Below, piece by piece: positions 1 to 64,000 of a stretch of 64,000 nucleotides of DNA; position 1 is the stretch's first letter, and each line of letters starts with the position of its first letter. The position numbers and the translations under genes are program-made. Source of the stretch: a virus; the IMG/VR virus record IMGVR_UViG_3300013132_000025, positions 62,001 to 126,000 of that record; one strand, given 5' to 3'. A model generated the notes under the pieces. That model worked only from the letters and a program-made list of their open reading frames with translations. It was not told where the DNA came from and did no database searches.

Positions 1-3000
1 TATTTACGAACAGACTTCTGATGATCTTTTAGAGATGTTTGAAATTTGGGATGAACTTTTCTTTTATTCTTGTTTGCAATCTTCCATTTAGATTGTCTTT
101 CCCATTCATTCCATCGAAACGGTTGCTTACCTTTAGCCGCAAACCATTTGTCCCAATATTTTCTATATTCGGGTTTAGGTAAATCATTATGTCTTCCTAA
201 TATTGGACTATCAAAGCCTGTTGCGCCTCCAGAATCATAGGTTGCGTGAGGTAAGTTTTCGGGGTCTCTCAAAGAATAAATTGCCTTATCATCTCTTCTT
301 ATTTCTTTATCAAAATAATCTTCCCACGGGAAATCGTGGTGTCTTTCAATTGAAAAGTTTGGGTCTATACTAGCAGCAACATCGCAATATGGTGGTGGCC
401 ACTCTCCTTCTGGAGTCATACAATTGCTCATCAAAGTTCCCTCTCTATGAGCATCACCTATTGTATTTAATTTGCGAATAGTCCACCCATCGTCAAATGT
501 GTGAACAATATCCGAAGTATCTGTATAATTTTCATCTAAATCTTTAGCATCTTGCAAAAGACGAGTTTTTGTTTTTCTTGCAATCTTCCATTTTCCAATT
601 TTACTTAACTCAAAATCTTCTTTATTGCTTGGTAATGCTGGATTTGCATTTCCCTCTGCATCAGAAAAGAGATAAATGCCATTGAGGGGATACCCAGACC
701 GATCAGCGGCTTCTTGCCAATAATCTCGGTAATGTTCGTGTGGGTGCTGGAAATCTTCTACTCCACCAGCAGTTTCTGTGTAGCCAAATCTTTCATACTC
801 GCTTGGAGTTGAAAGGTGCAACAATTCATTAGTTTCTGGATTATAAAGACCGCGCCAACCTTGAGATGGCTCAAATATTTTATATAAACTTTTTGGAGTT
901 TCCATTTCTCCGTGGTAAGTTGTCCATTTCGGGCCGACAACCATATCGCCCTCTGGGGTTATCCCTGCGGCATGAAAACCTTCCACCCAATGAGAACGCT
1001 TCTTCCATTTAGATTCTTTTGTTTCCCACCCATTGTAAAACGCATTGTCTTCGAAACCCTTTACTTTTTCTTTAACAGGAATTCCTATCATATGAGGAGG
1101 AAAATGTGGTGGAATATAAAGATTTCCTAAAGCATCTGTTTGATTTCCTTGCCAATATGCAGGCAGTTCTTTAAAGTGTGTTTTGCCGTAGCCGCGAATA
1201 CCTCTAGCGGGAATCCATTCCATTCCTAATTTTTTTGCAACTTGAACTCTATGATTTCCTTCTGCAATATAGGCCGTATTAGTATCTTTATTAAATTCAA
1301 CAATAATTGGTTCTAGAAATCCATGTTCGGAGATATGTTTTGTAAGATTATTAATATTTTCTCTTTCATAATCTTCTTTGCCTCTTTCAAAGTCCAACAT
1401 TTGCATTGCAACATCTACAGGAATTTCTTCAACAGCCTTTGTTTCAAAGTATCGGGAGGGTTCTGTGTTTTCTAAATCCCAAAGGCCTATTGCAATTTTT
1501 TTCCACTTAGATTCTTTATATCCAACAGGTTGAATAATTAAATCGTATGGGTGTTTGCCATGATCAAAGTGAAAGGACCAACGCTTTTTCTCTTTATATA
1601 ATTTAAGATCTTCTAAAGCGTGCCCATCTTGTTCTTTTGCTTCTGAATCAATCTTTTTATTGTCGTGGGGATTCTTTTTATTTATATATCCATTTTTAAG
1701 TTGCTTTAGCCATTTGACGGTTTGCTTTTTAACTTCTTCCCACGTTCCTGTTGTAATAATATCGTGGCCCAACTCTCCATCAAGGACGGCTTCCCATGCA
1801 TCTTTTTTAGATACTTTCCATTTAGATTCTTTAAATGAAGCCCATTGATCCCAAGGATGGTTAATGCCGTATTGATCAAAAAAAACTTTCCAATATGGGA
1901 CGTATTCATCTTTTATATCAGAATTGTGTCTTCCTAAAGGTGGATTTTCTGGATTTTCTGGATCATACCGATATTCATCATCTTGCCAATCGGCATTATA
2001 CGTTGCGTGAGGTAAATTATTTTCATCTCTTAATGAAAAGAAATGACCTTCATTACCTATTGAAGATTTAAATTCTTCTTTCCAAAACTCGGGATCTTCT
2101 TCAATTTCCGGGGAATCATTCCAGCCTCTATATGGTCCAAAATCACTATTACAACTTAAACAGTTGTCCATTAACTCACCTTCTCGGTGCATATCTCCAA
2201 TAGTTTTTAATTCTTTAATCGTCCATCCATTCTCAAAAGTGTGAACAATTTCAGAAGTATCTTCTGGAAGTTGAGAAGCGCGTTCTAATCTTTTCTTTTT
2301 TGTTTCTCCCGATGTTTTTGGTTGACCGAATGTTTTCCATAAATCAGCAACTCTCTTCATATCTTCAATAATTCCTTCTTTAAGCAAAGGATCGTTTGGA
2401 ATGATATGCAAATCTGTAAGATTTCCCCAATCGGGATATTTTTCTGAAATGTAATCAAATTGATGTAAAATATCTTCTTTGTCTGTGTCGGTAAGGTTAA
2501 ATTCTTTTTCTTGTCCATTTTGTATGTTTTTTACATAATTAGACAAAGGTTGGTCAAGATCTTCTGGGAGTAACCAATCCGCTAATTCTAATAGGGCATC
2601 GTTCCAGAATTTTTCAATTGCTTGATCTTTTAATAATCTTTCTGTTTTTGCTCTCTGCTCTGGATTTCCAGTTGTTGGTTTAACCAAATTAAAATCTTCT
2701 TTTTTATTTCGGTTCAGCCACCCTAAATTTTTGTCATCTTCTGGGTTATAGTTTGGTTTTGAATAAAGTAAAGAAAAATCATTAATTGGAATTTGAGACT
2801 TTTCTGCGGCTTTTTTCCAAGCGTTTTGATGAAGTTCTGGATTCACCGCCTCATGTGTAAAGAGATATTCGGGTCTTTCATTAAATTTTCCTTCAATAGA
2901 ATTAGCATATTCCGTTGGAGAGGTCATATGAATCAATTCGCCAGTATCGTGATTGTAAAGGCCACGATAGACTGGGTAGCCCCCAGTTTGCCAGTGATTA

Positions 3001-6000
3001 ACTTTCCAATTAACGTCTTCATCGTGATATTCCGCTTTTTCGCCACCTTTGGGAACAACTTCCATTTCACCATTTTGATTTATGATTGCGGAGTGAAATC
3101 CTGAAATCCAATGTGATTTTTTCTTCCACTTAGACTCTTTTGGCATAAACTCTTCTGGGTCAGTTAAATCAAAGTCTTCTTTGTCATTTAACGGATTACT
3201 CCAGTGCTTGGGCGGTGGTTCGTCTTCCCCACCTTCCGCTTGTTTGCCGTACAGTAATTTAAAGTCATTAACTGGGATATTTGACTGTTTAGCAGCATCT
3301 CTCCAGAAGGTTTCATGTTCTAAAGGATTGACTGCCTCTTCTTTATCTAAGTATTCCCAACCTGTGCCGCGAAGTTTTTCATGCTCTTTTGGAGAAGTCA
3401 TGTGAATCAACTCTCCAGTTTTGTGATTATAGAGGCCGCGATATTCAGGACGCCCACCGATATCCCAATGAGTTTTATACCAAGGAGAGTCGTCTTCTTC
3501 TATAAAAAAATTCCCTTCACTATCTACAGTTTTCTTCATAGTTGGAGAAGCGACTTCCATTTCCCCATGCTGGTTAATAATTGCTGCATGAAATCCATTT
3601 ATCCAATGCGCGGTTTTTATATTAAAATCTGTTTCATCATTCTGTTGAGAATAGTTTTTTCTCGGCTGATTTCTATCAGCATACATAAATCTTACAGAAC
3701 TAACCGGAATTCCCGCTTCTTTTGCAGCATTCATCCATACATCTTTGTGTCCTTCTGGATTAACTGCCTCTTCTTCAAAAGGATATTCTGGCCTATTGTT
3801 TTCTGCAAAATTATACCATTCACCCTCTCCTCCAGTAATTTTATGATATTCCTCTGGAGAAGTCATATGAATAAGATCTTTAGTCTCTGGGTTATATAAG
3901 CCGCGCCAATTTGGAAATCCTCCAATATCCCAGTGAGTGTCATTCCATTCTTTTGTTGGCTCATCATCATCTTCGTCATCATAATAAATACGATCAGGAT
4001 CAGATTGTGCAATTTCCATCTGACCATGCTGGTTGATGATTGCAGCATTGTATCCCCTTATCCAGTGAGAAGTTTTTACACTTCCAGTTTTAGTATCATA
4101 ACCCCCATGCTCTCTTTCCCAAGAATTTAAAGGACGTTTTCTTTCATAAATTCTTCTTGCCCTCTGGACTTCTTCTGGCATTTCTAAATCGGCAATATTT
4201 AGATCTTCTAAATGACCTGTTTGATTATTGAGAACACGAATAGAATCTAGTTCTATTCCGGTTTGTTCTGCTAACTGTTTCCAAAATGCTTCCATCCTGT
4301 CTCGCTCATCCTGATCCAAACTCTTAAAGTTGTAATCAGTTTCATCCCAAAAGTCTGGATGAGACATATGGATAAAATCTTTTGTTACTGGATTATAAAG
4401 GCCTCTTGCTGTATGATGATTATAATAGTGAGTGCGACTATCTTTATCTGCAACAGATTCTCTCATGGATTTTGTGCCAAGATCGTTTATATATTCAGCA
4501 GTAACGCCGCCATGAGTTAGTTTGTCATTGAAGCCCACATCCATATGCCACACATCTGTTTCTGGGTCTCTAAGAGCGACGGCTGCGTGATATCCATCTA
4601 CCCAGTAAGATAGTTTAGACATATAATCTAGGGCCATTACAACGGCTGCTTTTTCAGAAAACCCACTTTTTATTAAAGATTTTTCTATTTTTTCTTGAAA
4701 ATCTATTTTTTCTGAAAAAGAACGTTTTTCCGTTAAAAACTTAGAATTAGCAAATTTTATTTCGATATCGTCTTCTCCATCCCAATTGTCCCAATCTTTT
4801 TGCTTTGGAGAAGAGTTATCAAATAATTGTAATTGTTGCGGTTTTTCTTTTTCATCAATAAGATTTACAAGTTCTGGATCTATTTTTTCATTAAACATAA
4901 CAACATCTTTATCTTCAGCATCTTTAGGGTGATACATTAATGAAAAACGTTTAATTGGAATTTCAGATTTAGAATTTTTAGCAGCATTTAACCAAGTTTG
5001 TTGATGTTCTTCCAACGAGGAATCAAAATTATTTTTTCCTGTAATATATTCAGGAATAACAATCTTTCCATTTTTTAATCTTTTTGCCCATTCTTTTTTT
5101 ACTTTTTCATATTCTGATGGGTTTGTCATATGGATTAGATGACCTGTTGTTGGATTATAAAGACCACGGTGGGTGTATGGAGCAAAAACATCTCCATGGA
5201 TAACTCTTTCATTTTTTCCATATTTCATAACCGGATAACCTAACGGGCTATCATAGATAACAGCAGAATGATATCCATCTAAATAATTAGATTTTTTCTC
5301 AGGCAGACCCTTACTACTTTGCCCTTTAACGTATTCACAGGCTTGGGCGCGAATCATCCCTTCCGGTGGTTCTATTGATCCATTGCAAATGCCTTGCATA
5401 TAGCGGTACTGCGCTTTACTTCTTGCCGGGGCTTCTTTTTTTATCCACTTAGATTTTTTATTCCACGGAACGGGATCACTATCTAATACTATTTTGAACC
5501 CGGTTGATGGTATTCCACTTTTTTCAATTCCCTCTTTCCAGTCGTTCATAATTGGTTGAAAATTTTGTTTAATATCATAGTGCCATCCGGTTGATCCAAA
5601 GTTATTCCAATCTGGGTGAGTAAGGTGTTCTATTACTCCAGTTGGAGGATGATATATCCCTCTCATAACGTGGCCTAGATATCCATTACCAAAAATTCCA
5701 TCGTCGCCCTGCAATTCATCATGTGTCTTTTTTATTTCTGGATTTTCATCAAGCACTTGTTGCATTAATTGATAATGCTCATACAGATTGCCCTTATCGT
5801 CCCACCCACCTTCTCCATTTGCTGTACCATCATCTGTTTTAGCAATCCACTCTCCCGTTATTGGATCCCTGACATTAACAATTGCAACTTTATCATTCCA
5901 ATACTCTTCATAATCTTCGTTTTTATTGTTTGCTATTTCCCATTTAGACTGTTTTAAACTAGGGTCTATGGTGTATCCACCAGTCATTCCGGGGTTCAAA

Positions 6001-8876
6001 CTAGTTAGATTTTGTTGAGGACTTGTGTGATATAATTTAATAGAAGAAATTTTCCACTTAGATTCTACAGATGGCAATGGCAATCTTCTTTTTGAACCAT
6101 GATCTTCATAATATTTATCAATAATAGATTTAACATCTTCATCAACATCTTTATTTGCCATAGAAAAGTTAATCCAACGAGGTTTATAGACTGGATCAGA
6201 TTTTTCAATAAGAGGATATTTTCTCATGAAATCGGCAAATTTGTTTGCATCTATTTCCATAGGATGTTCAAGATAGTTTTCTTTAAATTTTCTTTCTACT
6301 TCTTCGTCAGAAAGCCCAGAGATATCTGTAGGATCAAAGTAAGAATCTCTTAACTCTTGTGTAAATCGGCCCTCTTGATCCTGATAGGCATGTTGAAGTT
6401 CGTGCCACAGGGCTTCGTTAGCAGACTCAGCAGAGATTAGGGGATTGATGTGAATACTTCCTGCGTTATTTGAGGTAGCCGCTTCGTGGGTGCCCAAAGG
6501 AGTTCTCCTCCAATGTCTCATACTTATGTCATCAGTTGGGGCACTCTTGGGGTCAACTGTAAAAACATTATATCTTCCCTTGACTGGGAAATCTGGATGA
6601 TTAAGAACCTTTTCAAGATTTTTGTAATTTAGTTTCCAGCGGTGTCCTCTTACCTCTGGGTTCCATTTATATCTTTCTTCTAGATATTCTTGAGTTGGCT
6701 CTTCTGATTTTTCATAACCTTTTGCATATTCTTCTGCTTTTTCTGCTGGAGGAACAGCAATCTTCCATTTAGAAAGCGAAACAAAATCTTGTTTTTGAGC
6801 CTTTTCTTTTAACTTTTGATTAATAATATGAGCGTTAATTGGCTTAGGCAATTCATCTTTTATCCATCTCAACACTGCTAATGAAAGTCTAGGATATCTT
6901 TTATTAAAATTATTTACAGTTTCTTGCTTATAACGACTGGGTGATATTGCGTGACCCTTCTCATCTAAGTGACTTAAATATATCTCTGCACCAGCGTCAA
7001 AATAACCATCATATGTATTATCTCTTGGTTCATTATAATGAATACTATTTAAATATGTTGGATATCTATGTTCTCCATAATCTGCTTCTAAAGATTCTTC
7101 TGAATGCCCCGCAATCCTGTCATCGTTTGAATGGTACTCAAAAGAATTTGGTCCATTAAGAACATATTGCATTCCATACACAATTTGATTAGTTTCTGGA
7201 TCATAAAAATGAATAGTATGGTAAGTTGTATGGTCAGAGAAACTATTATGTCCAAAATCTTTAACTTCAGTTAGGGAGCGAGTATCTGAATCGCTCCCCA
7301 TTCTTGCTATTGGAATAACACCATATCTAGAAAATTCAGGAACAATATCGTTAATAATTCTGTAATTTTGTGGAATTTTATATTGTTCTATATTTCTTAC
7401 ATCTATAGGTTTTGCTCTTTCTGTTGAAACAATAACCCAAGACTGTTTTTCCATTTGATTTATTAGTTTAGAGTAGAAACCCCAGCCCCCAATAGGATCT
7501 TTATATGTATCTGGTTGAGGGTTGTTCTTACGACGAACTTTTTTCCATTTCTTGCCGTTAACAATAATCTCTTCATCTTCATGCTCTTGAGATGTATCTT
7601 CATTTTGAATAGATTCAAAAATTGTTTCAGCAACGGGAGTGCCATCTGTGTGTTGGCGATACATCCTATTAGCATCTTGACTTTCTGATATTTTCCATTT
7701 TGAATTTGTTAAAAGACCTTTTCTTTTTGCAACTTCTTCTATTTTTTTATTTGCAAATTCAGCAGAATATGGAGCAGGAAGATTTTTTTGAATCCATGTA
7801 AGGATTCTTCTTCCGGCATTAGGATAAAGATTCTGTATTTCATACATCCTTTCAAAATCTTCATTTGAAAGGTCATGTTTATCTTTTCCAAACTCATGCA
7901 AATAAAAAGAGTCTCCTCTAAAGTAACGTTTTGGTCCTTTACTATAACCAATATCTACCATTGCAGGATGATGCATTTTAATTGCATTGATATAGGTGCC
8001 ACCTTCTTTTACCTCTCCAGAATGGGTTTCTCCGTTTCCACCCTTATATTCAAGACTAAATGGGATATCTCCCCTTTCAGGATCCCAAAAAGCAATGATA
8101 TGTGATGGAGAATTTGTTGACATTGGATTTATTGGTTCATTATAAGAAACATCATGAGGAGCATTTATTGTTCTTGTTGCGTTTGCGGAAGCAACTGGAA
8201 TCAGTCCCGTGCCCTTAAAATGATCTACCATAGAAGAAATTACAGCAAAAGATTCTGGAATATCTATATTAGAAATCTTTCGCTTAGATTGCTTAAATGG
8301 CCCATAAAGTGCCCTCTGCATCAATTGTGCCTGAGTAGGGATTGGCGTATCTTTGTTTGCGGCTGCCAACCCTTCATGCAATCCCGGAATAAACCCAACT
8401 CTTTGATCGGTAAATCTTCCACGATGAATAGCATATCCTGTTTGCCCAAGGCACTCTGTTGCTAGAGCCTTTTGCGCGTGAGGACTTGATAGAGCAAAAT
8501 GAGTTGAGCAGGCATCATTCTCTCCATGCCAGCCAAAGTCGCCATCAGTTGCTGCGTGACCAAAAACATCATGAACAATCCTGAAGTTAATATTATCTTG
8601 GGGAGTCCAAACTGGATGATCTGCGTTTGCTGTAGAAACAACAAAATTTCTGTTGTCTCGGATATCACGAATCATATCCGCAGAAGTATTATAAGGTTCT
8701 GGATTATCTGTTTCCGTTATGTTTAGGTGTTGCCTAATATAATCAGCATGTTTTTTTGACTCGTCTGCCAATTGTTTCCAAGCGTGAACCGCTTTGGGAT
8801 CATACTTTGGCAAAGCGTCATATCCAACAGCCACATCTTCAATATTGTGGCGAGAGTGATCCATATTCCATTGCAT
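1..8876 (-). CDS. Giant multi-domain polyvalent-type protein (3' end outside window)
   Basis: This single open frame of more than 2958 codons starts at ATG 8876 and leaves the window still open. In-frame TGG codons at 86, 3128, 5447 and 7697 all share the frame of the start. Order from the N-terminus: a domain with an HDVFGH motif; a partial duplicate of its second half; a domain with HELQH (HExxH, zinc-peptidase-like, near 6400); about seven tandem modules built on W-x2-G-[FY]-H-A ... RGLYNP ... HMTSP (about 5.7 to 2.8 kb and again near 0.85 kb); a ParB/sulfiredoxin-like domain with EGNHRVQVAKKLG (about 1.2-1.45 kb); and two PcfJ-like domains with DxHREGxLMxNC and SLRDxxNLPHATY (about 2.2 and 0.4 kb). 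Most domains are separated by an ESKWK-like linker. Known polyvalent proteins of phages and conjugative elements have this kind of architecture and enter the cell with the DNA. Virion location is inferred; individual activities are unproven. Confidence 0.9.
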   Translation of the reverse strand, partial: MQWNMDHSRHNIEDVAVGYDALPKYDPKAVHAWKQLADESKKHADYIRQHLNITETDNPEPYNTSADMIRDIRDNRNFVVSTANADHPVWTPQDNINFRIVHDVFGHAATDGDFGWHGENDACSTHFALSSPHAQKALATECLGQTGYAIHRGRFTDQRVGFIPGLHEGLAAANKDTPIPTQAQLMQRALYGPFKQSKRKISNIDIPESFAVISSMVDHFKGTGLIPVASANATRTINAPHDVSYNEPINPMSTNSPSHIIAFWDPERGDIPFSLEYKGGNGETHSGEVKEGGTYINAIKMHHPAMVDIGYSKGPKRYFRGDSFYLHEFGKDKHDLSNEDFERMYEIQNLYPNAGRRILTWIQKNLPAPYSAEFANKKIEEVAKRKGLLTNSKWKISESQDANRMYRQHTDGTPVAETIFESIQNEDTSQEHEDEEIIVNGKKWKKVRRKNNPQPDTYKDPIGGWGFYSKLINQMEKQSWVIVSTERAKPIDVRNIEQYKIPQNYRIINDIVPEFSRYGVIPIARMGSDSDTRSLTEVKDFGHNSFSDHTTYHTIHFYDPETNQIVYGMQYVLNGPNSFEYHSNDDRIAGHSEESLEADYGEHRYPTYLNSIHYNEPRDNTYDGYFDAGAEIYLSHLDEKGHAISPSRYKQETVNNFNKRYPRLSLAVLRWIKDELPKPINAHIINQKLKEKAQKQDFVSLSKWKIAVPPAEKAEEYAKGYEKSEEPTQEYLEERYKWNPEVRGHRWKLNYKNLEKVLNHPDFPVKGRYNVFTVDPKSAPTDDISMRHWRRTPLGTHEAATSNNAGSIHINPLISAESANEALWHELQHAYQDQEGRFTQELRDSYFDPTDISGLSDEEVERKFKENYLEHPMEIDANKFADFMRKYPLIEKSDPVYKPRWINFSMANKDVDEDVKSIIDKYYEDHGSKRRLPLPSVESKWKISSIKLYHTSPQQNLTSLNPGMTGGYTIDPSLKQSKWEIANNKNEDYEEYWNDKVAIVNVRDPITGEWIAKTDDGTANGEGGWDDKGNLYEHYQLMQQVLDENPEIKKTHDELQGDDGIFGNGYLGHVMRGIYHPPTGVIEHLTHPDWNNFGSTGWHYDIKQNFQPIMNDWKEGIEKSGIPSTGFKIVLDSDPVPWNKKSKWIKKEAPARSKAQYRYMQGICNGSIEPPEGMIRAQACEYVKGQSSKGLPEKKSNYLDGYHSAVIYDSPLGYPVMKYGKNERVIHGDVFAPYTHRGLYNPTTGHLIHMTNPSEYEKVKKEWAKRLKNGKIVIPEYITGKNNFDSSLEEHQQTWLNAAKNSKSEIPIKRFSLMYHPKDAEDKDVVMFNEKIDPELVNLIDEKEKPQQLQLFDNSSPKQKDWDNWDGEDDIEIKFANSKFLTEKRSFSEKIDFQEKIEKSLIKSGFSEKAAVVMALDYMSKLSYWVDGYHAAVALRDPETDVWHMDVGFNDKLTHGGVTAEYINDLGTKSMRESVADKDSRTHYYNHHTARGLYNPVTKDFIHMSHPDFWDETDYNFKSLDQDERDRMEAFWKQLAEQTGIELDSIRVLNNQTGHLEDLNIADLEMPEEVQRARRIYERKRPLNSWEREHGGYDTKTGSVKTSHWIRGYNAAIINQHGQMEIAQSDPDRIYYDDEDDDEPTKEWNDTHWDIGGFPNWRGLYNPETKDLIHMTSPEEYHKITGGEGEWYNFAENNRPEYPFEEEAVNPEGHKDVWMNAAKEAGIPVSSVRFMYADRNQPRKNYSQQNDETDFNIKTAHWINGFHAAIINQHGEMEVASPTMKKTVDSEGNFFIEEDDSPWYKTHWDIGGRPEYRGLYNHKTGELIHMTSPKEHEKLRGTGWEYLDKEEAVNPLEHETFWRDAAKQSNIPVNDFKLLYGKQAEGGEDEPPPKHWSNPLNDKEDFDLTDPEEFMPKESKWKKKSHWISGFHSAIINQNGEMEVVPKGGEKAEYHDEDVNWKVNHWQTGGYPVYRGLYNHDTGELIHMTSPTEYANSIEGKFNERPEYLFTHEAVNPELHQNAWKKAAEKSQIPINDFSLLYSKPNYNPEDDKNLGWLNRNKKEDFNLVKPTTGNPEQRAKTERLLKDQAIEKFWNDALLELADWLLPEDLDQPLSNYVKNIQNGQEKEFNLTDTDKEDILHQFDYISEKYPDWGNLTDLHIIPNDPLLKEGIIEDMKRVADLWKTFGQPKTSGETKKKRLERASQLPEDTSEIVHTFENGWTIKELKTIGDMHREGELMDNCLSCNSDFGPYRGWNDSPEIEEDPEFWKEEFKSSIGNEGHFFSLRDENNLPHATYNADWQDDEYRYDPENPENPPLGRHNSDIKDEYVPYWKVFFDQYGINHPWDQWASFKESKWKVSKKDAWEAVLDGELGHDIITTGTWEEVKKQTVKWLKQLKNGYINKKNPHDNKKIDSEAKEQDGHALEDLKLYKEKKRWSFHFDHGKHPYDLIIQPVGYKESKWKKIAIGLWDLENTEPSRYFETKAVEEIPVDVAMQMLDFERGKEDYERENINNLTKHISEHGFLEPIIVEFNKDTNTAYIAEGNHRVQVAKKLGMEWIPARGIRGYGKTHFKELPAYWQGNQTDALGNLYIPPHFPPHMIGIPVKEKVKGFEDNAFYNGWETKESKWKKRSHWVEGFHAAGITPEGDMVVGPKWTTYHGEMETPKSLYKIFEPSQGWRGLYNPETNELLHLSTPSEYERFGYTETAGGVEDFQHPHEHYRDYWQEAADRSGYPLNGIYLFSDAEGNANPALPSNKEDFELSKIGKWKIARKTKTRLLQDAKDLDENYTDTSDIVHTFDDGWTIRKLNTIGDAHREGTLMSNCMTPEGEWPPPYCDVAASIDPNFSIERHHDFPWEDYFDKEIRRDDKAIYSLRDPENLPHATYDSGGATGFDSPILGRHNDLPKPEYRKYWDKWFAAKGKQPFRWNEWERQSKWKIANKNKRKVHPKFQTSLKDHQKSVRK
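2700..5700 (-). repeat. Tandem RGLYNP protein modules within the giant gene
   Basis: Six or seven diverged protein modules follow each other, each about 110-150 residues. Each has an aromatic-rich start ([SA]HWIxGFHAAIINQHG or similar), a middle RGLYNPxTxxLIHMTSPxEY and an end near IPxxxxxLMY. The RGLYNP cores lie near 5657, 5165, 4398, 3899, 3433 and 2961, with another at 846. The DNA is diverged, so this is an old protein-level duplication. A further copy lies in the gene at the right end of the window (core near 62118). Confidence 0.8.
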
Positions 8877-8882
8877 AAACAA

Positions 8883-8922
8883 AAGCCCCCAGACCTATAC
8901 ATATATTATGGTCTGAGGGCTT
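8883..8922 (-). terminator. Hairpin terminator just upstream of the giant gene
   Basis: The stem AGCCC-CAGACC pairs with GGTCTG-GGGCT around a 15-nt AT-rich loop. On the minus strand it is followed by TTTTGTTT and then directly by the ATG of the giant gene. It ends the operon of the glycosylase gene. The start of the giant gene therefore has no visible room for its own promoter or Shine-Dalgarno sequence. Confidence 0.75.
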
Positions 8923-8929
8923 ATATTTA

Positions 8930-9364
8930 TTAGGCCAAAACTAGATCTTGAACAGGCCAAACATATTCCAGATCGTTAGGCGTATCGGGCCAGAACTGAC
9001 TATAGTAATAAAAGTCCTTGCGGAGCAAATTTGACTTATGAGAATTGTGGAAGTCGTCATTACCGAGCCACGGAGGGAGTTCTACAATATTGTTGCTTAC
9101 GCGCTCGCGGAACCACGGTAGTTGTGTGTCGTTATAGCCGCGCTCAATCCACTCAATGCAGATAACCGCACCATAGTAAGCAAGAGCAGTTTCGTAACCA
9201 CGCCACATATTAACAGCAGGATGATTGCGCCAACCTTTAGCCTCATCGCCACGATCAATAGTGAGAAGAACTTGCTTCGCTTCGACACGCTGCTTGCCTA
9301 GCCTACGCCAGTCAAGAACTGATGCTGTTTCATAAAAGTCTGAATATGGAAGGAAAGTTTGCAT
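8930..9364 (-). CDS. Pyrimidine-dimer DNA glycosylase family protein (MSMEG_6728 type)
   Basis: The 144-residue protein opens with MQTFLPYSDFYETASVLDWR, followed by RLGKQRVEAKQVL, GWRNHPAVNMWRGYE and a C-terminal PWLGNDDFHNSH...LLRKD...YVWP. These are hallmarks of the MSMEG_6728 family grouped with pyrimidine-dimer excision enzymes, common in actinobacteria and their phages. It is full length for the family. The expected role is base-excision repair of UV-damaged DNA; this follows from the family name and is not independently visible. It is the last gene before a strong hairpin terminator. Confidence 0.82.
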   Translation of the reverse strand: MQTFLPYSDFYETASVLDWRRLGKQRVEAKQVLLTIDRGDEAKGWRNHPAVNMWRGYETALAYYGAVICIEWIERGYNDTQLPWFRERVSNNIVELPPWLGNDDFHNSHKSNLLRKDFYYYSQFWPDTPNDLEYVWPVQDLVLA

Positions 9365-9373
9365 ATATGTATC

Positions 9374-9646
9374 CTACATAAACCTTAGATCTTTGTCAAC
9401 ATCTTGAATAACAATTTGTCTCTTCAGGGCAAGGTTGATCTGCCTGAGTTGTTTAACCTCAATTGCTAGTTTTGCAATATCAGTAGCGGCATTTTCAAAG
9501 AAAATTACATGAGAATTACGCATTGGACGTTCTTTTTCACTATTGATATAAATATATCTACTATCTGTAGAGATATCTACGTTCCAATCCGTAGGAGTTA
9601 CATTTCTCAGACGCTCGCTAATTTCATCTAGATCATTTTCAATCAC
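9374..9646 (-). CDS. Hypothetical protein, 90 aa
   Basis: No family recognised. The C-terminal half, ending in AIEVKQLRQINLALKRQI, looks helical and could form a short coiled coil. Its start overlaps the stop of the preceding gene by 4 nt, so the two are translationally coupled, and the glycosylase gene follows 9 nt after its stop. Base composition matches the AT-richer flanks. Confidence 0.65.
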   Translation of the reverse strand: MIENDLDEISERLRNVTPTDWNVDISTDSRYIYINSEKERPMRNSHVIFFENAATDIAKLAIEVKQLRQINLALKRQIVIQDVDKDLRFM

Positions 9647-9858
9647 TTATTACTCCCCGCTCTTATATTTGCTCTATTTATCTTATCACCCAGTCTTACC
9701 TTTTCAATTTCTCTAAGAGTAAGATCTGATTTAAAGGTTTTAAGTTCTTTAATAAAATCAATTGCAATATCTAATTGTCTTTGCAAAGATTTATTTTCTT
9801 CAGTTACTCCTACTAATTTGTCTGTGAAATTTGCCCACATATCTTCCCAATCAATCAT
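9643..9858 (-). CDS. Hypothetical coiled-coil protein, 71 aa
   Basis: A short charged protein with a heptad-like stretch (EENKSLQRQLDIAIDFIKEL). It overlaps the next gene by 4 nt. A GGAGATATAC-type leader gives a good ribosome site. Function unknown. Confidence 0.65.
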   Translation of the reverse strand: MIDWEDMWANFTDKLVGVTEENKSLQRQLDIAIDFIKELKTFKSDLTLREIEKVRLGDKINRANIRAGSNK

Positions 9859-9876
9859 TGTATATCTCCATATAAA

Positions 9877-9900
9877 AAGGGGGCGGATTTCCGCTCCCTT
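9877..9900 (-). terminator. Rho-independent terminator
   Basis: On the minus strand the arms AAGGGAGCGG and CCGCCCCCTT close around an AAAT loop and are followed by T residues, directly behind the stop of the 65-aa gene at 9906. Confidence 0.75.
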
Positions 9901-9905
9901 TTAAT

Positions 9906-10103
9906 CTAACTTACTACAGGAGCGCTTGACAGAACCTTATGCCAAGCAACCTTAATGTCTTCATCCCTCGTTGCCGCATCCTGAACAAGAGCAACAGGAT
10001 TGGAATTTGGGAAATTATCATCCAGACCGAAGCGAGAAACAATCTCAGTTGCTCCAGCGCGAAGGTGGTCGGTATGTGCGGTGCTTACAAGTCCAAAGTG
10101 CAT
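9906..10103 (-). CDS. Hypothetical protein, 65 aa
   Basis: No family recognised. It starts with MHFGLVSTAHTDHLRAGATE and has a plausible GAAAGG ribosome site. It is isolated between the gene at 10117 and a terminator, consistent with being the last gene of a short operon. Confidence 0.6.
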   Translation of the reverse strand: MHFGLVSTAHTDHLRAGATEIVSRFGLDDNFPNSNPVALVQDAATRDEDIKVAWHKVLSSAPVVS

Positions 10104-10116
10104 TTTATGCCTTTCG

Positions 10117-10401
10117 TTAGTTTAAGAATGTATTTGGGTCCAACTCGGGTCCATCATAATTACGAACAAACTCTGCCTCGTCTTCTTCAAGAAAAGTTAC
10201 ATTGAGAGGAATTTCAATTACCTGCAATGTCTCTCCCTTGGTTTTTTCAAAGATGAAAGACATTTGATCGTAAATGTCAAGGGCATCCTCAACATCAAGA
10301 GAAGCATACACAATAGTATGCTCTCTTGCAACTACATAGACGGATAATCCATCATCGTCAATCTCTTCGTCGCCGTAGATAAAGAAATTGTTCTCCTTCA
10401 T
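10117..10401 (-). CDS. Hypothetical acidic protein, 94 aa
   Basis: The open frame extends upstream to 10536, but that part overlaps a gene-like frame (10358-10546) almost completely. The internal ATG at 10401 (MKENNFFIYGDEEID) is therefore chosen. The ribosome site is weak, so the start is uncertain. The protein is acidic and strand-rich with no recognised motif. Confidence 0.55.
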   Translation of the reverse strand: MKENNFFIYGDEEIDDDGLSVYVVAREHTIVYASLDVEDALDIYDQMSFIFEKTKGETLQVIEIPLNVTFLEEDEAEFVRNYDGPELDPNTFLN

Positions 10402-10546
10402 ACCGTGTACTCGTTTCTGGTTGATATGAAAACTCATAGGTTTCCATTGCTTTTTCGTATTCCTTTTCAAAGGAAACGTTTTTATTTGAATTAGTCCATC
10501 CGTATGCGTACAGATCGTGAAATTCAGACTTCTCACTGTTGTTCAT
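10358..10546 (-). CDS. Hypothetical protein, 62 aa
   Basis: A hydrophilic 62-residue frame (MNNSEKSEFHDLYAYGWTN) ending in RRRRD. It overlaps the start of the next gene by about 44 nt, so either this frame or the longer version of its neighbour is expressed. The residue content looks more protein-like than the alternative frame here. Confidence 0.5.
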   Translation of the reverse strand: MNNSEKSEFHDLYAYGWTNSNKNVSFEKEYEKAMETYEFSYQPETSTRYEGEQFLYLRRRRD

Positions 10547-10564
10547 GCCGAATCCTGACTCCAG

Positions 10565-10864
10565 TTAGTTAATAGCATTTTCGATGACTGATGACCCATC
10601 TTTGCTTATCAGCCAATCAAGGACGCGATTTTTAACTTCTTCGGCGTCCATATCTGAATTTGGGGCATCAAACGACGTAATACCTATTGCATAGGGAATG
10701 CTAGGCTCATATCCAAAACGGACAGAGATGGCGTTGTCTCCATTACGGTTTGTTGCCGTTATGTAAATCAAATTACTTTGACTTACCCTGAGTGCAAGAT
10801 GCACTGAATGTGTAACGCTAACATCAAGTTTTTCTATTCTTAGTTCTCTCATGGAACTTTTCAT
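10565..10864 (-). CDS. Hypothetical protein, 99 aa
   Basis: Unrecognised. The N-terminal two thirds alternate hydrophobic and polar residues as in beta strands (VSVTHSVHLALRVSQ), and the C-terminus is helical. The start could be the second ATG four codons in, because an AGGAG sits almost directly on the first. Confidence 0.6.
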   Translation of the reverse strand: MKSSMRELRIEKLDVSVTHSVHLALRVSQSNLIYITATNRNGDNAISVRFGYEPSIPYAIGITSFDAPNSDMDAEEVKNRVLDWLISKDGSSVIENAIN

Positions 10865-10905
10865 ACTCCTAACTTAGCATATCTCAACCAAACTTCAAAA
10901 GATTC

Positions 10906-11091
10906 TTATTCTTTAGAATCTTTCATTCTGGGATGTGGGGTAAGCCACCCAAAAACGACAGCAGTTAATGTGGCAATCGCTCCAGCAACTGTATCGGGAA
11001 CAACAATTCCACACAGACTTAAAACCCAAACCACAATGACTCCGACCGCACCACCAATAGCCGCAGTCCCTACTGTTGTATCTGGACTCAT
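10906..11091 (-). CDS. Small holin-like membrane protein, 61 aa
   Basis: Two hydrophobic segments (about residues 11-31 and 36-50) are joined by a short turn containing PD, and a charged tail HPRMKDSKE follows. This is the layout of small class II phage holins, which form lesions in the inner membrane at lysis. The AAGGAGATATC ribosome site is very strong. No endolysin is visible nearby, so the holin call rests on topology only. Confidence 0.55.
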   Translation of the reverse strand: MSPDTTVGTAAIGGAVGVIVVWVLSLCGIVVPDTVAGAIATLTAVVFGWLTPHPRMKDSKE

Positions 11092-11124
11092 GATATCTCC
11101 TTTTCAACTATTATGCTTCGGAGA

Positions 11125-11370
11125 TTATGAATCCTTTATAACATCATAGAGTTTTGTTGTCGTCCATCGAATATATGGCCACGCCAAAAATACAACAAAA
11201 CTGAGGCTCCAGATGGCCATCCACACAGCAATGCATATATTGGCTGCGGTCCCGCCGATGAAAAGAATAACTGGAAGCAAAATAACCAGAACAATTGCGC
11301 CAACAATAAAAAACCAAACAAAGATTTGCCCCATAACTTCTTCCAGATAAACTTTATTATTTTTAGTCAC
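11125..11370 (-). CDS. Small membrane protein, two TM segments, 81 aa
   Basis: Two long hydrophobic stretches (FVWFFIVGAIVLVILLPVIL and the ICIAVWMAIWSLSFVVFLAW region) are flanked by charged ends. It directly precedes the holin-like gene, suggesting a membrane role in the same operon, possibly lysis-related. No family recognised. Confidence 0.6.
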   Translation of the reverse strand: MTKNNKVYLEEVMGQIFVWFFIVGAIVLVILLPVILFIGGTAANICIAVWMAIWSLSFVVFLAWPYIRWTTTKLYDVIKDS

Positions 11371-11480
11371 TTTATTAATCCTATATTAATAGATATCTAT
11401 ATGACTTAAAGGCCTAATTATAACTTTATATAGGTACTACTCATTAATCAAGTTAGATATAAAAGTAAAACCAAAACAAA

Positions 11481-11502
11481 AAGGGGGCCTGCTGGCCCCC
11501 TT
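11481..11502 (-). terminator. Rho-independent terminator
   Basis: Perfect GGGGGCC-AGCA-GGCCCCC hairpin followed on the minus strand by CTTTTTGTTTTGG. It ends the transcript of the 88-aa gene at 11508. Confidence 0.85.
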
Positions 11503-11507
11503 AATGA

Positions 11508-11774
11508 TTAACATTGAGAGTAAGCACAATCGTAGTCTTTCTCTCTCCGAGAAAAGAACCGATATGATGAATTTGGTTCAGTCTTTACATCTTGATTCTC
11601 AGTAAAGAATCTTTTGATGAGACTTCTGACTTCTTCTGAGGCAAAAGTCTGACTATTAAAATCCAATCCCCTGAGCGCGGAATAAAGATCCAATAGATCA
11701 TCTCGGCTCATATTGATGCTTACAGTCTTATCCTTCTCACTTAGGACAAGGATATCGCCCTGTTCCTTCTTCAT
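11508..11774 (-). CDS. Hypothetical protein, 88 aa
   Basis: Unrecognised charged protein beginning MKKEQGDILVLSEKDKTVSINMS. It ends in a cysteine-containing tail (DYDCAYSQC). It directly abuts the stop of the preceding gene and lies just before a strong terminator. Confidence 0.6.
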   Translation of the reverse strand: MKKEQGDILVLSEKDKTVSINMSRDDLLDLYSALRGLDFNSQTFASEEVRSLIKRFFTENQDVKTEPNSSYRFFSRREKDYDCAYSQC

Positions 11775-11984
11775 TTAGTTCTCCTGACTTAGATTCCAGC
11801 CTTTATTATAACAAGTATGATATGCCTCCCAGTACCCGATGGCAACATCGCGTGGGCCTACGCCCTCAATGCGATCTAGGGCATCAAGAAACATATAGGA
11901 GCGAACGACAAGGGCAAGATCAACCTCCCTCGGCGCAGTTCGCAAAAAAATACTTTTTCCCGCTATTTCTTTATTTTGGCTCAT
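11775..11984 (-). CDS. Hypothetical protein, 69 aa
   Basis: Unrecognised small protein containing LRTAPREVDLALVVRSYMFL and GYWEAYHTCYNKGW. It overlaps the upstream gene by one base and is followed immediately by the 88-aa gene, forming a tight three-gene operon. Confidence 0.6.
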   Translation of the reverse strand: MSQNKEIAGKSIFLRTAPREVDLALVVRSYMFLDALDRIEGVGPRDVAIGYWEAYHTCYNKGWNLSQEN

Positions 11985-12175
11985 CAGCCTGTACGACGTA
12001 GATTAAAGATCTTGATATCCTGAACATATGCAACATTATTCAGATCAATAGACCCCTCTGCAATCTTCGTAACAAGATCCTGCTTTGCTGCCTCAATAGC
12101 CTCTGGGTCTCCCTGACCCTCGGCCTCTACATTGAGAGTAAGCACAATCTCTGCCTGAGCAGAATATGTGGCCAT
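11984..12175 (-). CDS. Hypothetical protein, 63 aa
   Basis: Short protein MATYSAQAEIVLTLNVEAE... with a strand, acidic helix, strand pattern. A good AAAGGAT ribosome site lies upstream. It is first in the operon that ends at the terminator near 11490. Similar small folds are common in phage accessory regions but no name can be assigned. Confidence 0.62.
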   Translation of the reverse strand: MATYSAQAEIVLTLNVEAEGQGDPEAIEAAKQDLVTKIAEGSIDLNNVAYVQDIKIFNLRRTG

Positions 12176-12186
12176 TTAAATCCTTT

Positions 12187-12285
12187 CTATTTATAATCCA
12201 TAAACATTCCTACAAGGATAAGGAAGAACCCTATCCCCAGAATGCATACCAATAAGAATCCCAATGCATCATGGATTGCCTGCAT
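12187..12285 (-). CDS. Membrane micropeptide, 32 aa
   Basis: The protein MQAIHDALGFLLVCILGIGF... is one hydrophobic helix with a short polar N-terminus and DYK tail. Its ATG overlaps the TGA of the preceding micropeptide (TGATG), which argues for coupled translation and for both being real. Possible lysis-regulator or membrane-stress peptide; function unknown. Confidence 0.55.
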   Translation of the reverse strand: MQAIHDALGFLLVCILGIGFFLILVGMFMDYK

Positions 12286-12383
12286 CAGTCATCATCCTGC
12301 CTTTTCTTAACTTCCCAGATCATGAGAAGTATCAGTATGAGTGGCACTCCCAGCCATACGATATATTGACCAAAGAAATACAT
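12285..12383 (-). CDS. Membrane micropeptide, 32 aa
   Basis: The protein MYFFGQYIVWLGVPLILILL... has a single transmembrane helix followed by a charged tail (KKRQDDD). It has the same length as the overlapping downstream micropeptide. No strong ribosome site is seen, but the TGATG coupling and typical single-pass topology support it. Confidence 0.5.
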   Translation of the reverse strand: MYFFGQYIVWLGVPLILILLMIWEVKKRQDDD

Positions 12384-12713
12384 ACAACTACTCTACCAGA
12401 AATGCTCGCAGATTTCAAAGGGCTGGGACTCCTTTGCCAATTCATACTTTGCGTTTTAGGGATAGGGGGGGTACCCTCATGAGCGGCAAGCGCTCCCAGC
12501 CCAAGCATCTATCGCACGCATCCTTCATGCATAATCCAACTTGGGAAAATTGCTTACAGATTTGAGAGGAGGGGGACTCCCTTTGCAGATATGGGTACCC
12601 TTATATCGTAAGTGATATGGGGGGAGGGGGTGCTACCCTGTGTTTATACAGGAGGGCTTTGTAGTCACACTTGTATGTCACAAGTATGTAAGTTACATGG
12701 GGCCATGCTTCCC
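12384..12713. other. Gene-free leader region with a diverged 43-bp direct repeat
   Basis: No convincing gene. Two similar segments, 12396-12438 and 12544-12586, share GCAGATTT, GGACTCC and CTTTGC in the same order. Each is followed by a GGGTACCC palindrome. The region lies between the membrane protein at 12714 and the micropeptides, so it may be a regulatory leader. Confidence 0.5.
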
Positions 12714-13124
12714 TTACTTATCCCATGCGGGGGATACCAGATACATAACCAGCATGGTCACAATGCCAATCCATCCCAAGGCCCCGAGGAAGGCTGAGAT
12801 GATGAGGCCCCCCATCATAGCCAGCAGGATAGCGGCCCCTATCAACCCTGCGGAATAAAGCCCTAGGGTATTGGCCTTTCTCCTCACGGGGTTCTGCCTC
12901 TCCTTGTCCTTCTTGGCCTTCTCCCATGAGGAATCCCATGAACCTTTACCCCACCTAGAAACCTGTACGGGCACGCTGTTTACATGGGGAGACACGATAG
13001 GCCCACTATTCACCACTTCTCCCCCATCCTCCCCACTTGCATCGGATGTGTTATCTATCCCATAACCAAGGGCTATACGACTCCCATCCATGTGGCTATA
13101 GTCTGGTGATGTGTGTGACGCCAT
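12714..13124 (-). CDS. Membrane protein with C-terminal TM pair, 136 aa
   Basis: The soluble, Ser/Asp/Gly-rich N-terminal half is followed by a basic segment (KAKKDKERQNPVRRK) and two hydrophobic helices ending LGWIGIVTMLVMYLVSPAW. The open frame reaches 13235, but an AGAAGGATG ribosome site places the start at 13124 (MASHTSPDYSH). Family not recognised. It is the first gene at the left edge of the GC-rich block. Confidence 0.6.
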   Translation of the reverse strand: MASHTSPDYSHMDGSRIALGYGIDNTSDASGEDGGEVVNSGPIVSPHVNSVPVQVSRWGKGSWDSSWEKAKKDKERQNPVRRKANTLGLYSAGLIGAAILLAMMGGLIISAFLGALGWIGIVTMLVMYLVSPAWDK

Positions 13125-13700
13125 TGTTACGTTACATCCTTCTGTAGTTGTATGTATGTGACATAAGTTATAGGGCCGCCGAATGGGGTTCCCATGCCGA
13201 GGCATAGCCGCCCCCTCTGCTGCGTTCTCCCCCATACTATCATATGTGTCAAGGCCTCGCCGTGTGCGTTTGTACCGCCTGTCCTTCTATGGGCCATGAG
13301 CGTTGGATGAATCCATGAGAGGCTCTGTACGGGCCTCGGATGGGCCGACCCATGCTAGGACATAGGCAAGGGGGTCGAAGGCCCGTGTAGGCCCTCCTGT
13401 GGCTTCCTGTGCATGGTGTGGTGGATGCCGCTCCCTGTATCCGAGGAGGAAGGTGCATCTCTATCGGTCATGGCCGTTGGATGAATCGCTGAGAGGCTTT
13501 CTACGGGCCGCGCCTCGGGGTGCCCATGCTAGGACATACCCCTGCCCCTCGGAGGCCGTCCTGTGCCCTCCTGTGGCCTCTCAGCCCCGGTCCCCTGTAT
13601 CCCGGTCCCCGGTCCTGCTCCCTGTCCGGGTGGATGCTCCCCGGAACGACGAAGGGCCACCCGAAGGTGGCCCCTGTCTCCCTGCCCGTTTGTACCCGGT
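13125..13700. other. GC-rich intergenic region with two copies of a dispersed repeat
   Basis: No gene is supported; the open frames seen on both strands are GC-rich artefacts. Two copies of a roughly 100-bp element lie at about 13300-13400 and 13470-13590 (shared GTTGGATGAATC, TGAGAGGCT, TACGGGCC and CCCATGCTAGGACATA). Related copies lie near 16925-17030 and 16420-16480. Confidence 0.6.
13654..13673 (-). terminator. Hairpin terminator candidate
   Basis: Perfect GGGCCACC-TTCG-GGTGGCCC stem-loop with a stable tetraloop behind the 65-aa gene. The T tract is weak (TTCGTCG), as often in GC-rich genomes. Confidence 0.55.
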
Positions 13701-13703
13701 GTG

Positions 13704-13901
13704 CTAGGCGGCTCGCTGGCGGGCCAGCGCGTCCTCGGCCTCAGCGCGAGTCGCGTAAACCGCTGCCCACGGCTCGCCCTTCATCTGCACGCTGACGAAG
13801 TAGGCGCTCTCGCCCAACAGCGCGTCACCGAGGTCGGTGTAAACGCACTCCATGGCGTGAGCCGGTGCGTGCTTGGCGATGAACTCGTCGGTGATACTCA
13901 T
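13704..13901 (-). CDS. Hypothetical protein, 65 aa
   Basis: Unrecognised small protein starting MSITDEFIAKHAPAHAM and ending in an Ala/Glu/Arg-rich helix (YATRAEAEDALARQRAA). The frame extends to 13970, but the AAGGAGCAGAATCACC leader fixes the start at 13901. It has its own near-consensus promoter upstream and a hairpin downstream, so it is a single-gene unit. Confidence 0.65.
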   Translation of the reverse strand: MSITDEFIAKHAPAHAMECVYTDLGDALLGESAYFVSVQMKGEPWAAVYATRAEAEDALARQRAA

Positions 13902-13941
13902 GGTGATTCTGCTCCTTGGTCGGTTTCGTCTTGCCCCCCTG

Positions 13942-13970
13942 TTTATACACCCTGCCCCGGATGGTGTCAA
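13942..13970 (-). promoter_or_regulatory. Promoter, near-consensus sigma-70
   Basis: TTGACA at 13965-13970, 17 bp, then TATAAA at 13942-13947 on the minus strand, 41 bp before the start of the 65-aa gene. The -10 itself forms a TAAAC box. Confidence 0.7.
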
Positions 13971-13982
13971 GCGCCAACGAAA

Positions 13983-14003
13983 GAGGGGGCCTCGCGGCCC
14001 CCT
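13983..14003 (-). terminator. Rho-independent terminator
   Basis: The arms GAGGGGGCC and GGCCCCCTC close on a GCGA loop, followed by TTTCG, immediately behind the C-terminal helicase gene. Confidence 0.75.
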
Positions 14004-14031
14004 CCCTGTCCAGCCCGACCACGACAGCGGG

Positions 14032-15063
14032 CTAGAACACCGTCACCTCCTCCACCTCCTCCTCGGAGAGCAGGCCAGCCTCCACGATGAAGGGCGAGAC
14101 CCCGGTAGCGTCCTTCCCGTAGATGGAGGTGCTGCTGACGAACAGGGCGTCCTCGGCGCGGGTCATGGCGACGTAGGCCATCCGGCGCTCCTCCTCCACC
14201 TCCTGCGGGGTCTTGGAGAGCCGGTGGGGCATGATGCCATCGCTCATGCCAGCGACGAACACCACGGGCCATTCCAGGCCCTTGGAGCGGTGGATGCTCA
14301 GGACGGTCACGGCGTCCTTCTCGTTCTCGTCCCGGAGGTCAGAGGCCTTGGCCGTGATGTTCTCCTGCTCCATCACCCACGCGATGAAGGCCGCGAGGTC
14401 CGTGCCGAAGTCGGCCCCGGAAAGGGCTACGTCCTCCACGATGGCGATGTTGCCGTCGCCGTTGGTCTCGGGCGTATCGTTGTCCTCCTCGGCTTGGTCA
14501 CGCAGCCACGCGGCCACCCCGGAGTCCTCGGTGATGCCGCGCACAATGTCCACCACCGGGGTCGTGCCGACCTGCTCGCGCCACCTGCGAATGAGGGCGA
14601 TGAACTCGTCCATGTTGGCCTTCTGCTTGCGGCTGATACGGGCCGAAGGCAGGCCGTGGAACGGGTCGCTCGGGGAGGCAGCGGCAGCCTGCCCAGCGAC
14701 AGCCTTGCCGAGAAAGCGCGAGGGGGTGGCGAGGGCCGTGGTGAGGTCGTCGGCGGTGGCCGAACCCACCAGCACCTTCAGGTATGAGGTGATGGCCTGA
14801 GTCTGGTACCGCGCCCAAAACGACGGGGCACCGATGATGCGGAAGGTGAAGCCAGCGCGGATAAACGCGCCCTCCAGCGGGCGGGTCTGACGGTTGGTAC
14901 GGACCAGCACGGCGATGCTGGCACCGGGCACCCCGGCGTCCCGGAGAGCCTTCACCTGCGATGCGATGGCGTCGGCCTCCTCGCCCTCGTCGCCGTAGTG
15001 CGCGTAGTTTACGGGCGAGAGCGCGGTCTCCGGGCTGATGGCGATGGTCTCGGTGTTCTCCAT
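14032..15063 (-). CDS. UvrD/Rep-type helicase, C-terminal half as a separate protein
   Basis: The 343-residue protein carries the second RecA-like domain of superfamily 1A helicases: LVRTNRQTRPLE (motif IV region), TVLSIHRSKGLEWPVVFVAG (motif V) and VAMTRAEDALFV (motif VI). It has no Walker A; that lies in the gene just upstream in transcription (15142-16203). The frame continues to 15120, but AGAAGGAGCATCACC fixes ATG 15063. Each half has its own ribosome site, and a hairpin plus promoter lie between them. Together they would give one UvrD-like enzyme of normal length, translocating 3'-5' on ssDNA. Whether the halves assemble is inferred. GC content is far above the structural genes. Confidence 0.88.
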   Translation of the reverse strand: MENTETIAISPETALSPVNYAHYGDEGEEADAIASQVKALRDAGVPGASIAVLVRTNRQTRPLEGAFIRAGFTFRIIGAPSFWARYQTQAITSYLKVLVGSATADDLTTALATPSRFLGKAVAGQAAAASPSDPFHGLPSARISRKQKANMDEFIALIRRWREQVGTTPVVDIVRGITEDSGVAAWLRDQAEEDNDTPETNGDGNIAIVEDVALSGADFGTDLAAFIAWVMEQENITAKASDLRDENEKDAVTVLSIHRSKGLEWPVVFVAGMSDGIMPHRLSKTPQEVEEERRMAYVAMTRAEDALFVSSTSIYGKDATGVSPFIVEAGLLSEEEVEEVTVF

Positions 15064-15092
15064 GGTGATGCTCCTTCTCGTTGTGTGGGGAG

Positions 15093-15122
15093 ATGGTATC
15101 AGAGATAGGGCCGGGGGCACAA
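15093..15122 (-). promoter_or_regulatory. Promoter between the two helicase halves
   Basis: TTGTGC at 15117-15122, 18 bp, TACCAT at 15093-15098. The -35 overlaps the loop of the hairpin at 15108-15133. A GTTTAT box follows 18 bp further upstream, a longer distance than in the standard composite promoters here. Confidence 0.6.
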
Positions 15123-15133
15123 GCCCCCGGCCC
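15108..15133 (-). terminator. Long GC-rich hairpin separating the helicase halves
   Basis: Perfect 11-bp stem GGGCCGGGGGC / GCCCCCGGCCC with a 4-nt loop, followed by TATCTCT on the minus strand. It lies between the stop of the N-terminal half and the start of the C-terminal half and overlaps the promoter. Confidence 0.65.
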
Positions 15134-15141
15134 CTCCCCGT

Positions 15142-16203
15142 TTATCCGGCGATGAGGTGGGCCACCGGGAAGGCCTCGTCCTCGTCCTTGTTGGCCGTGA
15201 CAGCCTTGCCCAGCCGCTCCTCGTTGTGAGCGATGAGGCGGGCCGCAGCGTCCACGATGGGGCGGCGAGAGCGGTAGTTGGTGCCGAGGTTCACCACCGT
15301 CACCTTCTCGCCCGTGGCCTGAGCGATGAACTCGGCAGGCATCGCACCCCGGAATGAGTAGATGCTCTGGTCGTCGTCCCCGACGTAGGTGATGTTGGCG
15401 GTCTGCTCGGAGAGCAGGTTCATCAGGCCGAACTGGACCGGGTTGCAGTCCTGCGCCTCGTCCACCAGCACCCACTCCACGTTCCCGATAACGGCCTCGC
15501 GCACCTCGGGCTTACGGGCAGCGGCCAGCCCCTTGATTCCCATGCATGAGAAGGTGACGCTAATCTTGCCCGCCCTGCGGCGCTCCCAGCCCTTGCGGCC
15601 CCGGTACCAGCCCTCGGCCAGCAGGGTCTCCATCACCTCGTACACGCGGCCCACGATGGCACCGTCCGTGTCGAACTCGTCCAGCGTGGCGTAGAACTGC
15701 GACGGGGTGAGGTTGCAGTCCATGGCGCGAGACACGGCCTTGGCAATCTTGCCAGCCTTGCGCGGCATCTCCTTGTCCCCGAACTCGCCAGCGAGGTCGC
15801 GCCCGAAAGGGCAGTAGGTGGAGGCAGGCTCGATGATGCCCTTCACCATGCCCGTCACCTGTCCCGGCGTGAGCATGGAGCCACCCTTGGGGCGGGCGTC
15901 AATCCGGCGACCCTTCTCGGCCCGGTAGAACTTGTAGCCCAGCGAGTGCAGGGTGCCGATGTGGGCCAGCCCGTTTACAGCGTCCTCGCCCACCAGCCCG
16001 ATGAGCCGCTGCTTCATCTCGGCAGCGGCAGCGGTGGTGAAGGTAGCCACGACGATGCTCTGCGGGGCGACACCATCGGTGATGAGGCGGGCGACTCGGT
16101 GAACCAGCACGCGGGTCTTGCCCGACCCCGCACCCGCGTTGATTACAAGCGGCCCCTCGCCGTGTGCGATGGCCTGCTGCTGCTCGGGACTCATGGTAGC
16201 CAT
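15142..16203 (-). CDS. UvrD/Rep-type helicase, N-terminal half as a separate protein
   Basis: The 353-residue protein contains SPEQQQAIAHGEGPLVINAG (Q motif), AGSGKTRVLVHR (Walker A), VATFTTAAAAEMKQRL (motif Ia), VLVDEAQDCNPVQ (Walker B, DEAQ form), YVGDDDQSIYSFRGA (motif III) and LGTNYRS (motif IV start). It stops where the second RecA-like domain should begin; the rest is in the next gene. Start 16203 (MATMSPEQQQ) is chosen by its AGGAGGAGCATCAC leader although the frame runs to 16329. A composite promoter with a CAAAC-type box lies directly upstream. Confidence 0.9.
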   Translation of the reverse strand: MATMSPEQQQAIAHGEGPLVINAGAGSGKTRVLVHRVARLITDGVAPQSIVVATFTTAAAAEMKQRLIGLVGEDAVNGLAHIGTLHSLGYKFYRAEKGRRIDARPKGGSMLTPGQVTGMVKGIIEPASTYCPFGRDLAGEFGDKEMPRKAGKIAKAVSRAMDCNLTPSQFYATLDEFDTDGAIVGRVYEVMETLLAEGWYRGRKGWERRRAGKISVTFSCMGIKGLAAARKPEVREAVIGNVEWVLVDEAQDCNPVQFGLMNLLSEQTANITYVGDDDQSIYSFRGAMPAEFIAQATGEKVTVVNLGTNYRSRRPIVDAAARLIAHNEERLGKAVTANKDEDEAFPVAHLIAG

Positions 16204-16249
16204 GTGATGCTCCTCCTCGTTCGGCGGGGTCCGTTCCCCGTGTGCAGGC

Positions 16250-16292
16250 ATCGTAGCACGACTGCCCCCGGATGCACAAGGCCTCGTTTGTA
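16250..16292 (-). promoter_or_regulatory. Composite promoter of helicase N-terminal gene
   Basis: CAAAC-type box (TACAAAC, 16286-16292), 6 bp, TTGTGC (16274-16279), 18 bp, TACGAT (16250-16255). Confidence 0.7.
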
Positions 16293-16556
16293 CGGGGACC
16301 GCGCACCCGCACCTGCGGGCGGCTATCACACCTTGTCCCCGGATGCAAGTGCCCTCCTCGGGCGATTGTCACAAAGTCCTGTTCACAGTTGTAAAGTGCC
16401 TGCTCCGAGCAGGGCTTTCTCTGAGAGGGCTTGTCCGGGCCTCGGAGGGTGTCCCGAGGGCTACCACACCTAGGATTCAGAAAAGCCCATAGCCAAGCCA
16501 TTCTTATGCTGTAAGAGACCCCCCTAGAATCTCCTTAGAGCGATTGTGCTGAGACT

Positions 16557-16575
16557 TTGTGCGAGATTGGCACAA
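16557..16575. promoter_or_regulatory. 19-bp palindrome TTGTGC-N7-GCACAA, copy 1
   Basis: Perfect 6-bp arms around GAGATTG. Likely binding site of a dimeric protein. Confidence 0.6.
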
Positions 16576-16590
16576 GCGGTGACGGGGTGC

Positions 16591-16609
16591 TTGTGCGGAT
16601 TCGGCACAA
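16591..16609. promoter_or_regulatory. 19-bp palindrome TTGTGC-N7-GCACAA, copy 2
   Basis: Perfect 6-bp arms around GGATTCG, starting 34 bp after copy 1. It continues into AATCTC, shared with copy 3. Confidence 0.6.
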
Positions 16610-16735
16610 TCTCAGTTGCTTGCAGTCGCAAGTGCTTGATTGCACTCGCAACGACTTTGTAGCACTTTGTTACGAGAATCCCTGAAAAGTCTGAGGCTTT
16701 GTCGGGAATAAAACCCGGAGACCTCATTGGGATTC

Positions 16736-16754
16736 TTGTGCTGATTTCGCACAA
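16736..16754. promoter_or_regulatory. 19-bp palindrome TTGTGC-N7-GCACAA, copy 3
   Basis: Perfect 6-bp arms around TGATTTC, 145 bp after copy 2, same spacer length and same AATCTC extension. Confidence 0.6.
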
Positions 16755-17062
16755 TCTCGTTGCAGTTGCAAGCACCTTGTCCAGATTTGCACAAGCCTCG
16801 CTCATGTAGGTATCCGCACAATGTTATTGCACCAGCAAGCATCGGCCCACCTCGTTTATACCGGGTGGTGGCCCTTACACGATTGAGAACCAGAAGTCAA
16901 GGGCTACGGTCCTCAGATTCGACGCTCTGAGAGGCGATATACGGGCCTCGGAGATGCCACCCCATGCTAGACCCTTCCCGAAGCATCCGAGGCCGTTCTA
17001 GGCCCCTTAGAATCGCTCCCAGCCCCTATCCCGGTCCACGGCCCCACCCCACCATGCAGAAA

Positions 17063-17080
17063 GGGGGCCTCTCGGCCCCC
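17063..17080 (-). terminator. Hairpin terminator
   Basis: GGGGGCC-loop-GGCCCCC stem directly behind the 60-aa gene, followed by CTTTCTGC on the minus strand. Confidence 0.75.
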
Positions 17081-17110
17081 TCCCCGTTTACACCACCTGT
17101 CGCCCTCGGC

Positions 17111-17293
17111 CTAGTAGTCGTCCAGCACCTCCGAAAGAGCGGCGTGCAGGGCCTCCACCTCATCCCCGGTGAGGGCCACAGTCACCTGTGGGCCGTCCAG
17201 CGTGGGGTAGGCATGGAGCGTGATGCGAGCGTCCCCGTCACCGAGGTTCTCGGTGAACACCACGGGGCCGTGGTTGGATTCGATGCGAGCCAT
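17111..17293 (-). CDS. Hypothetical protein, 60 aa
   Basis: Unrecognised compact protein: strands (GPVVFTENLGDGDARITLHAY) then an acidic helix (GDEVEALHAALSEVLDDY). It follows the 123-aa gene by 3 nt and shares its C-terminal helix pattern (AREIAEALLAAA), so the two may be related in fold. Confidence 0.62.
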   Translation of the reverse strand: MARIESNHGPVVFTENLGDGDARITLHAYPTLDGPQVTVALTGDEVEALHAALSEVLDDY

Positions 17294-17296
17294 CGT

Positions 17297-17668
17297 TTAC
17301 ACCGCCTTCCGCTCGTCAGCCTCGCGGGCAGCGGCGAGAAGCGCCTCGGCAATCTCGCGTGCCTGCGCGGCGGTGAACTTGGCGTGAACATAGCCCTTCT
17401 CCATGGTGATGTTCCGCCCGTCCGGGTCATGCTCGGAGCCAGAGCGCCCCAGACCGAGGTCGGCCTTGGTGCCCAGCACCATGACCACGACCTCCCCGTA
17501 CCTGTCTCCAAAGAGGGTGTCGGTCTGCCGGTGAGTCGTGAATGAGTCGTTCCGCTCACGGATGAGAGTGTCGTCACCAATGCCGTAGGTGTATGGCCCG
17601 GTCCCGACACCCTCCACGTTGTACGTCGCGTACTCGTCGGTGTCGTAAGTGTCAATACGGATGCTCAA
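17297..17668 (-). CDS. Hypothetical protein, 123 aa
   Basis: No ATG fits. A perfect AAGGAG 7 bases before TTG at 17668 gives MSIRIDTYDTDEYATYNVEG, and the longer frame to 17902 overlaps the neighbouring protease gene. The protein is Gly/Asp/Tyr-rich with a helical C-terminus. Function unknown; it forms a two-gene unit with the 60-aa gene. Confidence 0.65.
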   Translation of the reverse strand: MSIRIDTYDTDEYATYNVEGVGTGPYTYGIGDDTLIRERNDSFTTHRQTDTLFGDRYGEVVVMVLGTKADLGLGRSGSEHDPDGRNITMEKGYVHAKFTAAQAREIAEALLAAAREADERKAV

Positions 17669-17793
17669 AGGATTCTCCTTGTTTGAGGTTGAGCCGAGTG
17701 TAGCACGCCTGTCAAACGGATGCCCTGCCTCGTTTATACGGACAGGGGAGGTGAGGGGGAGGGGATGGACGGTCCCCTCCCCCTCGGGGAGAC

Positions 17794-18558
17794 CTACGCG
17801 CCGTGCGGGGCGGTGGTCTTGGGCCTGCGGGTCTTGCGGGCGACGACCTGCATACGCTGGTGGCAGCAGGGGCAGTACGGCGTGCCAACGGCTTCCAGCC
17901 ACTTGGCCGTCATGTTCACGTTGTAAACGTCCTTGCCCTCACCGCTGGGGTCGCAGCCACGGGTGCCGTCCTCCTGCTCGGTCTGACAGGCGACCTTGAC
18001 CAGCCGGGTGGTCTGAGGCTTGTGGTTCACGTTCATGCCCTTGTGCGGGTACTCGCCCAGCGACTCGCGCAGGCGGGCAGTCAGTTCCACGAAGCGGTCC
18101 CCGGCGTAGGTGGCGGTGGGCTTACCGGCGAGGCCGATGGCGCGAATCATCTCCACGAACGGACCCTTGTGGCCGTTCTTGTTGCCGTCAATCGCGTGGA
18201 CAATCTCGTGCGCGAGAACGTCCAGCACACCCGGCTCACGCTCGTCGAATCCGAGGTTGTTCTTGCGGCCCGTCTTGGGGCCGATGGTGTGGGCCAGCGC
18301 GGGCGACACGGTGATGTGGCGCACGTTGCCCTCCGGGGAGTTGGTCTCCGGGTAAGCCATGCCGACGACCGAACCCTTGCCGGTACGCTCGCCCAGCCAC
18401 GCCCGCTTGTGCGAGAAGGACAGGTGAGCGGCGACGGTGTAGCCCTCGGGCATGGTGTAGCCAGCCTCGGCGAGAATGTCCAGCAGGCCGGTCGTCGCGG
18501 CGAGAATGTAGGACTCAGGCGTGTCGTGAACCTGAGCGTGAAGCGGTGAGTAACCCAT
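17794..18558 (-). CDS. SprT-like zinc metallopeptidase domain protein
   Basis: The 254-residue protein has the zincin motif HEIVHAID (about residue 118) and the downstream HKGPFVEMIRAIGL typical of SprT-like domains, where the extra histidine completes the zinc site. A C-terminal cysteine cluster (ACQ...CD...YCPCCHQRM) would form a zinc ribbon, as in SprT/Spartan-type proteins. Cellular relatives degrade DNA-protein crosslinks; phage relatives are widespread but untested. It has its own promoter (TTGCAC-17-TACGCT) and ribosome site. Confidence 0.85.
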   Translation of the reverse strand: MGYSPLHAQVHDTPESYILAATTGLLDILAEAGYTMPEGYTVAAHLSFSHKRAWLGERTGKGSVVGMAYPETNSPEGNVRHITVSPALAHTIGPKTGRKNNLGFDEREPGVLDVLAHEIVHAIDGNKNGHKGPFVEMIRAIGLAGKPTATYAGDRFVELTARLRESLGEYPHKGMNVNHKPQTTRLVKVACQTEQEDGTRGCDPSGEGKDVYNVNMTAKWLEAVGTPYCPCCHQRMQVVARKTRRPKTTAPHGA

Positions 18559-18591
18559 GATGCTGTCTCCTTGGTCGGTTGCTGCTAGGGC

Positions 18592-18620
18592 AGCGTATCA
18601 GTTGAGAGCGGGGAGTGCAA
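18592..18620 (-). promoter_or_regulatory. Promoter of the SprT-like gene
   Basis: TTGCAC (18615-18620), 17 bp, TACGCT (18592-18597), 34 bp before the start codon. A TAAAC box follows 20 bp further upstream. Confidence 0.65.
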
Positions 18621-18719
18621 GTGCCCGGTGTGGGCGGCTCGTTTATCCCTGCCCCGGCATTATGACAGAAGCGCCGGGGAGATACAAGGCCCTCTCGTTT
18701 ATCCCTTGTTTCCTAGAGA

Positions 18720-18962
18720 TTAGAGGGCCTCTCGCTGGCTCTCCATGTAGCGGCGAGCCGTGGCCTCGTCCCCATAGACATTCCCTGCGTAGGACTGCCC
18801 ATCGAAGTTCACGAGGGCAACGCCATACTCGGGCGTGGACCCATCCAGCAGGTAGAGAGCGGCGTAACAACCCGCAGGGGCGGTAGGAACGGCCTCTACG
18901 AACACCGGGTTCCGCGCCTTCCATCGGGCTGGCGGGGTGATGGTGATGGTTGCGATGCTCAT
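18720..18962 (-). CDS. Hypothetical protein, 80 aa
   Basis: Small strand-rich protein (MSIATITITPPARWKARNPVF) with a helical end (DEATARRYMESQREAL). The frame extends to 19052, but GAGGAGACACC fixes the start at 18962. The layout resembles the many short accessory proteins here; no family recognised. Confidence 0.65.
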   Translation of the reverse strand: MSIATITITPPARWKARNPVFVEAVPTAPAGCYAALYLLDGSTPEYGVALVNFDGQSYAGNVYGDEATARRYMESQREAL

Positions 18963-19030
18963 TGGTGTCTCCTCGTCGTTGCTCATGGTGGGGAGCATAT
19001 CACGGATGGAGGGCGGGGCATAGGCCCCGT

Positions 19031-19216
19031 TTATCCCTCCACCCATGACCACACCTCGGGGTCGCTAGGATGCTGCTCGGGGAGGGTGGCAAGCCTAGGC
19101 CATACCCGCATCCCCTCCTGCTCCATGATGGAGAAGGCAGCGTTTACACGCGGCGTGATGTTCGTGAACTCACCAGCCCGGAGCCACTCCATGTACCGCT
19201 GCTCATCGCTCAACAT
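19031..19216 (-). CDS. Hypothetical protein, 61 aa
   Basis: The protein MLSDEQRYMEWLRAGEFTNI ... EVWSWVEG starts inside the end of the previous gene (14-nt overlap). The longer upstream frame is a shadow. The arrangement suggests translational coupling. No recognisable domain. Confidence 0.6.
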   Translation of the reverse strand: MLSDEQRYMEWLRAGEFTNITPRVNAAFSIMEQEGMRVWPRLATLPEQHPSDPEVWSWVEG

Positions 19217-19388
19217 AACCCAACTTCCTTTGGATAAGCCACGCATCCAGAGCGTCCTGAATAAACGTGGTAATGTTCTCCTGCACCGTATCGAAGTCCA
19301 CGGTGCCCTCCTGCTCGTTCCACTCTCGGATGTTGAGAGAAACCTCAACATCAATCGGGAGCGTAATCTGTCCATCTATCACAGCCAC
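19203..19388 (-). CDS. Hypothetical protein, 61 aa
   Basis: An acidic protein with a strand and helix pattern (GQITLPIDVEVSLNIREWNE). It starts at a GTG at 19388, or the GTG two codons later which is better spaced from AAGGAGGA. The start lies inside the end of the basic 55-aa gene, so this is a three-gene overlapping cassette. Confidence 0.62.
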   Translation of the reverse strand: MAVIDGQITLPIDVEVSLNIREWNEQEGTVDFDTVQENITTFIQDALDAWLIQRKLGYVER

Positions 19389-19546
19389 TCCTCCTTGTGC
19401 TTACGCTTGCGCGTGTACGTTGCGGGCACGCTGTAAACGCGGTCCTTGCGCGTGCGCCTGACCTGAATGCGAGTGCGCTCACGGATGCGGCGTGCCCGCT
19501 TAGGCTCAATGAACCTATCCTCGCTCTGCTGCTCCTGCTCGTACAC
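19379..19546 (-). CDS. Small basic protein, 55 aa
   Basis: GTG start with CAGGAGACAATC leader. About a third of residues are Arg or Lys (FIEPKRARRIRERTRIQVRR; YTRKRKHKEEW), suggesting nucleic-acid binding. It was too short for standard ORF cut-offs but its coupling to the next gene supports it. Confidence 0.6.
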   Translation of the reverse strand: MYEQEQQSEDRFIEPKRARRIRERTRIQVRRTRKDRVYSVPATYTRKRKHKEEWL

Positions 19547-19583
19547 GATTGTCTCCTGTTGGATAACTAACTAACTCGGAACT

Positions 19584-19613
19584 TTAGCAGATGAATAACT
19601 ATCTATCTGCTAA
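19584..19613 (-). terminator. Hairpin terminator candidate
   Basis: Inverted repeat TTAGCAGAT / ATCTGCTAA around a 12-nt loop, behind the small zinc-ribbon gene. The following sequence (AGTTCCG) is only weakly T-rich. Confidence 0.45.
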
Positions 19614-19660
19614 CCATCTAAACGATGATAAAGTCCATCGAAGTAACCATCTTGCCCTCA

Positions 19661-19834
19661 TCAGTCGCTCCACTCATCCTCGTCACCGACACACTCAACG
19701 CACCAATAGACCTCATGGTACTCGTTTGTACCGGCATCTAGTATCAGACCGGGGAGGCGGTTAGCCCATAACCCGGAACCGGGAGCCGTGGACTTTCCGC
19801 ACTCCACACAGTCATCAAACGTCTTGTTACTCAT
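19661..19834 (-). CDS. Small zinc-ribbon protein, 57 aa
   Basis: Two CxxC pairs (DCVECGK near residue 9 and WCVECVGDE near residue 45) make a four-cysteine zinc ribbon. The AAAGGAGATGAG ribosome site is strong. It has its own composite promoter. Role unknown; such micro zinc ribbons often bind nucleic acids or partner proteins. Confidence 0.65.
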   Translation of the reverse strand: MSNKTFDDCVECGKSTAPGSGLWANRLPGLILDAGTNEYHEVYWCVECVGDEDEWSD

Positions 19835-19865
19835 CTCATCTCCTTTGTTTGACTAGTGCCCCGGT

Positions 19866-19907
19866 ACCGTATCAGGAAAGTACCGGGGCACACAAGTCCT
19901 CGTTTAT
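19866..19907 (-). promoter_or_regulatory. Composite promoter with long inverted repeat
   Basis: ATAAAC box (19902-19907), 6 bp, TTGTGT (19890-19895), 18 bp, TACGGT (19866-19871). Inverted repeat arms GTGCCCCGGTAC / GTACCGGGGCAC enclose the spacer, making a hairpin or operator. Confidence 0.7.
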
Positions 19908-20114
19908 TTAGTCTGAGATAATCCACTCAAAGCCAGCGTACTCAGCGGCCACCTCTGCTTCCAGCAGACCCGCGATGCCAGCCCGACCATGGCCCTCAGC
20001 CATCCAGCGAGTCGCCCACTCAACGGCGTCCTGTTCCAGCAGGAACGGACCAATGACGTTCATCTGGCCTCGGTACGACTCGGTAATGACACTCCACCAC
20101 AGAACCTCGTCCAT
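19908..20114 (-). CDS. Hypothetical protein, 68 aa
   Basis: The protein MDEVLWWSVITESYRGQMNV ... EYAGFEWIISD starts at ATG 20114 after AAGGAGGCTGTG. The longer frame to 20324 is antisense-like GC artefact. Aromatic-rich with an alpha/beta pattern; no family assigned. Confidence 0.65.
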   Translation of the reverse strand: MDEVLWWSVITESYRGQMNVIGPFLLEQDAVEWATRWMAEGHGRAGIAGLLEAEVAAEYAGFEWIISD

Positions 20115-20140
20115 CACAGCCTCCTTTGTAGGCAGTTGGT

Positions 20141-20497
20141 TTAGACGCCCCACTCGGTCAGACGACCGTTGGGCTTCTCCGGGGTGCGAACCTGCACCTC
20201 GGGGTAATACACCTCGTCCGTCTTGGTGTCCACGATAGCGACGACCATCCACACACCCTGACCATCGGGGTCCACCACAGAGTCGTAGGCGGTCGTTTCG
20301 GCGTACCCAGCGGCCTCGTCCCACTCCTCGTAACCGTCGTACAATACATCGAAGTCCCCACCCTTGACCACGGCGATGAAGCGATACAGGTCGCGGTCGC
20401 CATTGTAGAAGCCAGCGTCAGCGGGACCACGCCGGGGGTCGCCAAAGGCGTTCGTGATGCGGTCCACAACCTGCTCGGTGTCAATCTCGGTACTCAT
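20141..20497 (-). CDS. Hypothetical protein, 118 aa
   Basis: Acidic protein with MSTEIDTEQVVDRITNAFGD and a repeated VD-rich strand pattern (YDSVVDPDGQGVWMVVAIVD). AAGGAGATTCTG fixes the start at 20497. A composite promoter with perfect spacing lies upstream. Unknown function. Confidence 0.68.
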   Translation of the reverse strand: MSTEIDTEQVVDRITNAFGDPRRGPADAGFYNGDRDLYRFIAVVKGGDFDVLYDGYEEWDEAAGYAETTAYDSVVDPDGQGVWMVVAIVDTKTDEVYYPEVQVRTPEKPNGRLTEWGV

Positions 20498-20528
20498 CAG
20501 AATCTCCTTGTTTGATTGGTGCCTAGGC

Positions 20529-20569
20529 AGCATAAAGGGATGCTGCGCGAGATACAAGGCCTCGTTTAG
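20529..20569 (-). promoter_or_regulatory. Composite promoter
   Basis: CTAAAC box (20564-20569), 6 bp, TTGTAT (20552-20557), 17 bp, TATGCT (20529-20534). The -10 lies inside a small inverted repeat GCAGCAT / ATGCTGC. Confidence 0.75.
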
Positions 20570-20820
20570 ATGGCCTCAGCAAGTCTAGCGAATAGAAGGT
20601 GGTTTCCGTAAACACCACTCTCACCATCAAACTGCTGGTGGTCCTCCATGCCCACAAAGAGGCTCTCTCCATCAGGCTCTACAAACACCGTGTATGAAGC
20701 GTCAGTCTCGTACTCGTCCCCATTCTCGTCAAAGTAAACGACGGGGAAAGAGATATGGACGTACACTCCCTTATCGTTCTTGACGGTGTAAACGTCGGGG
20801 TCAGCAATCTCAGAACTCAT
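20566..20820 (-). CDS. Hypothetical acidic protein, 84 aa
   Basis: The protein MSSEIADPDVYTVKNDKGVY... is strand-rich and acidic. Start 20820 follows AAAGGGAGATACC; the frame to 20922 overlaps the next gene. No domain recognised. Confidence 0.65.
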   Translation of the reverse strand: MSSEIADPDVYTVKNDKGVYVHISFPVVYFDENGDEYETDASYTVFVEPDGESLFVGMEDHQQFDGESGVYGNHLLFARLAEAI

Positions 20821-20837
20821 GGTATCTCCCTTTCTCT

Positions 20838-21365
20838 TTATGCGCGGGTGCGAAGGTATCGCACTCGGTCCCTTGCCCACTTCCGGCGAGCCTCGGTGAA
20901 CGGATAGCCGTTCTCTATACAATCGTCCAGCATCGTCAGAACCTTACTCTCGTCGGACCCCGTTTGTACCGCGAGGTCATGAATCATGGTGCGAGCGATA
21001 GAGAGGTCGTTCGCGTTCTGCTCCTTGGCAAGCCTGCGGCTCTCAACACGCTTCTGCTGCTGCGCCTGCTTGATTAGACGCTTGGCCTCATCCTTGACCT
21101 GACCAATAAGGTGCTTGTTTGCACCGAGGAAAGTCTGGATGCAGTTTGAGCCTGCGATGAGGTCGCCCCCATTCTCGGAGTCGGACAGGTGGAACTCGTA
21201 ACGAATCCCACCATGCCCGCACACCTCGCAGGTCGTGTAGTTGCCGGGGCCACGGTCCACAGCATGAACAAGGTGGAGCCGGTGAGCGTCCTGCTCGTTC
21301 TCGGGGACTCCGATGCCCTCAAAGAAGTCCTTGATGCCGCTTGCCTGTCGCTTGGTGAACTCCAT
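20838..21365 (-). CDS. Cysteine-containing hypothetical protein, 175 aa
   Basis: Contains CEVCGHGGIRYEFHLSD and GSNCIQTFLGANK, giving a CxxC plus single cysteine zinc-site candidate. A long basic helical region follows (DEAKRLIKQAQQQKRVESRR), then a C-terminus rich in Arg. The AGGAGATACC ribosome site is strong. The pattern suggests a DNA- or RNA-binding protein; the family is not identified. Confidence 0.68.
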   Translation of the reverse strand: MEFTKRQASGIKDFFEGIGVPENEQDAHRLHLVHAVDRGPGNYTTCEVCGHGGIRYEFHLSDSENGGDLIAGSNCIQTFLGANKHLIGQVKDEAKRLIKQAQQQKRVESRRLAKEQNANDLSIARTMIHDLAVQTGSDESKVLTMLDDCIENGYPFTEARRKWARDRVRYLRTRA

Positions 21366-21440
21366 GGTATCTCCTCTTTCGTAGATGCCCTAGCATCGTA
21401 TCACAGAAAGAATGAATAACCAACTAACCGTTTGTACGGC

Positions 21441-21761
21441 CTACTCCTCTACCAGAACCTCAATGCTGATTTCGTGGAGCGTGCCGCTCTTGGTGTTGTA
21501 AACGGCATCAGGTCGCCACAGACCTTCCCACATGGACTCAGCGACAGTCCATTTCACCGAATCTAGCGAGCGATGCATCGTAAACCACACCTCACGTTCT
21601 CCCGGCTTAGTCTCCACCAGAAGCCATGGACGCTCCTGTTGAGTAGCAACATCATTACGAAGGTTATCCCAATCAACATCGTGGAAGTTGTATTCGGAGA
21701 TAGCGTCCCGAATGACCTCGTTCGTAATCTGAATGTCCTCGGGGAGAGAACTAATGCTCAT
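21441..21761 (-). CDS. Hypothetical protein, 106 aa
   Basis: Contains a tryptophan-rich middle (RPWLLVETKPGEREVWFTMH and VAESMWEGLW). Its start overlaps the end of the previous gene by 11 nt. Unrecognised family. Confidence 0.65.
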   Translation of the reverse strand: MSISSLPEDIQITNEVIRDAISEYNFHDVDWDNLRNDVATQQERPWLLVETKPGEREVWFTMHRSLDSVKWTVAESMWEGLWRPDAVYNTKSGTLHEISIEVLVEE

Positions 21762-21948
21762 CGGAATCCTCCTCGTTTACACGCAACGTGACATAGCCAG
21801 CCTCAATGAGAGCGGCAGCCATGCGACCATAAGAACCTTGGAGCGACCAAGCCATCCCGGTGTCCACAAGGTACTGAAAGAGGTCAATGATGCCATCCTC
21901 ATCCAACTCACCCTGCTCATACTCCATAATCGAACTGACGTAATCCAT
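21751..21948 (-). CDS. Hypothetical protein, 65 aa
   Basis: Acidic N-terminus (MDYVSSIMEYEQGELDEDG) followed by FQYLVDTGMAWSLQGSYGRM. Similar short proteins ending in a 'GSYGR...A..LI..G' helix are common in actinobacteriophages and have no known function. AAAGGAGGCAGAA gives start 21948. Confidence 0.68.
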   Translation of the reverse strand: MDYVSSIMEYEQGELDEDGIIDLFQYLVDTGMAWSLQGSYGRMAAALIEAGYVTLRVNEEDSDEH

Positions 21949-21976
21949 TTCTGCCTCCTTTATCACTTGCCCTGTA

Positions 21977-22017
21977 AGTGTACCGGGTCTATCCATCTAA
22001 TACAACTATCTGTTTAT
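21977..22017 (-). promoter_or_regulatory. Composite promoter
   Basis: ATAAAC box (22012-22017), 6 bp, TTGTAT (22000-22005), 17 bp, TACACT (21977-21982). Confidence 0.75.
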
Positions 22018-22022
22018 TCGAC

Positions 22023-22238
22023 CTACCACTCAAAGCGAGTGGATAGAATCTTGTGGTCAGGAAACAAACAACGAACCTGCTCAGTAGCGCGGTCCATCAT
22101 CTCAACGATGATACCCTCGTCACTTAGGTCTGACCAAACGTAGTCAAGCGTGTCCTCATTCTGCTCGGTCAGCGAAGCCTCATAAACAAACTCGTCAGGC
22201 TCACCCGACTCGCTAATCATCTCAACAATAACGAACAT
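22023..22238 (-). CDS. Hypothetical protein, 71 aa
   Basis: Acidic ferredoxin-like pattern (MFVIVEMISESGEPDEFVYE ... CLFPDHKILSTRFEW). It abuts the stop of the upstream 114-aa gene with no gap, so the pair is co-translated. No family name can be given. Confidence 0.65.
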   Translation of the reverse strand: MFVIVEMISESGEPDEFVYEASLTEQNEDTLDYVWSDLSDEGIIVEMMDRATEQVRCLFPDHKILSTRFEW

Positions 22239-22583
22239 TTAGATGCGCTCCTCGCTCATAGACTCTCGGTGAACTCGCTCAACTTCCTGCTCAGTCACCC
22301 AAGCATAGAAACTCTCTCGGGACTCCTCCTCGGCCTCAGCCTGAGCAAGAATGTCCTTCCATTCCTCGGAGTCTGTGACATAGGACTCAGCATCAACGTC
22401 AGCAGAATACTGTCGCTGTGCAGCCTCGGCCATACCAATGCGATACTCAGCCCACAGGCTAAGAGCCTCGTCCAGAATAACGAACTGCTCAACGGTCAGG
22501 TCGCCGTTTACAGTCAGGTCGTCAAGGCGGTGGTACAGAGTAGTCGCCTTATCCTGAATCTCTACAGTATCGTCGTGCATCAT
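22239..22583 (-). CDS. Hypothetical helical acidic protein, 114 aa
   Basis: Mostly helical and acidic (MMHDDTVEIQDKATTLYHRL, then DILAQAEAEEESRESF). It is the first gene of a two-gene unit behind one of the clearest composite promoters; AAAGGAGATAG gives the ribosome site. Unknown function. Confidence 0.65.
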   Translation of the reverse strand: MMHDDTVEIQDKATTLYHRLDDLTVNGDLTVEQFVILDEALSLWAEYRIGMAEAAQRQYSADVDAESYVTDSEEWKDILAQAEAEEESRESFYAWVTEQEVERVHRESMSEERI

Positions 22584-22613
22584 GGTTCTATCTCCTTTCG
22601 TGCTTGCTCGTCA

Positions 22614-22655
22614 AGCATACAGACTTGACTCTCAAAGCGCAAGTGCCTGTTTATA
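22614..22655 (-). promoter_or_regulatory. Composite promoter
   Basis: TATAAAC box (22649-22655), 6 bp, TTGCGC (22637-22642), 17 bp, TATGCT (22614-22619). Confidence 0.78.
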
Positions 22656-23019
22656 CCACTTCCCACTCGTTAGGAAACCAATGCGAGGCAACTTGCATCT
22701 CTCGCTTCCACGAACGCTCCTCCTCCACACACTCAGAGAATCGCTCAATGATGAGCAGACCCATCGCAATCAAGTCCTTCTCATCTGTATCAATCTGGTT
22801 CATGGTGCAGTATGAAGCATCCTCGGCATACTCCCAATCGCCATTCTCTCGCGTGAGGACCGTAAACCTCAGCAGAGGCTCGTCAGTAGGGTCCGTGGGG
22901 TCGAAGTCCCCATACCAACCCTCACCGATGTAATCCCACTCAACCTTGACAGTCCCATCATCGTTAGTTGCAGTAATGGGAATAAACGACTCAATGTTGT
23001 CAGTCCAATCCTTCATCAT
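22651..23019 (-). CDS. Hypothetical acidic protein, 122 aa
   Basis: Very acidic, strand-rich N-terminus (TVKVEWDYIGEGWYGDFDPT) and a helical centre (DEKDLIAMGLLIIERFSECV). It follows the TM protein by 6 nt. Acidic surface proteins of this size in phages are often DNA mimics or inhibitors; that is only a possibility here. Confidence 0.65.
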   Translation of the reverse strand: MMKDWTDNIESFIPITATNDDGTVKVEWDYIGEGWYGDFDPTDPTDEPLLRFTVLTRENGDWEYAEDASYCTMNQIDTDEKDLIAMGLLIIERFSECVEEERSWKREMQVASHWFPNEWEVV

Positions 23020-23025
23020 TTCCTC

Positions 23026-23190
23026 CTAATGTCCGTAGTGGTCGGGGTGACTCATTCGATACTTGGCCTCCTGCTTCATATCTGAGATACAAGTCGCATC
23101 ACAGCGAATGGGGAAACCCACAGTCACCACCTTATAGATAAGCACGCTCAGAATGACAGAGAGCGAAGCGTACAGCATAAACTTCCACAT
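23026..23190 (-). CDS. Single-pass membrane protein, 54 aa
   Basis: An N-terminal hydrophobic helix (MWKFMLYASLSVILSVLIYK) precedes a short tail with two cysteines (RCDATC). ATG overlaps the TGA of the upstream gene. Found by direct reading because it is below usual length limits. Confidence 0.6.
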   Translation of the reverse strand: MWKFMLYASLSVILSVLIYKVVTVGFPIRCDATCISDMKQEAKYRMSHPDHYGH

Positions 23191-23357
23191 CACTTCCCCT
23201 TCCATTGGGTATAAGTCCCGGTTATCTCCTCGTAGATATCGAAAGGCTCGTCAAGTGTGTGCCCCGCATCATCTCGGTAGCCACAGTCGTCGTTGCTTCC
23301 AACATCGCAAGCAAGATAACATGCGAGACCTCGGAAGTAGTAGTCAGGCTCTAGCAT
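23190..23357 (-). CDS. Hypothetical acidic protein, 55 aa
   Basis: The protein MLEPDYYFRGLACYLACDVG ... TQWKGK contains three cysteines in the first half. It overlaps the next gene by 1 base and has a GGGAGATGAATAAAC leader. Unrecognised. Confidence 0.58.
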   Translation of the reverse strand: MLEPDYYFRGLACYLACDVGSNDDCGYRDDAGHTLDEPFDIYEEITGTYTQWKGK

Positions 23358-23359
23358 GT

Positions 23360-23503
23360 TTATTCATCTCCCTTCCAGATAGACCATTCCTCGCCCAACT
23401 CCCACTCACTACTGGGAGCCTCGCAAGCGAGGTCAAGTGCCGCATCCTTACTGTCTGCCTCAATCTCAATATACGCATCAGTTCTGATAATGTAAAGGGG
23501 CAT
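23360..23503 (-). CDS. Hypothetical protein, 47 aa
   Basis: A short ferredoxin-like strand-helix-strand unit: MPLYIIRTDAYIEIEADSKD, a helix with ALDLACEAP, then SEWELGEEWSIWKGDE. It has the same fold pattern as the 56-aa gene just upstream (MPVYTLTWTETQMLQTQVEV), suggesting tandem duplication. AGGAGGTATAAAC leader. Confidence 0.62.
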   Translation of the reverse strand: MPLYIIRTDAYIEIEADSKDAALDLACEAPSSEWELGEEWSIWKGDE

Positions 23504-23505
23504 GT

Positions 23506-23676
23506 TTATACCTCCTTCACATCAAGGTCGTTGCCATAGATGAAGTCAATGATGGAGGCGTCCTCGGTGCCTACGCGACCCTTAGTAAACAACTCCTTGG
23601 CCTCATCAGCACTATTCACCTCAACCTGAGTCTGCAACATCTGAGTCTCAGTCCAAGTAAGAGTATAAACGGGCAT
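23506..23676 (-). CDS. Hypothetical protein, 56 aa
   Basis: Starts MPVYTLTWTETQ, then a strand and acidic helix (VNSADEAKELFTKGRV). Probable paralogue of the following 47-aa gene. An alternative ATG lies one codon upstream. Coupled to the upstream gene by an ATGATG overlap. Confidence 0.62.
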   Translation of the reverse strand: MPVYTLTWTETQMLQTQVEVNSADEAKELFTKGRVGTEDASIIDFIYGNDLDVKEV

Positions 23677-23891
23677 CATGCCACCTCCTCGGGATAGCCA
23701 GCCTGAGAACGAATAGAATCAATCATTGACTCTAAACGCTCAACATGCTTCTTATCGTCAGCGTTGTCATAAACATCGTGGAACGGTGAGTCCAGAATCT
23801 CCTGAATATTCTGCCCCAAAGTCCAGAGAATGTAATCCACATCCTCAACGGGACCGCTAATGGTAAGAATGTTCTGGCACCAACTAGACAT
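23676..23891 (-). CDS. YubB/Api92-like small protein, 71 aa
   Basis: The N-terminus MSSWCQNILTISGPVEDVDY matches the 'WCxNxLTIxGP' opening of the DUF1281 (YubB/Api92) ferredoxin-like domain common in plasmids and phages. It is shorter than the typical family member, lacking most of the second half. Biochemical role unknown. Confidence 0.65.
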   Translation of the reverse strand: MSSWCQNILTISGPVEDVDYILWTLGQNIQEILDSPFHDVYDNADDKKHVERLESMIDSIRSQAGYPEEVA

Positions 23892-23894
23892 TCT

Positions 23895-24221
23895 CTAATC
23901 CTCCCACTCGTCGTCGTCCTCGTTGTCCATCTCGTAGTCGAACTCAACGATGAGGCGAGCCACACGACCATCCCTGTCATACTCAACGTACACAGGATAA
24001 ACGCCATCGCCCCAGCCGGTGCTAGTGCAGACAGCATCCGAGAAACGACCATTAGTAGCGAACTGACCAGCACGCTCGTCGTTCAGACTAGCCGCACAGG
24101 CGCGACCATAAGGGGAGTCATCGTCCCACTCACCGTCAAGGACATAGCAGGGGTCCACCACGAACACCTGTCCAGAGTCCACCGGGACAACGCCCACCTT
24201 CACTCGGGTATTACTCGTCAT
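23895..24221 (-). CDS. Hypothetical protein with 'VDPCY' motif, 108 aa
   Basis: Contains VVPVDSGQVFVVDPCYVL and a Gly/Trp turn (STGWGDGVYPVYVEYD), a pattern that recurs in many phage and bacterial proteins of unknown function. The tail is strongly acidic (DYEMDNEDDDEWED). AAGGAGGCTAAC leader and its own composite promoter. Confidence 0.68.
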   Translation of the reverse strand: MTSNTRVKVGVVPVDSGQVFVVDPCYVLDGEWDDDSPYGRACAASLNDERAGQFATNGRFSDAVCTSTGWGDGVYPVYVEYDRDGRVARLIVEFDYEMDNEDDDEWED

Positions 24222-24250
24222 TGTTAGCCTCCTTTATTGCTTGCTCGTCA

Positions 24251-24290
24251 AGTGTACCAGAACTGATTGTCCAATACTACTGCTCGTTTA
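24251..24290 (-). promoter_or_regulatory. Composite promoter
   Basis: TAAAC box (24286-24290), 6 bp, TAGTAT (24274-24279, weaker -35), 17 bp, TACACT (24251-24256). Confidence 0.65.
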
Positions 24291-24474
24291 CACGGTCCCT
24301 CTGTGCAACGACGGCTTGGAGAATGTCATACACCTCTCCCTCGTCATAGACCTCGGAGAGAGCCTGCCTCTGCTCATCTGTCACCTCGTCCTCACCCACA
24401 ACGATAAGGTCGTCCTCGTCGCAGCCACCCCAACTGCCGTCTGCTGCGCTCATCCAGATAATCCGACGACCCAT
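24277..24474 (-). CDS. Hypothetical acidic protein, 65 aa
   Basis: The protein MGRRIIWMSAADGSWGGCDE... contains a long acidic helix (DEVTDEQRQALSEVYDEGEV). It follows the 86-aa gene by 2 nt. No family recognised. Confidence 0.62.
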   Translation of the reverse strand: MGRRIIWMSAADGSWGGCDEDDLIVVGEDEVTDEQRQALSEVYDEGEVYDILQAVVAQRDRVNEQ

Positions 24475-24476
24475 GA

Positions 24477-24737
24477 CTAGGCCTCCCGGATAAACGTAGA
24501 GAGCGTGTCAATCAGAGCCTCGCGCTCCTCGGCGGTGTCGGGAAGGGGAATCACAATCGTTCCCACGTTCGTCTTGGGGCCACCAACGACGTTGGACTCC
24601 ACGATGATGTTTAGACGACCACCGACGATGGGGAAAACCCCAACCTCGTAGATACGAACGAAGTCGGTGGTGCCGTGGTCGCGCTCAACCTTATAGGTGT
24701 AAGGCTTGGTCTGCTCCTCTGCTGCCTTGCCAATCAT
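24477..24737 (-). CDS. Hypothetical protein, 86 aa
   Basis: Strand-rich centre (GVFPIVGGRLNIIVESNVVG) and a C-terminal acidic helix (DTAEEREALIDTLSTFIREA). Overlaps the upstream gene by 4 nt (ATGA). Unknown. Confidence 0.65.
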   Translation of the reverse strand: MIGKAAEEQTKPYTYKVERDHGTTDFVRIYEVGVFPIVGGRLNIIVESNVVGGPKTNVGTIVIPLPDTAEEREALIDTLSTFIREA

Positions 24738-25168
24738 CTTGCCTCCTTGTATGTCTCGTTGTAAAAGTCCACCATAATCCCGCGATACTTCCGCTCAATG
24801 ATGGTGCTTGCAACATCATACACCACCTCAACGAAAGAATCGCTAAGGGCGTTTGTACGGTCAAACCAGAACGGAAGGTACTCGTCCATCAGAACGTCCA
24901 ACAGTTGCGTCGGGAGAGGAAAGAACAGGTCGTAGTAAGGGCGCTGACCGTCCCAATACTCCCAAGCCGTCTTAGCGAACACACGACCGACATACTCAGG
25001 GTCATTTCCATTTCCGTAGATGGCAACCCCATGAATGCTCTGGTCAAACGGGTCCACATAAGGCGAAAAGTTTATACCAGCATCGCATTCCACGGTCTCC
25101 TGTAAGGTCTCGCGGAAGTCCTGCTCTACGAACCTCTCGGTCTTGATACGCTGCTCGGCATCACACAT
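24734..25168 (-). CDS. Hypothetical protein, 144 aa
   Basis: The protein MCDAEQRIKTERFVEQDFRE... shows an alpha/beta pattern with FFPLPTQLLDVLMDEYLPFW. ATG 25168 overlaps the preceding stop as TAATG, which decides the start over an in-frame GTG three codons upstream. No recognised domain. Confidence 0.65.
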   Translation of the reverse strand: MCDAEQRIKTERFVEQDFRETLQETVECDAGINFSPYVDPFDQSIHGVAIYGNGNDPEYVGRVFAKTAWEYWDGQRPYYDLFFPLPTQLLDVLMDEYLPFWFDRTNALSDSFVEVVYDVASTIIERKYRGIMVDFYNETYKEAR

Positions 25169-25332
25169 TAGTCCCACCCATTTACACGGGCCGACTGCTT
25201 GGCCTGACGGCGCTCGGTGCGACGGCTCTTGTTGCCATGAACCTGAGAGCGAGGAACAGCAATCCCTGTGTGACCAGAGATGCCAAGTTCCTGCCTCATG
25301 GCTCGGCGTTGCTTGTTGGTAAGGTTTCTCAT
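25168..25332 (-). CDS. Small basic protein, 54 aa
   Basis: Strongly basic (MRNLTNKQRRAMRQELGISG ... HGNKSRRTERRQAKQSARVN), likely nucleic-acid binding. A similar basic micro-protein lies at 29509-29628. It is directly behind a composite promoter and starts with a GGGAGATAAG leader. Confidence 0.62.
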   Translation of the reverse strand: MRNLTNKQRRAMRQELGISGHTGIAVPRSQVHGNKSRRTERRQAKQSARVNGWD

Positions 25333-25359
25333 CTTATCTCCCTTGATTGATGCCTAGGC

Positions 25360-25400
25360 AGCATACATCATAAGACTGACTAGAACAAGTGCCTGTTTAT
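25360..25400 (-). promoter_or_regulatory. Composite promoter
   Basis: ATAAAC box (25395-25400), 6 bp, TTGTTC (25383-25388), 17 bp, TATGCT (25360-25365). The box overlaps the stop codon of the upstream gene. Confidence 0.75.
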
Positions 25401-25603
25401 TTGATAAACTCATTCACAAGTTCGTTGAGGTCAATCTCGTCAATCCAATAACCGTACGAGCCTAGATACTGACCAGCAGCGTCGTAAACAGATGCACTAC
25501 TGCCACCTCCATCGAACTAAACGAGTTCCAAAACCTGTTGAGGGTCGTCCTCGGAATGAACGTAAACGTGAGTAGCCTCAAACTCAGAGTAAGTAAAAGC
25601 CAT
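25397..25603 (-). pseudogene. 68-codon gene interrupted by an in-frame amber codon
   Basis: From ATG 25603 (AAAGGAGAAAGACA leader) the frame reads MAFTYSEFEATHVYVHSEDD...LELV, meets TAG at 25519-25517, then continues FDGGGSSASVYDAAGQYLGS to TAA at 25397. Both halves have protein-like content in one frame, so this is one gene with a nonsense change, most simply TAC to TAG after Val. The TAG sits in a CGTTTAG copy of the TAAAC box. Alternatives are programmed readthrough or a 28-residue product. TAG is a normal stop elsewhere in the window, so genome-wide recoding is unlikely. Confidence 0.6.
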
Positions 25604-25615
25604 TGTCTTTCTCCT

Positions 25616-26092
25616 TTATCCGTACACCACACTACCGAAAGCGGCAACCTGCACAATGCAGTCAGCCGCATCGCCGTCAATCATGCCGGGGTCGTTCTCC
25701 TGCACGGCACGACGAATGTAGCCGGTGATGGTGTTATTTGCCATATGACTGTTCTCATCCAGAAACTTCTGGATGGCCTCGGTGATGTTGGTGGCGTTGA
25801 TGGTGTAAACATTGACCTCGCCACTACCCTCATCACGCTCAACAATGTCGGTGACAGTAACCTGCTGCCAGCGTTCGAAACCATCCGGGGTCTCAGCCTT
25901 CTTAGCAACAAGGTTATTCAGTTCCGCCCAATAGTAGCAGACACCATAAGAGCCATCGAAAGCACTCACAAGAATGCAATCAACCATAGCCTCGGTGATA
26001 GGAAGTTGCGTGGTGACAACGCCAACAACCTTAGAGTTGTCGTACATCTCAGCCTCGGCTTCCAGCATCTCCCTCACATATGGGTCAGACAT
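25616..26092 (-). CDS. Hypothetical protein, 158 aa
   Basis: Starts MSDPYVREMLEAEAEMYDNS and shows a strand-helix pattern with SEMVDCILVSAFDGSYGVCY-like centre and a C-terminal GDAADCIVQVAAFGSVVYG that repeats the same D-CI-V-AFGS theme. GGAGAAACACA decides the start over the frame to 26143. Has its own composite promoter. Function unknown. Confidence 0.66.
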   Translation of the reverse strand: MSDPYVREMLEAEAEMYDNSKVVGVVTTQLPITEAMVDCILVSAFDGSYGVCYYWAELNNLVAKKAETPDGFERWQQVTVTDIVERDEGSGEVNVYTINATNITEAIQKFLDENSHMANNTITGYIRRAVQENDPGMIDGDAADCIVQVAAFGSVVYG

Positions 26093-26124
26093 TGTGTTTC
26101 TCCTTTCGTAGTTCATCTGAATAG

Positions 26125-26165
26125 ATGATATCAAACAGACCAACTCAGCACAAGAAAGTGTTTAT
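26125..26165 (-). promoter_or_regulatory. Composite promoter
   Basis: ATAAAC box (26160-26165), 6 bp, TTGTGC (26148-26153), 17 bp, TATCAT (26125-26130). Confidence 0.75.
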
Positions 26166-26169
26166 ACGA

Positions 26170-26448
26170 CTAGGCGCTAAACATCTGATGGTAATGCTCC
26201 TCGGGGGTGAGGATGTTTAGGCCGTAACGAAAATGACCGGGACCAAACCAGATTGGGTTACGGTACTCATCACTCATACGATGCCGCCGATAGTCATTCC
26301 AGATAGTCGCCGGGTGACTCCACAACTCGCAAACGTAATCCTCAATGTCATGGTAGTTTACACTATCCATAGAGATGATGTATTCCTCTACGAAATCCCA
26401 GAACAACTCATCAGACCTACCATCATATCCGCCAGCAACGTAAGCCAC
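26170..26448 (-). CDS. Hypothetical protein, 92 aa
   Basis: GTG start after GGAGAGGAGAGATT. The protein contains SDELFWDFVEEYIISMDSVN and an aromatic, His-rich end (EEHYHQMFSA). It is 34 nt downstream of the tRNA-like element and may be co-transcribed with it. Unrecognised. Confidence 0.65.
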   Translation of the reverse strand: MAYVAGGYDGRSDELFWDFVEEYIISMDSVNYHDIEDYVCELWSHPATIWNDYRRHRMSDEYRNPIWFGPGHFRYGLNILTPEEHYHQMFSA

Positions 26449-26482
26449 AATCTCTCCTCTCCTATAAACTTGTTGATAAAAG

Positions 26483-26582
26483 CACCCCTAGCGGGAGTCG
26501 AACCCGCGATAAACCTCCGCATAAACATCACAAGCGTCCTTGTGAATGTCCCGGCGTCGTTGCCATCTAGACCATTAGGGGC
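26483..26582 (-). tRNA. tRNA-like element, 100 nt, abnormal anticodon arm
   Basis: The 7-bp acceptor stem GCCCCTA/TAGGGGT (one G-T pair) and the T arm GCGGG-TTCGACT-CCCGC are perfect, and a D-like arm GTC-TAGATGGCAAC-GAC is present. No CCA is encoded. The centre does not form a normal anticodon stem. Instead ACATTCACAAG-GACG-CTTGTGATGT folds into a roughly 10-bp hairpin. Two GTTTAT boxes lie in the 3' half. It could be a tRNA with an insertion in the anticodon loop, a degenerate tRNA, or a tRNA-like RNA with another role; no isotype is assigned. Confidence 0.5.
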
Positions 26583-26884
26583 CACATTATAGACGGTTCC
26601 ACACAGGGGCTTGATGCTCCTAAAAACAATGCCTCTGCCGTCACCGACAACCGAACCCTTAGTTAGTTTATACACAGATGGCCCCGAGCGACGGCTAGTT
26701 CTTAGATGGTGCCGAATAACACCACGCTCATCTATGTATGTTTAGACTGCTTATCATTTATGGCTCTCGCGCTCATCGTCCCACAATGGTTGATGAGATT
26801 TCCCGACCTACCAATCGGTTTCTTACGGAGATTCCTCCACCCCACTAGGTCAAAGGTGGTAGCCCTCGCCTAGTCGGTCGTGAA
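26583..26884 (-). ncRNA. Structured non-coding stretch between ribozyme and tRNA-like element
   Basis: About 300 nt without a credible gene. Several short complementary pairs are visible on the minus strand: ACTAGG/CCTAGT, GGAG-GAAT-CTCC, CCGA/TCGG and GGTG-TTATTCGG-CACC. It would be the 5' part of the RNA left after ribozyme cleavage. No known RNA family is recognised. Confidence 0.4.
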
Positions 26885-26936
26885 AGCCGTTGATGCCCGT
26901 AGGCATTTCGTCCTCTAAGGACTCATCAGAACGGCT
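26885..26936 (-). ncRNA. Type I hammerhead ribozyme
   Basis: All conserved parts are present in order: stem I strand AGCCGTT, core CTGATGA, stem II GTCC-TTAGA-GGAC, GAAA, stem III TGCC-TACG-GGCA, then T-C and stem I return strand AACGGCT. Stems I (7 bp), II (4-5 bp) and III (4 bp plus the A15.1-U16.1 pair) pair perfectly. Cleavage is expected after C at 26892 (an AUC site, within the NUH rule). The ends lie in stem I, so this is the type I permutation. It starts 5 nt after the stop of the 49-aa gene, in its 3' UTR, and upstream of the tRNA-like element. Confidence 0.9.
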
Positions 26937-26941
26937 AAAAA

Positions 26942-27091
26942 CTACAGTTCTATCGTGGAAGCACCATCAGTCTGCAACTCCATGACCCACCCCTCACGCC
27001 ACTCATTTATAGCACAAGCCTCACCAAAAGACGCATAAGGACCGAAAGCGGTATATCCATCTGAAAGATTACCAGCGAGAAAGACAAACAT
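26942..27091 (-). CDS. Small protein upstream of the hammerhead, 49 aa
   Basis: The protein MFVFLAGNLSDGYTAFGPYA ... QTDGASTIEL starts after a strong AGAGAGGAGTAAGA leader. The first strand, acidic/aromatic loop and helix (FGEACAINEWREGWVM) resemble other short ferredoxin-like accessory proteins here. Its TAG stop is followed almost immediately by the ribozyme, so its mRNA would receive a defined, terminator-free 3' end. Confidence 0.68.
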   Translation of the reverse strand: MFVFLAGNLSDGYTAFGPYASFGEACAINEWREGWVMELQTDGASTIEL

Positions 27092-27119
27092 TCTTACTCC
27101 TCTCTTTGATTACTCTACG

Positions 27120-27147
27120 AGAATACCACCTCGGCTCAGAAAGTCAA
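27120..27147 (-). promoter_or_regulatory. Promoter of the ribozyme-containing operon
   Basis: TTGACT (27142-27147), 16 bp, TATTCT (27120-27125), 29 bp before the 49-aa gene. A reversed box (AATAAAC read on plus) lies near 27152-27158. Confidence 0.7.
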
Positions 27148-27395
27148 GAGCCTGAATAAACGTAGGATATCTGAGCCTCTACCTCATCAGCATGACGCTC
27201 ATCAAGAAACCGATTGTCCGGTGCGCCCCATATGCTCTGCCCCATGATGTTAGAAGCCGCAGCCTTGGAAGCATCCAGAAGCGAAGTCACTAGAGACATA
27301 GCATCCTTTGGGTCCATACGAAGTATAAACCCGTTACGTTCGTTACCTGAATGGATAACTACTTCATCTTTGTAAACCGCAACAAACAAACTCAT
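27144..27395 (-). CDS. Hypothetical protein, 83 aa
   Basis: The protein MSLFVAVYKDEVVIHSGNER... is a strand-rich N-terminus followed by a helix with DAMSLVTSLLDASKAAASNI. The frame reaches 27425, but 27395 matches the usual promoter-to-start distance. Ribosome site weak. Unknown family. Confidence 0.6.
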   Translation of the reverse strand: MSLFVAVYKDEVVIHSGNERNGFILRMDPKDAMSLVTSLLDASKAAASNIMGQSIWGAPDNRFLDERHADEVEAQISYVYSGS

Positions 27396-27431
27396 ACCGT
27401 TGCCTCGTCTATCTGCTTGCCACACACCTAG

Positions 27432-27460
27432 ATACTACAGGCCCCCTCCCCCAATGTCAA
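27432..27460 (-). promoter_or_regulatory. Promoter, consensus -35
   Basis: TTGACA (27455-27460), 17 bp, TAGTAT (27432-27437). The spacer is GC-rich and, with the sequence upstream, can fold into a CCCCCT/AGGGGG hairpin that would end the upstream transcript. Confidence 0.65.
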
Positions 27461-27478
27461 GGGAAGGGGGCAAGGTGT

Positions 27479-27976
27479 TTAGATGGCAGCGCCCATGAAG
27501 TCCTCATTCGGCACCTCAACAACACCACCGACAATCTCCACCTCCACAAAGGCGGGGACAGGCTCGGAAAAAGAAGCGGTGGTAGCCTCGCCGGTCAGCA
27601 CCTTAGCAACCTTGTCCAGCCTGTCACGAAGGGCCTTGTTCTCAGCCTCCACAGCCTCTAGACGCTGAATAAACGAGATGCTAACAGTCTCATCATCCAT
27701 AGACTCGCTAATCTTGCCCTCAATAATCCACTCAACGCGAGTGTCGAAGTCCTCAATGTCGTCGGACTCAAAGGTGCGCCAACGCAGCGCCTCCTCAATC
27801 TGGTCTGAGATATCAAGGTTGTTGTCAAGGTATTCCTGAACACGACCGTCAATATCTGCCTCATCAACGACATTCTCAGCAACATCTCGGATAAACGACT
27901 CGTTGTTGTAAACCGCATCGGCGGCCTTCTCATCAACGAGGGTCTCAATGTCAGCGGGCCAATCCTCAAAACTCAT
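27479..27976 (-). CDS. Hypothetical acidic coiled-coil protein, 165 aa
   Basis: Starts MSFEDWPADIETLVDEKAAD and is acidic. A C-terminal heptad segment (FIQRLEAVEAENKALRDRLD) predicts a coiled coil, and a hydrophobic strand-rich tail follows (AFVEVEIVGGVVEVP). AAAGGAGATACC gives the start. Possibly a scaffold or adaptor; family unknown. Confidence 0.66.
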   Translation of the reverse strand: MSFEDWPADIETLVDEKAADAVYNNESFIRDVAENVVDEADIDGRVQEYLDNNLDISDQIEEALRWRTFESDDIEDFDTRVEWIIEGKISESMDDETVSISFIQRLEAVEAENKALRDRLDKVAKVLTGEATTASFSEPVPAFVEVEIVGGVVEVPNEDFMGAAI

Positions 27977-28040
27977 GGTATCTCCTTTAGTTGATTGCTT
28001 CCTGAGAAGCATAGCATGGGGTGTTGCAGAAAAGCAACTG

Positions 28041-28445
28041 CTAGTGTAAACGCTCAGGCTCGTCCAAAGACTCCTCTAGGGAGAGGCGAGCGGTAGTGAG
28101 AGCCGGTGGCTCGTAATCAGTCCCGTAGCCGCTTACGCTAAGAGTAGCGTTGATAAGAGCGCGAATCTCGTCCTCGTACAGATAGAAAGGAACCTGCCCC
28201 TCATCCAAAACTTCCTCCCACTCCTCACTAATGAGCGACAAAGACACTATCTGCTCAATGTTGAGCATTACCTCATACTCAGGAGCAGAACGGATAAACG
28301 TCTTTCGTGCTTTGATAGTCTGCAACGAAGTAACGTGATTGGCGAAGTCCCTCAATCTATGCGCGCCATTCTTGTCGTTGCCCCAACCACTATAAAGAGT
28401 CTGTCCATCAGTTGTGCGAATCTGAATGTAACTCGTCTTGCTCAT
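28041..28445 (-). CDS. Hypothetical protein, 134 aa
   Basis: Opens with a strand pair (MSKTSYIQIRTTDGQTLYSG) followed by a basic helical part and an acidic end. It abuts the upstream 55-aa gene with one base between ATG and stop. Unrecognised. Confidence 0.65.
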   Translation of the reverse strand: MSKTSYIQIRTTDGQTLYSGWGNDKNGAHRLRDFANHVTSLQTIKARKTFIRSAPEYEVMLNIEQIVSLSLISEEWEEVLDEGQVPFYLYEDEIRALINATLSVSGYGTDYEPPALTTARLSLEESLDEPERLH

Positions 28446-28613
28446 CTAAACCTCCACCTCAATGTTGTTAGCCGCACCACGAACATCCCATCCGTAGTAC
28501 CCCTCAATCATAGAAGCGGCCTCATCAATAATGTCATCTCGCTCTCCCGAAGGGGGCGTGATGATTGCAGTAGAAAGAACAAAGTAGTCTCCCACAAAGG
28601 TAACAGTAGTCAT
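28446..28613 (-). CDS. Hypothetical protein, 55 aa
   Basis: The protein MTTVTFVGDYFVLSTAIITP, a helix with DDIIDEAASMIEG, then WDVRGAANNIEVEV gives another strand-helix-strand micro-protein. It begins next to the stop of the 92-aa gene, sharing a GGAGGACAAGTAA leader. Confidence 0.62.
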   Translation of the reverse strand: MTTVTFVGDYFVLSTAIITPPSGERDDIIDEAASMIEGYYGWDVRGAANNIEVEV

Positions 28614-28892
28614 TTACTTGTCCTCCTCTCGGACCCAAAAAAAGTATTCCTCAATCTCCACAAGGTTGTCTGTTCCACAGTATAGGTCGTAAATCGCAAG
28701 ATTCCTTGCTTCCAGATTGTCAGCCGCCGATGCAGGGCTGTCGTCATACTCCTTGAGAAACAAATCAAGCGCAAACAAACGCGCTTGCTTCCAGATATAA
28801 TCACGAGCATCCATCTCGTTATCAAAAGAACGGACTCCCCAATCATCCTCAGAATGAGGAACTGCTCCGATATAGTTCCATCCTGCCAGCAT
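28614..28892 (-). CDS. Hypothetical protein, 92 aa
   Basis: The protein MLAGWNYIGAVPHSEDDWGV has helices rich in aromatic and acidic residues (DYIWKQARLFALDLFLKEYD). AAAGGAGGCGGA fixes the start six codons inside the open frame. A composite promoter lies upstream. Unknown family. Confidence 0.66.
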   Translation of the reverse strand: MLAGWNYIGAVPHSEDDWGVRSFDNEMDARDYIWKQARLFALDLFLKEYDDSPASAADNLEARNLAIYDLYCGTDNLVEIEEYFFWVREEDK

Positions 28893-28925
28893 TCCGCCTC
28901 CTTTGGTCAATCAACTTACACGAAC

Positions 28926-28966
28926 AGACTATCAGACTGCCTTGGACAGCACAAGTCCCTGTTTAG
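28926..28966 (-). promoter_or_regulatory. Composite promoter
   Basis: CTAAAC box (28961-28966), 6 bp, TTGTGC (28949-28954), 17 bp, TAGTCT (28926-28931). Confidence 0.75.
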
Positions 28967-29310
28967 TCGTCGTAGTCGCAGGGAAAAGACTCCTTCTCCA
29001 AGTGATAAAGGTAGTCTCCACGGTCTGCTAGGTAGTCGTCATAGTCAGCCTCAGCCATCTCACAACAGGTATCAAAAGTGAGTTCCATAGGAGTCCAGAA
29101 GTCTCCATCCTCCTTCTCCCCATGCACCTCGGTAATCATGCGGTATTCCTCCATGACCTCTTGCTCGGTGCCGATGAAGTATGGGATTTCATAGTCCTTG
29201 ACTATCTTGCCTGTCTCCGGGTCTGTCTCGTACAAACCCCACAGGCCCTTATCCGAGATTTCCTCGGCCTGCTTCTGGAAAGCGTACTCAGGCGGGTCAT
29301 ACCATGACAT
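28963..29310 (-). CDS. Hypothetical acidic protein, 115 aa
   Basis: The protein MSWYDPPEYAFQKQAEEISD ... HLEKESFPCDYDD is acidic and tyrosine-rich. The start overlaps the TAA of the zinc-ribbon gene (TAATG), which decides 29310 over the longer frame. No family recognised. Confidence 0.66.
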   Translation of the reverse strand: MSWYDPPEYAFQKQAEEISDKGLWGLYETDPETGKIVKDYEIPYFIGTEQEVMEEYRMITEVHGEKEDGDFWTPMELTFDTCCEMAEADYDDYLADRGDYLYHLEKESFPCDYDD

Positions 29311-29483
29311 TACAGATTCTCCCTTGGAACGGGTACACACTTGGGGCAAAATGGAAGCCCCCCGGCCCAAGTTATTGCCTTGGTTGCTGGGTTGATAAAC
29401 ACCACATTATCCTCATTTACGATGTGACCACACATACACTTGATTGTGTCAGTTGCGGTATCTTTACTTATATTATCCATCAT
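29310..29483 (-). CDS. Small zinc-ribbon protein, 57 aa
   Basis: Two cysteine pairs (CMCGHIVNEDN and FCPKCVPV) about 30 residues apart indicate a zinc ribbon. Two ATGs in a row open the frame after AGGAGAGGAGAGTTAG. Coupled to the next gene by TAATG. Confidence 0.64.
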   Translation of the reverse strand: MMDNISKDTATDTIKCMCGHIVNEDNVVFINPATKAITWAGGLPFCPKCVPVPRENL

Positions 29484-29508
29484 CTAACTCTCCTCTCCTT
29501 ACCTTATC

Positions 29509-29628
29509 TTACCGGGCGTGCCAAAAGTTAGGCTTAGGCACGTTGGTCTTGTGAGGCTTGCTTACCCCCATCTTGGTAGCGCGAACCTTGCGGCGCCTGT
29601 TAGTAACCGAACGACGAACTTTCTTCAT
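29509..29628 (-). CDS. Small highly basic protein, 39 aa
   Basis: The protein MKKVRRSVTNRRRKVRATKM ... FWHAR has about a third basic residues and almost no acidic ones; probably binds nucleic acid. AAAGGAGACAAC leader and a near-consensus promoter upstream support it despite its size. Confidence 0.6.
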   Translation of the reverse strand: MKKVRRSVTNRRRKVRATKMGVSKPHKTNVPKPNFWHAR

Positions 29629-29668
29629 GTTGTCTCCTTTGATTGGTGTCTATCTTACTTACCGTGTA

Positions 29669-29697
29669 ACTCTACCACCTAACTCACATCAAGTCAA
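29669..29697 (-). promoter_or_regulatory. Promoter without TAAAC box
   Basis: TTGACT (29692-29697), 17 bp, TAGAGT (29669-29674). No TAAAC box at the usual distance, unlike most promoters in this block. Confidence 0.65.
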
Positions 29698-29871
29698 ATC
29701 ATCGTCGTCATATTCATCTATAACTATAAACTCTCGGACAAACATAAGCAATATCCCTGAAACAATAGCCCACAAACCCGCGTTCCAATCTCCCGAGAAA
29801 AAGTAATAGGCCCCGAAAAAGAAACACACAAGACCAACAAACAGGGATAGGATTCTAACTAACTCAGTCAC
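29689..29871 (-). CDS. Two-TM membrane protein, 60 aa
   Basis: Two hydrophobic helices (VRILSLFVGLVCFFFGAYYF and WAIVSGILLMFVREFIVI) with a hairpin between them and a very acidic tail (DEYDDDDLT). Starts inside the end of the upstream gene. Unknown function. Confidence 0.65.
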   Translation of the reverse strand: MTELVRILSLFVGLVCFFFGAYYFFSGDWNAGLWAIVSGILLMFVREFIVIDEYDDDDLT

Positions 29872-30163
29872 TCTTGACTATCTCTTTCCATACAAGATAT
29901 GCTGCTTTGCTTGCGTTGTCCAGACGAGACCACCTTTCCCTATAGAACCTTACCTTTGTCTGAATAGCATGGTAAGACTCCATTTGTACCTCTACCCGGA
30001 GAACATCTTTACTACCGGGGAAGTCAGGAACCTTGGGCTTTCGGATGATGCTTGCAACATCCTTTGCCACAAGGTATTCCCGGTGAGCCTCATTGGAACG
30101 ACGAGAGATTACCTTCCACGCCCTATAGAACAGTTCTGCATTCTTTGGGCTAGGCTCGGACAT
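29864..30163 (-). CDS. Hypothetical helical protein, 99 aa
   Basis: The protein MSEPSPKNAELFYRAWKVIS is helical and basic, with a Trp/Arg-rich C-terminal part (FYRERWSRLDNASKAAYLVW). Start 30163 is chosen over 30190 because it matches the overlap with the previous gene. No family recognised. Confidence 0.6.
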   Translation of the reverse strand: MSEPSPKNAELFYRAWKVISRRSNEAHREYLVAKDVASIIRKPKVPDFPGSKDVLRVEVQMESYHAIQTKVRFYRERWSRLDNASKAAYLVWKEIVKSD

Positions 30164-30929
30164 AACGAGTACCTCGGCGCTCTCCCTCAATGTTTACACG
30201 CTCATCATTCTGTAGGACGTAACGAACACTCGTCCACTCGGTAGTTGAGAGGCCGAAATGCAAGATGAGTTCGGCCTTAGAAGTCGGCCCATTGTCCTCA
30301 ATAAACTGCACAATGACATTCATCACTTCTGTATCAACAGTCGGCGTCTTGTCCTCAATAACCACTTCATAAGTTCGGCCCGGAACTGTGTAGTTGGTCC
30401 CACGCTTAGTCCCGTTCTTTACTACCTTACCAGACTCAACAGCGGCATTGATTACATCTGAATAAATAGACGCGGGGATAAGGTCTCCAATAGCCTTCTT
30501 GGTTACAGGCTGGTCTGCCTCCTCAACAAAGCGAATAAACTCGTCACGCACCTCGGAGATACGCTCGGCCTTCTCATCGCTCTGCCTACGACCGGGCTTG
30601 TAACGAAGCACACGGCCATACTCATCAACAGGTGCCCCGCGTGCAATCGCGGCTTGGTCTGCACGCTCCTGACACTTAGAAATCCACCCCTCCAAATAAT
30701 CCTCACGGTGCTGCACAGCCTCGTCCTTGGGGAGAGAACGAAGCAACTCCATACGATTGTCGTGAACCTCGTTTAGTTCACCGAAGGGTAGAGTAATCCT
30801 GTCGTTGTCGGATGTAAGAATAGTTGCTTCCTTATCCTGCGCTGCAAGAACAAGAGCGTATCTAAATCCACCCTCGCTGCTCCAAAAACTGATTGTATCG
30901 CCACGAACCGGCGCTTCTTTAGTCTGCAT
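30150..30929 (-). CDS. Putative DNA-binding protein with two winged-helix-like units
   Basis: The 259-residue protein has an N-terminal strand-rich domain, an Arg-rich linker, and two similar C-terminal units: FVEEADQPVTKKAIGDLIPA...GTNYTVPG and FIEDNGPTSKAELILHFGLS...RGTRYVRA. Each ends in a G-T-x-Y turn as in a winged helix. The AAAGGAGGGAGATGAT leader before ATG 30929 is the best ribosome site; the frame continues 22 basic codons further. Likely a regulator; target unknown. Confidence 0.6.
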   Translation of the reverse strand: MQTKEAPVRGDTISFWSSEGGFRYALVLAAQDKEATILTSDNDRITLPFGELNEVHDNRMELLRSLPKDEAVQHREDYLEGWISKCQERADQAAIARGAPVDEYGRVLRYKPGRRQSDEKAERISEVRDEFIRFVEEADQPVTKKAIGDLIPASIYSDVINAAVESGKVVKNGTKRGTNYTVPGRTYEVVIEDKTPTVDTEVMNVIVQFIEDNGPTSKAELILHFGLSTTEWTSVRYVLQNDERVNIEGERRGTRYVRA

Positions 30930-31008
30930 ATCATCTCCCTCCTTTGGCTGAATATTACGCTTGCTCAGTTTGCTGCTTGCTCGCTTCTTACCCATATAAG
31001 TTACCTAC

Positions 31009-31233
31009 CTAACTATTCGTTGTCAAGGCCTCATCGAAAATCGCGTTTAGACTGTCTGCGATAATATCGCGCTCCTTGGTCAGACACGGCGAACATTGAG
31101 CCTTGGGGTTATACCGAGAGAGGCGGGCATCGCATCGGGTACAATGCCGCGCCTCCGCAGGCTTATCATCTACAAAGTCGAAGGGCACCATATCACCCAT
31201 CATGTTTGCAGGAATAATCTCATCAAATCGCAT
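31009..31233 (-). CDS. Small zinc-finger protein, 74 aa
   Basis: The protein contains HCTRCDARLSRYNPKAQCSPC, a CxxC-x12-CxxC zinc site, and a helical C-terminus. Similar zinc-finger proteins are often labelled DNA-binding in actinobacteriophages. First gene of a short unit; strand consistent with neighbours. Confidence 0.66.
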   Translation of the reverse strand: MRFDEIIPANMMGDMVPFDFVDDKPAEARHCTRCDARLSRYNPKAQCSPCLTKERDIIADSLNAIFDEALTTNS

Positions 31234-31242
31234 AATGGCTCC

Positions 31243-31500
31243 TTAGAAAGACTCGGGGTACCAAGTCGAAAGAACCGAGATAATCTGGTTGAGAGAGAAA
31301 GAACCGAACTGATGGTCGGTAAATGCCTCAGTCTCAGTAATGTCCTCAACCTTCCAATCCTGCTTACGCCCACGCTTACCCGTACCGTGGATACGAAAGC
31401 GCCCGTCCTTGGACTCATAGAGTCCCGGCTGGACACGATGAATAGCGCGAGTACGCGGGCGACCCCGGCCCTTCTTAGTCTCAACAGTTGCAGTAGTCAT
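31243..31500 (-). CDS. Small basic protein with AT-hook-like motif, 85 aa
   Basis: The N-terminus TVETKKGRGRPRTRAIHRV contains GRGRPR, the core of an AT-hook, and a second basic patch follows (GTGKRGRKQDW). AAAGGAGATGCAT sets start 31500. A TTGCAT-17-TAAGTT promoter lies upstream. Likely binds DNA minor groove; not proven. Confidence 0.62.
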   Translation of the reverse strand: MTTATVETKKGRGRPRTRAIHRVQPGLYESKDGRFRIHGTGKRGRKQDWKVEDITETEAFTDHQFGSFSLNQIISVLSTWYPESF

Positions 31501-31594
31501 ATGCATCTCCTTTAGGTCGTATTGACGTTGTACCAAGTAACTTATCACAGGTACTATAGAGATGCAAGTGTATATGTAATATTATTGCGGGGGA

Positions 31595-31650
31595 GTATAA
31601 ACGCTGACAGCATATAAATCCCGACATAATGGGGGCGTATAAACGCTGAC
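31595..31650. repeat. Two 14-bp direct repeats containing the TAAAC box
   Basis: GTATAAACGCTGAC occurs at 31595-31608 and again at 31637-31650, 42 bp apart (four helical turns), directly behind the stop of the 144-aa gene. Confidence 0.8.
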
Positions 31651-32085
31651 CTACGAAAGTTCATCGTCAAGAGGCGGGGCGTCGGGGATAGAGCGGATAA
31701 ACTCCTCAACCAACGCTTCTTCTTGCTCACCGACCTTTTCATCCACGCGCTTTTTAAACTCACTTACCCGTGACTGATATTCCTCGGGGAAAAGCGACTG
31801 CATCTGCTCAATAGAAATAATAATAGTCGCCATGGCGCTGGCAAAGTCAGAAAGAGATGATACAACGGTGCGCCCATTTGGCGTTTCCACAATCTCTGCC
31901 AACTCATCTGGGGGAATCTTTGACATTCTTACGTCCACCTCTGAACCAAGGGCGCTAAGGAGGTTGTGAATACCCTCAATGACCACAATCGCCATATCTT
32001 CCATGGTCATTTCTTTGGCGATTTCCCAATTTGCATTGACAATCATTCTTAGTTTGTCAGGCATATCATTGTTTTTATTATGCAT
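31651..32085 (-). CDS. Hypothetical helical protein, 144 aa
   Basis: Almost entirely helical with hydrophobic periodicity (MAIVVIEGIHNLLSALGSEV; ATIIISIEQMQSLFPEEYQS) and an acidic C-terminus (DAPPLDDELS). No family recognised. It belongs to the AT-richer right part rather than the GC-rich block. Confidence 0.66.
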   Translation of the reverse strand: MHNKNNDMPDKLRMIVNANWEIAKEMTMEDMAIVVIEGIHNLLSALGSEVDVRMSKIPPDELAEIVETPNGRTVVSSLSDFASAMATIIISIEQMQSLFPEEYQSRVSEFKKRVDEKVGEQEEALVEEFIRSIPDAPPLDDELS

Positions 32086-32132
32086 AATTAACTAACTAAC
32101 TTTCTAATAGAGAATTTATCTAACTAACTAAC

Positions 32133-32309
32133 TTAAATCATACCCATTTTACGGAACGGAGATGGGCAACCTACAGGGCAAAACCCGTCCATTTCTATAC
32201 GCTCACCGTGAGGGCAGATAAGAAAGAAGTCATATGGGTCAGAGCCTTCTATTTCCCAACCATCAGGCAAAATATCTTGCAAAATATCTATCAAACTATC
32301 TTCACTCAT
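32133..32309 (-). CDS. Small Cys-rich protein, 58 aa
   Basis: The acidic N-terminus (MSEDSLIDILQDILPDGWEI) is followed by LICPHGERIEMDGFCPVGCP, three cysteines and a histidine that could hold zinc. Overlaps the upstream gene by 8 nt. Unknown role. Confidence 0.62.
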   Translation of the reverse strand: MSEDSLIDILQDILPDGWEIEGSDPYDFFLICPHGERIEMDGFCPVGCPSPFRKMGMI

Positions 32310-32580
32310 CTTCGCCTTCCTGCAAAGAAATTAACAAACTATCTATCTGACTATTTACTGCTGCAAGATTATCCATCATTGCTTTCTTAATCTTATCAGA
32401 ACGGGCTTCATGAAACAACTGCATAAGTTCGTCCCTTTCCAGAAATAGATCAATTAACTTATTTGATAGATATAACTTTTGTTCCGCTATTTCTTTCTCT
32501 TCAAGCGCCTCTGCCATCTTTTTCCATAGATGTTCTGCTTGATAAAAGCGCCACGGGTCTTTTTCTTCTTTTTCACTCAC
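32302..32580 (-). CDS. Coiled-coil protein, 92 aa
   Basis: GTG start, 8-nt overlap with the upstream gene. Long amphipathic helix (AEALEEKEIAEQKLYLSNKL) and further Leu/Ile heptads to the C-terminus. Possibly a small oligomerising adaptor. Confidence 0.64.
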   Translation of the reverse strand: MSEKEEKDPWRFYQAEHLWKKMAEALEEKEIAEQKLYLSNKLIDLFLERDELMQLFHEARSDKIKKAMMDNLAAVNSQIDSLLISLQEGEDE

Positions 32581-32839
32581 TTCTCAGGTTTTCGTTCTTT
32601 TCATTAGAAAGAGCCTTGTCTTGTGCAGAACGAGAGGCAAGGCGAAATAAATCCCCATCTGCCTCTGCGGAAGCCCAGATTGAGAGTCCACGCTTTTTGG
32701 TTTTTGCAATAACATGCAACTTATCTCCAGAGATGTGGCATTTACCCGGAGTGTGAGTCTCTGCGTCTTGCCATACCTTCTTGGACTTCCATCCTTTAAT
32801 TTCTTCAGATGGATTGCGTCCTTCTCCCAAGGGGTCCAC
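32573..32839 (-). CDS. Hypothetical protein, 88 aa
   Basis: GTG start 4 nt behind the ThyX stop with CAGGAAGG as ribosome site. The longer frame to 33154 is a shadow of ThyX. The centre (TPGKCHISGDKLHVIAKTKK) is strand-rich and basic, the end helical and charged. No domain recognised. Confidence 0.6.
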   Translation of the reverse strand: MDPLGEGRNPSEEIKGWKSKKVWQDAETHTPGKCHISGDKLHVIAKTKKRGLSIWASAEADGDLFRLASRSAQDKALSNEKNENLRSE

Positions 32840-32843
32840 TTGT

Positions 32844-33701
32844 TTATCCTTCCTGCGTGTTGAATACGTTTGGCGCGACTCTTTGAAGTTGTATACGGAC
32901 AAGTTTTGCAACTTCTTGGAACATTGCATCTGCTTCTGGGGTGTCGCGTTTTTGTAGATATTCATACCAAGACCTAAGATTCCCTGTGATAACCATTTTT
33001 GTCTCTGTGCATTCTGGTAGGATTGCTCTCGCCGCCTCTCGGCTCTGCTTCTTAAGCGCAAAAGATTCCTCCCCAATACTATTGTAAAGATCACTAAGGT
33101 TATCAAAATACTTTTCTCCAACCTCTTCGCCATATTCCAAAAACTCCTTCTCAATATTTTTCTCTCTCCACAAAGCGGGAGGAATAACTAACTCAACCTT
33201 ATCTGGAACAAAAAATCTTTGAGAAAGTTGCGAGTAGTTAAAATGACGGTGCCTGACTTGTTCATGGCTCCAATAACGAGGAACTCTATCAACATAAATT
33301 GAAACATGAGTATGTTCAAGAATTGAATAATGACCAACGTCCATAATATGTTCAAGATATTCAGAAGCGGTTTTTCTGCCTGACTTATCTCCAAAAGACT
33401 GATAACAGACTCTTCCAGCAAAAATCGGCACTTGCTCTTCCAAAGAAGCATCTTCTTCAATCTGATGATTAAAGATTTCTGATAATTCTCTGAAAGGCGA
33501 TGGGTATTTAAATGAATCCCAAAGTGGGCGAGTTGATTGAATTGCAACTACTCGGGGTTTTCCGAAGAAAACGCGGGAATATTTACCCTCAAACACAAGA
33601 CGGGAAACGTCGCCCCAGACTCCTGTAAAAGTATCTTTTTCAACGTATTCTTTAATAGGTGTCCTTCTATCTGATCTAAATAGACTTAAAAAAGATTTCA
33701 T
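32844..33701 (-). CDS. thyX: Flavin-dependent thymidylate synthase
   Basis: The 285-residue protein has the ThyX signature RHRHFNYSQLS, an exact RHR-x7-S motif (about residue 160), and conserved HYSILEHTH and AARAILPECTETKM segments for FAD and dUMP binding. ThyX converts dUMP to dTMP using methylene-tetrahydrofolate and NADPH-reduced FAD. Start 33701 (MKSFLSLFRSD) sits behind the upstream stop. Phages carry it to raise dTTP supply, consistent with the nearby dNMP kinase. Confidence 0.95.
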   Translation of the reverse strand: MKSFLSLFRSDRRTPIKEYVEKDTFTGVWGDVSRLVFEGKYSRVFFGKPRVVAIQSTRPLWDSFKYPSPFRELSEIFNHQIEEDASLEEQVPIFAGRVCYQSFGDKSGRKTASEYLEHIMDVGHYSILEHTHVSIYVDRVPRYWSHEQVRHRHFNYSQLSQRFFVPDKVELVIPPALWREKNIEKEFLEYGEEVGEKYFDNLSDLYNSIGEESFALKKQSREAARAILPECTETKMVITGNLRSWYEYLQKRDTPEADAMFQEVAKLVRIQLQRVAPNVFNTQEG

Positions 33702-33703
33702 AA

Positions 33704-33985
33704 CTAAAAGGGCCTTCTCATTCCACATTCAGAACATCTTGTTAGATAATGACGATGCGGGCCTGAACAATTTGGATCATCGCATCCCCATTCTTGTTTT
33801 GGCAGAGGAGCCTTACCAAAATTTCTTGGAGCAACATTAGAAGAGAACTTACCTTCAAGAATCTTACGCGAATGCATATCTGTTCCAAGATACTTAAGTG
33901 GGCCTGTGGTGGTACCCTCTGGGATACCATCTCTTACGGGGTCCATTACCTTAACTTTGATTGGCTTATCTTTTTTATCGCTCAT
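33704..33985 (-). CDS. Small zinc-binding protein, 93 aa
   Basis: C-terminal CDDPNCSGPHRHYLTRCSEC offers four cysteines and two histidines for zinc; the rest is basic. Directly upstream of thyX. Unknown partner. Confidence 0.66.
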   Translation of the reverse strand: MSDKKDKPIKVKVMDPVRDGIPEGTTTGPLKYLGTDMHSRKILEGKFSSNVAPRNFGKAPLPKQEWGCDDPNCSGPHRHYLTRCSECGMRRPF

Positions 33986-33999
33986 CTAACTAACTCTCC

Positions 34000-34281
34000 T
34001 TATGGTGTAATCAGAGAACCGCCACCGGCTCCTGCGCCTGCTGCACCCTGCATCATACCAGCCAACTGTCCGAGAACAAATGCTAGATTCGCAATGCTAT
34101 TAAATCTTCCTGCAAAGTTGATAGCCTCATCAACATTTAGAAAAAGTTCACTTTTGTTACCATTAATGTCGGTAACGAGCAACTTTACTCCAAGACCATA
34201 AAGGGGATGCTCACTAATTCCTACAGAGATTCCCTTGTTGTTTGAAGCCGTTGGCTCTTCTGTGTTTTGCTCTTCTGACAT
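34000..34281 (-). CDS. Hypothetical protein, 93 aa
   Basis: The protein MSEEQNTEEPTASNNKGISV is a strand-rich core (VKLLVTDINGNKSELFLNVD) followed by a hydrophobic Ala/Gly-rich tail (LAGMMQGAAGAGAGGG). One-base overlap with the upstream gene. Unrecognised. Confidence 0.64.
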   Translation of the reverse strand: MSEEQNTEEPTASNNKGISVGISEHPLYGLGVKLLVTDINGNKSELFLNVDEAINFAGRFNSIANLAFVLGQLAGMMQGAAGAGAGGGSLITP

Positions 34282-34520
34282 TATTTATCTTTCTCCATTT
34301 TCCATGGTTTACTATCAAACAAACTTAATTGATTGACAAAGTTATCAATCTTTTGCATTTCTACTGGAGATACCTCGTTGCTTAGTTCAAGCGGCTCTCC
34401 ATCTGAACGAACCGATATTCCCATATCGTCTATTACAACAGATATTCTATCAGTTGCATTGACCTTTGTTTCAAACGGCACTTCGTTATCCTTATTAATG
34501 CGGATTCTAATTGTCTTCAT
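34281..34520 (-). CDS. Hypothetical protein, 79 aa
   Basis: Strand-rich N-terminal two thirds (MKTIRIRINKDNEVPFETKV; DRISVVIDDMGISVRSDG) with a helical end. It overlaps both neighbours, so it is in a coupled series with 34000 and 34507. No family recognised. Confidence 0.63.
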   Translation of the reverse strand: MKTIRIRINKDNEVPFETKVNATDRISVVIDDMGISVRSDGEPLELSNEVSPVEMQKIDNFVNQLSLFDSKPWKMEKDK

Positions 34521-34887
34521 CAGCCTCTCTCCAAAATCTAAACACGGGGCTAATAAGCCCAGCGCGAATTGCCGCAGCGACGGCAGATGGGGGAATTCCC
34601 ATGTTCATGTATTCTTCTATTTCCCGGGTTATAATCGCTTCTACTCTTTGCTCTACTTCAAAATTCCGGGTTAATTGCACATATATAACTTCCGAGTCGG
34701 GTTCTCTAAAATACTTCACACCCTGTTCAGCAAAAGATTGAGACAACTCAAAAAACCACTTTTGGTAAGGATCTTGGTTAATTCTTTCTTGTTGATTCTT
34801 GATGTGCAATTTGTTAAATTGAGCGCGAAACTCTTCCACCAGTTCGGGGTCGAAAAGATCATCGAACTCATCTTTATTCATTGTCAT
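34507..34887 (-). CDS. Hypothetical helical protein, 126 aa
   Basis: Starts MTMNKDEFDDLFDPELVEEF and is mainly helical with aromatic patches (YQKWFFELSQSFAEQGVKYF). It follows the dNMP kinase gene by 6 nt. Unknown role. Confidence 0.64.
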   Translation of the reverse strand: MTMNKDEFDDLFDPELVEEFRAQFNKLHIKNQQERINQDPYQKWFFELSQSFAEQGVKYFREPDSEVIYVQLTRNFEVEQRVEAIITREIEEYMNMGIPPSAVAAAIRAGLISPVFRFWREADEDN

Positions 34888-34893
34888 GACATT

Positions 34894-35457
34894 TTATGAG
34901 GAAATAAACAACTGATTAACTACCTCAAGCACCCTTTCTTTAAATTGATCTAAAGAACTATTATTATCTATTATATATGAAAAAAACTCGTCAGGCAAAC
35001 GTTCTTCTGAAATATGCAAATCATTATATTGTAGATCTGGCCTGTTTACACAGATAATATGACCACCAAGACTTTTTATTCTTTCGGCTTCGTTGTGAAA
35101 TCTTACATCAGTAATAATCCACAATTCACCTTGGGGAATAGCAGAAGCCTCTTTAGGTAAAATCATATCTACCCAAAAGTCTTCTCCAAAAATATCTCTA
35201 TGCGCTTCGGTGCCATACCTTTGAGCAAAACTCCTCCAAGTATAAGAATGCTCAAAACTCTGGCTTTCTATCTTGAAAACCCCACGCTCTTCTTTGAGTG
35301 TATTGATTTCTCTTATTGAAACACCAAAGAGAGCCGCTAGGCTCTCTTTGATTTTGTCAGCAAATGCCAACCTTTGAGCATGGGGATACATGGACTGTAT
35401 AAACTTGTAAGCCGTATCTTTCCCCGCTCGCTTACTTCCATGTAATCCGATAATCAT
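34894..35457 (-). CDS. Deoxynucleoside monophosphate kinase
   Basis: The 187-residue protein opens MIIGLHGSKRAGKDTAYKFI with a Walker A of the GSKRAGKDT type used by T4 gp1-like dNMP kinases and related P-loop kinases. A conserved SFAQRYGTEAHRDIFGEDFW region and WIITDVRFHNEAERIK match the substrate and LID parts. It phosphorylates dNMPs to dNDPs, supplying precursors alongside ThyX. Length fits the family. Confidence 0.87.
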   Translation of the reverse strand: MIIGLHGSKRAGKDTAYKFIQSMYPHAQRLAFADKIKESLAALFGVSIREINTLKEERGVFKIESQSFEHSYTWRSFAQRYGTEAHRDIFGEDFWVDMILPKEASAIPQGELWIITDVRFHNEAERIKSLGGHIICVNRPDLQYNDLHISEERLPDEFFSYIIDNNSSLDQFKERVLEVVNQLFISS

Positions 35458-35459
35458 AT

Positions 35460-35729
35460 TTAAGTAGACTGCTCTCCAGTCATATTCTCGTAAAAGTCGT
35501 CAATCTCTTGCTGAATTGAATCTTCTGCATGACGCCGAAGTTCATCTTCAATTTCAGCACGACGAGTTCTCACATACTCATCATAAGCCGCCTGCTCCTC
35601 TTCAGTATCTGGACGAGGCGCAAGAGGCTCTTCATGAGCAAATGAACGAGAAAAAACAACATTCTCATACTGATTTCTAGGATTTGTTACCTTAGAAGTG
35701 AGACCAACACTAACTTTAATAACTGTCAT
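35460..35729 (-). CDS. Hypothetical acidic protein, 89 aa
   Basis: Strand at the start (MTVIKVSVGLTSKVTNPRNQ), then a long acidic/basic helix (DEEQAAYDEYVRTRRAEIED-like). It follows the next gene by 2 nt. Unrecognised. Confidence 0.64.
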   Translation of the reverse strand: MTVIKVSVGLTSKVTNPRNQYENVVFSRSFAHEEPLAPRPDTEEEQAAYDEYVRTRRAEIEDELRRHAEDSIQQEIDDFYENMTGEQST

Positions 35730-35731
35730 AA

Positions 35732-35956
35732 CTACCCCTTGTTTACAGCAATAGCAAGAGTATTAAGATTACTCTTCTTAACAGACTCCTCAACCTGAGA
35801 AACTACGCGCTTTACAATATCATCAGAAATTGGCGAACCCTGCATATCATAAACCGTAATACAGACCGAGCGTGGATAATGCTTGTAAGCCGTCCAATTG
35901 TTATTGTGCTTACGTCGCTTATTGTTGTTATTTTTGTTGTTGCCCTGACTAGACAA
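35732..35956 (-). CDS. Hypothetical basic protein, 74 aa
   Basis: N-terminus is low-complexity Asn/Lys (SSQGNNKNNNNKRRKHNNNW), followed by a small strand-helix domain (SVCITVYDMQGSPISDDIVK). The Asn/Lys tail is likely disordered and may contact nucleic acid. First gene after the phosphoesterase. Confidence 0.64.
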   Translation of the reverse strand: MSSQGNNKNNNNKRRKHNNNWTAYKHYPRSVCITVYDMQGSPISDDIVKRVVSQVEESVKKSNLNTLAIAVNKG

Positions 35957-35964
35957 TTTAACTC

Positions 35965-37266
35965 CTATTGAATTGATCCGAGATTAATACGTTCAAAAGA
36001 TGTGATACCGTGCTTGCGATTCATGGTAATAAGAGCCTGCTGCGCCTCATCTCCTGCGTGCATTGTATCAAATGCATACTCATCTGGTCCCTTGATAGAA
36101 CCATTCACTACAAGATCACACCCGCGACCGGGCCACCAAAGTAACTGGTGGAAGTGACCCATTACAAGCATATCAACCGAGGGCATTCCAAGACTCTTTA
36201 AACCTTCCTGAAAAGCCGCTCTTTTCTTTGCAAGACCATAAAATGGGATTCCTGCAAAACTTGAAGACTTATATCCATCTCCGTGAGTCATGCCGACGCG
36301 GTGGCCTGCAATGTCGTGAATATAAATCAAATCCTTTGGAACAATAACTTTGACACTTTTAATTGGCTCAACGATAGCCTTCACCATCATGCCCATCATG
36401 TATTCAAGGTTATCATATTTATTCTTGTGGCGTGGCTTGTGATGAATACGAGGATGATTACCGGGCATAATGACAACTTCAACCTCCGGGAAGACCTCAG
36501 ACATTGAGCCGATCATATCTACCATAAGATGCGCCATACGAACAAACTGGTCTGAAACAGGAGTTTCATTGCTCTCAGCAAGTTCTTCATGAATGTTTCC
36601 ACTAATCATATCGCCAAGGAAGGCGAGGACCAACTTATTAACGGGATAATCATTACTCTTAATTTCATAAAAACGAGTGATCTTCTGAGCAAGAAACTCC
36701 ATACGACGATCACAGATATCCATATTATATCTAATATCAAACATATCTACAGTCTCGCCATAGTGTGCGTCTGAAATAAGAGCGAACATGGTGTGCGGAT
36801 CATCTCCAATTGCAGGATTTGGACCCACACGGAAAACCGGCTCATACGGATTTGATTCAATTGCCTGAACAATACGATCTGAAATACGATCCTTATCATC
36901 AACAATCTTTTCATATTCCTTGATTAACTTAAGAGTATGACGCTTATCTGCGTTTAGGCGAACAATCTCTTTATTGGCCGCAAGCAGTTCATCGTGCATA
37001 CGATCCTCTTCGGTCTCTTCCTCTTCAAGACGACGCTTCGCTCGCTTAATGGGAGACTTATCTCCGTCAAAAGAAAAGATTTCATTATCCCAGCGATCAA
37101 TCGCACGGCGCACAGAACGCTCTGAAGTAGCAAGATCGTAGCGATCTGAAAGAAAGCGGGAAATTGCCCCAGCAGTCATTCCATCTACATAACAATCAAT
37201 AATTATGTCTTTATACTCGTCTAGCGGTGAGGCTGACGATTTGCCATCTGGGGTATTAGTACCCAT
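35965..37266 (-). CDS. Calcineurin-like metallophosphoesterase with N-terminal HTH
   Basis: The 433-residue protein has the full metallophosphoesterase set: SDAHYGETVD (DxH), AFLGDMISGN (GDxx), MPGNHPRIHH (GNH), RVGMTHGDGY and MLVMGHFHQL (GHxH), binding two metal ions. The first ~70 residues (DCYVDGMTAGAISRFLSDRY...SVRRAID) form a resolvase-like helix-turn-helix, and residues 75-130 are a coiled coil. A DNA-binding phosphoesterase beside the portal gene could act on DNA or on nucleotides; the substrate is not visible. Confidence 0.88.
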   Translation of the reverse strand: MGTNTPDGKSSASPLDEYKDIIIDCYVDGMTAGAISRFLSDRYDLATSERSVRRAIDRWDNEIFSFDGDKSPIKRAKRRLEEEETEEDRMHDELLAANKEIVRLNADKRHTLKLIKEYEKIVDDKDRISDRIVQAIESNPYEPVFRVGPNPAIGDDPHTMFALISDAHYGETVDMFDIRYNMDICDRRMEFLAQKITRFYEIKSNDYPVNKLVLAFLGDMISGNIHEELAESNETPVSDQFVRMAHLMVDMIGSMSEVFPEVEVVIMPGNHPRIHHKPRHKNKYDNLEYMMGMMVKAIVEPIKSVKVIVPKDLIYIHDIAGHRVGMTHGDGYKSSSFAGIPFYGLAKKRAAFQEGLKSLGMPSVDMLVMGHFHQLLWWPGRGCDLVVNGSIKGPDEYAFDTMHAGDEAQQALITMNRKHGITSFERINLGSIQ

Positions 37267-37293
37267 TAAGTAACTCCTTGATTAGAGAATTAA

Positions 37294-39423
37294 CTATTCT
37301 TTTTCATCTTCACTAGAGATGTTATCATCTTCTTCCTCATCAGGAAGTATATCATCTCTGATTAATGAAATCTTTTTAGCATTCTTTGGGCGATTTATTC
37401 TTTCCACAAGTCTTCCGTCCTCTTCATCAAGGACTTTACTCATGCTAGATCTTCCGCCCGGAGGTTGAATAGGAGTTCTTTCATTAGATACCTCTGGCAT
37501 ACCGCCCGGAGTGGGGCTTACTGGCTGTGCCGCTGGAGTAGTCCCGCCCGGTTCTGGTGGGATAAGAATACCACCGGGTACTTGCTCCGGTGCGCCCTCA
37601 TCTCCCTCTGCTGGGGGCACCATTCCGCCACCCGGAACCATACCATCGTCCATAGCAGGGAACTGACTTGGATCAAGACCCGCATTGGGGTCTAGGCCAG
37701 ATGCCATTATCTCTTGCAGGAGGGCGGGAGGAATAGGTAAGTTTTGAGCCTTAAGTAGACGGTAAATCTTAACCTTTGCCTCTTGTTGTGCAACAGTCTT
37801 TTGGATTGCCTCTTCTTCAAATCTTTCAAGTTCTTCCTTGAATGTGTATGGAAGTCCAACCATAAAGGTCTGATCTGAAATTGGAACTCCCGAAGCCTTG
37901 AGTTGAGCGAGGAACTGACGCTGAGTAGCCTCATCACGAAGGTCAAGCACCTTCATGTTAATCTCTGGAATAAGTAACTTGTGGCGCTCAACGACCATGA
38001 TGTTACCTTCTTCATCATATTCAATATGTTCTTCCATGATCGGCACGCGAGTATCGCCACGCTGCTCGTAGTCATAGTGTTCATTTGCTTCTGCGACTAC
38101 GCGGGCACGCTCCATAAAGTGTCTCTTAAGGAAGTTCTGGTAAGTACGCAGAATTTGATTAAGGAATTCAGCCTGCAACGCTGATGATGCATATGGTTGT
38201 GCATTGGAGCCAGCGGATAGAAGGCTTGGATTAACTCCAAACAGTTGCATTAAGCGACGTTCAATTCTATCAAAGTCGTCCCCAAGGTTGGGCATTTGTT
38301 CGCGTCCAAATACGTTCTGAATATCTACACCAAAATGGTGAACGAGTACGCGGAAGTCAGACGCGAGAGCAATATCAATGTCGTCGCGGAATGCCTCACA
38401 CTCGTCAGGACCGGGCATCCATGGTACACCGTCGCCAATGTCTTGCACACCCAACTTAGCAAGAATGAGTGGAGAGTACAAACGCTCTGCGATAGCATCT
38501 TGTGATGCAAGCAACTTCTCTTCGTGCATTAGGGTACGAAGACCTCTAAGCAGAAGTGGAGTCCCGTGAATGTCCCAGTCATTAATCTTGAACGCAACCT
38601 GCTTCATAAGAACATTAGACACAGGAATGTTTTCGTTCTTAATCAGGTACGGGATAAGTTCAGGCCAGTCTTGCTGAAGAGTATTGTAATCCGTAACCGG
38701 ACTCTTCTTTGCAGCAAGTTCTTTAAGAAACTCTGGGGGCTTAATTTCAAACTGTTGAGTTCCGAGAAGTGGGTACTGCTTTAGTACCACATCTTCTGGG
38801 TTGATAAGTTCTTCTCTTTCCCAAATGCCCAGAGTTTCGTTAAATGAACCTAGTGGGAATGCCTGCCCAACAGTCCAGTATTCACGACCAAGGCGCACAA
38901 GAAACTCTTGGTAGTCCAACCTATCGAAGAATAAGTCCTCATACCATTGGGTGAGTTTTGGATCTTTTGATGAAAGTTCCATTCCCACCAGAGGAAAACG
39001 AGTGAAAATATCAATCAAAATAGGGACGAGATAGTGCGTCATGTAATACAAACGCAGCCATTGATACAACTTCTGACGGTGTGTATCATTCTGGATATTC
39101 CACGGAATGCCAGAAAGTTCCCAATATTCAACAGGGTCGTAGAAACGAGGGATAGCGGCAATATAGTCGCCACCACCGGCTGCTGTCTTATTAATAGAAG
39201 AGACTCTACGGTTTCTAGAGAATTCAGACGCGAGGGCACGGTTGGCTCTCATATCTTTAATTGTATTCTCTAGGCTATCAGGGCCATTAGGATCGCTAGT
39301 GGCTAGATTGTAAGATTCCCAAGCGGCAATTTTCTTACGAAGTTCGTGCTTGGGAAGCGTACCACCCATTTCCTGAATTGCTTTAACCTTCTGATCTGAT
39401 GAAAGATTAGGAAATTCTGGCAT
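37294..39423 (-). CDS. Portal protein
   Basis: The 709-residue protein carries portal hallmarks: an N-terminal segment with QKLYQWLRLYYMTHYLVPIL, a clip/stem region (GREYWTVGQAFPLGSFNETL) and the central LLRGLRTLMHEEKLLASQDAI-type helix; an Ala/Pro/Gly-rich C-terminus (VPGGGMVPP...) is probably disordered. It forms the dodecameric DNA gate at one capsid vertex. Its position after terminase agrees, although two large genes intervene. Confidence 0.85.
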   Translation of the reverse strand: MPEFPNLSSDQKVKAIQEMGGTLPKHELRKKIAAWESYNLATSDPNGPDSLENTIKDMRANRALASEFSRNRRVSSINKTAAGGGDYIAAIPRFYDPVEYWELSGIPWNIQNDTHRQKLYQWLRLYYMTHYLVPILIDIFTRFPLVGMELSSKDPKLTQWYEDLFFDRLDYQEFLVRLGREYWTVGQAFPLGSFNETLGIWEREELINPEDVVLKQYPLLGTQQFEIKPPEFLKELAAKKSPVTDYNTLQQDWPELIPYLIKNENIPVSNVLMKQVAFKINDWDIHGTPLLLRGLRTLMHEEKLLASQDAIAERLYSPLILAKLGVQDIGDGVPWMPGPDECEAFRDDIDIALASDFRVLVHHFGVDIQNVFGREQMPNLGDDFDRIERRLMQLFGVNPSLLSAGSNAQPYASSALQAEFLNQILRTYQNFLKRHFMERARVVAEANEHYDYEQRGDTRVPIMEEHIEYDEEGNIMVVERHKLLIPEINMKVLDLRDEATQRQFLAQLKASGVPISDQTFMVGLPYTFKEELERFEEEAIQKTVAQQEAKVKIYRLLKAQNLPIPPALLQEIMASGLDPNAGLDPSQFPAMDDGMVPGGGMVPPAEGDEGAPEQVPGGILIPPEPGGTTPAAQPVSPTPGGMPEVSNERTPIQPPGGRSSMSKVLDEEDGRLVERINRPKNAKKISLIRDDILPDEEEDDNISSEDEKE

Positions 39424-39476
39424 TTATATTATATCCAAACTGTTATTAGTATAACATATCACATGATATGAAGTAT

Positions 39477-42400
39477 TTAAAGGAACTCTCCCCCAGAAAA
39501 CGGTGGAGGTCCAACTTCTTCTGGCTCTGAATAGTTATTAATTAAATATTTTATCGCATCGTGTTCGTTGGTAAAATTCTTATAATTAGATCCATTATCA
39601 GCCATCCAACCATCAGGGCCTTCCATAATTTCTCCGATATCTTTTTTACCATCACCTACAAGCATTTTAACTGAAGAGAAATTCCCATGATTATGAATTT
39701 CAATTTTGTGGACTCCATCTTCGTCATGTACTAAAGTCTCCATAACATCATCTTCATCGTTCCACAATCCGGGTGATAGGCCATTGCTTTTTTTAGTTGA
39801 AGATGCTTTAGACCCACCCCAACCTTCAGGCTCATTAGTTTCATTATACACACCCAAAGATTGTACTGCCTGCTCGGGAGTCATACCCTCAGACATAAGT
39901 TTTTCTACTTCACCATCTATCATATCAAAGTTTAATGGAGTAGATTTCTTCTTAGCATTTTCCATTTGCTTAACCTTAGAGGCTGCCCAAGTGCGACCAG
40001 CATCTCCACCCCAAGCAAGCCATGCAACATCCCAAGGAGTAATCTCTCCTTGTTTTGCTTTTTGCGAACGGCCTCCAGCGTGGCGCTCAAAGAAAGAGTG
40101 CATACGCTTTACATGCTCAGGAGTCAATTCTTGACCTTCGGCAATTTTGTGAGCGCGGGTTAGAGTTGCAGATTCAAACCCATCTCCAGCCTTGCCTTCT
40201 GAGTGATATTTAATTCCTCGTCTAGCAGCACTACGAACACCTTCTGGTGGAACCAAATTTACCGAATTGCTTGATCCGTGAACGCGATATGAATTCGGAT
40301 AGTCAACCATATCTTTTATTTCTTTAGCAAAATTTTTTAAATAAAGGCGATGGGCATAATCTTTTGCTTGTTGAAGAGAATCATCTCCTCTAAAAGTTTC
40401 TTGAATTTCTCCATCTAAGATTACTTGTGCCTTAGTACCTGCTGTATTTTTTTTAATTTCAATTCTGTCGTCATAATTTTCTTTTTGTGTTTTACGAGAT
40501 TTTTTATTTTTAGAAGTTTCTTTTCTTGAAGATTCATAAGATTGAATACCATCTTCTTCATATCCTAAATTTTTTGGAGAGATAGCCTCCTTGACAGAGG
40601 CACTAGATTTTTTTGAGTCACTGCCAAAGACTGGATCTTTTTTGTTTCTTTGCTGTTCTAATGCAAGATCAGAAGCAAACCTTTCGGCGTCGGTATGAGC
40701 AGTCTCTCCATGGAAATCTTTTATCTTTCGGGGTAGATATCCAGAACGTATTTCAAGGACCATTGCCTTCATTCCATCTCCAGTTGACGCATGATAAAAA
40801 TCGCCTATCTTCCCATTAACTTTCATTGCGGGTTCATCGAATGTACTAGATTTTTTTGGAGCATTATCTTCTTGCTTAACACCCTTACCATCCATCTTAG
40901 AACGGTCGGCTTTGCCCTTATATTTATCTTTATTGTTTTCAGTACGTTCGTCATTATCAGAATATGGCGCTTCTCCACCGGGCTGAACAAATTCACGAAC
41001 GGGGTCTCCGAAGTCGGTAAATTCTTGTGAATCTATTCCAATAGCCTTTGAGGTTTCTTCAACATCAATATTACGGTATTTATCTTCTTCAGAACCACCG
41101 ATTTCCTTATCAATATTTACATTATCTGGATCAGTAGCCGATACTGGAAGTCCCGGTTCGTTCTGTTGAAGTTGAGCAAGTTCCCCAACCGCCTCAACAA
41201 GAATAGAAGCGGTCTTCTCTGGCATACCTTGAGCAACGTAAAAGTCTTCAAGAGCCTGAACACTTGCCCCGCGTAGATATTCATAACGGTGCTTACCTCT
41301 TGTTTTATACTCAGGCTCAGTCTCAAACATTTCTTGTCTCTTGCGAGCGTTTTCTTTCATCTTCTCTTCTGCTCTTGACTGATCTTCAATCATATCTTCA
41401 TATTCACTTACGCCAGAAGGCGCTAAAAGTTCAACAGTTGGTTGCTCTTGCGCTTCTAGATCTTTTTGCATTCTTCTTGCTCTTGCGGGAAGTGGGTTTT
41501 TCTTACTAGACCAATCTGCTGCGCCCATTGGGTCAAACAACTGATTGCGGTTCATAAACCCACGAAGCATCTCTCTCCATCCAGCGTTCTTCTGAATCCA
41601 CTCTGGAACAAGATCTTCTGCGTTTTCTAGAATAAATGCAGCCTTCTTCTTTTCTCTGTCTGTATCACACTTTTCACAAGAACCGGGAGAGCAAGGCTTG
41701 GTTCCGGGAACGCGCTTATAGCCTTCCCAACAATTGCAGTCTTTAGATTCTCTTACTGAAGATTCTTTCCTCTCTTCTTCTTCATCTTCGTGTTCTTTTT
41801 CTTCTTCTGTTTGCAGAGGCAAGCGATTTTTGTAATAAGATTCAGACTTTTCGTATTCTTCCGATTCCTCTGATTTAATATTACGGTCTTTATCTTCTTC
41901 CTGCTTGGTTCTGTACTCTTTAGTCCAAGGCTTATCCCACTCTGCTTTTTTATTAGAAGATTCTCTTATGTCCGAATCCAAACCAAATTCTTGGCTTTCT
42001 AAGATATCTGAAAATTGATAGGAATTTTTAATTAGAAATTCTAAGGCTGCTTCTTGATTGTTAAAACGTTGGCCTTGTCCCATTTCTGGTTGTGCATAAA
42101 AACCTCTTCCGCGAGGGTCTTGATTAAGTTCCCCAATTGGTTCGCTACTTCCATCTAATTCAATAGTAACAGTTTCATTATCCCAAATAGTTACATCAAC
42201 AGGAATACCGTCAACATTAATAGTTTCTGGATAACCACCCATATTTTCTGCCTTTTTTACAGCAGCCTCTTTTAAATGAGTTACTGTTGCTTCATAAATA
42301 GTTTCAGAAGGAATGTCATATTCTGCGGCATATTTATCCGCAACTAAGCGAATGTCATCAGAAAGAAAGTCAACTCTTTCTGGGTTTCTAGTAACAAAAC

Positions 42401-42512
42401 TTTCAAAACGTTTTTCACATTCCAATTGTGAGGCCATGATTGCCTTTGTTGGATTAACTCTTTCGGCCTCTTCCCTCATATTGACGTCTAGGCTCTCAAA
42501 CATATCGCTCAT
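39477..42512 (-). CDS. Large head-region protein, 1011 aa
   Basis: Highly charged, Lys/Glu-rich protein with long predicted disordered stretches. It holds a cysteine cluster (CNCWEGYKRVPGTKPCSPGS, then CEKC) that may bind zinc. A conserved C-terminal unit follows, with RSAARRGIKYHSEGKAGDGF, FFERHAGGRS and AWLAWGGDAGRTWAASKVK, a domain seen appended to head proteins of many phages. Start 42512 is set by a TAATG overlap with the upstream gene. Likely an internal head or ejected protein; no enzymatic motif seen. Confidence 0.72.
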   Translation of the reverse strand: MSDMFESLDVNMREEAERVNPTKAIMASQLECEKRFESFVTRNPERVDFLSDDIRLVADKYAAEYDIPSETIYEATVTHLKEAAVKKAENMGGYPETINVDGIPVDVTIWDNETVTIELDGSSEPIGELNQDPRGRGFYAQPEMGQGQRFNNQEAALEFLIKNSYQFSDILESQEFGLDSDIRESSNKKAEWDKPWTKEYRTKQEEDKDRNIKSEESEEYEKSESYYKNRLPLQTEEEKEHEDEEEERKESSVRESKDCNCWEGYKRVPGTKPCSPGSCEKCDTDREKKKAAFILENAEDLVPEWIQKNAGWREMLRGFMNRNQLFDPMGAADWSSKKNPLPARARRMQKDLEAQEQPTVELLAPSGVSEYEDMIEDQSRAEEKMKENARKRQEMFETEPEYKTRGKHRYEYLRGASVQALEDFYVAQGMPEKTASILVEAVGELAQLQQNEPGLPVSATDPDNVNIDKEIGGSEEDKYRNIDVEETSKAIGIDSQEFTDFGDPVREFVQPGGEAPYSDNDERTENNKDKYKGKADRSKMDGKGVKQEDNAPKKSSTFDEPAMKVNGKIGDFYHASTGDGMKAMVLEIRSGYLPRKIKDFHGETAHTDAERFASDLALEQQRNKKDPVFGSDSKKSSASVKEAISPKNLGYEEDGIQSYESSRKETSKNKKSRKTQKENYDDRIEIKKNTAGTKAQVILDGEIQETFRGDDSLQQAKDYAHRLYLKNFAKEIKDMVDYPNSYRVHGSSNSVNLVPPEGVRSAARRGIKYHSEGKAGDGFESATLTRAHKIAEGQELTPEHVKRMHSFFERHAGGRSQKAKQGEITPWDVAWLAWGGDAGRTWAASKVKQMENAKKKSTPLNFDMIDGEVEKLMSEGMTPEQAVQSLGVYNETNEPEGWGGSKASSTKKSNGLSPGLWNDEDDVMETLVHDEDGVHKIEIHNHGNFSSVKMLVGDGKKDIGEIMEGPDGWMADNGSNYKNFTNEHDAIKYLINNYSEPEEVGPPPFSGGEFL

Positions 42513-45500
42513 TATAGTAACCATCCTTCATCTGAATTATCTTCTTTAGTTTTAGCAGTACGCCACTTGTCTTCCCACATATCTTCTGTGAAAGATTTTT
42601 TATTTGATGCATTACTTCCTCGTAATCCTCGGAGTCCTTGTAAAAGAGATTCCCCAAGCATATCTCCAACACGGCCAGCCCCTTGATTCATTTGTAACTG
42701 CTGCCCAAGAGGAGATTCTTCAATAGTAGAACTTGCATAATCAAGAATATCTGTTGTATCTCCATGTGTGTTGAATCTAGAATTTATATTAAGATTGTCT
42801 AGAACATATTCCCAAAAATCGTGTTCTATTTGATTTTTAATATCAATTTCGGAATAGTTATTTAATTTAGTTCCGTACAAGTCTTCATTATTTTTAACTG
42901 CTTCTAATCCTTGTTGAATTAGTTGATTTAAATAATTATCAGCATCAACCCTCTCTTCTAGAGAAAGACCGCCTAAACCCGGCCAGTCGGGGAGATTTTC
43001 ATACACAGAAGTTCTCATTTGAGCAACAAAAGAGCGGCGCACTTTTTCTACATTCGCAAGGAAATCATTTGCGACTTCAAGTGCCTTCTCTGAAGAAAGC
43101 ATTGATACCTTGGGTGAAATGTAAGTTGTTGCTAATCTTGCAACTTCTTGTGCATCACCAATAAGATTAGGAGAAACCTCTGAAACAAATTCAACGGAGG
43201 CAATGCGAGCGAATTCATTCCAATTAGTTGCTTCTAGTTCTTCTTCCATTTCAGCCGCGATAAGGAAGATTGATTCTCCACCACCGGGGCCAAAGTCATA
43301 TCCACCAGCCGCTTCTTTGCCAAACTCATACTTAGGTAGGCTGTTTACATACTCATCTTCTCCAACGAAATCTGCGCTAGCGAGGCGTGTCTGACAAAAA
43401 GTAATTTCGTTAGCAAGAGCGACCTTAGCCTCTCCAAGAAGCCCCATCTCACCAACATCTTTTGTTGTTGAAATTCGGTTGTGTACTTCTCTTTGTAGTT
43501 GTGTCGCAGCCTTGATTCTTTCTGAATATGTGTTACGATAATCTTCAGGCAGAGCATCAAGAGCGTCATACCAATCACCGCTAAGGTGAGCAGCAATCTT
43601 ATCTAGAAGTTCATCCCTAGTAGATGCCAATTTATCTTGTTGTACTTTTTCAAGATCTTCAATTGGGAATTCATATTCCCCACCATTTTCTAATTGCACA
43701 CTTGCCATTTTGCCATAGAGAGTGTCCCAAATTCCTGTTACCTCTCCTGTGTTACCACTGGCTCTGACAATAGTGCCGGGACTGATCGCAGGATCGTCCT
43801 CTAGTTCTAGATTCTCAGCCACTTGATTTGCCTCCTCCTCGCTAGCGCCTTCATTTTGCAGAATCTGTACTAAGTCAGTTTTAGTCATCTGTGGATCGTT
43901 GGAAACAAAATCTTGACCTCTGCTTCCCCAATATCCAACATCTTGATCAGAACCCATCTCTGGAGCCTGACCAGAATCTTGTCCTTCTGTAAAGTATTGT
44001 CCATCCTCAGTATCGTCTGGACCACCAATGAAGCCACCACCTGTGGCATCAAAATCATTTGGGCCGGGGGCACCTTCTAGAGAATCATTGATTCCACCGG
44101 GGCCTTCTTCGTCGCCCATTCCGGCACTATATGGGAAATCTCCACTTGGACCCATATCTAAATCTTCTGGGGCATCACTCTCTGGGCCAACGCCAGAGAG
44201 GTCAGCAGCGGGATATCCTTCTTCACCTTGATCTGGGGCACCCTGCTCTCTTGGCAAGGATGCTGCGTGGGCTTCTTCATCAGAAGCACCGGCACGCTTT
44301 AATTCTTTAATAATTTGATCTTGTGAAATTCCCTTATCTTGCAAGGTAAGTCCGAGTTCTCTCCATGAAAGTTCTACTGAATTTTTTTCAATTGAAGATG
44401 TAAGAGCAAATTGTTTAGGAACTAGAGAAAAATCAGGATTATCCCAAAGATAGGGTTTTCTATCTTTTCTATATGCGGGATGATTTTTATATATTGGGGC
44501 CACGGTTAGTTTTCTTTTCTTTTTACCTAATGCATATTCGTAAAGGCGATCATATTCTTGTTCGCCCCTTTCTTCTCCCAAAGTTTCTATTAATCTATCT
44601 CTTATTTTTTCTTTCAACTCTTCTAGCCAATCTTGCCAAGCGGGATTATGCATATTTCTAACATATTGAAATTCATCTATTGCTCTTTTTATATCTCCAA
44701 GGCCTAACGCATTAGCCGTGGCTCTTACGGGAGCAAAGTTGGGAGGTAGATTTCTAGCAAAAGCATTAGCAGGAGAATGAAAAGGTAGTACAATGTGTTC
44801 TTTATATACACCTTCTCTTCCACCATATTCCTGCCACTCAGTATCTGGGTTAAACCACGTTTTATTTAACTCATCTTCAAAATCTTTTACTTTTTCTCCA
44901 GTTTCAGGAATAGTTTCCGGTTCTTCCAAAACTTTTTCCGCTTTTGAATTCTCTTTATTTTTTTTAGGTTTATCGTAAAAATCATCTTCAATAACGACTC
45001 TTCTTAAGGCTGAAGTTTTGCTACCAAATAATTCGTTAATTAATTGTTGAATTGATTGAGGGGAAACATTATATTTTTCTAGCATAGTTCTAATAAAAGA
45101 AGAATCTATTTGATCACGATCAGATTCTGCGTGATCTACTAGTTCTTGTAGTGCTTGAGGGGGTACATCATCGTATTTATATCCGGGATCGGCATAATCC
45201 GCAAAGGCGTCGTCATCACCCTCTGGAATATCGGTATGTTGTGTTATTGACTGAGAACCTTCATCTGTATTAAGCATATCAATAGCATTCGAGGCATCTT
45301 CTCTTGTATATCCCATCTCCAACAAAGCATCAAGAATCTGACCAAGATCAATGTTTGCACTAAACATAACCTTAGCCGCTTGGAGAGCATTAACTCCAGA
45401 AGACTTTAGATAAGATACTTCAGAACCATCCTGAAATACCATCATTACTGCCATTTTTGCTGTTTTTGGGTCAAAACCCATTTGAGTAAGTTCTCTAACA

Positions 45501-45580
45501 ATATTGCCGATATTGCTGTATTTTACATCTGGTCTCTGCTTAACCAGAGTAAGAGCAGCAGAGAGGTCGGTTTTTGCCAT
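42512..45580 (-). CDS. Large head-region protein, 1022 aa
   Basis: The N-terminus has repeated short helical UBA-like pieces (MGFDPKTAKMAVMMVF; MGYTREDASNAIDML). The centre is acidic and Pro/Gly-rich, and a KOW/Tudor-like barrel follows (PGTIVRASGNTGEVTGIWDT). Helical C-terminus. Start 45580 follows AAAGGATAATCTT. Located between TerL and the other large gene. Function unknown; probably virion-associated by position. Confidence 0.7.
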   Translation of the reverse strand: MAKTDLSAALTLVKQRPDVKYSNIGNIVRELTQMGFDPKTAKMAVMMVFQDGSEVSYLKSSGVNALQAAKVMFSANIDLGQILDALLEMGYTREDASNAIDMLNTDEGSQSITQHTDIPEGDDDAFADYADPGYKYDDVPPQALQELVDHAESDRDQIDSSFIRTMLEKYNVSPQSIQQLINELFGSKTSALRRVVIEDDFYDKPKKNKENSKAEKVLEEPETIPETGEKVKDFEDELNKTWFNPDTEWQEYGGREGVYKEHIVLPFHSPANAFARNLPPNFAPVRATANALGLGDIKRAIDEFQYVRNMHNPAWQDWLEELKEKIRDRLIETLGEERGEQEYDRLYEYALGKKKRKLTVAPIYKNHPAYRKDRKPYLWDNPDFSLVPKQFALTSSIEKNSVELSWRELGLTLQDKGISQDQIIKELKRAGASDEEAHAASLPREQGAPDQGEEGYPAADLSGVGPESDAPEDLDMGPSGDFPYSAGMGDEEGPGGINDSLEGAPGPNDFDATGGGFIGGPDDTEDGQYFTEGQDSGQAPEMGSDQDVGYWGSRGQDFVSNDPQMTKTDLVQILQNEGASEEEANQVAENLELEDDPAISPGTIVRASGNTGEVTGIWDTLYGKMASVQLENGGEYEFPIEDLEKVQQDKLASTRDELLDKIAAHLSGDWYDALDALPEDYRNTYSERIKAATQLQREVHNRISTTKDVGEMGLLGEAKVALANEITFCQTRLASADFVGEDEYVNSLPKYEFGKEAAGGYDFGPGGGESIFLIAAEMEEELEATNWNEFARIASVEFVSEVSPNLIGDAQEVARLATTYISPKVSMLSSEKALEVANDFLANVEKVRRSFVAQMRTSVYENLPDWPGLGGLSLEERVDADNYLNQLIQQGLEAVKNNEDLYGTKLNNYSEIDIKNQIEHDFWEYVLDNLNINSRFNTHGDTTDILDYASSTIEESPLGQQLQMNQGAGRVGDMLGESLLQGLRGLRGSNASNKKSFTEDMWEDKWRTAKTKEDNSDEGWLL

Positions 45581-45614
45581 AAGATTATCCTTTAGTAAAT
45601 GCATTTACTACCAA

Positions 45615-47546
45615 TTATAGGGTCGGGCGGCGGGTTTTATTATAAGTATATTGCTTTGGAACTCTTTTTGCACTACGAACACGCATCGGTTCTGGGCGTT
45701 TGTCATAAAAATGCGAAAAAGATTCTGGAGTTTCTCCCTTGGGGCGCCGACCATATCCTCCGGGCGCACCCATTGTCAAACCGTCAGAATATGGCTCTAA
45801 TTGGACAAAATCCCCCACAAGAGAGTCCACGACTTCCATAATACAGTCTGCAATATCCTTTGTCGTAACCGGGCCAACCTGCTGTTTTACCACGCGATTG
45901 CCCTTTTGCTGAAGAAACTTGAGTTCATTTTTGGCTAATTCAAGTAACGGGAAATCAGCAGGAGCATGAACTAATCCTAGATTTAATGCAGTTTTAAACC
46001 TATCTGCTCGGGCAAAGTTAAGTTTTTCAGTTGCAGTAACCTCTCTGATCATTGTTTCTCCAGCGCCTTTTCTTCGACTTTCCTTTCTCAGCCATTGGAT
46101 AAGACCTTTTGATTGAAACTGGTCGAAAGTAAACTCTTTTGGCCTAAAAAGAAGAATCTTTTCTAAAATTTCGTCCTGAACATCAAGGTAGTTAATAGTA
46201 TGATCCGGGAAGTCAGAAGGAATCCATGCGTGAATACGATCAAAAATTACATGAGGAATTTCTCTACCTTGACTATCTTCGTGATATTCTACATGGCCCA
46301 TGGCTAGACCAAAGTTAGCAGTCGTTGTTGAGGGGTCGCAATGTCCCTTAAATACCACTCCGGGGCCATAACCGGCACGGTCCCTTGTTGTTTTAAGAAT
46401 GCGACCATTCCAAGGCTTAAACATATCGTCAACCTTGTTTGGGTCCAAGAAGCCGTCAACAACTTCAGCAAACTTAGAACGACGCTCTACAGAAAACTTC
46501 TCTGGATTACGTTCTTCTTCCAAGGCCATTGCTTCGTCTAATCTTGGAGAAAGCACGATAGCGTTTTTAAACCTTCGTTCTGGGTCTTTTTCCCAATCTT
46601 TATACAATTCCCAAGAGGGGAATTGAAAGCCCATCATTCGATAGTCAAGAATCTCGCTTGAAAGTTGCTCTTGATCTGGTATAATATCCATTGCAACAAG
46701 GTAATTGTTATAAAACTTTCCTACCTTGGTATATGGAGATGAGTTTTCAAAGATAAGAGCATCCTCTTTAAACTGGTCAAGAGCGGGGCGAGCGGCTTCT
46801 AGGATCTCATCTGCGCTAGATTTACTGTTTACCCCCTCCATCATGTGAGCCATCTCGTCCATGATTAGAACCATCGTTGCCTCTCCACGAACGGTGGCAG
46901 CATTAGCAGCAGAAGGCTTAATGCGAATAGAGGCTAAGTCTCTTTCAGACTTGAATGCACTTCCGACTTTAAGTTTGTTTGCCTTCTCAATATCTGCTGG
47001 AGTCATTAGACTGATTTCTTTTTCAAGAAACTTTGACCAATATGGTTTAAATGCTTCACATGACGTTACGGCACCATTAATATCTGCAAATTGATAGCGC
47101 TTTGCTTGATCTTCTGAAGCAGCAATTGCTGTCACCCAGATTGCTTTGTCACGGTCAATACCATACTTGTCTTGTGGGTTCCCCATGTTGATAAGATCAT
47201 AAATTTTTTTAGCAACAGCAATGCCAGTTATGTGGCCTTTTGAAGAACGACGACCTCCGATCAACATTACTTCTTTAAAGTGCTGATAGCCTTTGTCTCT
47301 CAACAACTGGATTCTTTCACGAATCTTTGGCGAAAGCATAACCTCACCGGATTTGTTGTGAATCCACTCATCTAGAACATCCTCTTCATAGCCTGTCAAC
47401 TCTTCAAGGAAGATAAGTTTGAGCAGGAGTCTTTGACGCGGGTATAGGGGTTTATTACAGAAATCGCTTGACTCTGCAAATTCCACAATTGAAATATTTT
47501 TATCTCTAAGATTATTTGTAAAAAAATCTAGAAGATCAGTCCCCAT
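45615..47546 (-). CDS. terL: Terminase large subunit
   Basis: The 643-residue protein shows a packaging-ATPase Walker A variant (MLIGGRRSSKGH, about residue 95) and Walker B TMVLIMDEMAH. The C-terminal RNase H-fold nuclease has acidic residues in HCDPSTTTANFGLAMGH and MEVVDSLVGDF. It cuts concatemeric DNA and pumps it through the portal. The one-base overlap with the 108-aa gene and nearby small-subunit candidate fit the standard packaging module. Confidence 0.92.
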   Translation of the reverse strand: MGTDLLDFFTNNLRDKNISIVEFAESSDFCNKPLYPRQRLLLKLIFLEELTGYEEDVLDEWIHNKSGEVMLSPKIRERIQLLRDKGYQHFKEVMLIGGRRSSKGHITGIAVAKKIYDLINMGNPQDKYGIDRDKAIWVTAIAASEDQAKRYQFADINGAVTSCEAFKPYWSKFLEKEISLMTPADIEKANKLKVGSAFKSERDLASIRIKPSAANAATVRGEATMVLIMDEMAHMMEGVNSKSSADEILEAARPALDQFKEDALIFENSSPYTKVGKFYNNYLVAMDIIPDQEQLSSEILDYRMMGFQFPSWELYKDWEKDPERRFKNAIVLSPRLDEAMALEEERNPEKFSVERRSKFAEVVDGFLDPNKVDDMFKPWNGRILKTTRDRAGYGPGVVFKGHCDPSTTTANFGLAMGHVEYHEDSQGREIPHVIFDRIHAWIPSDFPDHTINYLDVQDEILEKILLFRPKEFTFDQFQSKGLIQWLRKESRRKGAGETMIREVTATEKLNFARADRFKTALNLGLVHAPADFPLLELAKNELKFLQQKGNRVVKQQVGPVTTKDIADCIMEVVDSLVGDFVQLEPYSDGLTMGAPGGYGRRPKGETPESFSHFYDKRPEPMRVRSAKRVPKQYTYNKTRRPTL

Positions 47547-47872
47547 TATTCAATTTCCTCAATATCCTCATTCAATTCTCTAGCCTTCTTAACTTCATAC
47601 TGCTTCTTCTCATGGTCGAAGCCAGAGATAGCATCTACACGATCAATGATGGTAACAACCAGTTCCGGCAATTCTGTCTCTCCGTTGATTTGCCAGTCGG
47701 CATCGGCTTCAAACCCATTATCATATAAACGACCTTCTAACTCTGCAATCATATTCCACATCGTATCAAAGTCACCTTTTGCGTCTTTATACTTGTACTC
47801 AATGCGGCCAACAACCTCTTTTATTTTTATAATTTCTTCATCATATAGATTGATCTGACTGTTCTCCATCAT
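47546..47872 (-). CDS. Hypothetical acidic helical protein, 108 aa
   Basis: The protein MMENSQINLYDEEIIKIKEV is acidic and helical, with a strand near GETELPELVVTIIDRV. It overlaps terL by one base, so it may be a packaging accessory protein. No family recognised. Confidence 0.66.
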   Translation of the reverse strand: MMENSQINLYDEEIIKIKEVVGRIEYKYKDAKGDFDTMWNMIAELEGRLYDNGFEADADWQINGETELPELVVTIIDRVDAISGFDHEKKQYEVKKARELNEDIEEIE

Positions 47873-47882
47873 AACCGCCTTT

Positions 47883-48587
47883 CTATTCGTCTATTGTTAC
47901 AATCTCTGCGTAGTCACCAAGGTCTGCGGGGGACTCTGGCTCCCCGGCTGTTGCTTTTAACCCAGACTCTAGGCTTAACGCTTCTCCCTGTGCAATCTCC
48001 TTAGCACGCGCCGCAATCTCTGCGTGCAAATCAGGCGGAACAATTTCTCTAATGGCTTGAACCATAGATTTTACCTGAAGCATCATTTTTTCTTCCAGAA
48101 CTGAGTAGCCACCGCTCATTAGTTCTTCACGCAATTCAATTGCTTTAATAATATCTTTTGGATCAAGATTAAGATCTTCATAGATCAGTTGATCCCATCC
48201 TTTTTGGATAAATACATCTAGGTACGCCTTACCAGATATGATTCTAATTTCATTCTCAGCGTTAGCCTTCTCGTACTCTTCTGCGTGCTTATCAATAATT
48301 GCACGATACGCTGACTTCTCCAGATTAAGGTGAGATTCCTTATGCCTTTGGACAGAACGATAACTAATGTCCTCTCCCGCGTTTTGCAAAGACTCAGCAA
48401 TCTTGCGAACACTAAACCCACGAATGAGCATCATATCTACATTAGGACGCCATTTAGATTGGCATACTTTGCAACGACTAGAAGAAACAACCTCAAATAG
48501 ATCATTATCACCAGCAGCGGGGAGTCTATTTGACTTCTCCTTCTTCTTTCCATTATCTTTTTCTGGCTGTTCTGGCAACTTAGGCAT
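47883..48587 (-). CDS. Putative terminase small subunit / HTH protein
   Basis: The 234-residue protein has CKVCQSKWRPNVDMMLIRGF with a CxxC and then a helix-turn-helix (FSVRKIAESLQNAGEDISYR SVQRHKESH spanning residues ~57-85). A helical oligomerisation-like region follows. Position two genes ahead of terL and an N-terminal HTH are typical of small terminase subunits, which bind the packaging site. The assignment rests on context and HTH. Confidence 0.6.
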   Translation of the reverse strand: MPKLPEQPEKDNGKKKEKSNRLPAAGDNDLFEVVSSSRCKVCQSKWRPNVDMMLIRGFSVRKIAESLQNAGEDISYRSVQRHKESHLNLEKSAYRAIIDKHAEEYEKANAENEIRIISGKAYLDVFIQKGWDQLIYEDLNLDPKDIIKAIELREELMSGGYSVLEEKMMLQVKSMVQAIREIVPPDLHAEIAARAKEIAQGEALSLESGLKATAGEPESPADLGDYAEIVTIDE

Positions 48588-48595
48588 CTATTTCC

Positions 48596-48934
48596 TTACC
48601 TGTAGAAACTTGCGCCGTTAATCTTGCGCTGATATTCACTATTCACTTTACGCCCATCTGGGTGAGTCCTATTGTAATACCCCTGTTGAATAGAGGGGTC
48701 GGGAATTCCAACTTTAGTATAAATTTCTCTTTTATACCGAGTTCTCATATGTTCTTTAAATAGAATAGGGTTCTTGTGATGAATTCTATTACCGGCACGA
48801 ACATCGGCTTTTAAAATCATATCCGTAATGTAATCTAACTGAGCGGGAGTTAAGTCTGGATCATTAATATCAAACTCATAAAACTCCTCTTCCATTGTTA
48901 GATCTTCATATTTGTTATTTATCTCTTTGCTCAT
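48596..48934 (-). CDS. Hypothetical protein, 112 aa
   Basis: The protein MSKEINNKYEDLTMEEEFYE has an acidic first third and a basic, Arg/His-rich second part (RIHHKNPILFKEHMRTRYKR). Start 48934 follows GGAGATGAGA inside the end of the sigma-like gene. Possibly DNA-binding; unrecognised. Confidence 0.63.
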   Translation of the reverse strand: MSKEINNKYEDLTMEEEFYEFDINDPDLTPAQLDYITDMILKADVRAGNRIHHKNPILFKEHMRTRYKREIYTKVGIPDPSIQQGYYNRTHPDGRKVNSEYQRKINGASFYR

Positions 48935-49265
48935 TCTCATCTCCAAAATAAACATCTGCTAACTGACGAGATGCGCTCTCAACGTACTGACCGACAGAAA
49001 CTGTTGTAATCCCCATAATTTCAGCAACATCTTTTTGTTTTTTATCTAAGATGACATTTAGATAAAATGCCTCTTTCTTCCGTGGGCTTAAGTCTTCAAG
49101 GCCCACTCCAAGATCGTGAAAAGAAATAGTAAGGCCGCGATGTGTTATTGCGTGTTTTCCTGTAGCACGAACATATTCTTGAAACTGCATATAGTTTCTA
49201 TATAACTCACGCATAACTTTGTGCTTTTGAAGAGTTTCGGCCTCTTTCTTTTTCTTCTTGGGCAT
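48915..49265 (-). CDS. Sigma-region-4-like HTH protein, 116 aa
   Basis: The segment LSPRKKEAFYLNVILDKKQK DVAEIMGITTVSVGQYVESA (about residues 62-101) reads as a sigma-70 region 4 / LuxR-like HTH: a helix, 'DVAEIMGIT' turn and recognition helix. No region 2 is present, so it is not a full sigma factor. It may redirect host RNA polymerase to late genes or be an ORF for packaging control. Confidence 0.65.
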   Translation of the reverse strand: MPKKKKKEAETLQKHKVMRELYRNYMQFQEYVRATGKHAITHRGLTISFHDLGVGLEDLSPRKKEAFYLNVILDKKQKDVAEIMGITTVSVGQYVESASRQLADVYFGDENEQRDK

Positions 49266-49798
49266 TACTCCTCTTCCTTGACATAATGAAGTTCTGGGAA
49301 ATAACTCATACCTATTGCAATAGCGTCGGTTTCGTCAAAAGGTATATCACTTAACTTCCGTTCTTGCTGAATTTCAGGGTATTCTGCAAGAACAGCCCTA
49401 CGAATAACGGCTTTGCTGGCAGACGAATCTCCCACAATCATAGTCTTAACAGATCGTGCTGATATGTCTTTCCACTCTATTTCATCTTCATATGCCATGA
49501 TCTTACACACAGCAATAACTGAGATAACAAGCGGTAATTGGGGAGATATCCCAAAGTTCCCTTTGTTAGAAATAGGAGGGATAATCTCAGCAATAATGTG
49601 AGTAACCTTAAAATCTTCAACTAATTGGTCAAACCAGTGATACATATCATACAGACCAGTATTTAGATATGCCTGATACTTCTCATCTTTTCCGCGCTCT
49701 CTTGGCGATCTTACTTCGTGAGTAATTAACTCGGCATTTTCATCAAAGATTGCATATCCAAATCTTTTGAAGCCGGGATCAATTGCTAGTAACCTCAT
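49265..49798 (-). CDS. RuvC-like Holliday junction resolvase
   Basis: The 177-residue protein begins MRLLAIDPGFKRFGYAIFDE, the DPG motif with the first catalytic Asp of RuvC. HIIAEIIPP supplies the Glu, and a C-terminal DETDAIAIGMSYF supplies the last acidic pair. Length and order match RuvC. It resolves branched DNA before packaging; neighbouring nucleases and RecA fit. Confidence 0.88.
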   Translation of the reverse strand: MRLLAIDPGFKRFGYAIFDENAELITHEVRSPRERGKDEKYQAYLNTGLYDMYHWFDQLVEDFKVTHIIAEIIPPISNKGNFGISPQLPLVISVIAVCKIMAYEDEIEWKDISARSVKTMIVGDSSASKAVIRRAVLAEYPEIQQERKLSDIPFDETDAIAIGMSYFPELHYVKEEE

Positions 49799-50493
49799 TT
49801 AACCTCCGGTGGGGTTTCGTTTTGAACGCAATCCCAAACATAAGACCACTTTTTATAGATATCTTGTATAAGATTTTCATCATATTCAATTGCAATTTCT
49901 CTAAGATCGTGAGCAGGAAGACCACCCTTTCCGGGGGAGCCTCCCTTTCTAATGCAAAGAATAAACGCTTTTCTAATTCCAGTCCAATCCATGTAGCAAT
50001 TAACTTGGGCCGTCCATTTAGCAAGAGTTTGAGGGAAAGGCCCCGTATCAAACTCATTATCATTCATGGTCTTAAGATCAACAATATAATCTCCAACCTT
50101 CGGGAAGTTTACAATAAGGTCAAGAGTTCCCTTACCTGTCCAACCATCAGGATGTTCATACTTATATGATCTTTCTACATTTTCTGGTTTAGCATATCCC
50201 ATCTCTACAATAATGCTTTGATAGTAAGCGTGCCAAAAATGACCACAATCAAAAACGCGCCTAAGACCGGCAGATACTCTCTTGTTCTCTTGTCCGGTCA
50301 GACGCTTATATAATTCCATTGGAGATATTAAACAATCTCCTGATGGGTGAAAAAATTGATCTGGAGACCGTCTAAAATTTTCAATTTCAACAGTCCATTT
50401 GTCGGGGAACTCACCTTTGTTTTGATATTGGTCAATATATGGGACCAGCAAGTTTCCCGTAGATAGTTTCTTTAATAAAGTTTTATTTAGCAT
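49795..50493 (-). CDS. PD-(D/E)XK exonuclease (Cas4/RecB-like)
   Basis: The 232-residue protein has GKGTLDLIVNFPKVGDYIVDLKTM, giving the D-x(n)-D-x-K catalytic core (Asp then Asp-Leu-Lys) of the PD-(D/E)XK fold. An upstream helix with DCGHFWHAYYQSIIVEMGYA resembles the motif that precedes the core in Cas4/RecB-like phage exonucleases. No four-cysteine iron-sulfur cluster is evident. Overlaps ruvC-like gene by 4 nt. Likely recombination exonuclease working with RecA. Confidence 0.8.
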   Translation of the reverse strand: MLNKTLLKKLSTGNLLVPYIDQYQNKGEFPDKWTVEIENFRRSPDQFFHPSGDCLISPMELYKRLTGQENKRVSAGLRRVFDCGHFWHAYYQSIIVEMGYAKPENVERSYKYEHPDGWTGKGTLDLIVNFPKVGDYIVDLKTMNDNEFDTGPFPQTLAKWTAQVNCYMDWTGIRKAFILCIRKGGSPGKGGLPAHDLREIAIEYDENLIQDIYKKWSYVWDCVQNETPPEVK

Positions 50494-50834
50494 TCTTCAA
50501 GCAATTCCAAGTCGTCGTGAATTGATCTAACAACAAGATCAATTGATTCTCCAGTCTCTAACTGGAAACGAATAAACATTGTTGGTCTGCGATTCTGTTC
50601 TTGCGCTTCTTCAACAATCTTTTGCCATGTTTCTAACTTAATTGAGTAAGACTTCTTTTCTGTTGCCTTACACTCTGCGGTAAAGTCAAAGTTGTCTCCA
50701 ACTTCAAACCTAACATCACCTCGGTCTGACCAAGAGGCTCCTGAAGATGCTGACCTTCTGCCCCCATACATTCTGGCTATATATCCTTCATGCCTTTGGG
50801 CTAGTGCAGTTGTTGTTTTTGCTCTACTTTGCAT
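50487..50834 (-). CDS. Hjc-like / PD-(D/E)XK small nuclease, 115 aa
   Basis: Contains SDRGDVRFEVGDNFDFTAEC KATEKKSYSIKLETWQKI: an Asp (GDVR), then E-C-K of a second PD-(D/E)XK site, followed by a helix, as in archaeal Hjc resolvases and endonuclease VII-like small nucleases. Seven-base overlap with the exonuclease gene. Two nucleases plus RuvC in a row suggest a complex recombination/processing module. Confidence 0.68.
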   Translation of the reverse strand: MQSRAKTTTALAQRHEGYIARMYGGRRSASSGASWSDRGDVRFEVGDNFDFTAECKATEKKSYSIKLETWQKIVEEAQEQNRRPTMFIRFQLETGESIDLVVRSIHDDLELLEEC

Positions 50835-50857
50835 TTAAACCTCTTATAGTAAATATA

Positions 50858-51031
50858 TCATAAAATCGAACCACCGTCGTCTTCCCAACGATTTATTTGT
50901 TCATCATATTCTTCAAACCAATACTTAAACATCTTTAAGTATTCTTCGTTGGGCATATCTCTATATTCCCAAGCCAGCCTAATCATGTTTATAATTTTAG
51001 GATCTTTAGACAGTGAGTTCGACTGAAACAT
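50858..51031 (-). CDS. Hypothetical protein, 57 aa
   Basis: The acidic/aromatic helical protein MFQSNSLSKDPKIINMIRLA... YWFEEYDEQINRWEDDGG begins within the 3' end of the RecA gene. The start is uncertain: another ATG lies at 51061. No family recognised. Confidence 0.52.
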   Translation of the reverse strand: MFQSNSLSKDPKIINMIRLAWEYRDMPNEEYLKMFKYWFEEYDEQINRWEDDGGSIL

Positions 51032-52025
51032 CTCTAAACATTTCTTTTCTGAGTTTGTCAATATTATCAGGATCTGATTTCAGGAAATCAACAAGGGCTG
51101 TCCGTCCTTGATAACTTTCATCCCAAAGATCGTACCATGAACCTCTTTGCTTTACCAGACCCATACGCAAAGCAACACCAACGGTAGATTCAACGATATC
51201 AATACCAACATCATTGTTCTCCGTCTTCGTGTGATACAAGTCCCATTCAGCATTACGCTTAGGAGGACTGACCTTTGATTTATTTATAGTTGCTACTGGA
51301 CGAAAACCGATTTCAACAGGATCGGTTTCTCCGGGGACCGTAGCCTTCTTGATTCCAGCAGCGTTGCCTTTCTTGACCTGAATAATAACAGCACAAGCAT
51401 GATGAAGCGCATGACCACCCGGAGCATGGACAATAGGAAGGCCTTGGCGATTCGCAGTATCACGCACTTGATTAAGCAACAGGAATGCTTGCTTTGTTTT
51501 TGCAATGCGAGGAAGAAGTTGCTTAACCATCTGAGTAATAATTCCAGATTGTCCGTATGCTTGCTTCTTGCCATCTTCGTCTAGTTCTCGCTCAGAAGCC
51601 ATCGCTCCAATTGAATCTACAACGACTATCCCCAACGCATCTTCTTGAGCAAAGTGTACAGCATGTTTAGATGTGTCTTCTGCCGACTCTGGAGTGGTGA
51701 CAATCAGACGATCAACGTCAACGCCAAAACTCTTAGCAAACTCTGGGTCAAAAGAACCCTCAAGGTCTACATAAGCGGCATATTCTCCATTCTTCTGTGC
51801 TTCAGCAACGGCCAAATAAGCCATCACCGATTTGCCGACACTCTCTGGCCCGAAAACCATAGTGATGCCACCTTTGGGATATCCACCAATACCTAAAGCA
51901 TAATCAAGGGAAGGGATACCTGATGAAGATGCTTCTACTTTCACCGTTTCGCTCGCAATTCTAACATTATCAGAACCAAACTCTTTCGCGGCCTTCTTCA
52001 TAATATCGTCTACTGCTACTGTCAT
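51006..52025 (-). CDS. recA: RecA recombinase
   Basis: The 339-residue protein has GITMVFGPESVGKSVMAYLA (Walker A), VVVDSIGAMAS (Walker B) and the L2-like GGHALHHACAVIIQVKK region. It has the full bacterial RecA core; the N-terminal domain is short and the C-terminal domain different. It forms filaments on ssDNA for strand exchange. Flanked by DnaE and nucleases. Confidence 0.93.
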   Translation of the reverse strand: MTVAVDDIMKKAAKEFGSDNVRIASETVKVEASSSGIPSLDYALGIGGYPKGGITMVFGPESVGKSVMAYLAVAEAQKNGEYAAYVDLEGSFDPEFAKSFGVDVDRLIVTTPESAEDTSKHAVHFAQEDALGIVVVDSIGAMASERELDEDGKKQAYGQSGIITQMVKQLLPRIAKTKQAFLLLNQVRDTANRQGLPIVHAPGGHALHHACAVIIQVKKGNAAGIKKATVPGETDPVEIGFRPVATINKSKVSPPKRNAEWDLYHTKTENNDVGIDIVESTVGVALRMGLVKQRGSWYDLWDESYQGRTALVDFLKSDPDNIDKLRKEMFRDVSVELTV

Positions 52026-55000
52026 GTAAGTTCCTCCATGCTAACAAGATTGACTCCACGATTGGTTGTTTTTAACATCGCCAAGACTGGAGTGCATTCT
52101 TCCATTATACCAGAGAACGCCATAAGTTGTTGTTCAAAAGCAGCAAACTCTACTGTCTGATCACCATACTCCATTGTCAACCATGCCATATCCTGACCTT
52201 TCTTTGTCTTCGTCTTTCTGACTGATTTAATTTCTCCAGCAATCATATACTTACCATTTGAAGAACGTAGTTCGGAATAGTCTGCACATTCCTCTTCGAT
52301 AACTTCTCTATACTTATCTAGAATTTTAGGAGCGTCGTTGGTAAGAATAATTCCTAGCAATTCTTTTTCAAATTCGCGTCTTTCTCTCTTTGATATGGCG
52401 CGATCTTCAAAGGCGTCAAATGCACCAGCGTTATAAAGAGCCTTAGCCTTGTTTGCTCCTAACCTTTGCTTTGGAGAGGGGCCATCAACATCCCCCTCTT
52501 TCTTTTTCTTCAAGAACTCTTTATTTTGTTCTTCAAGAACTTCGATCATGTGATCAAAACTGTCAAAGGGTCTGTTTTCAATAACCCATTCAGCACCCTT
52601 TGAAACTCCCTTGATATCTTTTAGGCCAAGGTAGATTTCTCCATCAATAATGTCGGTCTCGTAAAGAGACTTGTTAATATCTGGTGGATTTACCTTGATA
52701 CCCATTCTCTGAGCCTCAGCAATAAACCTAGGAACGTCTTCTCTCTTGTCTTCCTTACGAATACATGCAAGGAGGTATTCTGCTGGGTAGAAATACTTAG
52801 TCCACAAAGTCCATAGGGTAATGATGCCATAGGCTACCGAGTGAGCCTTATTAAACGCATACTTAGAGAACCCCAACAATTCTTGCCACAGTTCGTTTGC
52901 GCTCTTTTCATCCATATGATCAGTTGCCCGTTCCATGTAGCGGGGATAGAAGTCTTCCATCTCTCTCACCTTCTTCTTACCCATAATGCGGCGAACATCA
53001 TCAGCCTCTTCCAGTGAGAAACCCATTTTGGTAAACAAAGAAATAACTTGCTCTTGGTAAACAAAAACGCCATATGTATCTTTAACAATATCCTCAATGA
53101 AGGGGTGAAGAACTTGGTACTCTGCTCCCTCACGGCGGTCTAGATACATATCAACATATCCCGCCCTGAGTGGACCCGGACGGTTAAGAGCGACAAGAAC
53201 GGCAAGGTCTTCTACGTTTCTACACTTCATACGAGATGCGATCTTCTTAGCAATTCCGCCATCTTCTACCTGAAATACACCAACAGTTAAACCGCGATCT
53301 AGAAGATCCCAGAATTCTTTGTCGTCAATATCTTTATCATGATGCAACTTCTTAAAATCCCAATCAACGCCGTAATCTCTTTCAATAAGGAGATTTGCTT
53401 CCTTTAGGATAGAAAGATTCTTCAAGGCAAGGAAATCCAACTTCATAAAGCCAAGGCTTTCTACTTCATGCATATCAAACTGAGTGGCGATTTCGCCTTC
53501 TTTTCTTCCCGCACTCTTGTCTACTCGCAGGGGGCAAATCGCAGCCAAAGGCTCGTCACCAACGACAAATCCACTAGCATGAATACTACTAGCAAAGATC
53601 CGGCCATGGAGGTCTCCTGCTAACTCAAACAAATCGGGGTACTTTGCCATCCAGCCCTGAAGTTCACCAACTTCAATAATATCGTCCCAATCCGCCATTA
53701 GGCCAGCGTCTGTTGTGGTATCAATAATGGTCTTTATGTCTTCAATATCACGCATTGGAATTTCTAGATACTTACCGACACGCTCAATAGCAGATTTGCC
53801 GTGCAACTTCATAACAGTTCCAATGTGAGTTACACAATCGTCGCCAAAAGTGTCGCGCATGAATTGCTTGATCTTATCACGGTCTTCAATAGCAAAGTCT
53901 GTATCAATATCGGGAAGACCACCCCTCTCACGACCCTTGTTATAGAACCTCTCAAAAATAAGTCCATATTCAACGGGATCAATGTCGGTAATGCCTAGCA
54001 GATACGCCACCAGACTTCCTCCGACCGAACCACGACCCGGGCCGCGAACAATGTCATTATTATCTGCATGTTCGTTTACAAGATGCTCAATCAAAAAGAA
54101 GTCAACAAGATCTGCTTCAAATATAGTTGCCATCTCTTTTTCAACGCGCTCCATATAGCGGCCATCATCGTCTAAATGAGCAACCTTGTCAAAGTATCCC
54201 TTTTCAACAAAAGAAACAAATCGGTCATTACCCTCGGTACCCCAAGTTGGGATACGCTTCCTCTTTGTGGGAAGTTCCACTTCACTCATCTCTGCGATGG
54301 TGTGAGTATTGCTAATAGCCTCGTCAACCGCACTCTTAGGCAGGTAACTAAGCGCATCTCGGATTCCTTGCTCATCCAAAATCCATAGCGAAGGTGGGTG
54401 ATTTCTTTCGGCCTCAGAGGCCTTCTTACGCATTGACATATTTACAAATGCTTCGTGATTATGATACTGCTCTCCACATGCGTAGTGCGCGTCCGTTGCA
54501 TAAACGAATGGAACACCCTTCTTCTGCCCGAGCCTAACCAACTCAGCATTTACATTACGCTGAGTGTCGCTATCATAGGTGTGAAGTTCAAGATAAAATC
54601 TATCGCCAAAGATATTTAGGTACTGATCAAGAACACTCTCTGGATCTTGCTCTTTCATGATTGCTGAAGCAACCTTGCCAGCGAGGCAGGCTGAAGTGAG
54701 AATAAGACCCTCGTTATGCTCTTCAAGAATTTCCCAATCAACGCGAGGCTTATGGTAAAAGCCTTCTAGATATGCTCTTGTAGAAAGCGTCCACAGATTG
54801 TTTAGACCTTTCTGATTATAGGCAATAATGATCAGATGGCTTCTATCATTCTCAGGCCGATTGCCTTTGAGGTCTGACTTGTGGTGAGTCTTTCGATCAT
54901 CTCTTGCTTGATAAGACTCAATCCCGAGAATAGGCTTAATACCTTGTTCGGTTGCTTTTCTGTAAAACTCAACGTGACCAGCAACGGTCCCGTGATCTGT

Positions 55001-55111
55001 CAGAGCAACCGCATCTGAACCAATCTCTTTTACGCGATCTAGAATTTCATCAATGGTAGCATAGCCATCAAAAATGGAATAATGACTGTGTTGATGAAGT
55101 GGAACTGCCAA
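52022..55111 (-). CDS. dnaE: DNA polymerase III alpha subunit-type (DnaE-like) polymerase
   Basis: The 1029-residue protein has an N-terminal PHP domain (HQHSHYSIFDGYATIDEI; ALTDHGTVAGHVEFYRKA). The C-family polymerase active site is in RGPGRGSVGGSLVAYLLGI and GGLPDIDTDFAIEDRDKI (PDIDTDF carries the metal-binding Asp pair), and a C-terminal OB-like domain follows (MIAGEIKSVRKTKTKKGQDM). It is about 130 residues shorter than cellular DnaE, as in other phages. It overlaps recA by 4 nt. Main replicative polymerase of this phage. Confidence 0.95.
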   Translation of the reverse strand: MAVPLHQHSHYSIFDGYATIDEILDRVKEIGSDAVALTDHGTVAGHVEFYRKATEQGIKPILGIESYQARDDRKTHHKSDLKGNRPENDRSHLIIIAYNQKGLNNLWTLSTRAYLEGFYHKPRVDWEILEEHNEGLILTSACLAGKVASAIMKEQDPESVLDQYLNIFGDRFYLELHTYDSDTQRNVNAELVRLGQKKGVPFVYATDAHYACGEQYHNHEAFVNMSMRKKASEAERNHPPSLWILDEQGIRDALSYLPKSAVDEAISNTHTIAEMSEVELPTKRKRIPTWGTEGNDRFVSFVEKGYFDKVAHLDDDGRYMERVEKEMATIFEADLVDFFLIEHLVNEHADNNDIVRGPGRGSVGGSLVAYLLGITDIDPVEYGLIFERFYNKGRERGGLPDIDTDFAIEDRDKIKQFMRDTFGDDCVTHIGTVMKLHGKSAIERVGKYLEIPMRDIEDIKTIIDTTTDAGLMADWDDIIEVGELQGWMAKYPDLFELAGDLHGRIFASSIHASGFVVGDEPLAAICPLRVDKSAGRKEGEIATQFDMHEVESLGFMKLDFLALKNLSILKEANLLIERDYGVDWDFKKLHHDKDIDDKEFWDLLDRGLTVGVFQVEDGGIAKKIASRMKCRNVEDLAVLVALNRPGPLRAGYVDMYLDRREGAEYQVLHPFIEDIVKDTYGVFVYQEQVISLFTKMGFSLEEADDVRRIMGKKKVREMEDFYPRYMERATDHMDEKSANELWQELLGFSKYAFNKAHSVAYGIITLWTLWTKYFYPAEYLLACIRKEDKREDVPRFIAEAQRMGIKVNPPDINKSLYETDIIDGEIYLGLKDIKGVSKGAEWVIENRPFDSFDHMIEVLEEQNKEFLKKKKEGDVDGPSPKQRLGANKAKALYNAGAFDAFEDRAISKRERREFEKELLGIILTNDAPKILDKYREVIEEECADYSELRSSNGKYMIAGEIKSVRKTKTKKGQDMAWLTMEYGDQTVEFAAFEQQLMAFSGIMEECTPVLAMLKTTNRGVNLVSMEELT

Positions 55112-55122
55112 CTTAACTTCTC

Positions 55123-55719
55123 CTAAATTTCATAATGTATTTGGCCTTTGCCTTTAGTAACACGAGCCTCTTTAGCGAGTTTATCACAATATTCATTGAA
55201 CTTATCACCACTATGCGCCTTAACTTTAATGCACTCTACTGGATTAAATTTAAGCAGGTATGTCAACTCTCTCCAGTAAGCGGAGTTAGGAGTTGGGATT
55301 CCATTCTTTTTAACCCAACCGTTTTTTTCCCAATCTTTCCACCATCCATGACGCAGAGTGTTAATCATGTAAGCAGAATCTGAATATAAATTGATTTGAC
55401 ATTTTTGAGGAGCGAGATGCCAAATACCCTCAATGGCTGCTTTCAACTCCATACTATTATTTGTGGCGATGGGTTCATACCCATAATCTTGGGTGAGAAA
55501 ACCTTCTTCTGAGTATATCACATAAGCCCAACCGCCTTCGTGAGTTATGTGAGAAGAAGAACCATCTGTATATAAATGATAGAGGGGGAGGTCTTGCCTC
55601 CCCCTCTTTTTGCTTTTAGGACCGCTCTGCTGCCTGTCGCTTAATGCGCTGGAAAGCAGTTTCTGCATCCTCTTCTGCTTCTGAGTCTTCCGTCCTGCGA
55701 CGGGGGACTTCTGTGCCAC
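55123..55719 (-). CDS. rnhA: Ribonuclease H (type I)
   Basis: The core LYTDGSSSHITHEGGWAYVI, MELKAAIEGI, YSDSAYMINTLRHGWWKDWE and KAHSGDKFNEYCDKLAKEA contain the catalytic D, E, D and D/H residues of RNase HI. The N-terminus is odd: the frame overlaps the end of the ssDNA-binding gene by 104 nt from ATG 55719 (or about 53 nt from the internal ATG at residue 18). A GC-rich hairpin lies just before the RNase H core. Removes RNA primers and RNA-DNA hybrids. Confidence 0.85.
   Translation of the reverse strand: MAQKSPVAGRKTQKQKRMQKLLSSALSDRQQSGPKSKKRGRQDLPLYHLYTDGSSSHITHEGGWAYVIYSEEGFLTQDYGYEPIATNNSMELKAAIEGIWHLAPQKCQINLYSDSAYMINTLRHGWWKDWEKNGWVKKNGIPTPNSAYWRELTYLLKFNPVECIKVKAHSGDKFNEYCDKLAKEARVTKGKGQIHYEI
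55581..55607. terminator. Hairpin at the ssDNA-binding gene / RNase H junction
   Basis: Perfect 11-bp stem AGAGGGGGAGG/CCTCCCCCTCT with a 5-nt loop. On plus it is followed by TTTTTGC, on minus only by ATCATTTATA. It lies inside the coding region of the RNase H frame, so it could attenuate or terminate transcription before the RNase H core. Confidence 0.6.
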
Positions 55720-56482
55720 TATTGCTCTCTTCCTTGTTTACAAACTTCTGGTGCTGCTTCTGCCACAACTCTGGATTGCCAAAGTAGGTGTCATAGCGCT
55801 CCTTAGATCCAAGATTCTCTAGAACTTCATGAATCGTTGGAATCTTCATGTTAGAGTAGTCAACATCTTCCGCCTTATCTACTTCATACCCATGATAAAT
55901 AGTTGACTGATCGTTACCTTCACGAATGATCTTCCACGGGTTAGCGGTGATTGGGCCAATCTGGTCATTATGGCTAGCGAACTGCTGCCAAAAATTCTGA
56001 GCAGCCTGAAAAACAACAACAACTTCAGGATAGAAAATAGTAGTTCCATCCTTAGTCGTATATTCATTTCCCTTAACTTCAAAAGAAGAAATATCTGAGA
56101 TACGGCTGCTCTTTGCTGAAGAATCAAAAACTGGCTCTAGGCCAACCGCTACCGCAGCAAAGTTTTCCTTGGGAACGTGCCCAAGTTCATCACAGATAAC
56201 ACACTTGCCATCAGCATCATCCCAAGCATCCATCTTGCGACAGGCAAAGTCGCGGTAGCCTTTTCCAAGACTACCATCATCCTTTTCCCACGCAACCTGA
56301 ACGAAACGGTGCAGGCTAACAAGAGGCACATCTTCAATATCAGTAAAAAACTGAATGTACGACTCCTGACCATCCTTTAGAGAAAAGAACGGCATAAAGT
56401 CAGTAGGCTTTGAGCGAGCGGTTCCTCCACCGCCCTGACTCTTCTGCTTGATTAGATTACTTCCACCCTTAAATGTCGGCAT
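55616..56482 (-). CDS. Putative single-stranded DNA-binding protein
   Basis: The 288-residue protein has a Gly-rich basic start, a strand-rich core (MPFFSLKDGQESYIQFFTDI), a CRKMDAWDDADGKCVICDELGH zinc-type cluster and an acidic Glu/Arg C-tail (RRRTEDSEAEEDAETAFQRI). A zinc cluster in an OB-fold protein with an acidic tail recalls gp32-like proteins. Position between primase and polymerase fits. No experimental support. Confidence 0.55.
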   Translation of the reverse strand: MPTFKGGSNLIKQKSQGGGGTARSKPTDFMPFFSLKDGQESYIQFFTDIEDVPLVSLHRFVQVAWEKDDGSLGKGYRDFACRKMDAWDDADGKCVICDELGHVPKENFAAVAVGLEPVFDSSAKSSRISDISSFEVKGNEYTTKDGTTIFYPEVVVVFQAAQNFWQQFASHNDQIGPITANPWKIIREGNDQSTIYHGYEVDKAEDVDYSNMKIPTIHEVLENLGSKERYDTYFGNPELWQKQHQKFVNKEESNSGTEVPRRRTEDSEAEEDAETAFQRIKRQAAERS

Positions 56483-56543
56483 TTTGTCTCACCTTTCTCT
56501 GTGTTAATGACTTGCCTTTATAGGTTTACTATAGCATATCAAG

Positions 56544-56696
56544 TTATTTAGTTTTATTCAACTCTTGGTTAAGTTCTTCTCTTTCTTCTTTGGTTAACTG
56601 ATCGTAAACAACTTTGCCTACTCTTTTAAAGTAATTTTGTACGATTTCAGTTTCAACCTGAATAGATTCAGAACTGGTAAATTTGGTAAAAGCCAC
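56544..56696 (-). CDS. Hypothetical protein, 50 aa
   Basis: GTG start overlapping the primase stop by one base (TAGTGG), with TGGAGGAAATA ribosome site. The protein MAFTKFTSSESIQVETEIVQ has a helix-rich C-terminal part (DQLTKEEREELNQELNKTK). An open frame to 56747 is a shadow of primase. Confidence 0.58.
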   Translation of the reverse strand: MAFTKFTSSESIQVETEIVQNYFKRVGKVVYDQLTKEEREELNQELNKTK

Positions 56697-57670
56697 TATT
56701 TCCTCCAATGGATATAGTATTGTGCTTTGTTTAGATACCCCTCCCATTCCTCAAAAGGAACATCGGCAGGATCGCCTTTTGGAACATCTACGGGAGGGAC
56801 AATGTAAACTTCACAATGATCCTTCAATAAATTAAGGGCCGTGCGAGTCGCTTTTGCTCCTGCCTCATCATTATCAAACCATAAGAAAACATTGTCATAT
56901 TTCCATAACATTCTCATTTGATCTTGGTTTATTGATGCCCCAAAAGTGGCGACAACATTATGATAACCAACACCCCACATGATAGCCGCAGTCTTTGGAG
57001 ACTCCACAACGATGACATAATTAGAGTCTTGATGACAATCACAATCTCCGTGATATAAGGTCTCGCTTTTAGGAAATTCTGGAGTATTGAGATACTTGGC
57101 TTTTTTCTCTCCAGTTAAATCTCTGATTTGCCACCCGACAACCTTACCTGAGACAAAGTGAGGAAAAATTATCCCCTCTCTTTCTCTGTCGTATGAGATT
57201 CTAAAATGTTCTATTGCTTCATCATTTAGCCCTTGCTTATACATCCAAGGATGCTTGTTTGGCACATCAGATATTTCATAGTTTGGAAATTCCTTCTCCA
57301 AAAGCGAGGTTGGGAGAGGTTCGGTATCGTCTATTCGCTTAAGAAATTCTTCTTTATCCCACTCATCATCAATATCGTTTAGATACTTATCTTCTATCCA
57401 TCGCTCGGCCTCTTCATAAGAATCAAAACCTTTAATCTGATGAACAAAATTGACAATATTACCACCCCCGCAGGCAAAGCAATGGTAAAGCCCATACTTA
57501 AGAGATGTGGGATTTATATTTATGCTAAAACTGGGATTTCTATCATTATGAAAGGGACAGGGACACCACAACTCGCCGCGTGAATCCTCAAAGAATTCAG
57601 CGTCGTGGGTGTCCTTGACAATTTGTTCTATCGGAAGTTTATTCCGACGCTCTTGAAACAATCGGCCCAT
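56696..57670 (-). CDS. DNA primase, short DnaG/T7-type
   Basis: The 324-residue protein has an N-terminal CHC2 zinc finger (WCPCPFHNDRNPSFSI; YHCFACGGGNIVNF) and a TOPRIM domain (VIVVESPKTAAIMWGVGYHN; FLWFDNDEAGAKA). It lacks the long C-terminal part of cellular DnaG. It overlaps the helicase gene, so the two are probably translated together. Makes RNA primers. Confidence 0.9.
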   Translation of the reverse strand: MGRLFQERRNKLPIEQIVKDTHDAEFFEDSRGELWCPCPFHNDRNPSFSININPTSLKYGLYHCFACGGGNIVNFVHQIKGFDSYEEAERWIEDKYLNDIDDEWDKEEFLKRIDDTEPLPTSLLEKEFPNYEISDVPNKHPWMYKQGLNDEAIEHFRISYDREREGIIFPHFVSGKVVGWQIRDLTGEKKAKYLNTPEFPKSETLYHGDCDCHQDSNYVIVVESPKTAAIMWGVGYHNVVATFGASINQDQMRMLWKYDNVFLWFDNDEAGAKATRTALNLLKDHCEVYIVPPVDVPKGDPADVPFEEWEGYLNKAQYYIHWRK

Positions 57671-58874
57671 TGAATGTAAACTGTGTCTTGTTTTGTAGGT
57701 TTACTTTAATGCCCCAAGTAGCGTTGCTCTTACAGTAACGCCCTTCTAGGATCCTCATTCTCACGATGTTAAGATCTGCCTCATCTTCGTTCCTATGAAG
57801 CGCAACAAGTAGATCGGCAGTTTCCTCAATTGATCGTGATAGACCAATCTTATCAGCCCCAGCAAGATCTTCCAACTGTGCTGCCTCACGATTAAATTGG
57901 CAGACACAGATATAAGGAATCTCTTGCTTAGTAGCCGCAACCTTCATTGCGTGAACAATTGTTTTTGTATTCTCGTCTGCGCGTCCAACATTTTTCTCTG
58001 GATGCACAAAAGAAAGTTGATCAACGAGAACAACATCAGCATTTACTTTTTCTGATTCAAGAACAAAACTAGACACCTTCCGATCCTCAAATCCGGGGTG
58101 AATAATATACGCGGGTCCAAGAGAGTTGAACTCGACCATCGCTTCTTCAATCTGCTTCCACTCAGACGGCATAAGTGAGTTTTTTACCATTCGGGTGTAA
58201 CTAACTCCACTTACCAAGCACATCAAACGCTTATACATATCCTTTTCTGTGAGTTCCAGAGTAAAGAGAACGGGCACTAGTCCTTGACGCCTCTGCTCTA
58301 CAAAAGCATTAAGCAAAAACCACGACTTAAACCTCTTTGGACGAGCAACAAAGAATGTCAAGTGACCGGGACCAGCCCCACCAGTATGTTCATCAACATC
58401 TGGAAAGCCATAAGTTGCTCCCTGCTCATTCTTCTCTGCATAAATCTTAAACTCTTCAATAAGTTCCTTGTAATCCTCAGAGGCAAGGATATGCTTTTTA
58501 CTGCTTACCTGAGACCACACCTCGTGGGCGCGGGAGATAAGAGCGTCAACAAAATCATTAGGATCCTTAGTATCAGCAAGTTCTTCAATGATTTCCTTGT
58601 GCTTAGAACGCACATAGCGCATCTTAAGTTTGTCAGCAAGGAACTGAGGATCAACTGTTGTTCCAGTACGAACAATTTCCCATTCACTATCAATCGTCGC
58701 CTCATTTGGCGGCTTGCCATAGTCGTGGAGATAGTCAAAGATAAACTGCACAAGAGGGCGCAGTTTAGAATCCTTGATCATATTGGGGCCAACACCTGCG
58801 GCCTTAAGTTCGACTAGATTTTCAGGTACGAGAGCCTGCTGAACAAATTCATTATCAAGATCAAGTACACTCAT
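57639..58874 (-). CDS. DnaB-like replicative helicase
   Basis: The 411-residue protein has a short N-terminal domain and a RecA-like C-domain: TYGFPDVDEHTGGAGPGHLT, a Walker A in the FVARPKRFKSWFLLNAF form, Walker B VVLVDQLSFVHP, and SRSIEETADLLVALHRNEDE plus the arginine region RYCKSNATWG. The Walker A keeps K-S but has Phe in place of the usual Gly before it. Works with the primase and loader genes beside it. Confidence 0.85.
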   Translation of the reverse strand: MSVLDLDNEFVQQALVPENLVELKAAGVGPNMIKDSKLRPLVQFIFDYLHDYGKPPNEATIDSEWEIVRTGTTVDPQFLADKLKMRYVRSKHKEIIEELADTKDPNDFVDALISRAHEVWSQVSSKKHILASEDYKELIEEFKIYAEKNEQGATYGFPDVDEHTGGAGPGHLTFFVARPKRFKSWFLLNAFVEQRRQGLVPVLFTLELTEKDMYKRLMCLVSGVSYTRMVKNSLMPSEWKQIEEAMVEFNSLGPAYIIHPGFEDRKVSSFVLESEKVNADVVLVDQLSFVHPEKNVGRADENTKTIVHAMKVAATKQEIPYICVCQFNREAAQLEDLAGADKIGLSRSIEETADLLVALHRNEDEADLNIVRMRILEGRYCKSNATWGIKVNLQNKTQFTFNGPIVSRASE

Positions 58875-59647
58875 CTGATTGGTCGGACTTCCTTGTTAGA
58901 AATTAGCATATTAACAACATCTTTTGCGGTAGACGCACGAACGTCTGTACCAGATACTAGCACAGGAATCTGAACCATGTTGAGAAGACTCCAAACTCTA
59001 GGATAAAGTTTTTCATGTTCTTCTGAAGATAGGTTCGTTCCAATTAGCGTAGGTAAACTATTTTCTACACGGTAACGAATGACTGCCTCATAAACATCTG
59101 AAAAAAATTCATGCTGCCTTACAGACATTGGCTCAATAACCTCGTCAAGTGCAAATATCTCTGATGAACGAACTGCTTCCATTAAAGCAACTTTGTTTTC
59201 ACCATTACTATAGCGATCAACAATGCTAGTAAAAGATTCAAACCACGCCTTATAACCATTCTTCACCAACTCCTTAAGAATAAGGATTTGAGCAAAAGTT
59301 TTTCCTGTCCCAAGCGGGCCATAAAACGTTAGCCCTCTGCCGTAACGAGAATTAAACTCAAAGTTATTAATATAATCCTCAAGGAAGATTCTTAGTTCAT
59401 CTTTTTCTTCATAGAGGTCATCAAATGAAAGAGAGTGATAGCGGATACCAATATTTGCATATAGATAATGCCTACGAAGACCTTTTTGAATATCACAATC
59501 ACATTCATTTTCCTTACTATTAAAGAAATAAATTCCTGAATCGTTGCATGTTGGGCAAACACTTGCTTTTGCTCTAAGAGTTGGGAATCTTTTCCATAAG
59601 TTTTCATATTCCGTGCTTGGAATGCTTCTCCACACGATATCAGTCAA
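58871..59647 (-). CDS. DnaC/IstB-like helicase loader ATPase
   Basis: The 258-residue AAA+ protein has a cysteine ribbon near the N-terminus (CPTCNDSGIYFFNSKENECD, then C), Walker A FYGPLGTGKTFAQILI, Walker B EIFALDEVIEP, sensor-1 LPTLIGTNLS and a C-terminal small domain. It loads DnaB on ssDNA. ATGA overlap with helicase gene. Confidence 0.87.
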   Translation of the reverse strand: MTDIVWRSIPSTEYENLWKRFPTLRAKASVCPTCNDSGIYFFNSKENECDCDIQKGLRRHYLYANIGIRYHSLSFDDLYEEKDELRIFLEDYINNFEFNSRYGRGLTFYGPLGTGKTFAQILILKELVKNGYKAWFESFTSIVDRYSNGENKVALMEAVRSSEIFALDEVIEPMSVRQHEFFSDVYEAVIRYRVENSLPTLIGTNLSSEEHEKLYPRVWSLLNMVQIPVLVSGTDVRASTAKDVVNMLISNKEVRPIR

Positions 59648-60116
59648 CTTTTATTATCCTATCATTAATTTTTTGATCGAAGAAAACTTGCCTAATCGCT
59701 TTATCAATTTGTTGATTAATCTCATCTTTTCCTTGGTATGGCAAGTAGTATATTTCATCATACCACAATGAGTCATTGATTATCTGGTTAAGTAGAGCGC
59801 TTGGCCATAGAAGTCTCATCATCTTGTCTTCATCATTACCTACAAAATTTGCTTTGAAAACAAAGTGGGCTAAAGTGTAAAGCGGGCTTGAAGTAATAAC
59901 ATACCCCTCTTCTTTATACTTATATTCATTTTCTAGAATATTGCCCACGAACATCATATCAACACGATAATCTGACAGGTGGCCAAGGGCGAGACCAGTT
60001 TTCTTTATATATTTTTGCGGAAGATTGTCAACTAATTGCAAACTTTTATCAGTTGCAATTTTTTTAGCAAATTTTGTTTTACCTGATTTTGACGCTCCAA
60101 TTACGCAGACCTTCAC
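59640..60116 (-). CDS. P-loop ATPase/kinase-like protein, 158 aa
   Basis: Walker A is VIGASKSGKTKFAKKIA; the rest is short with Asp/Tyr motifs (WYDEIYYLPYQGKDEINQQI). The size and pattern resemble NadR-like/AAA_28 kinases, but no second motif is certain. Overlaps both neighbours by a few bases. Confidence 0.6.
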   Translation of the reverse strand: MKVCVIGASKSGKTKFAKKIATDKSLQLVDNLPQKYIKKTGLALGHLSDYRVDMMFVGNILENEYKYKEEGYVITSSPLYTLAHFVFKANFVGNDEDKMMRLLWPSALLNQIINDSLWYDEIYYLPYQGKDEINQQIDKAIRQVFFDQKINDRIIKVD

Positions 60117-60631
60117 TATTCCTCCGTTGGTTTTGTCGCAACAAGAGCAACTGAAGGCCTTGTCATTTGAAGAACTTCTTCTACTACTCGTAGAAAATCA
60201 GGATCATTTTCTAATTTTTTGTTTAGTTTATATTCATCAATCTCTGGAACAAGAGTAACTATCTCTTCAAAATAGGAAGGATAATTATCTTTTAGTAATT
60301 CAAGATTAATTGTAGGCTTGCCATGTGAAATTCTTCTATAGAATTGGGCGCCATTCTCAAATATAATCTTTTTAGGAACATAAGACTCTTTTTCTTGAAT
60401 CTTTACTGTTCTTCCTGATACAGATACAATGTCAAACGTGGGATATCTTTGCTGAACATATTCTTCGATATCTTCAACGTATTCTGGAACATCAAATATT
60501 TTTACTTCAGCCTGACGCTCAGGAACAATTTCACTATCAAGCATATTCTTATACTTCTTAATATCTGCCTCAACAGAATCTTTTAAATCCTGAAGTTCTC
60601 TAATTTTCTCGTAAATGTCTGTCGTATTCAT
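60116..60631 (-). CDS. Hypothetical coiled-coil protein, 171 aa
   Basis: The protein has a helical N-terminal segment (DIYEKIRELQDLKDSVEADI), a strand-rich centre (VPEYVEDIEEYVQQRYPTFD-like) and a helical end. It lies between the SWIM-finger gene and the P-loop ATPase gene. Function unknown. Confidence 0.64.
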   Translation of the reverse strand: MNTTDIYEKIRELQDLKDSVEADIKKYKNMLDSEIVPERQAEVKIFDVPEYVEDIEEYVQQRYPTFDIVSVSGRTVKIQEKESYVPKKIIFENGAQFYRRISHGKPTINLELLKDNYPSYFEEIVTLVPEIDEYKLNKKLENDPDFLRVVEEVLQMTRPSVALVATKPTEE

Positions 60632-60800
60632 AACTTTTCCTTATTTCTTGAACATGAGAACAATCTCCCCTAAATGAAAACCCTCGGCAATCACAAAAAG
60701 GGTCGCAAAGAGGATATCCTATTCCAACAACAGTATACACCTTTCCGCGAGGTGAAACTTTAACAATCGAATTAGGAAAATCTTTTTTAATTGGCTTCAT
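60600..60800 (-). CDS. SWIM-type zinc finger protein, 66 aa
   Basis: The segment CDCRGFSFRGDCSHVQEI matches the SWIM motif CxC-x(n)-CxH exactly (C-D-C, eight residues, C-S-H). The rest (KVYTVVGIGYPLCDPFC) is strand-rich and basic. SWIM fingers bind DNA or proteins and occur in transposase- and recombination-linked proteins. In the replication operon, so likely acts on DNA; unproven. Confidence 0.72.
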   Translation of the reverse strand: MKPIKKDFPNSIVKVSPRGKVYTVVGIGYPLCDPFCDCRGFSFRGDCSHVQEIRKSYEYDRHLREN

Positions 60801-61161
60801 CTTCTAGGGGTTCTTCATTGTATGGAACATTAACATGATTTAAAAATTCTTTCATCATATCAATAAGCCTAAAACAAACGACTTGTGCCAAAATATCGTG
60901 GAGAACATATTCTCCTCCTGCTTCAAAAACAAGGGAATCAAAAGTAAATTCCTTATGCTCAAAGAATACTTCTGTAAGTTCAACTTCTCCAGAAGATTGG
61001 GCATCAGTAAGGGCACCAATTGCCAACTCAAGCATAGTGTCAAGTTGAACAGGAACTGAAATTTCTTGTTTTTTGAGAAGATTTTCTAGCGCAACTAAAA
61101 CCCTTTTTGAAAGCCTGATAAAAGGGTCATTTTCAATAACAAGATTTTCAGTATTACTCAT
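60787..61161 (-). CDS. Hypothetical helical protein, 124 aa
   Basis: The protein has the pattern DPFIRLSKRVLVALENLLKK, a strand region, and an acidic end (EEPLEDEAN). Overlaps both neighbours. No family recognised. Confidence 0.64.
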   Translation of the reverse strand: MSNTENLVIENDPFIRLSKRVLVALENLLKKQEISVPVQLDTMLELAIGALTDAQSSGEVELTEVFFEHKEFTFDSLVFEAGGEYVLHDILAQVVCFRLIDMMKEFLNHVNVPYNEEPLEDEAN

Positions 61162-61276
61162 CGCTCTCTTCTGTTAGTGACCAAAAGTAGTTTTCCAGCG
61201 GGCAATCTACCCGATTACAATCTGTTGGATTTATCTTACCACAAAGTTTACAACTTACATTATAATCATCAGTCAT
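61154..61276 (-). CDS. Small zinc-ribbon protein, 40 aa
   Basis: The protein MTDDYNVSCKLCGKINPTDC has CxxC and further cysteines (C20, C25). It overlaps the next gene by 8 nt and the previous one by 8 nt. Too short for normal gene calling. Confidence 0.6.
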   Translation of the reverse strand: MTDDYNVSCKLCGKINPTDCNRVDCPLENYFWSLTEESDE

Positions 61277-61562
61277 TTTCTGCCAACTTATGTCCGTATG
61301 CAAAACTATCACACTCATTGCATAGAGTAATAAATTTTTTATTGAAGTCTATGGCCCAATATAATTTTTTATGGGGGCAATCCTGACTCTCTTCCCCGGG
61401 CCAAACTTTCTTGATTTTATTATCTGTTACGATAACCCGCCAGATATAAATATCATCATCTTGGGGGTCGGTTTTTAGTCTCATTAAATGATCCCCAACA
61501 TAGGGTTGAAATAATGGGATTTTTTCTTGCTCTAGGTCTTCTTCTGAATCAAAAGAATCCAT
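61269..61562 (-). CDS. Hypothetical protein with single Cys pairs, 97 aa
   Basis: Strand-rich protein (GDHLMRLKTDPQDDDIYIWR; KLYWAIDFNKKFITLCNEC) with CPHKK and CNEC residues that may bind zinc. Sits 11 nt after the large gene's stop. Unrecognised. Confidence 0.65.
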   Translation of the reverse strand: MDSFDSEEDLEQEKIPLFQPYVGDHLMRLKTDPQDDDIYIWRVIVTDNKIKKVWPGEESQDCPHKKLYWAIDFNKKFITLCNECDSFAYGHKLAEND

Positions 61563-61573
61563 AGTTATCCTTT

Positions 61574-64000
61574 TTACATAAACAGATCTTGATCTTCAAG
61601 TGGAAGTTCGTATGTTTCTTCTTCTATTGTAGCAGTCTGTTCAAAATTTGCAAGTTCAGGATAATGTGTTCCTTCTAAATTAAGACGGTCTAGATTTCTT
61701 GCGACACCCTGTTCATCAATTAATTCTCTTTGTTGAGAAGTTGACAAATTGGCAGTTTTATTTATTGGTTTCCATTTAGCAGCGCGATTCCAATATTCAA
61801 TTTCTTGTTTAGTTTTACCCTTTTGCCAAGGCTCGTCTTCTAGCCAGTGGCCTCTTGTTGGGTCGTTATCGCGTCGGATTGCTCTCATTGCTTTTTGCCT
61901 TTCTTCCCAAGGTAGTTCTGAATATTCAATATCTTTTGCTCCAACAGATCCTTCAGATTCTTCTTCGCCGTAAATATTATAGCCGGAAAGAGGCAGATCA
62001 GCATTTTGCATCTCTTGTGACCAAAAATCTTTTAACTCTTTTTTTTGACTGTCGTTCATTTTCTCCGGTAGATGTGGGTGACTTAAATGGACAAGATGTT
62101 TAGTTTGCGGATTATAAATTCCTCGGACAGTGTAATCGCTATAAATATTTCCACTTTCCATACGGTTATTAGCCTTTGCAACAGTCTTGTTGTTTTTTAA
62201 TAATTGATTAAACAAAACGTCTATGTGACCTAAACGATCATTTGGCGCAACTTCTGTGTGCCAATCTCCAGTTTCTGGATTTTGTGTAGAAATAATTGCG
62301 TGATACCCGGGAAGATAATAGGCCTCTTTTTCTAAAGAAGCAGTTTTCATCGGTTCAAACTTATATTTAGAAGTTCTCATCTTTTCTTCATCAAGAGAAA
62401 GATCAATGCCCGCTTCACTCAAACGAACTTGCAATTTTTTTGGCCCGTTATTAATTACACGGATAACGTCAGGGATTGGATACTCGGGGGAAGTCATCTT
62501 GTAGATCTTCCCCCTTTCTAATAAATTTCCTTGCGTATCCTTCCAAGCGGCGATTTTTGCAGTTGTGGCTGAGGGAAGTTTTGCCGCAGATGGGGCGGCG
62601 ATTTCTCCCGCACTTGATGCAATATCTGGTTGATTACCTAAACCCGTGGGGTGTCCTTGGGGTTGTTGTTTTTGGGAATTAAGCCAATTTTTTGCCATTT
62701 GAGGAGGAACATTTGGATACATCTGAGAAAGTTGCATTAACTCTTGTTGTTGTTTTTGTGCTTCAGTCAATTGCAATGGATTTGGAGGTAATCCCACATT
62801 TTGTGCCCCCATACCTGTTGTTGGCATATTTAAATTTGTTGCTGAAGGAACTCCAGCATTGGGCATGGCAGTATAATCATAAGCCCATTTTTCCTGTTGA
62901 GGAGTTATTAGGTTAGAGTCGGCTTGTTGATTGATTTTTGTATCTTCGTTAGCACCCGAATTGGAAAGAGTTGTTGGACCGCTATATTCATAATCATCTT
63001 GTAGATGCTGCTTAAGAGAATCAATTTTATCTTGTAGTTCATCTTGAGAAATGGTGTCTTGGCCATATTCAGAAATATATTCATCATATGCTTCGTGGAG
63101 ACTCGTCAGGTCGTGTGGGGGTTCTTCTGATTCTGGATGCATTTCATAAAAAATTTCATTCTCTGCGACCATGGTTAAAAAACTCTCTTTTGCATCATAT
63201 TTATATTTTGAACTATTTTCATCAATATTGAAATCGGACATAGGCATGTTTTTTGTTTCTTCCCACGCCTCATCAAGAAGATTATCAACATCTAGATTAT
63301 CTTCTGAATTTTCCCAATTAATTCCTAATTTTGCAACTGCTAGATCAACTAAAGGGTCATTGTTTGCCACCCTCTTTGCTTGATCAATAGCCCATAGGGT
63401 TCTTTCAAGCCCAAAAGATGGATTTAATTCTTCTACAATCTGTTCTTCGTGTGCCCCAGCGTCTAGATATTTAGCAACCTTGGCTAAAACTGGACGATCT
63501 TCTTCAGCATAATCTTCAAAAACAGACTCATCAACTGATGCAAAAATAGGTTTAATTTTAAGATTATCGTGAGAAGCCATTGCTCCCGGAATTAAACCTT
63601 GGCCTTGAGGAAGTTTTTGTGGAGTTCCCGCTCCATCAATTGGAACAGGGCTAGGAGCAGCATCTTGATTTGCAATAGAAGCGCTTCCTTCGGCAGGGTC
63701 AGTAACGTCAGGAAGGCCACTGTCGCCAGAATTGGGAACTTCACCTAGAGGTAGCGGGCTAGTCATTACGGCATTGTGATATTCAGAGGGAACAGCAGTT
63801 AGAATTGTTTGCAATTCTGCAATAGTGCTGGCTTCGTGAGCGTAACTAAAATATACCCACCATTCCGCTCTGTTTTCTGCTTCGCCAGAGTCGGCCCAAG
63901 CCTTAAGAGCGGCAATAACCTGCGCTCTAAGCGTTTCGATATCTTCATTACGCTTTTTGGGGCCGGGAGAGGTAGCGGCCTCAAACATAAGATTGTCTGT
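61574..64000 (-). CDS. Large multi-domain protein with an RGLYNP-type module (5' end outside window)
   Basis: The frame is open to the window edge at 64000 with no stop upstream of ATG 63988; no ribosome site is seen there, so the true start is probably outside. It has at least 804 residues. The N-terminal 400 residues are acidic, Gln/Pro-rich and probably disordered. The C-terminal part contains GYHAIISTQNPETGDWHTEV and RGIYNPQTKHLVHLSHPHLP, one copy of the module that is tandemly repeated in the giant protein. Possibly a virion or ejected protein. Composition matches the AT-richer flanks. Confidence 0.8.
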   Translation of the reverse strand, partial: TDNLMFEAATSPGPKKRNEDIETLRAQVIAALKAWADSGEAENRAEWWVYFSYAHEASTIAELQTILTAVPSEYHNAVMTSPLPLGEVPNSGDSGLPDVTDPAEGSASIANQDAAPSPVPIDGAGTPQKLPQGQGLIPGAMASHDNLKIKPIFASVDESVFEDYAEEDRPVLAKVAKYLDAGAHEEQIVEELNPSFGLERTLWAIDQAKRVANNDPLVDLAVAKLGINWENSEDNLDVDNLLDEAWEETKNMPMSDFNIDENSSKYKYDAKESFLTMVAENEIFYEMHPESEEPPHDLTSLHEAYDEYISEYGQDTISQDELQDKIDSLKQHLQDDYEYSGPTTLSNSGANEDTKINQQADSNLITPQQEKWAYDYTAMPNAGVPSATNLNMPTTGMGAQNVGLPPNPLQLTEAQKQQQELMQLSQMYPNVPPQMAKNWLNSQKQQPQGHPTGLGNQPDIASSAGEIAAPSAAKLPSATTAKIAAWKDTQGNLLERGKIYKMTSPEYPIPDVIRVINNGPKKLQVRLSEAGIDLSLDEEKMRTSKYKFEPMKTASLEKEAYYLPGYHAIISTQNPETGDWHTEVAPNDRLGHIDVLFNQLLKNNKTVAKANNRMESGNIYSDYTVRGIYNPQTKHLVHLSHPHLPEKMNDSQKKELKDFWSQEMQNADLPLSGYNIYGEEESEGSVGAKDIEYSELPWEERQKAMRAIRRDNDPTRGHWLEDEPWQKGKTKQEIEYWNRAAKWKPINKTANLSTSQQRELIDEQGVARNLDRLNLEGTHYPELANFEQTATIEEETYELPLEDQDLFM

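What the first reader, a model, noticed from the sequence alone, without database searches (positions are those of the whole stretch)
26885..26936. Complete type I hammerhead ribozyme in the accessory region
All invariant nucleotides and all three stems are present, with perfect pairing and an AUC cleavage site at 26892/26891. It sits 5 nt after the stop of a 49-aa gene and upstream of a tRNA-like element, so it would define the 3' end of one RNA and the 5' end of another. Hammerheads in phages are known but few are functionally understood.
Basis: partly seen in the sequence, partly recalled or inferred. Interest (0 to 1): 0.88.

Follow-up and report, generated by a model that had tools for sequence, protein, structure and literature searches.

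The report
Hammerhead ribozyme heading phage noncoding RNA
A phage genome carries a textbook self-cutting RNA (a hammerhead ribozyme) that is kept, in related phages, together with a structured RNA ending in a tRNA look-alike, so it probably cuts out the front end of an undescribed phage RNA, which gives a rare testable job for a phage hammerhead.

Summary
Window 26936-26885 (-) is a complete type I hammerhead, predicted to cut at 26892/26891. A covariance model from 56 other phage hammerheads, with this one held out, scores it 61.2 bits (E 9e-16), and it is the only one in the 129.6-kb contig.

Type I hammerheads in phages are known, so the ribozyme itself is a new member of a known kind. The new part is its setting. 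In three lineages (window; L128/L129; G003/G004) it is followed by a structured 5' domain, a conserved block, and a ~100-nt tRNA-like structure (TLS) with acceptor, D and T arms but a long hairpin in place of an anticodon loop. A strong hammerhead and the TLS occur in the same four records and in none of 41 others. They sit at two different gene addresses, and the TLS keeps 88% DNA identity where neighbouring proteins are 29-67% identical.

Best reading: the hammerhead makes the 5' end of a 342-410-nt noncoding RNA, and the TLS makes or guards its 3' end. Cleavage, RNA ends and function are untested. The main rival is ordinary mRNA separation beside an independently transcribed tRNA-like gene.

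The parts
26885..26936 (-). Type I hammerhead ribozyme, 52 nt; predicted cleavage between C26892 and A26891
   Evidence: held-out CM R1 61.2 bits, E 9e-16; all core nucleotides and three stems; conserved in L128/L129, G001, G003, G004
26942..27091 (-). 49-aa ORF just upstream; stop 5 nt before stem I; homologous 70-aa ORF in L128 ends inside the hammerhead (stop in loop II)
26761..26891 (-). Structured 5' domain of the 3' cleavage product; P1 (GGCUUUC/GAGAGCC) overlaps the stem I 3' strand; long invariant tract shared with L128 and a covarying hairpin (CUCAUC/GAUGAG to CCUAAC/GUUAGG)
   Evidence: alignment and fold; folding z -4.7, L128 -5.2, sequence-unrelated L241 -3.3
26583..26662 (-). Conserved block (AAGG..UCGGUUGUCGGUGACGG ... 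UGUGGAACCGUCUAUAAU); could be RNA structure or a promoter (TTGACT-16-TATAAT in L128 and L241; -35 not kept in the window)
26482..26582 (-). tRNA-like structure: 7-bp acceptor GCCCCUA/UAGGGGU, D-arm-like hairpin, long hairpin with GACG loop in place of an anticodon loop, canonical T arm GCGGG UUCGACU CCCGC; no encoded CCA
   Evidence: CM R2 121 bits in the window, found only in records that carry the hammerhead

Best explanation
The hammerhead is the 5'-end-forming element of a phage noncoding RNA gene. A polycistronic transcript runs leftward through the 49-aa gene. As the 52-nt hammerhead emerges it cleaves at 26892/26891. The upstream mRNA then ends about 50 nt after its stop codon, and the downstream RNA starts with a 5'-OH. 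The freed stem I strand can refold into the first stem (P1) of the downstream RNA, which would hinder religation and shield the 5' end. At the other end the tRNA-like structure would be recognised by the tRNA-maturation machinery (RNase P at 26583/26582, RNase Z near 26482), giving or protecting the 3' end. The product is a ~410-nt RNA (342 and 388 nt in the two other lineages), or a ~309-nt RNA plus the TLS. What that RNA does is not known; lacking an anticodon loop, it is unlikely to decode. Shown here by sequence: ribozyme motif, conservation, co-occurrence with the TLS, two gene addresses. Predicted by folding: 5' domain and P1. Inferred only: cleavage in vivo, RNA ends, processing by RNase P/Z, refolding and stability.
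For: Held-out model score E 9e-16. Same motif in relatives with a compensatory pair in stems I and III. A strong hammerhead in records G000, G001, G003 and G004, and the TLS at 116-133 bits in exactly those four of 45; ordinary tRNAs score below 40 bits. In G003/G004 the cassette sits between different genes than in the window. TLS and conserved block keep 88% DNA identity while flanking proteins are 29-67% identical. The 5' domain folds unusually stably in all three lineages though L241 shares no obvious sequence there. The 5' end of the cleavage product is predicted paired (0.87, 0.87, 0.86) against a median of 0.42 and a 90th percentile of 0.71 over the phage hammerhead set.
Against: No RNA data. 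Only three lineages of one clade, so covariation is thin and HH-TLS co-occurrence may partly reflect common descent. The 5' domain is not homologous in L241. L128 and L241 have an 11/12 sigma70-like promoter just before the TLS, so the TLS could be transcribed separately. In the window the uncleaved full-length minimum-energy fold keeps stem I, so the stem I / P1 switch is only suggestive.
Confidence: 0.55

Rival explanations
1. Generic mRNA separation: like most phage hammerheads it only cuts a polycistronic transcript just after a gene; the tRNA-like element beside it is an independent gene with its own promoter.
For: In 122 phage hammerheads, 101 have an ORF of at least 45 codons whose stop lies within -60..+30 of the core (control positions 29%), and 22 have the stop at the position of the core's own UGA; TTGACT-16-TATAAT before the TLS in L128 and L241; Perreault 2011 proposed processing of long phage transcripts.
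Against: Does not explain why hammerhead and TLS stay together at two gene addresses and are absent together elsewhere, nor the strongly structured interval. The -35 is not kept in the window.
Confidence: 0.28
2. The TLS is a real, decoding tRNA (long or intron-bearing) and the hammerhead trims its precursor.
For: ARAGORN calls tRNA-Cys(aca) in L240/L241/L072 and tRNA-Val(cac) with an intron in the window when introns are allowed; elsewhere a hammerhead cuts exactly before nt 1 of a tRNA-Tyr (L022).
Against: The two calls disagree on amino acid and structure; no tRNA under default settings in the window; the anticodon position is a long hairpin closed by GACG in all three lineages.
Confidence: 0.08
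3. The RNA is a degenerate tmRNA whose 5' end is now made by a hammerhead.
For: Distant cousins carry 411-437-nt tmRNAs over the cut-off while the window phage and G001 have only sub-threshold hits; the product is 342-410 nt and its T arm matches the tmRNA T arm.
Against: The acceptor stem closes locally over ~100 nt, not over the whole RNA; outside the T arm nothing convincing aligns to tmRNA.
Confidence: 0.05
4. Chance or decayed motif without activity.
For: Activity is untested.
Against: E 9e-16 held out; conservation in relatives with compensatory changes.
Confidence: 0.04

Closest known systems
Type I hammerhead ribozymes of phages and prophages (Rfam RF00163; Perreault et al. 2011, PMC3088659)
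   Same: Same core, stem order and open stem I; close to an upstream stop codon; phage setting; Perreault 2011 already suggested transcript processing
   Different: Here a single copy heading a structured noncoding RNA with a tRNA-like end, rather than one of an array between small genes
Theta (HDV-like) ribozymes beside tRNAs in gut phages (Kienbeck et al. 2024, PMC10879173)
   Same: Self-cleaving ribozyme linked to a tRNA-type element in phages, proposed RNA end processing
   Different: Different ribozyme class; proposed to process tRNA 3' trailers; here a hammerhead ~300 nt upstream of a tRNA-like element without an anticodon loop
tRNA-like structures and tmRNA (Rfam RF00023)
   Same: Acceptor and T arm as in tRNA/tmRNA
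   Different: No anticodon loop, no encoded CCA, no tag frame noticed, and the acceptor closes over ~100 nt

Membership tests
Type I hammerhead ribozyme | Invariant core CUGANGA ... GAAA ... UH | tested here: met
Type I hammerhead ribozyme | Three helices, stem I open (II and III closed by loops) | tested here: met
Type I hammerhead ribozyme | Helices conserved in relatives | tested here: met
   96% of cells paired, two compensatory pairs; few sequences, covariation count not beyond shuffles
Type I hammerhead ribozyme | Rfam gathering score (a curation threshold, not a biochemical property) | tested here: not met
   no family at gathering in the window; relative L241 28.5 of 34 bits for RF00163; a model from phage hammerheads gives 61.2 bits
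Type I hammerhead ribozyme | Loop II - stem I tertiary contact | tested here: inconclusive
   loop II U..A matches the majority of the phage set (U in 40/56, A in 45/56); the contact itself is not testable here
Type I hammerhead ribozyme | Self-cleavage | not testable with these tools
   needs in vitro transcription
tRNA | Acceptor stem and T arm | tested here: met
tRNA | Seven-base anticodon loop | tested here: not met
   long hairpin with GACG loop in three lineages
tmRNA | Full-length match to RF00023 above cut-off | tested here: not met
   18.5 bits, T arm only, cut-off 47

The most novel reading that the evidence does not exclude
A modular class of phage noncoding RNA in which a hammerhead forms the 5' end and a non-decoding tRNA-like structure forms the 3' end, with an exchangeable structured domain between them.
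Probability: 0.45. Interest if true: 0.75.

Novelty: new variant of a known kind. Interest (0 to 1): 0.55.

Why it matters
The role of phage hammerheads is an open question. Here one has a definite partner that stays with it at a second genome address, so a specific job (making the 5' end of a stable noncoding RNA) can be tested directly by RNA end mapping. It would also add a phage RNA with a tRNA-like end of unknown function.

Tried and rejected
Rfam at gathering and at E up to 10: no family for the 5' domain, and for the TLS only a T-arm match to tmRNA. Protein neighbours as probes: the 49-aa and 92-aa products gave no viral relatives; the 281-aa product gave two. DNA searches of annotated phages with the 5' domain, the TLS or the L241 product: nothing beyond T-arm matches to tRNAs and weak chance hits. 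TLS patterns in bacterial genomes: none. A coding explanation for 26675-26388 (-) was dropped: that ORF reads through the TLS (GSTPARG is the T arm) and no equivalent ORF was listed in L128. A full tmRNA was dropped. The plus-strand ORF 26706-26873 over the 5' domain (shorter counterpart in L128) was thought unlikely to be a gene because the changes follow RNA pairing; this was judged by eye, not tested. Some queries failed on frame or characters.

Full report
What was checked. The minus strand at 26936-26885 reads AGCCGUU CUGAUGA GUCCUUAGAGGAC GAA AUGCCUACGGGCAU C / AACGGCU. This is a complete type I hammerhead with a 7-bp stem I, predicted to cut after C26892. Rfam at gathering finds nothing, and at relaxed thresholds only a weak type III match (21.9 bits, E 0.07). 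I therefore built a model from 56 other phage hammerheads, leaving the window and L128 out. It scores the window 61.2 bits, E 9e-16, over 173 kb, with no other match in the 129.6-kb contig up to E 10. The 56 were pattern hits further chosen for having stems, so their own pair statistics lean towards the structure; the held-out score is the independent test.

What the host virus is. The contig has a portal, large terminase, tail sheath and exonuclease and a DnaE polymerase. Portal matches are to Mycobacterium, Gordonia and Rhodococcus phages at about 40%. It carries eleven tRNA genes elsewhere.

Relatives. L128/L129 (portal 96%) hold the hammerhead at the matching place, with a U-A to C-G change in stem I and in stem III, a change at N7 and different loops. 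A portal alignment brought 80 loci. Of 37 records scanned, G003 and G004 (portal 86%) have a strong hammerhead (63.9 bits), three others have weak matches of 16-20 bits, and the rest none. Ten named cousins have none. Counting pairs on the three lineages gives 96% paired cells and two pairs with changes on both sides; with three sequences this does not exceed shuffles (123/500), though slid controls pair at only 31-55%.

What follows the hammerhead. In the window and L128 the next ~131 nt are highly conserved (178 bases at 87% with the ribozyme) and fold far better than shuffles (z -4.7 and -5.2), with a covarying hairpin. In G003/G004 this domain is different in sequence but again structured (z -3.3). 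Then comes a conserved block and, at product nt 310, 251 and 292, a tRNA-like structure. It has a 7-bp acceptor, a D-arm-like hairpin and a canonical T arm, but a long hairpin with a GACG loop where an anticodon loop should be. Its sequence is so conserved that pairs barely vary, so covariation says little about its fold. A model of it, built from these three lineages, scores 116-133 bits in G000, G001, G003 and G004 and in no other of 45 records, where ordinary tRNAs reach at most 39 bits. A DNA pattern found only the same contigs plus the 31.8-kb record of L128, and bacterial genomes gave none.

Different address, same partner. In G004 the gene before the cassette matches window 26056-25619 and the genes after it match 29453-28966, so the cassette lies between different neighbours than in the window. 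TLS and block keep 88% DNA identity, flanking proteins 29-67%. This is the main reason to treat hammerhead and TLS as one unit. The caveat is that all carriers belong to one clade.

How it most likely works. Across 122 phage hammerheads, 101 have an ORF stop within -60..+30 of the core, against 29% at random positions, and 22 have it where the core UGA lies. In L128 and L241 the upstream ORF ends inside the hammerhead. So cutting right after a gene is the general habit. Here the 3' product starts a structured RNA whose 5' end is predicted paired (0.87, 0.87, 0.86; set median 0.42). Folding growing transcripts keeps stem I in the minimum-energy fold for roughly 90-110 nt beyond the cut before P1 competes in the window and L128; the L241 series flips back and forth, and the window full-length fold keeps stem I, so a refolding switch is only a suggestion. 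I infer cleavage first, then P1, with the TLS giving the 3' end through RNase P or RNase Z. The competing view is a separate promoter for the TLS: L128 and L241 have TTGACT-16-TATAAT there, while the window keeps only the -10.

What is known. Perreault 2011 reported many hammerheads, many near prophage genes, and suggested transcript processing. Kienbeck 2024 proposed theta ribozymes for tRNA 3' trailers in gut phages. My searches of the held library found no report of a hammerhead heading a phage RNA with a tRNA-like end, but the library lacks most subscription papers. I file the ribozyme as a type I hammerhead, and the cassette as a new variant whose function is unknown.

Noticed in passing
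L022 (IMGVR_UViG_3300045973_000170), 5902-5866 (-): A type I hammerhead whose cleavage site lies immediately before nt 1 of a tRNA-Tyr, so its stem I 3' strand is the acceptor 5' strand; it could stand in for RNase P there
   Followed up: partly
L010, L058, L080 (also L013, L064, L114): Hammerheads with stem I CUGUCU/AGACAG; in L010, L058 and L080 they are followed by what looks like another structured RNA, in L013, L064 and L114 by a gene leader; several lie near tRNA genes
   Followed up: no
L017, L029, L036, L056, L081, L105, L109, L112: Arrays of 3-6 type I hammerheads spaced between small genes
   Followed up: no
window 12000-32000: G+C rises to about 0.65 and falls to 0.43 over a region of small ORFs, against about 0.40 elsewhere; the matching part of relative L129 is also raised (0.47-0.52)
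   Followed up: partly
W03, W06, W08, W09 (Bixzunavirus and Phrappuccinovirus records): Cousin phages carry tmRNA genes of 411-437 nt; the window phage has none over the cut-off
   Followed up: no
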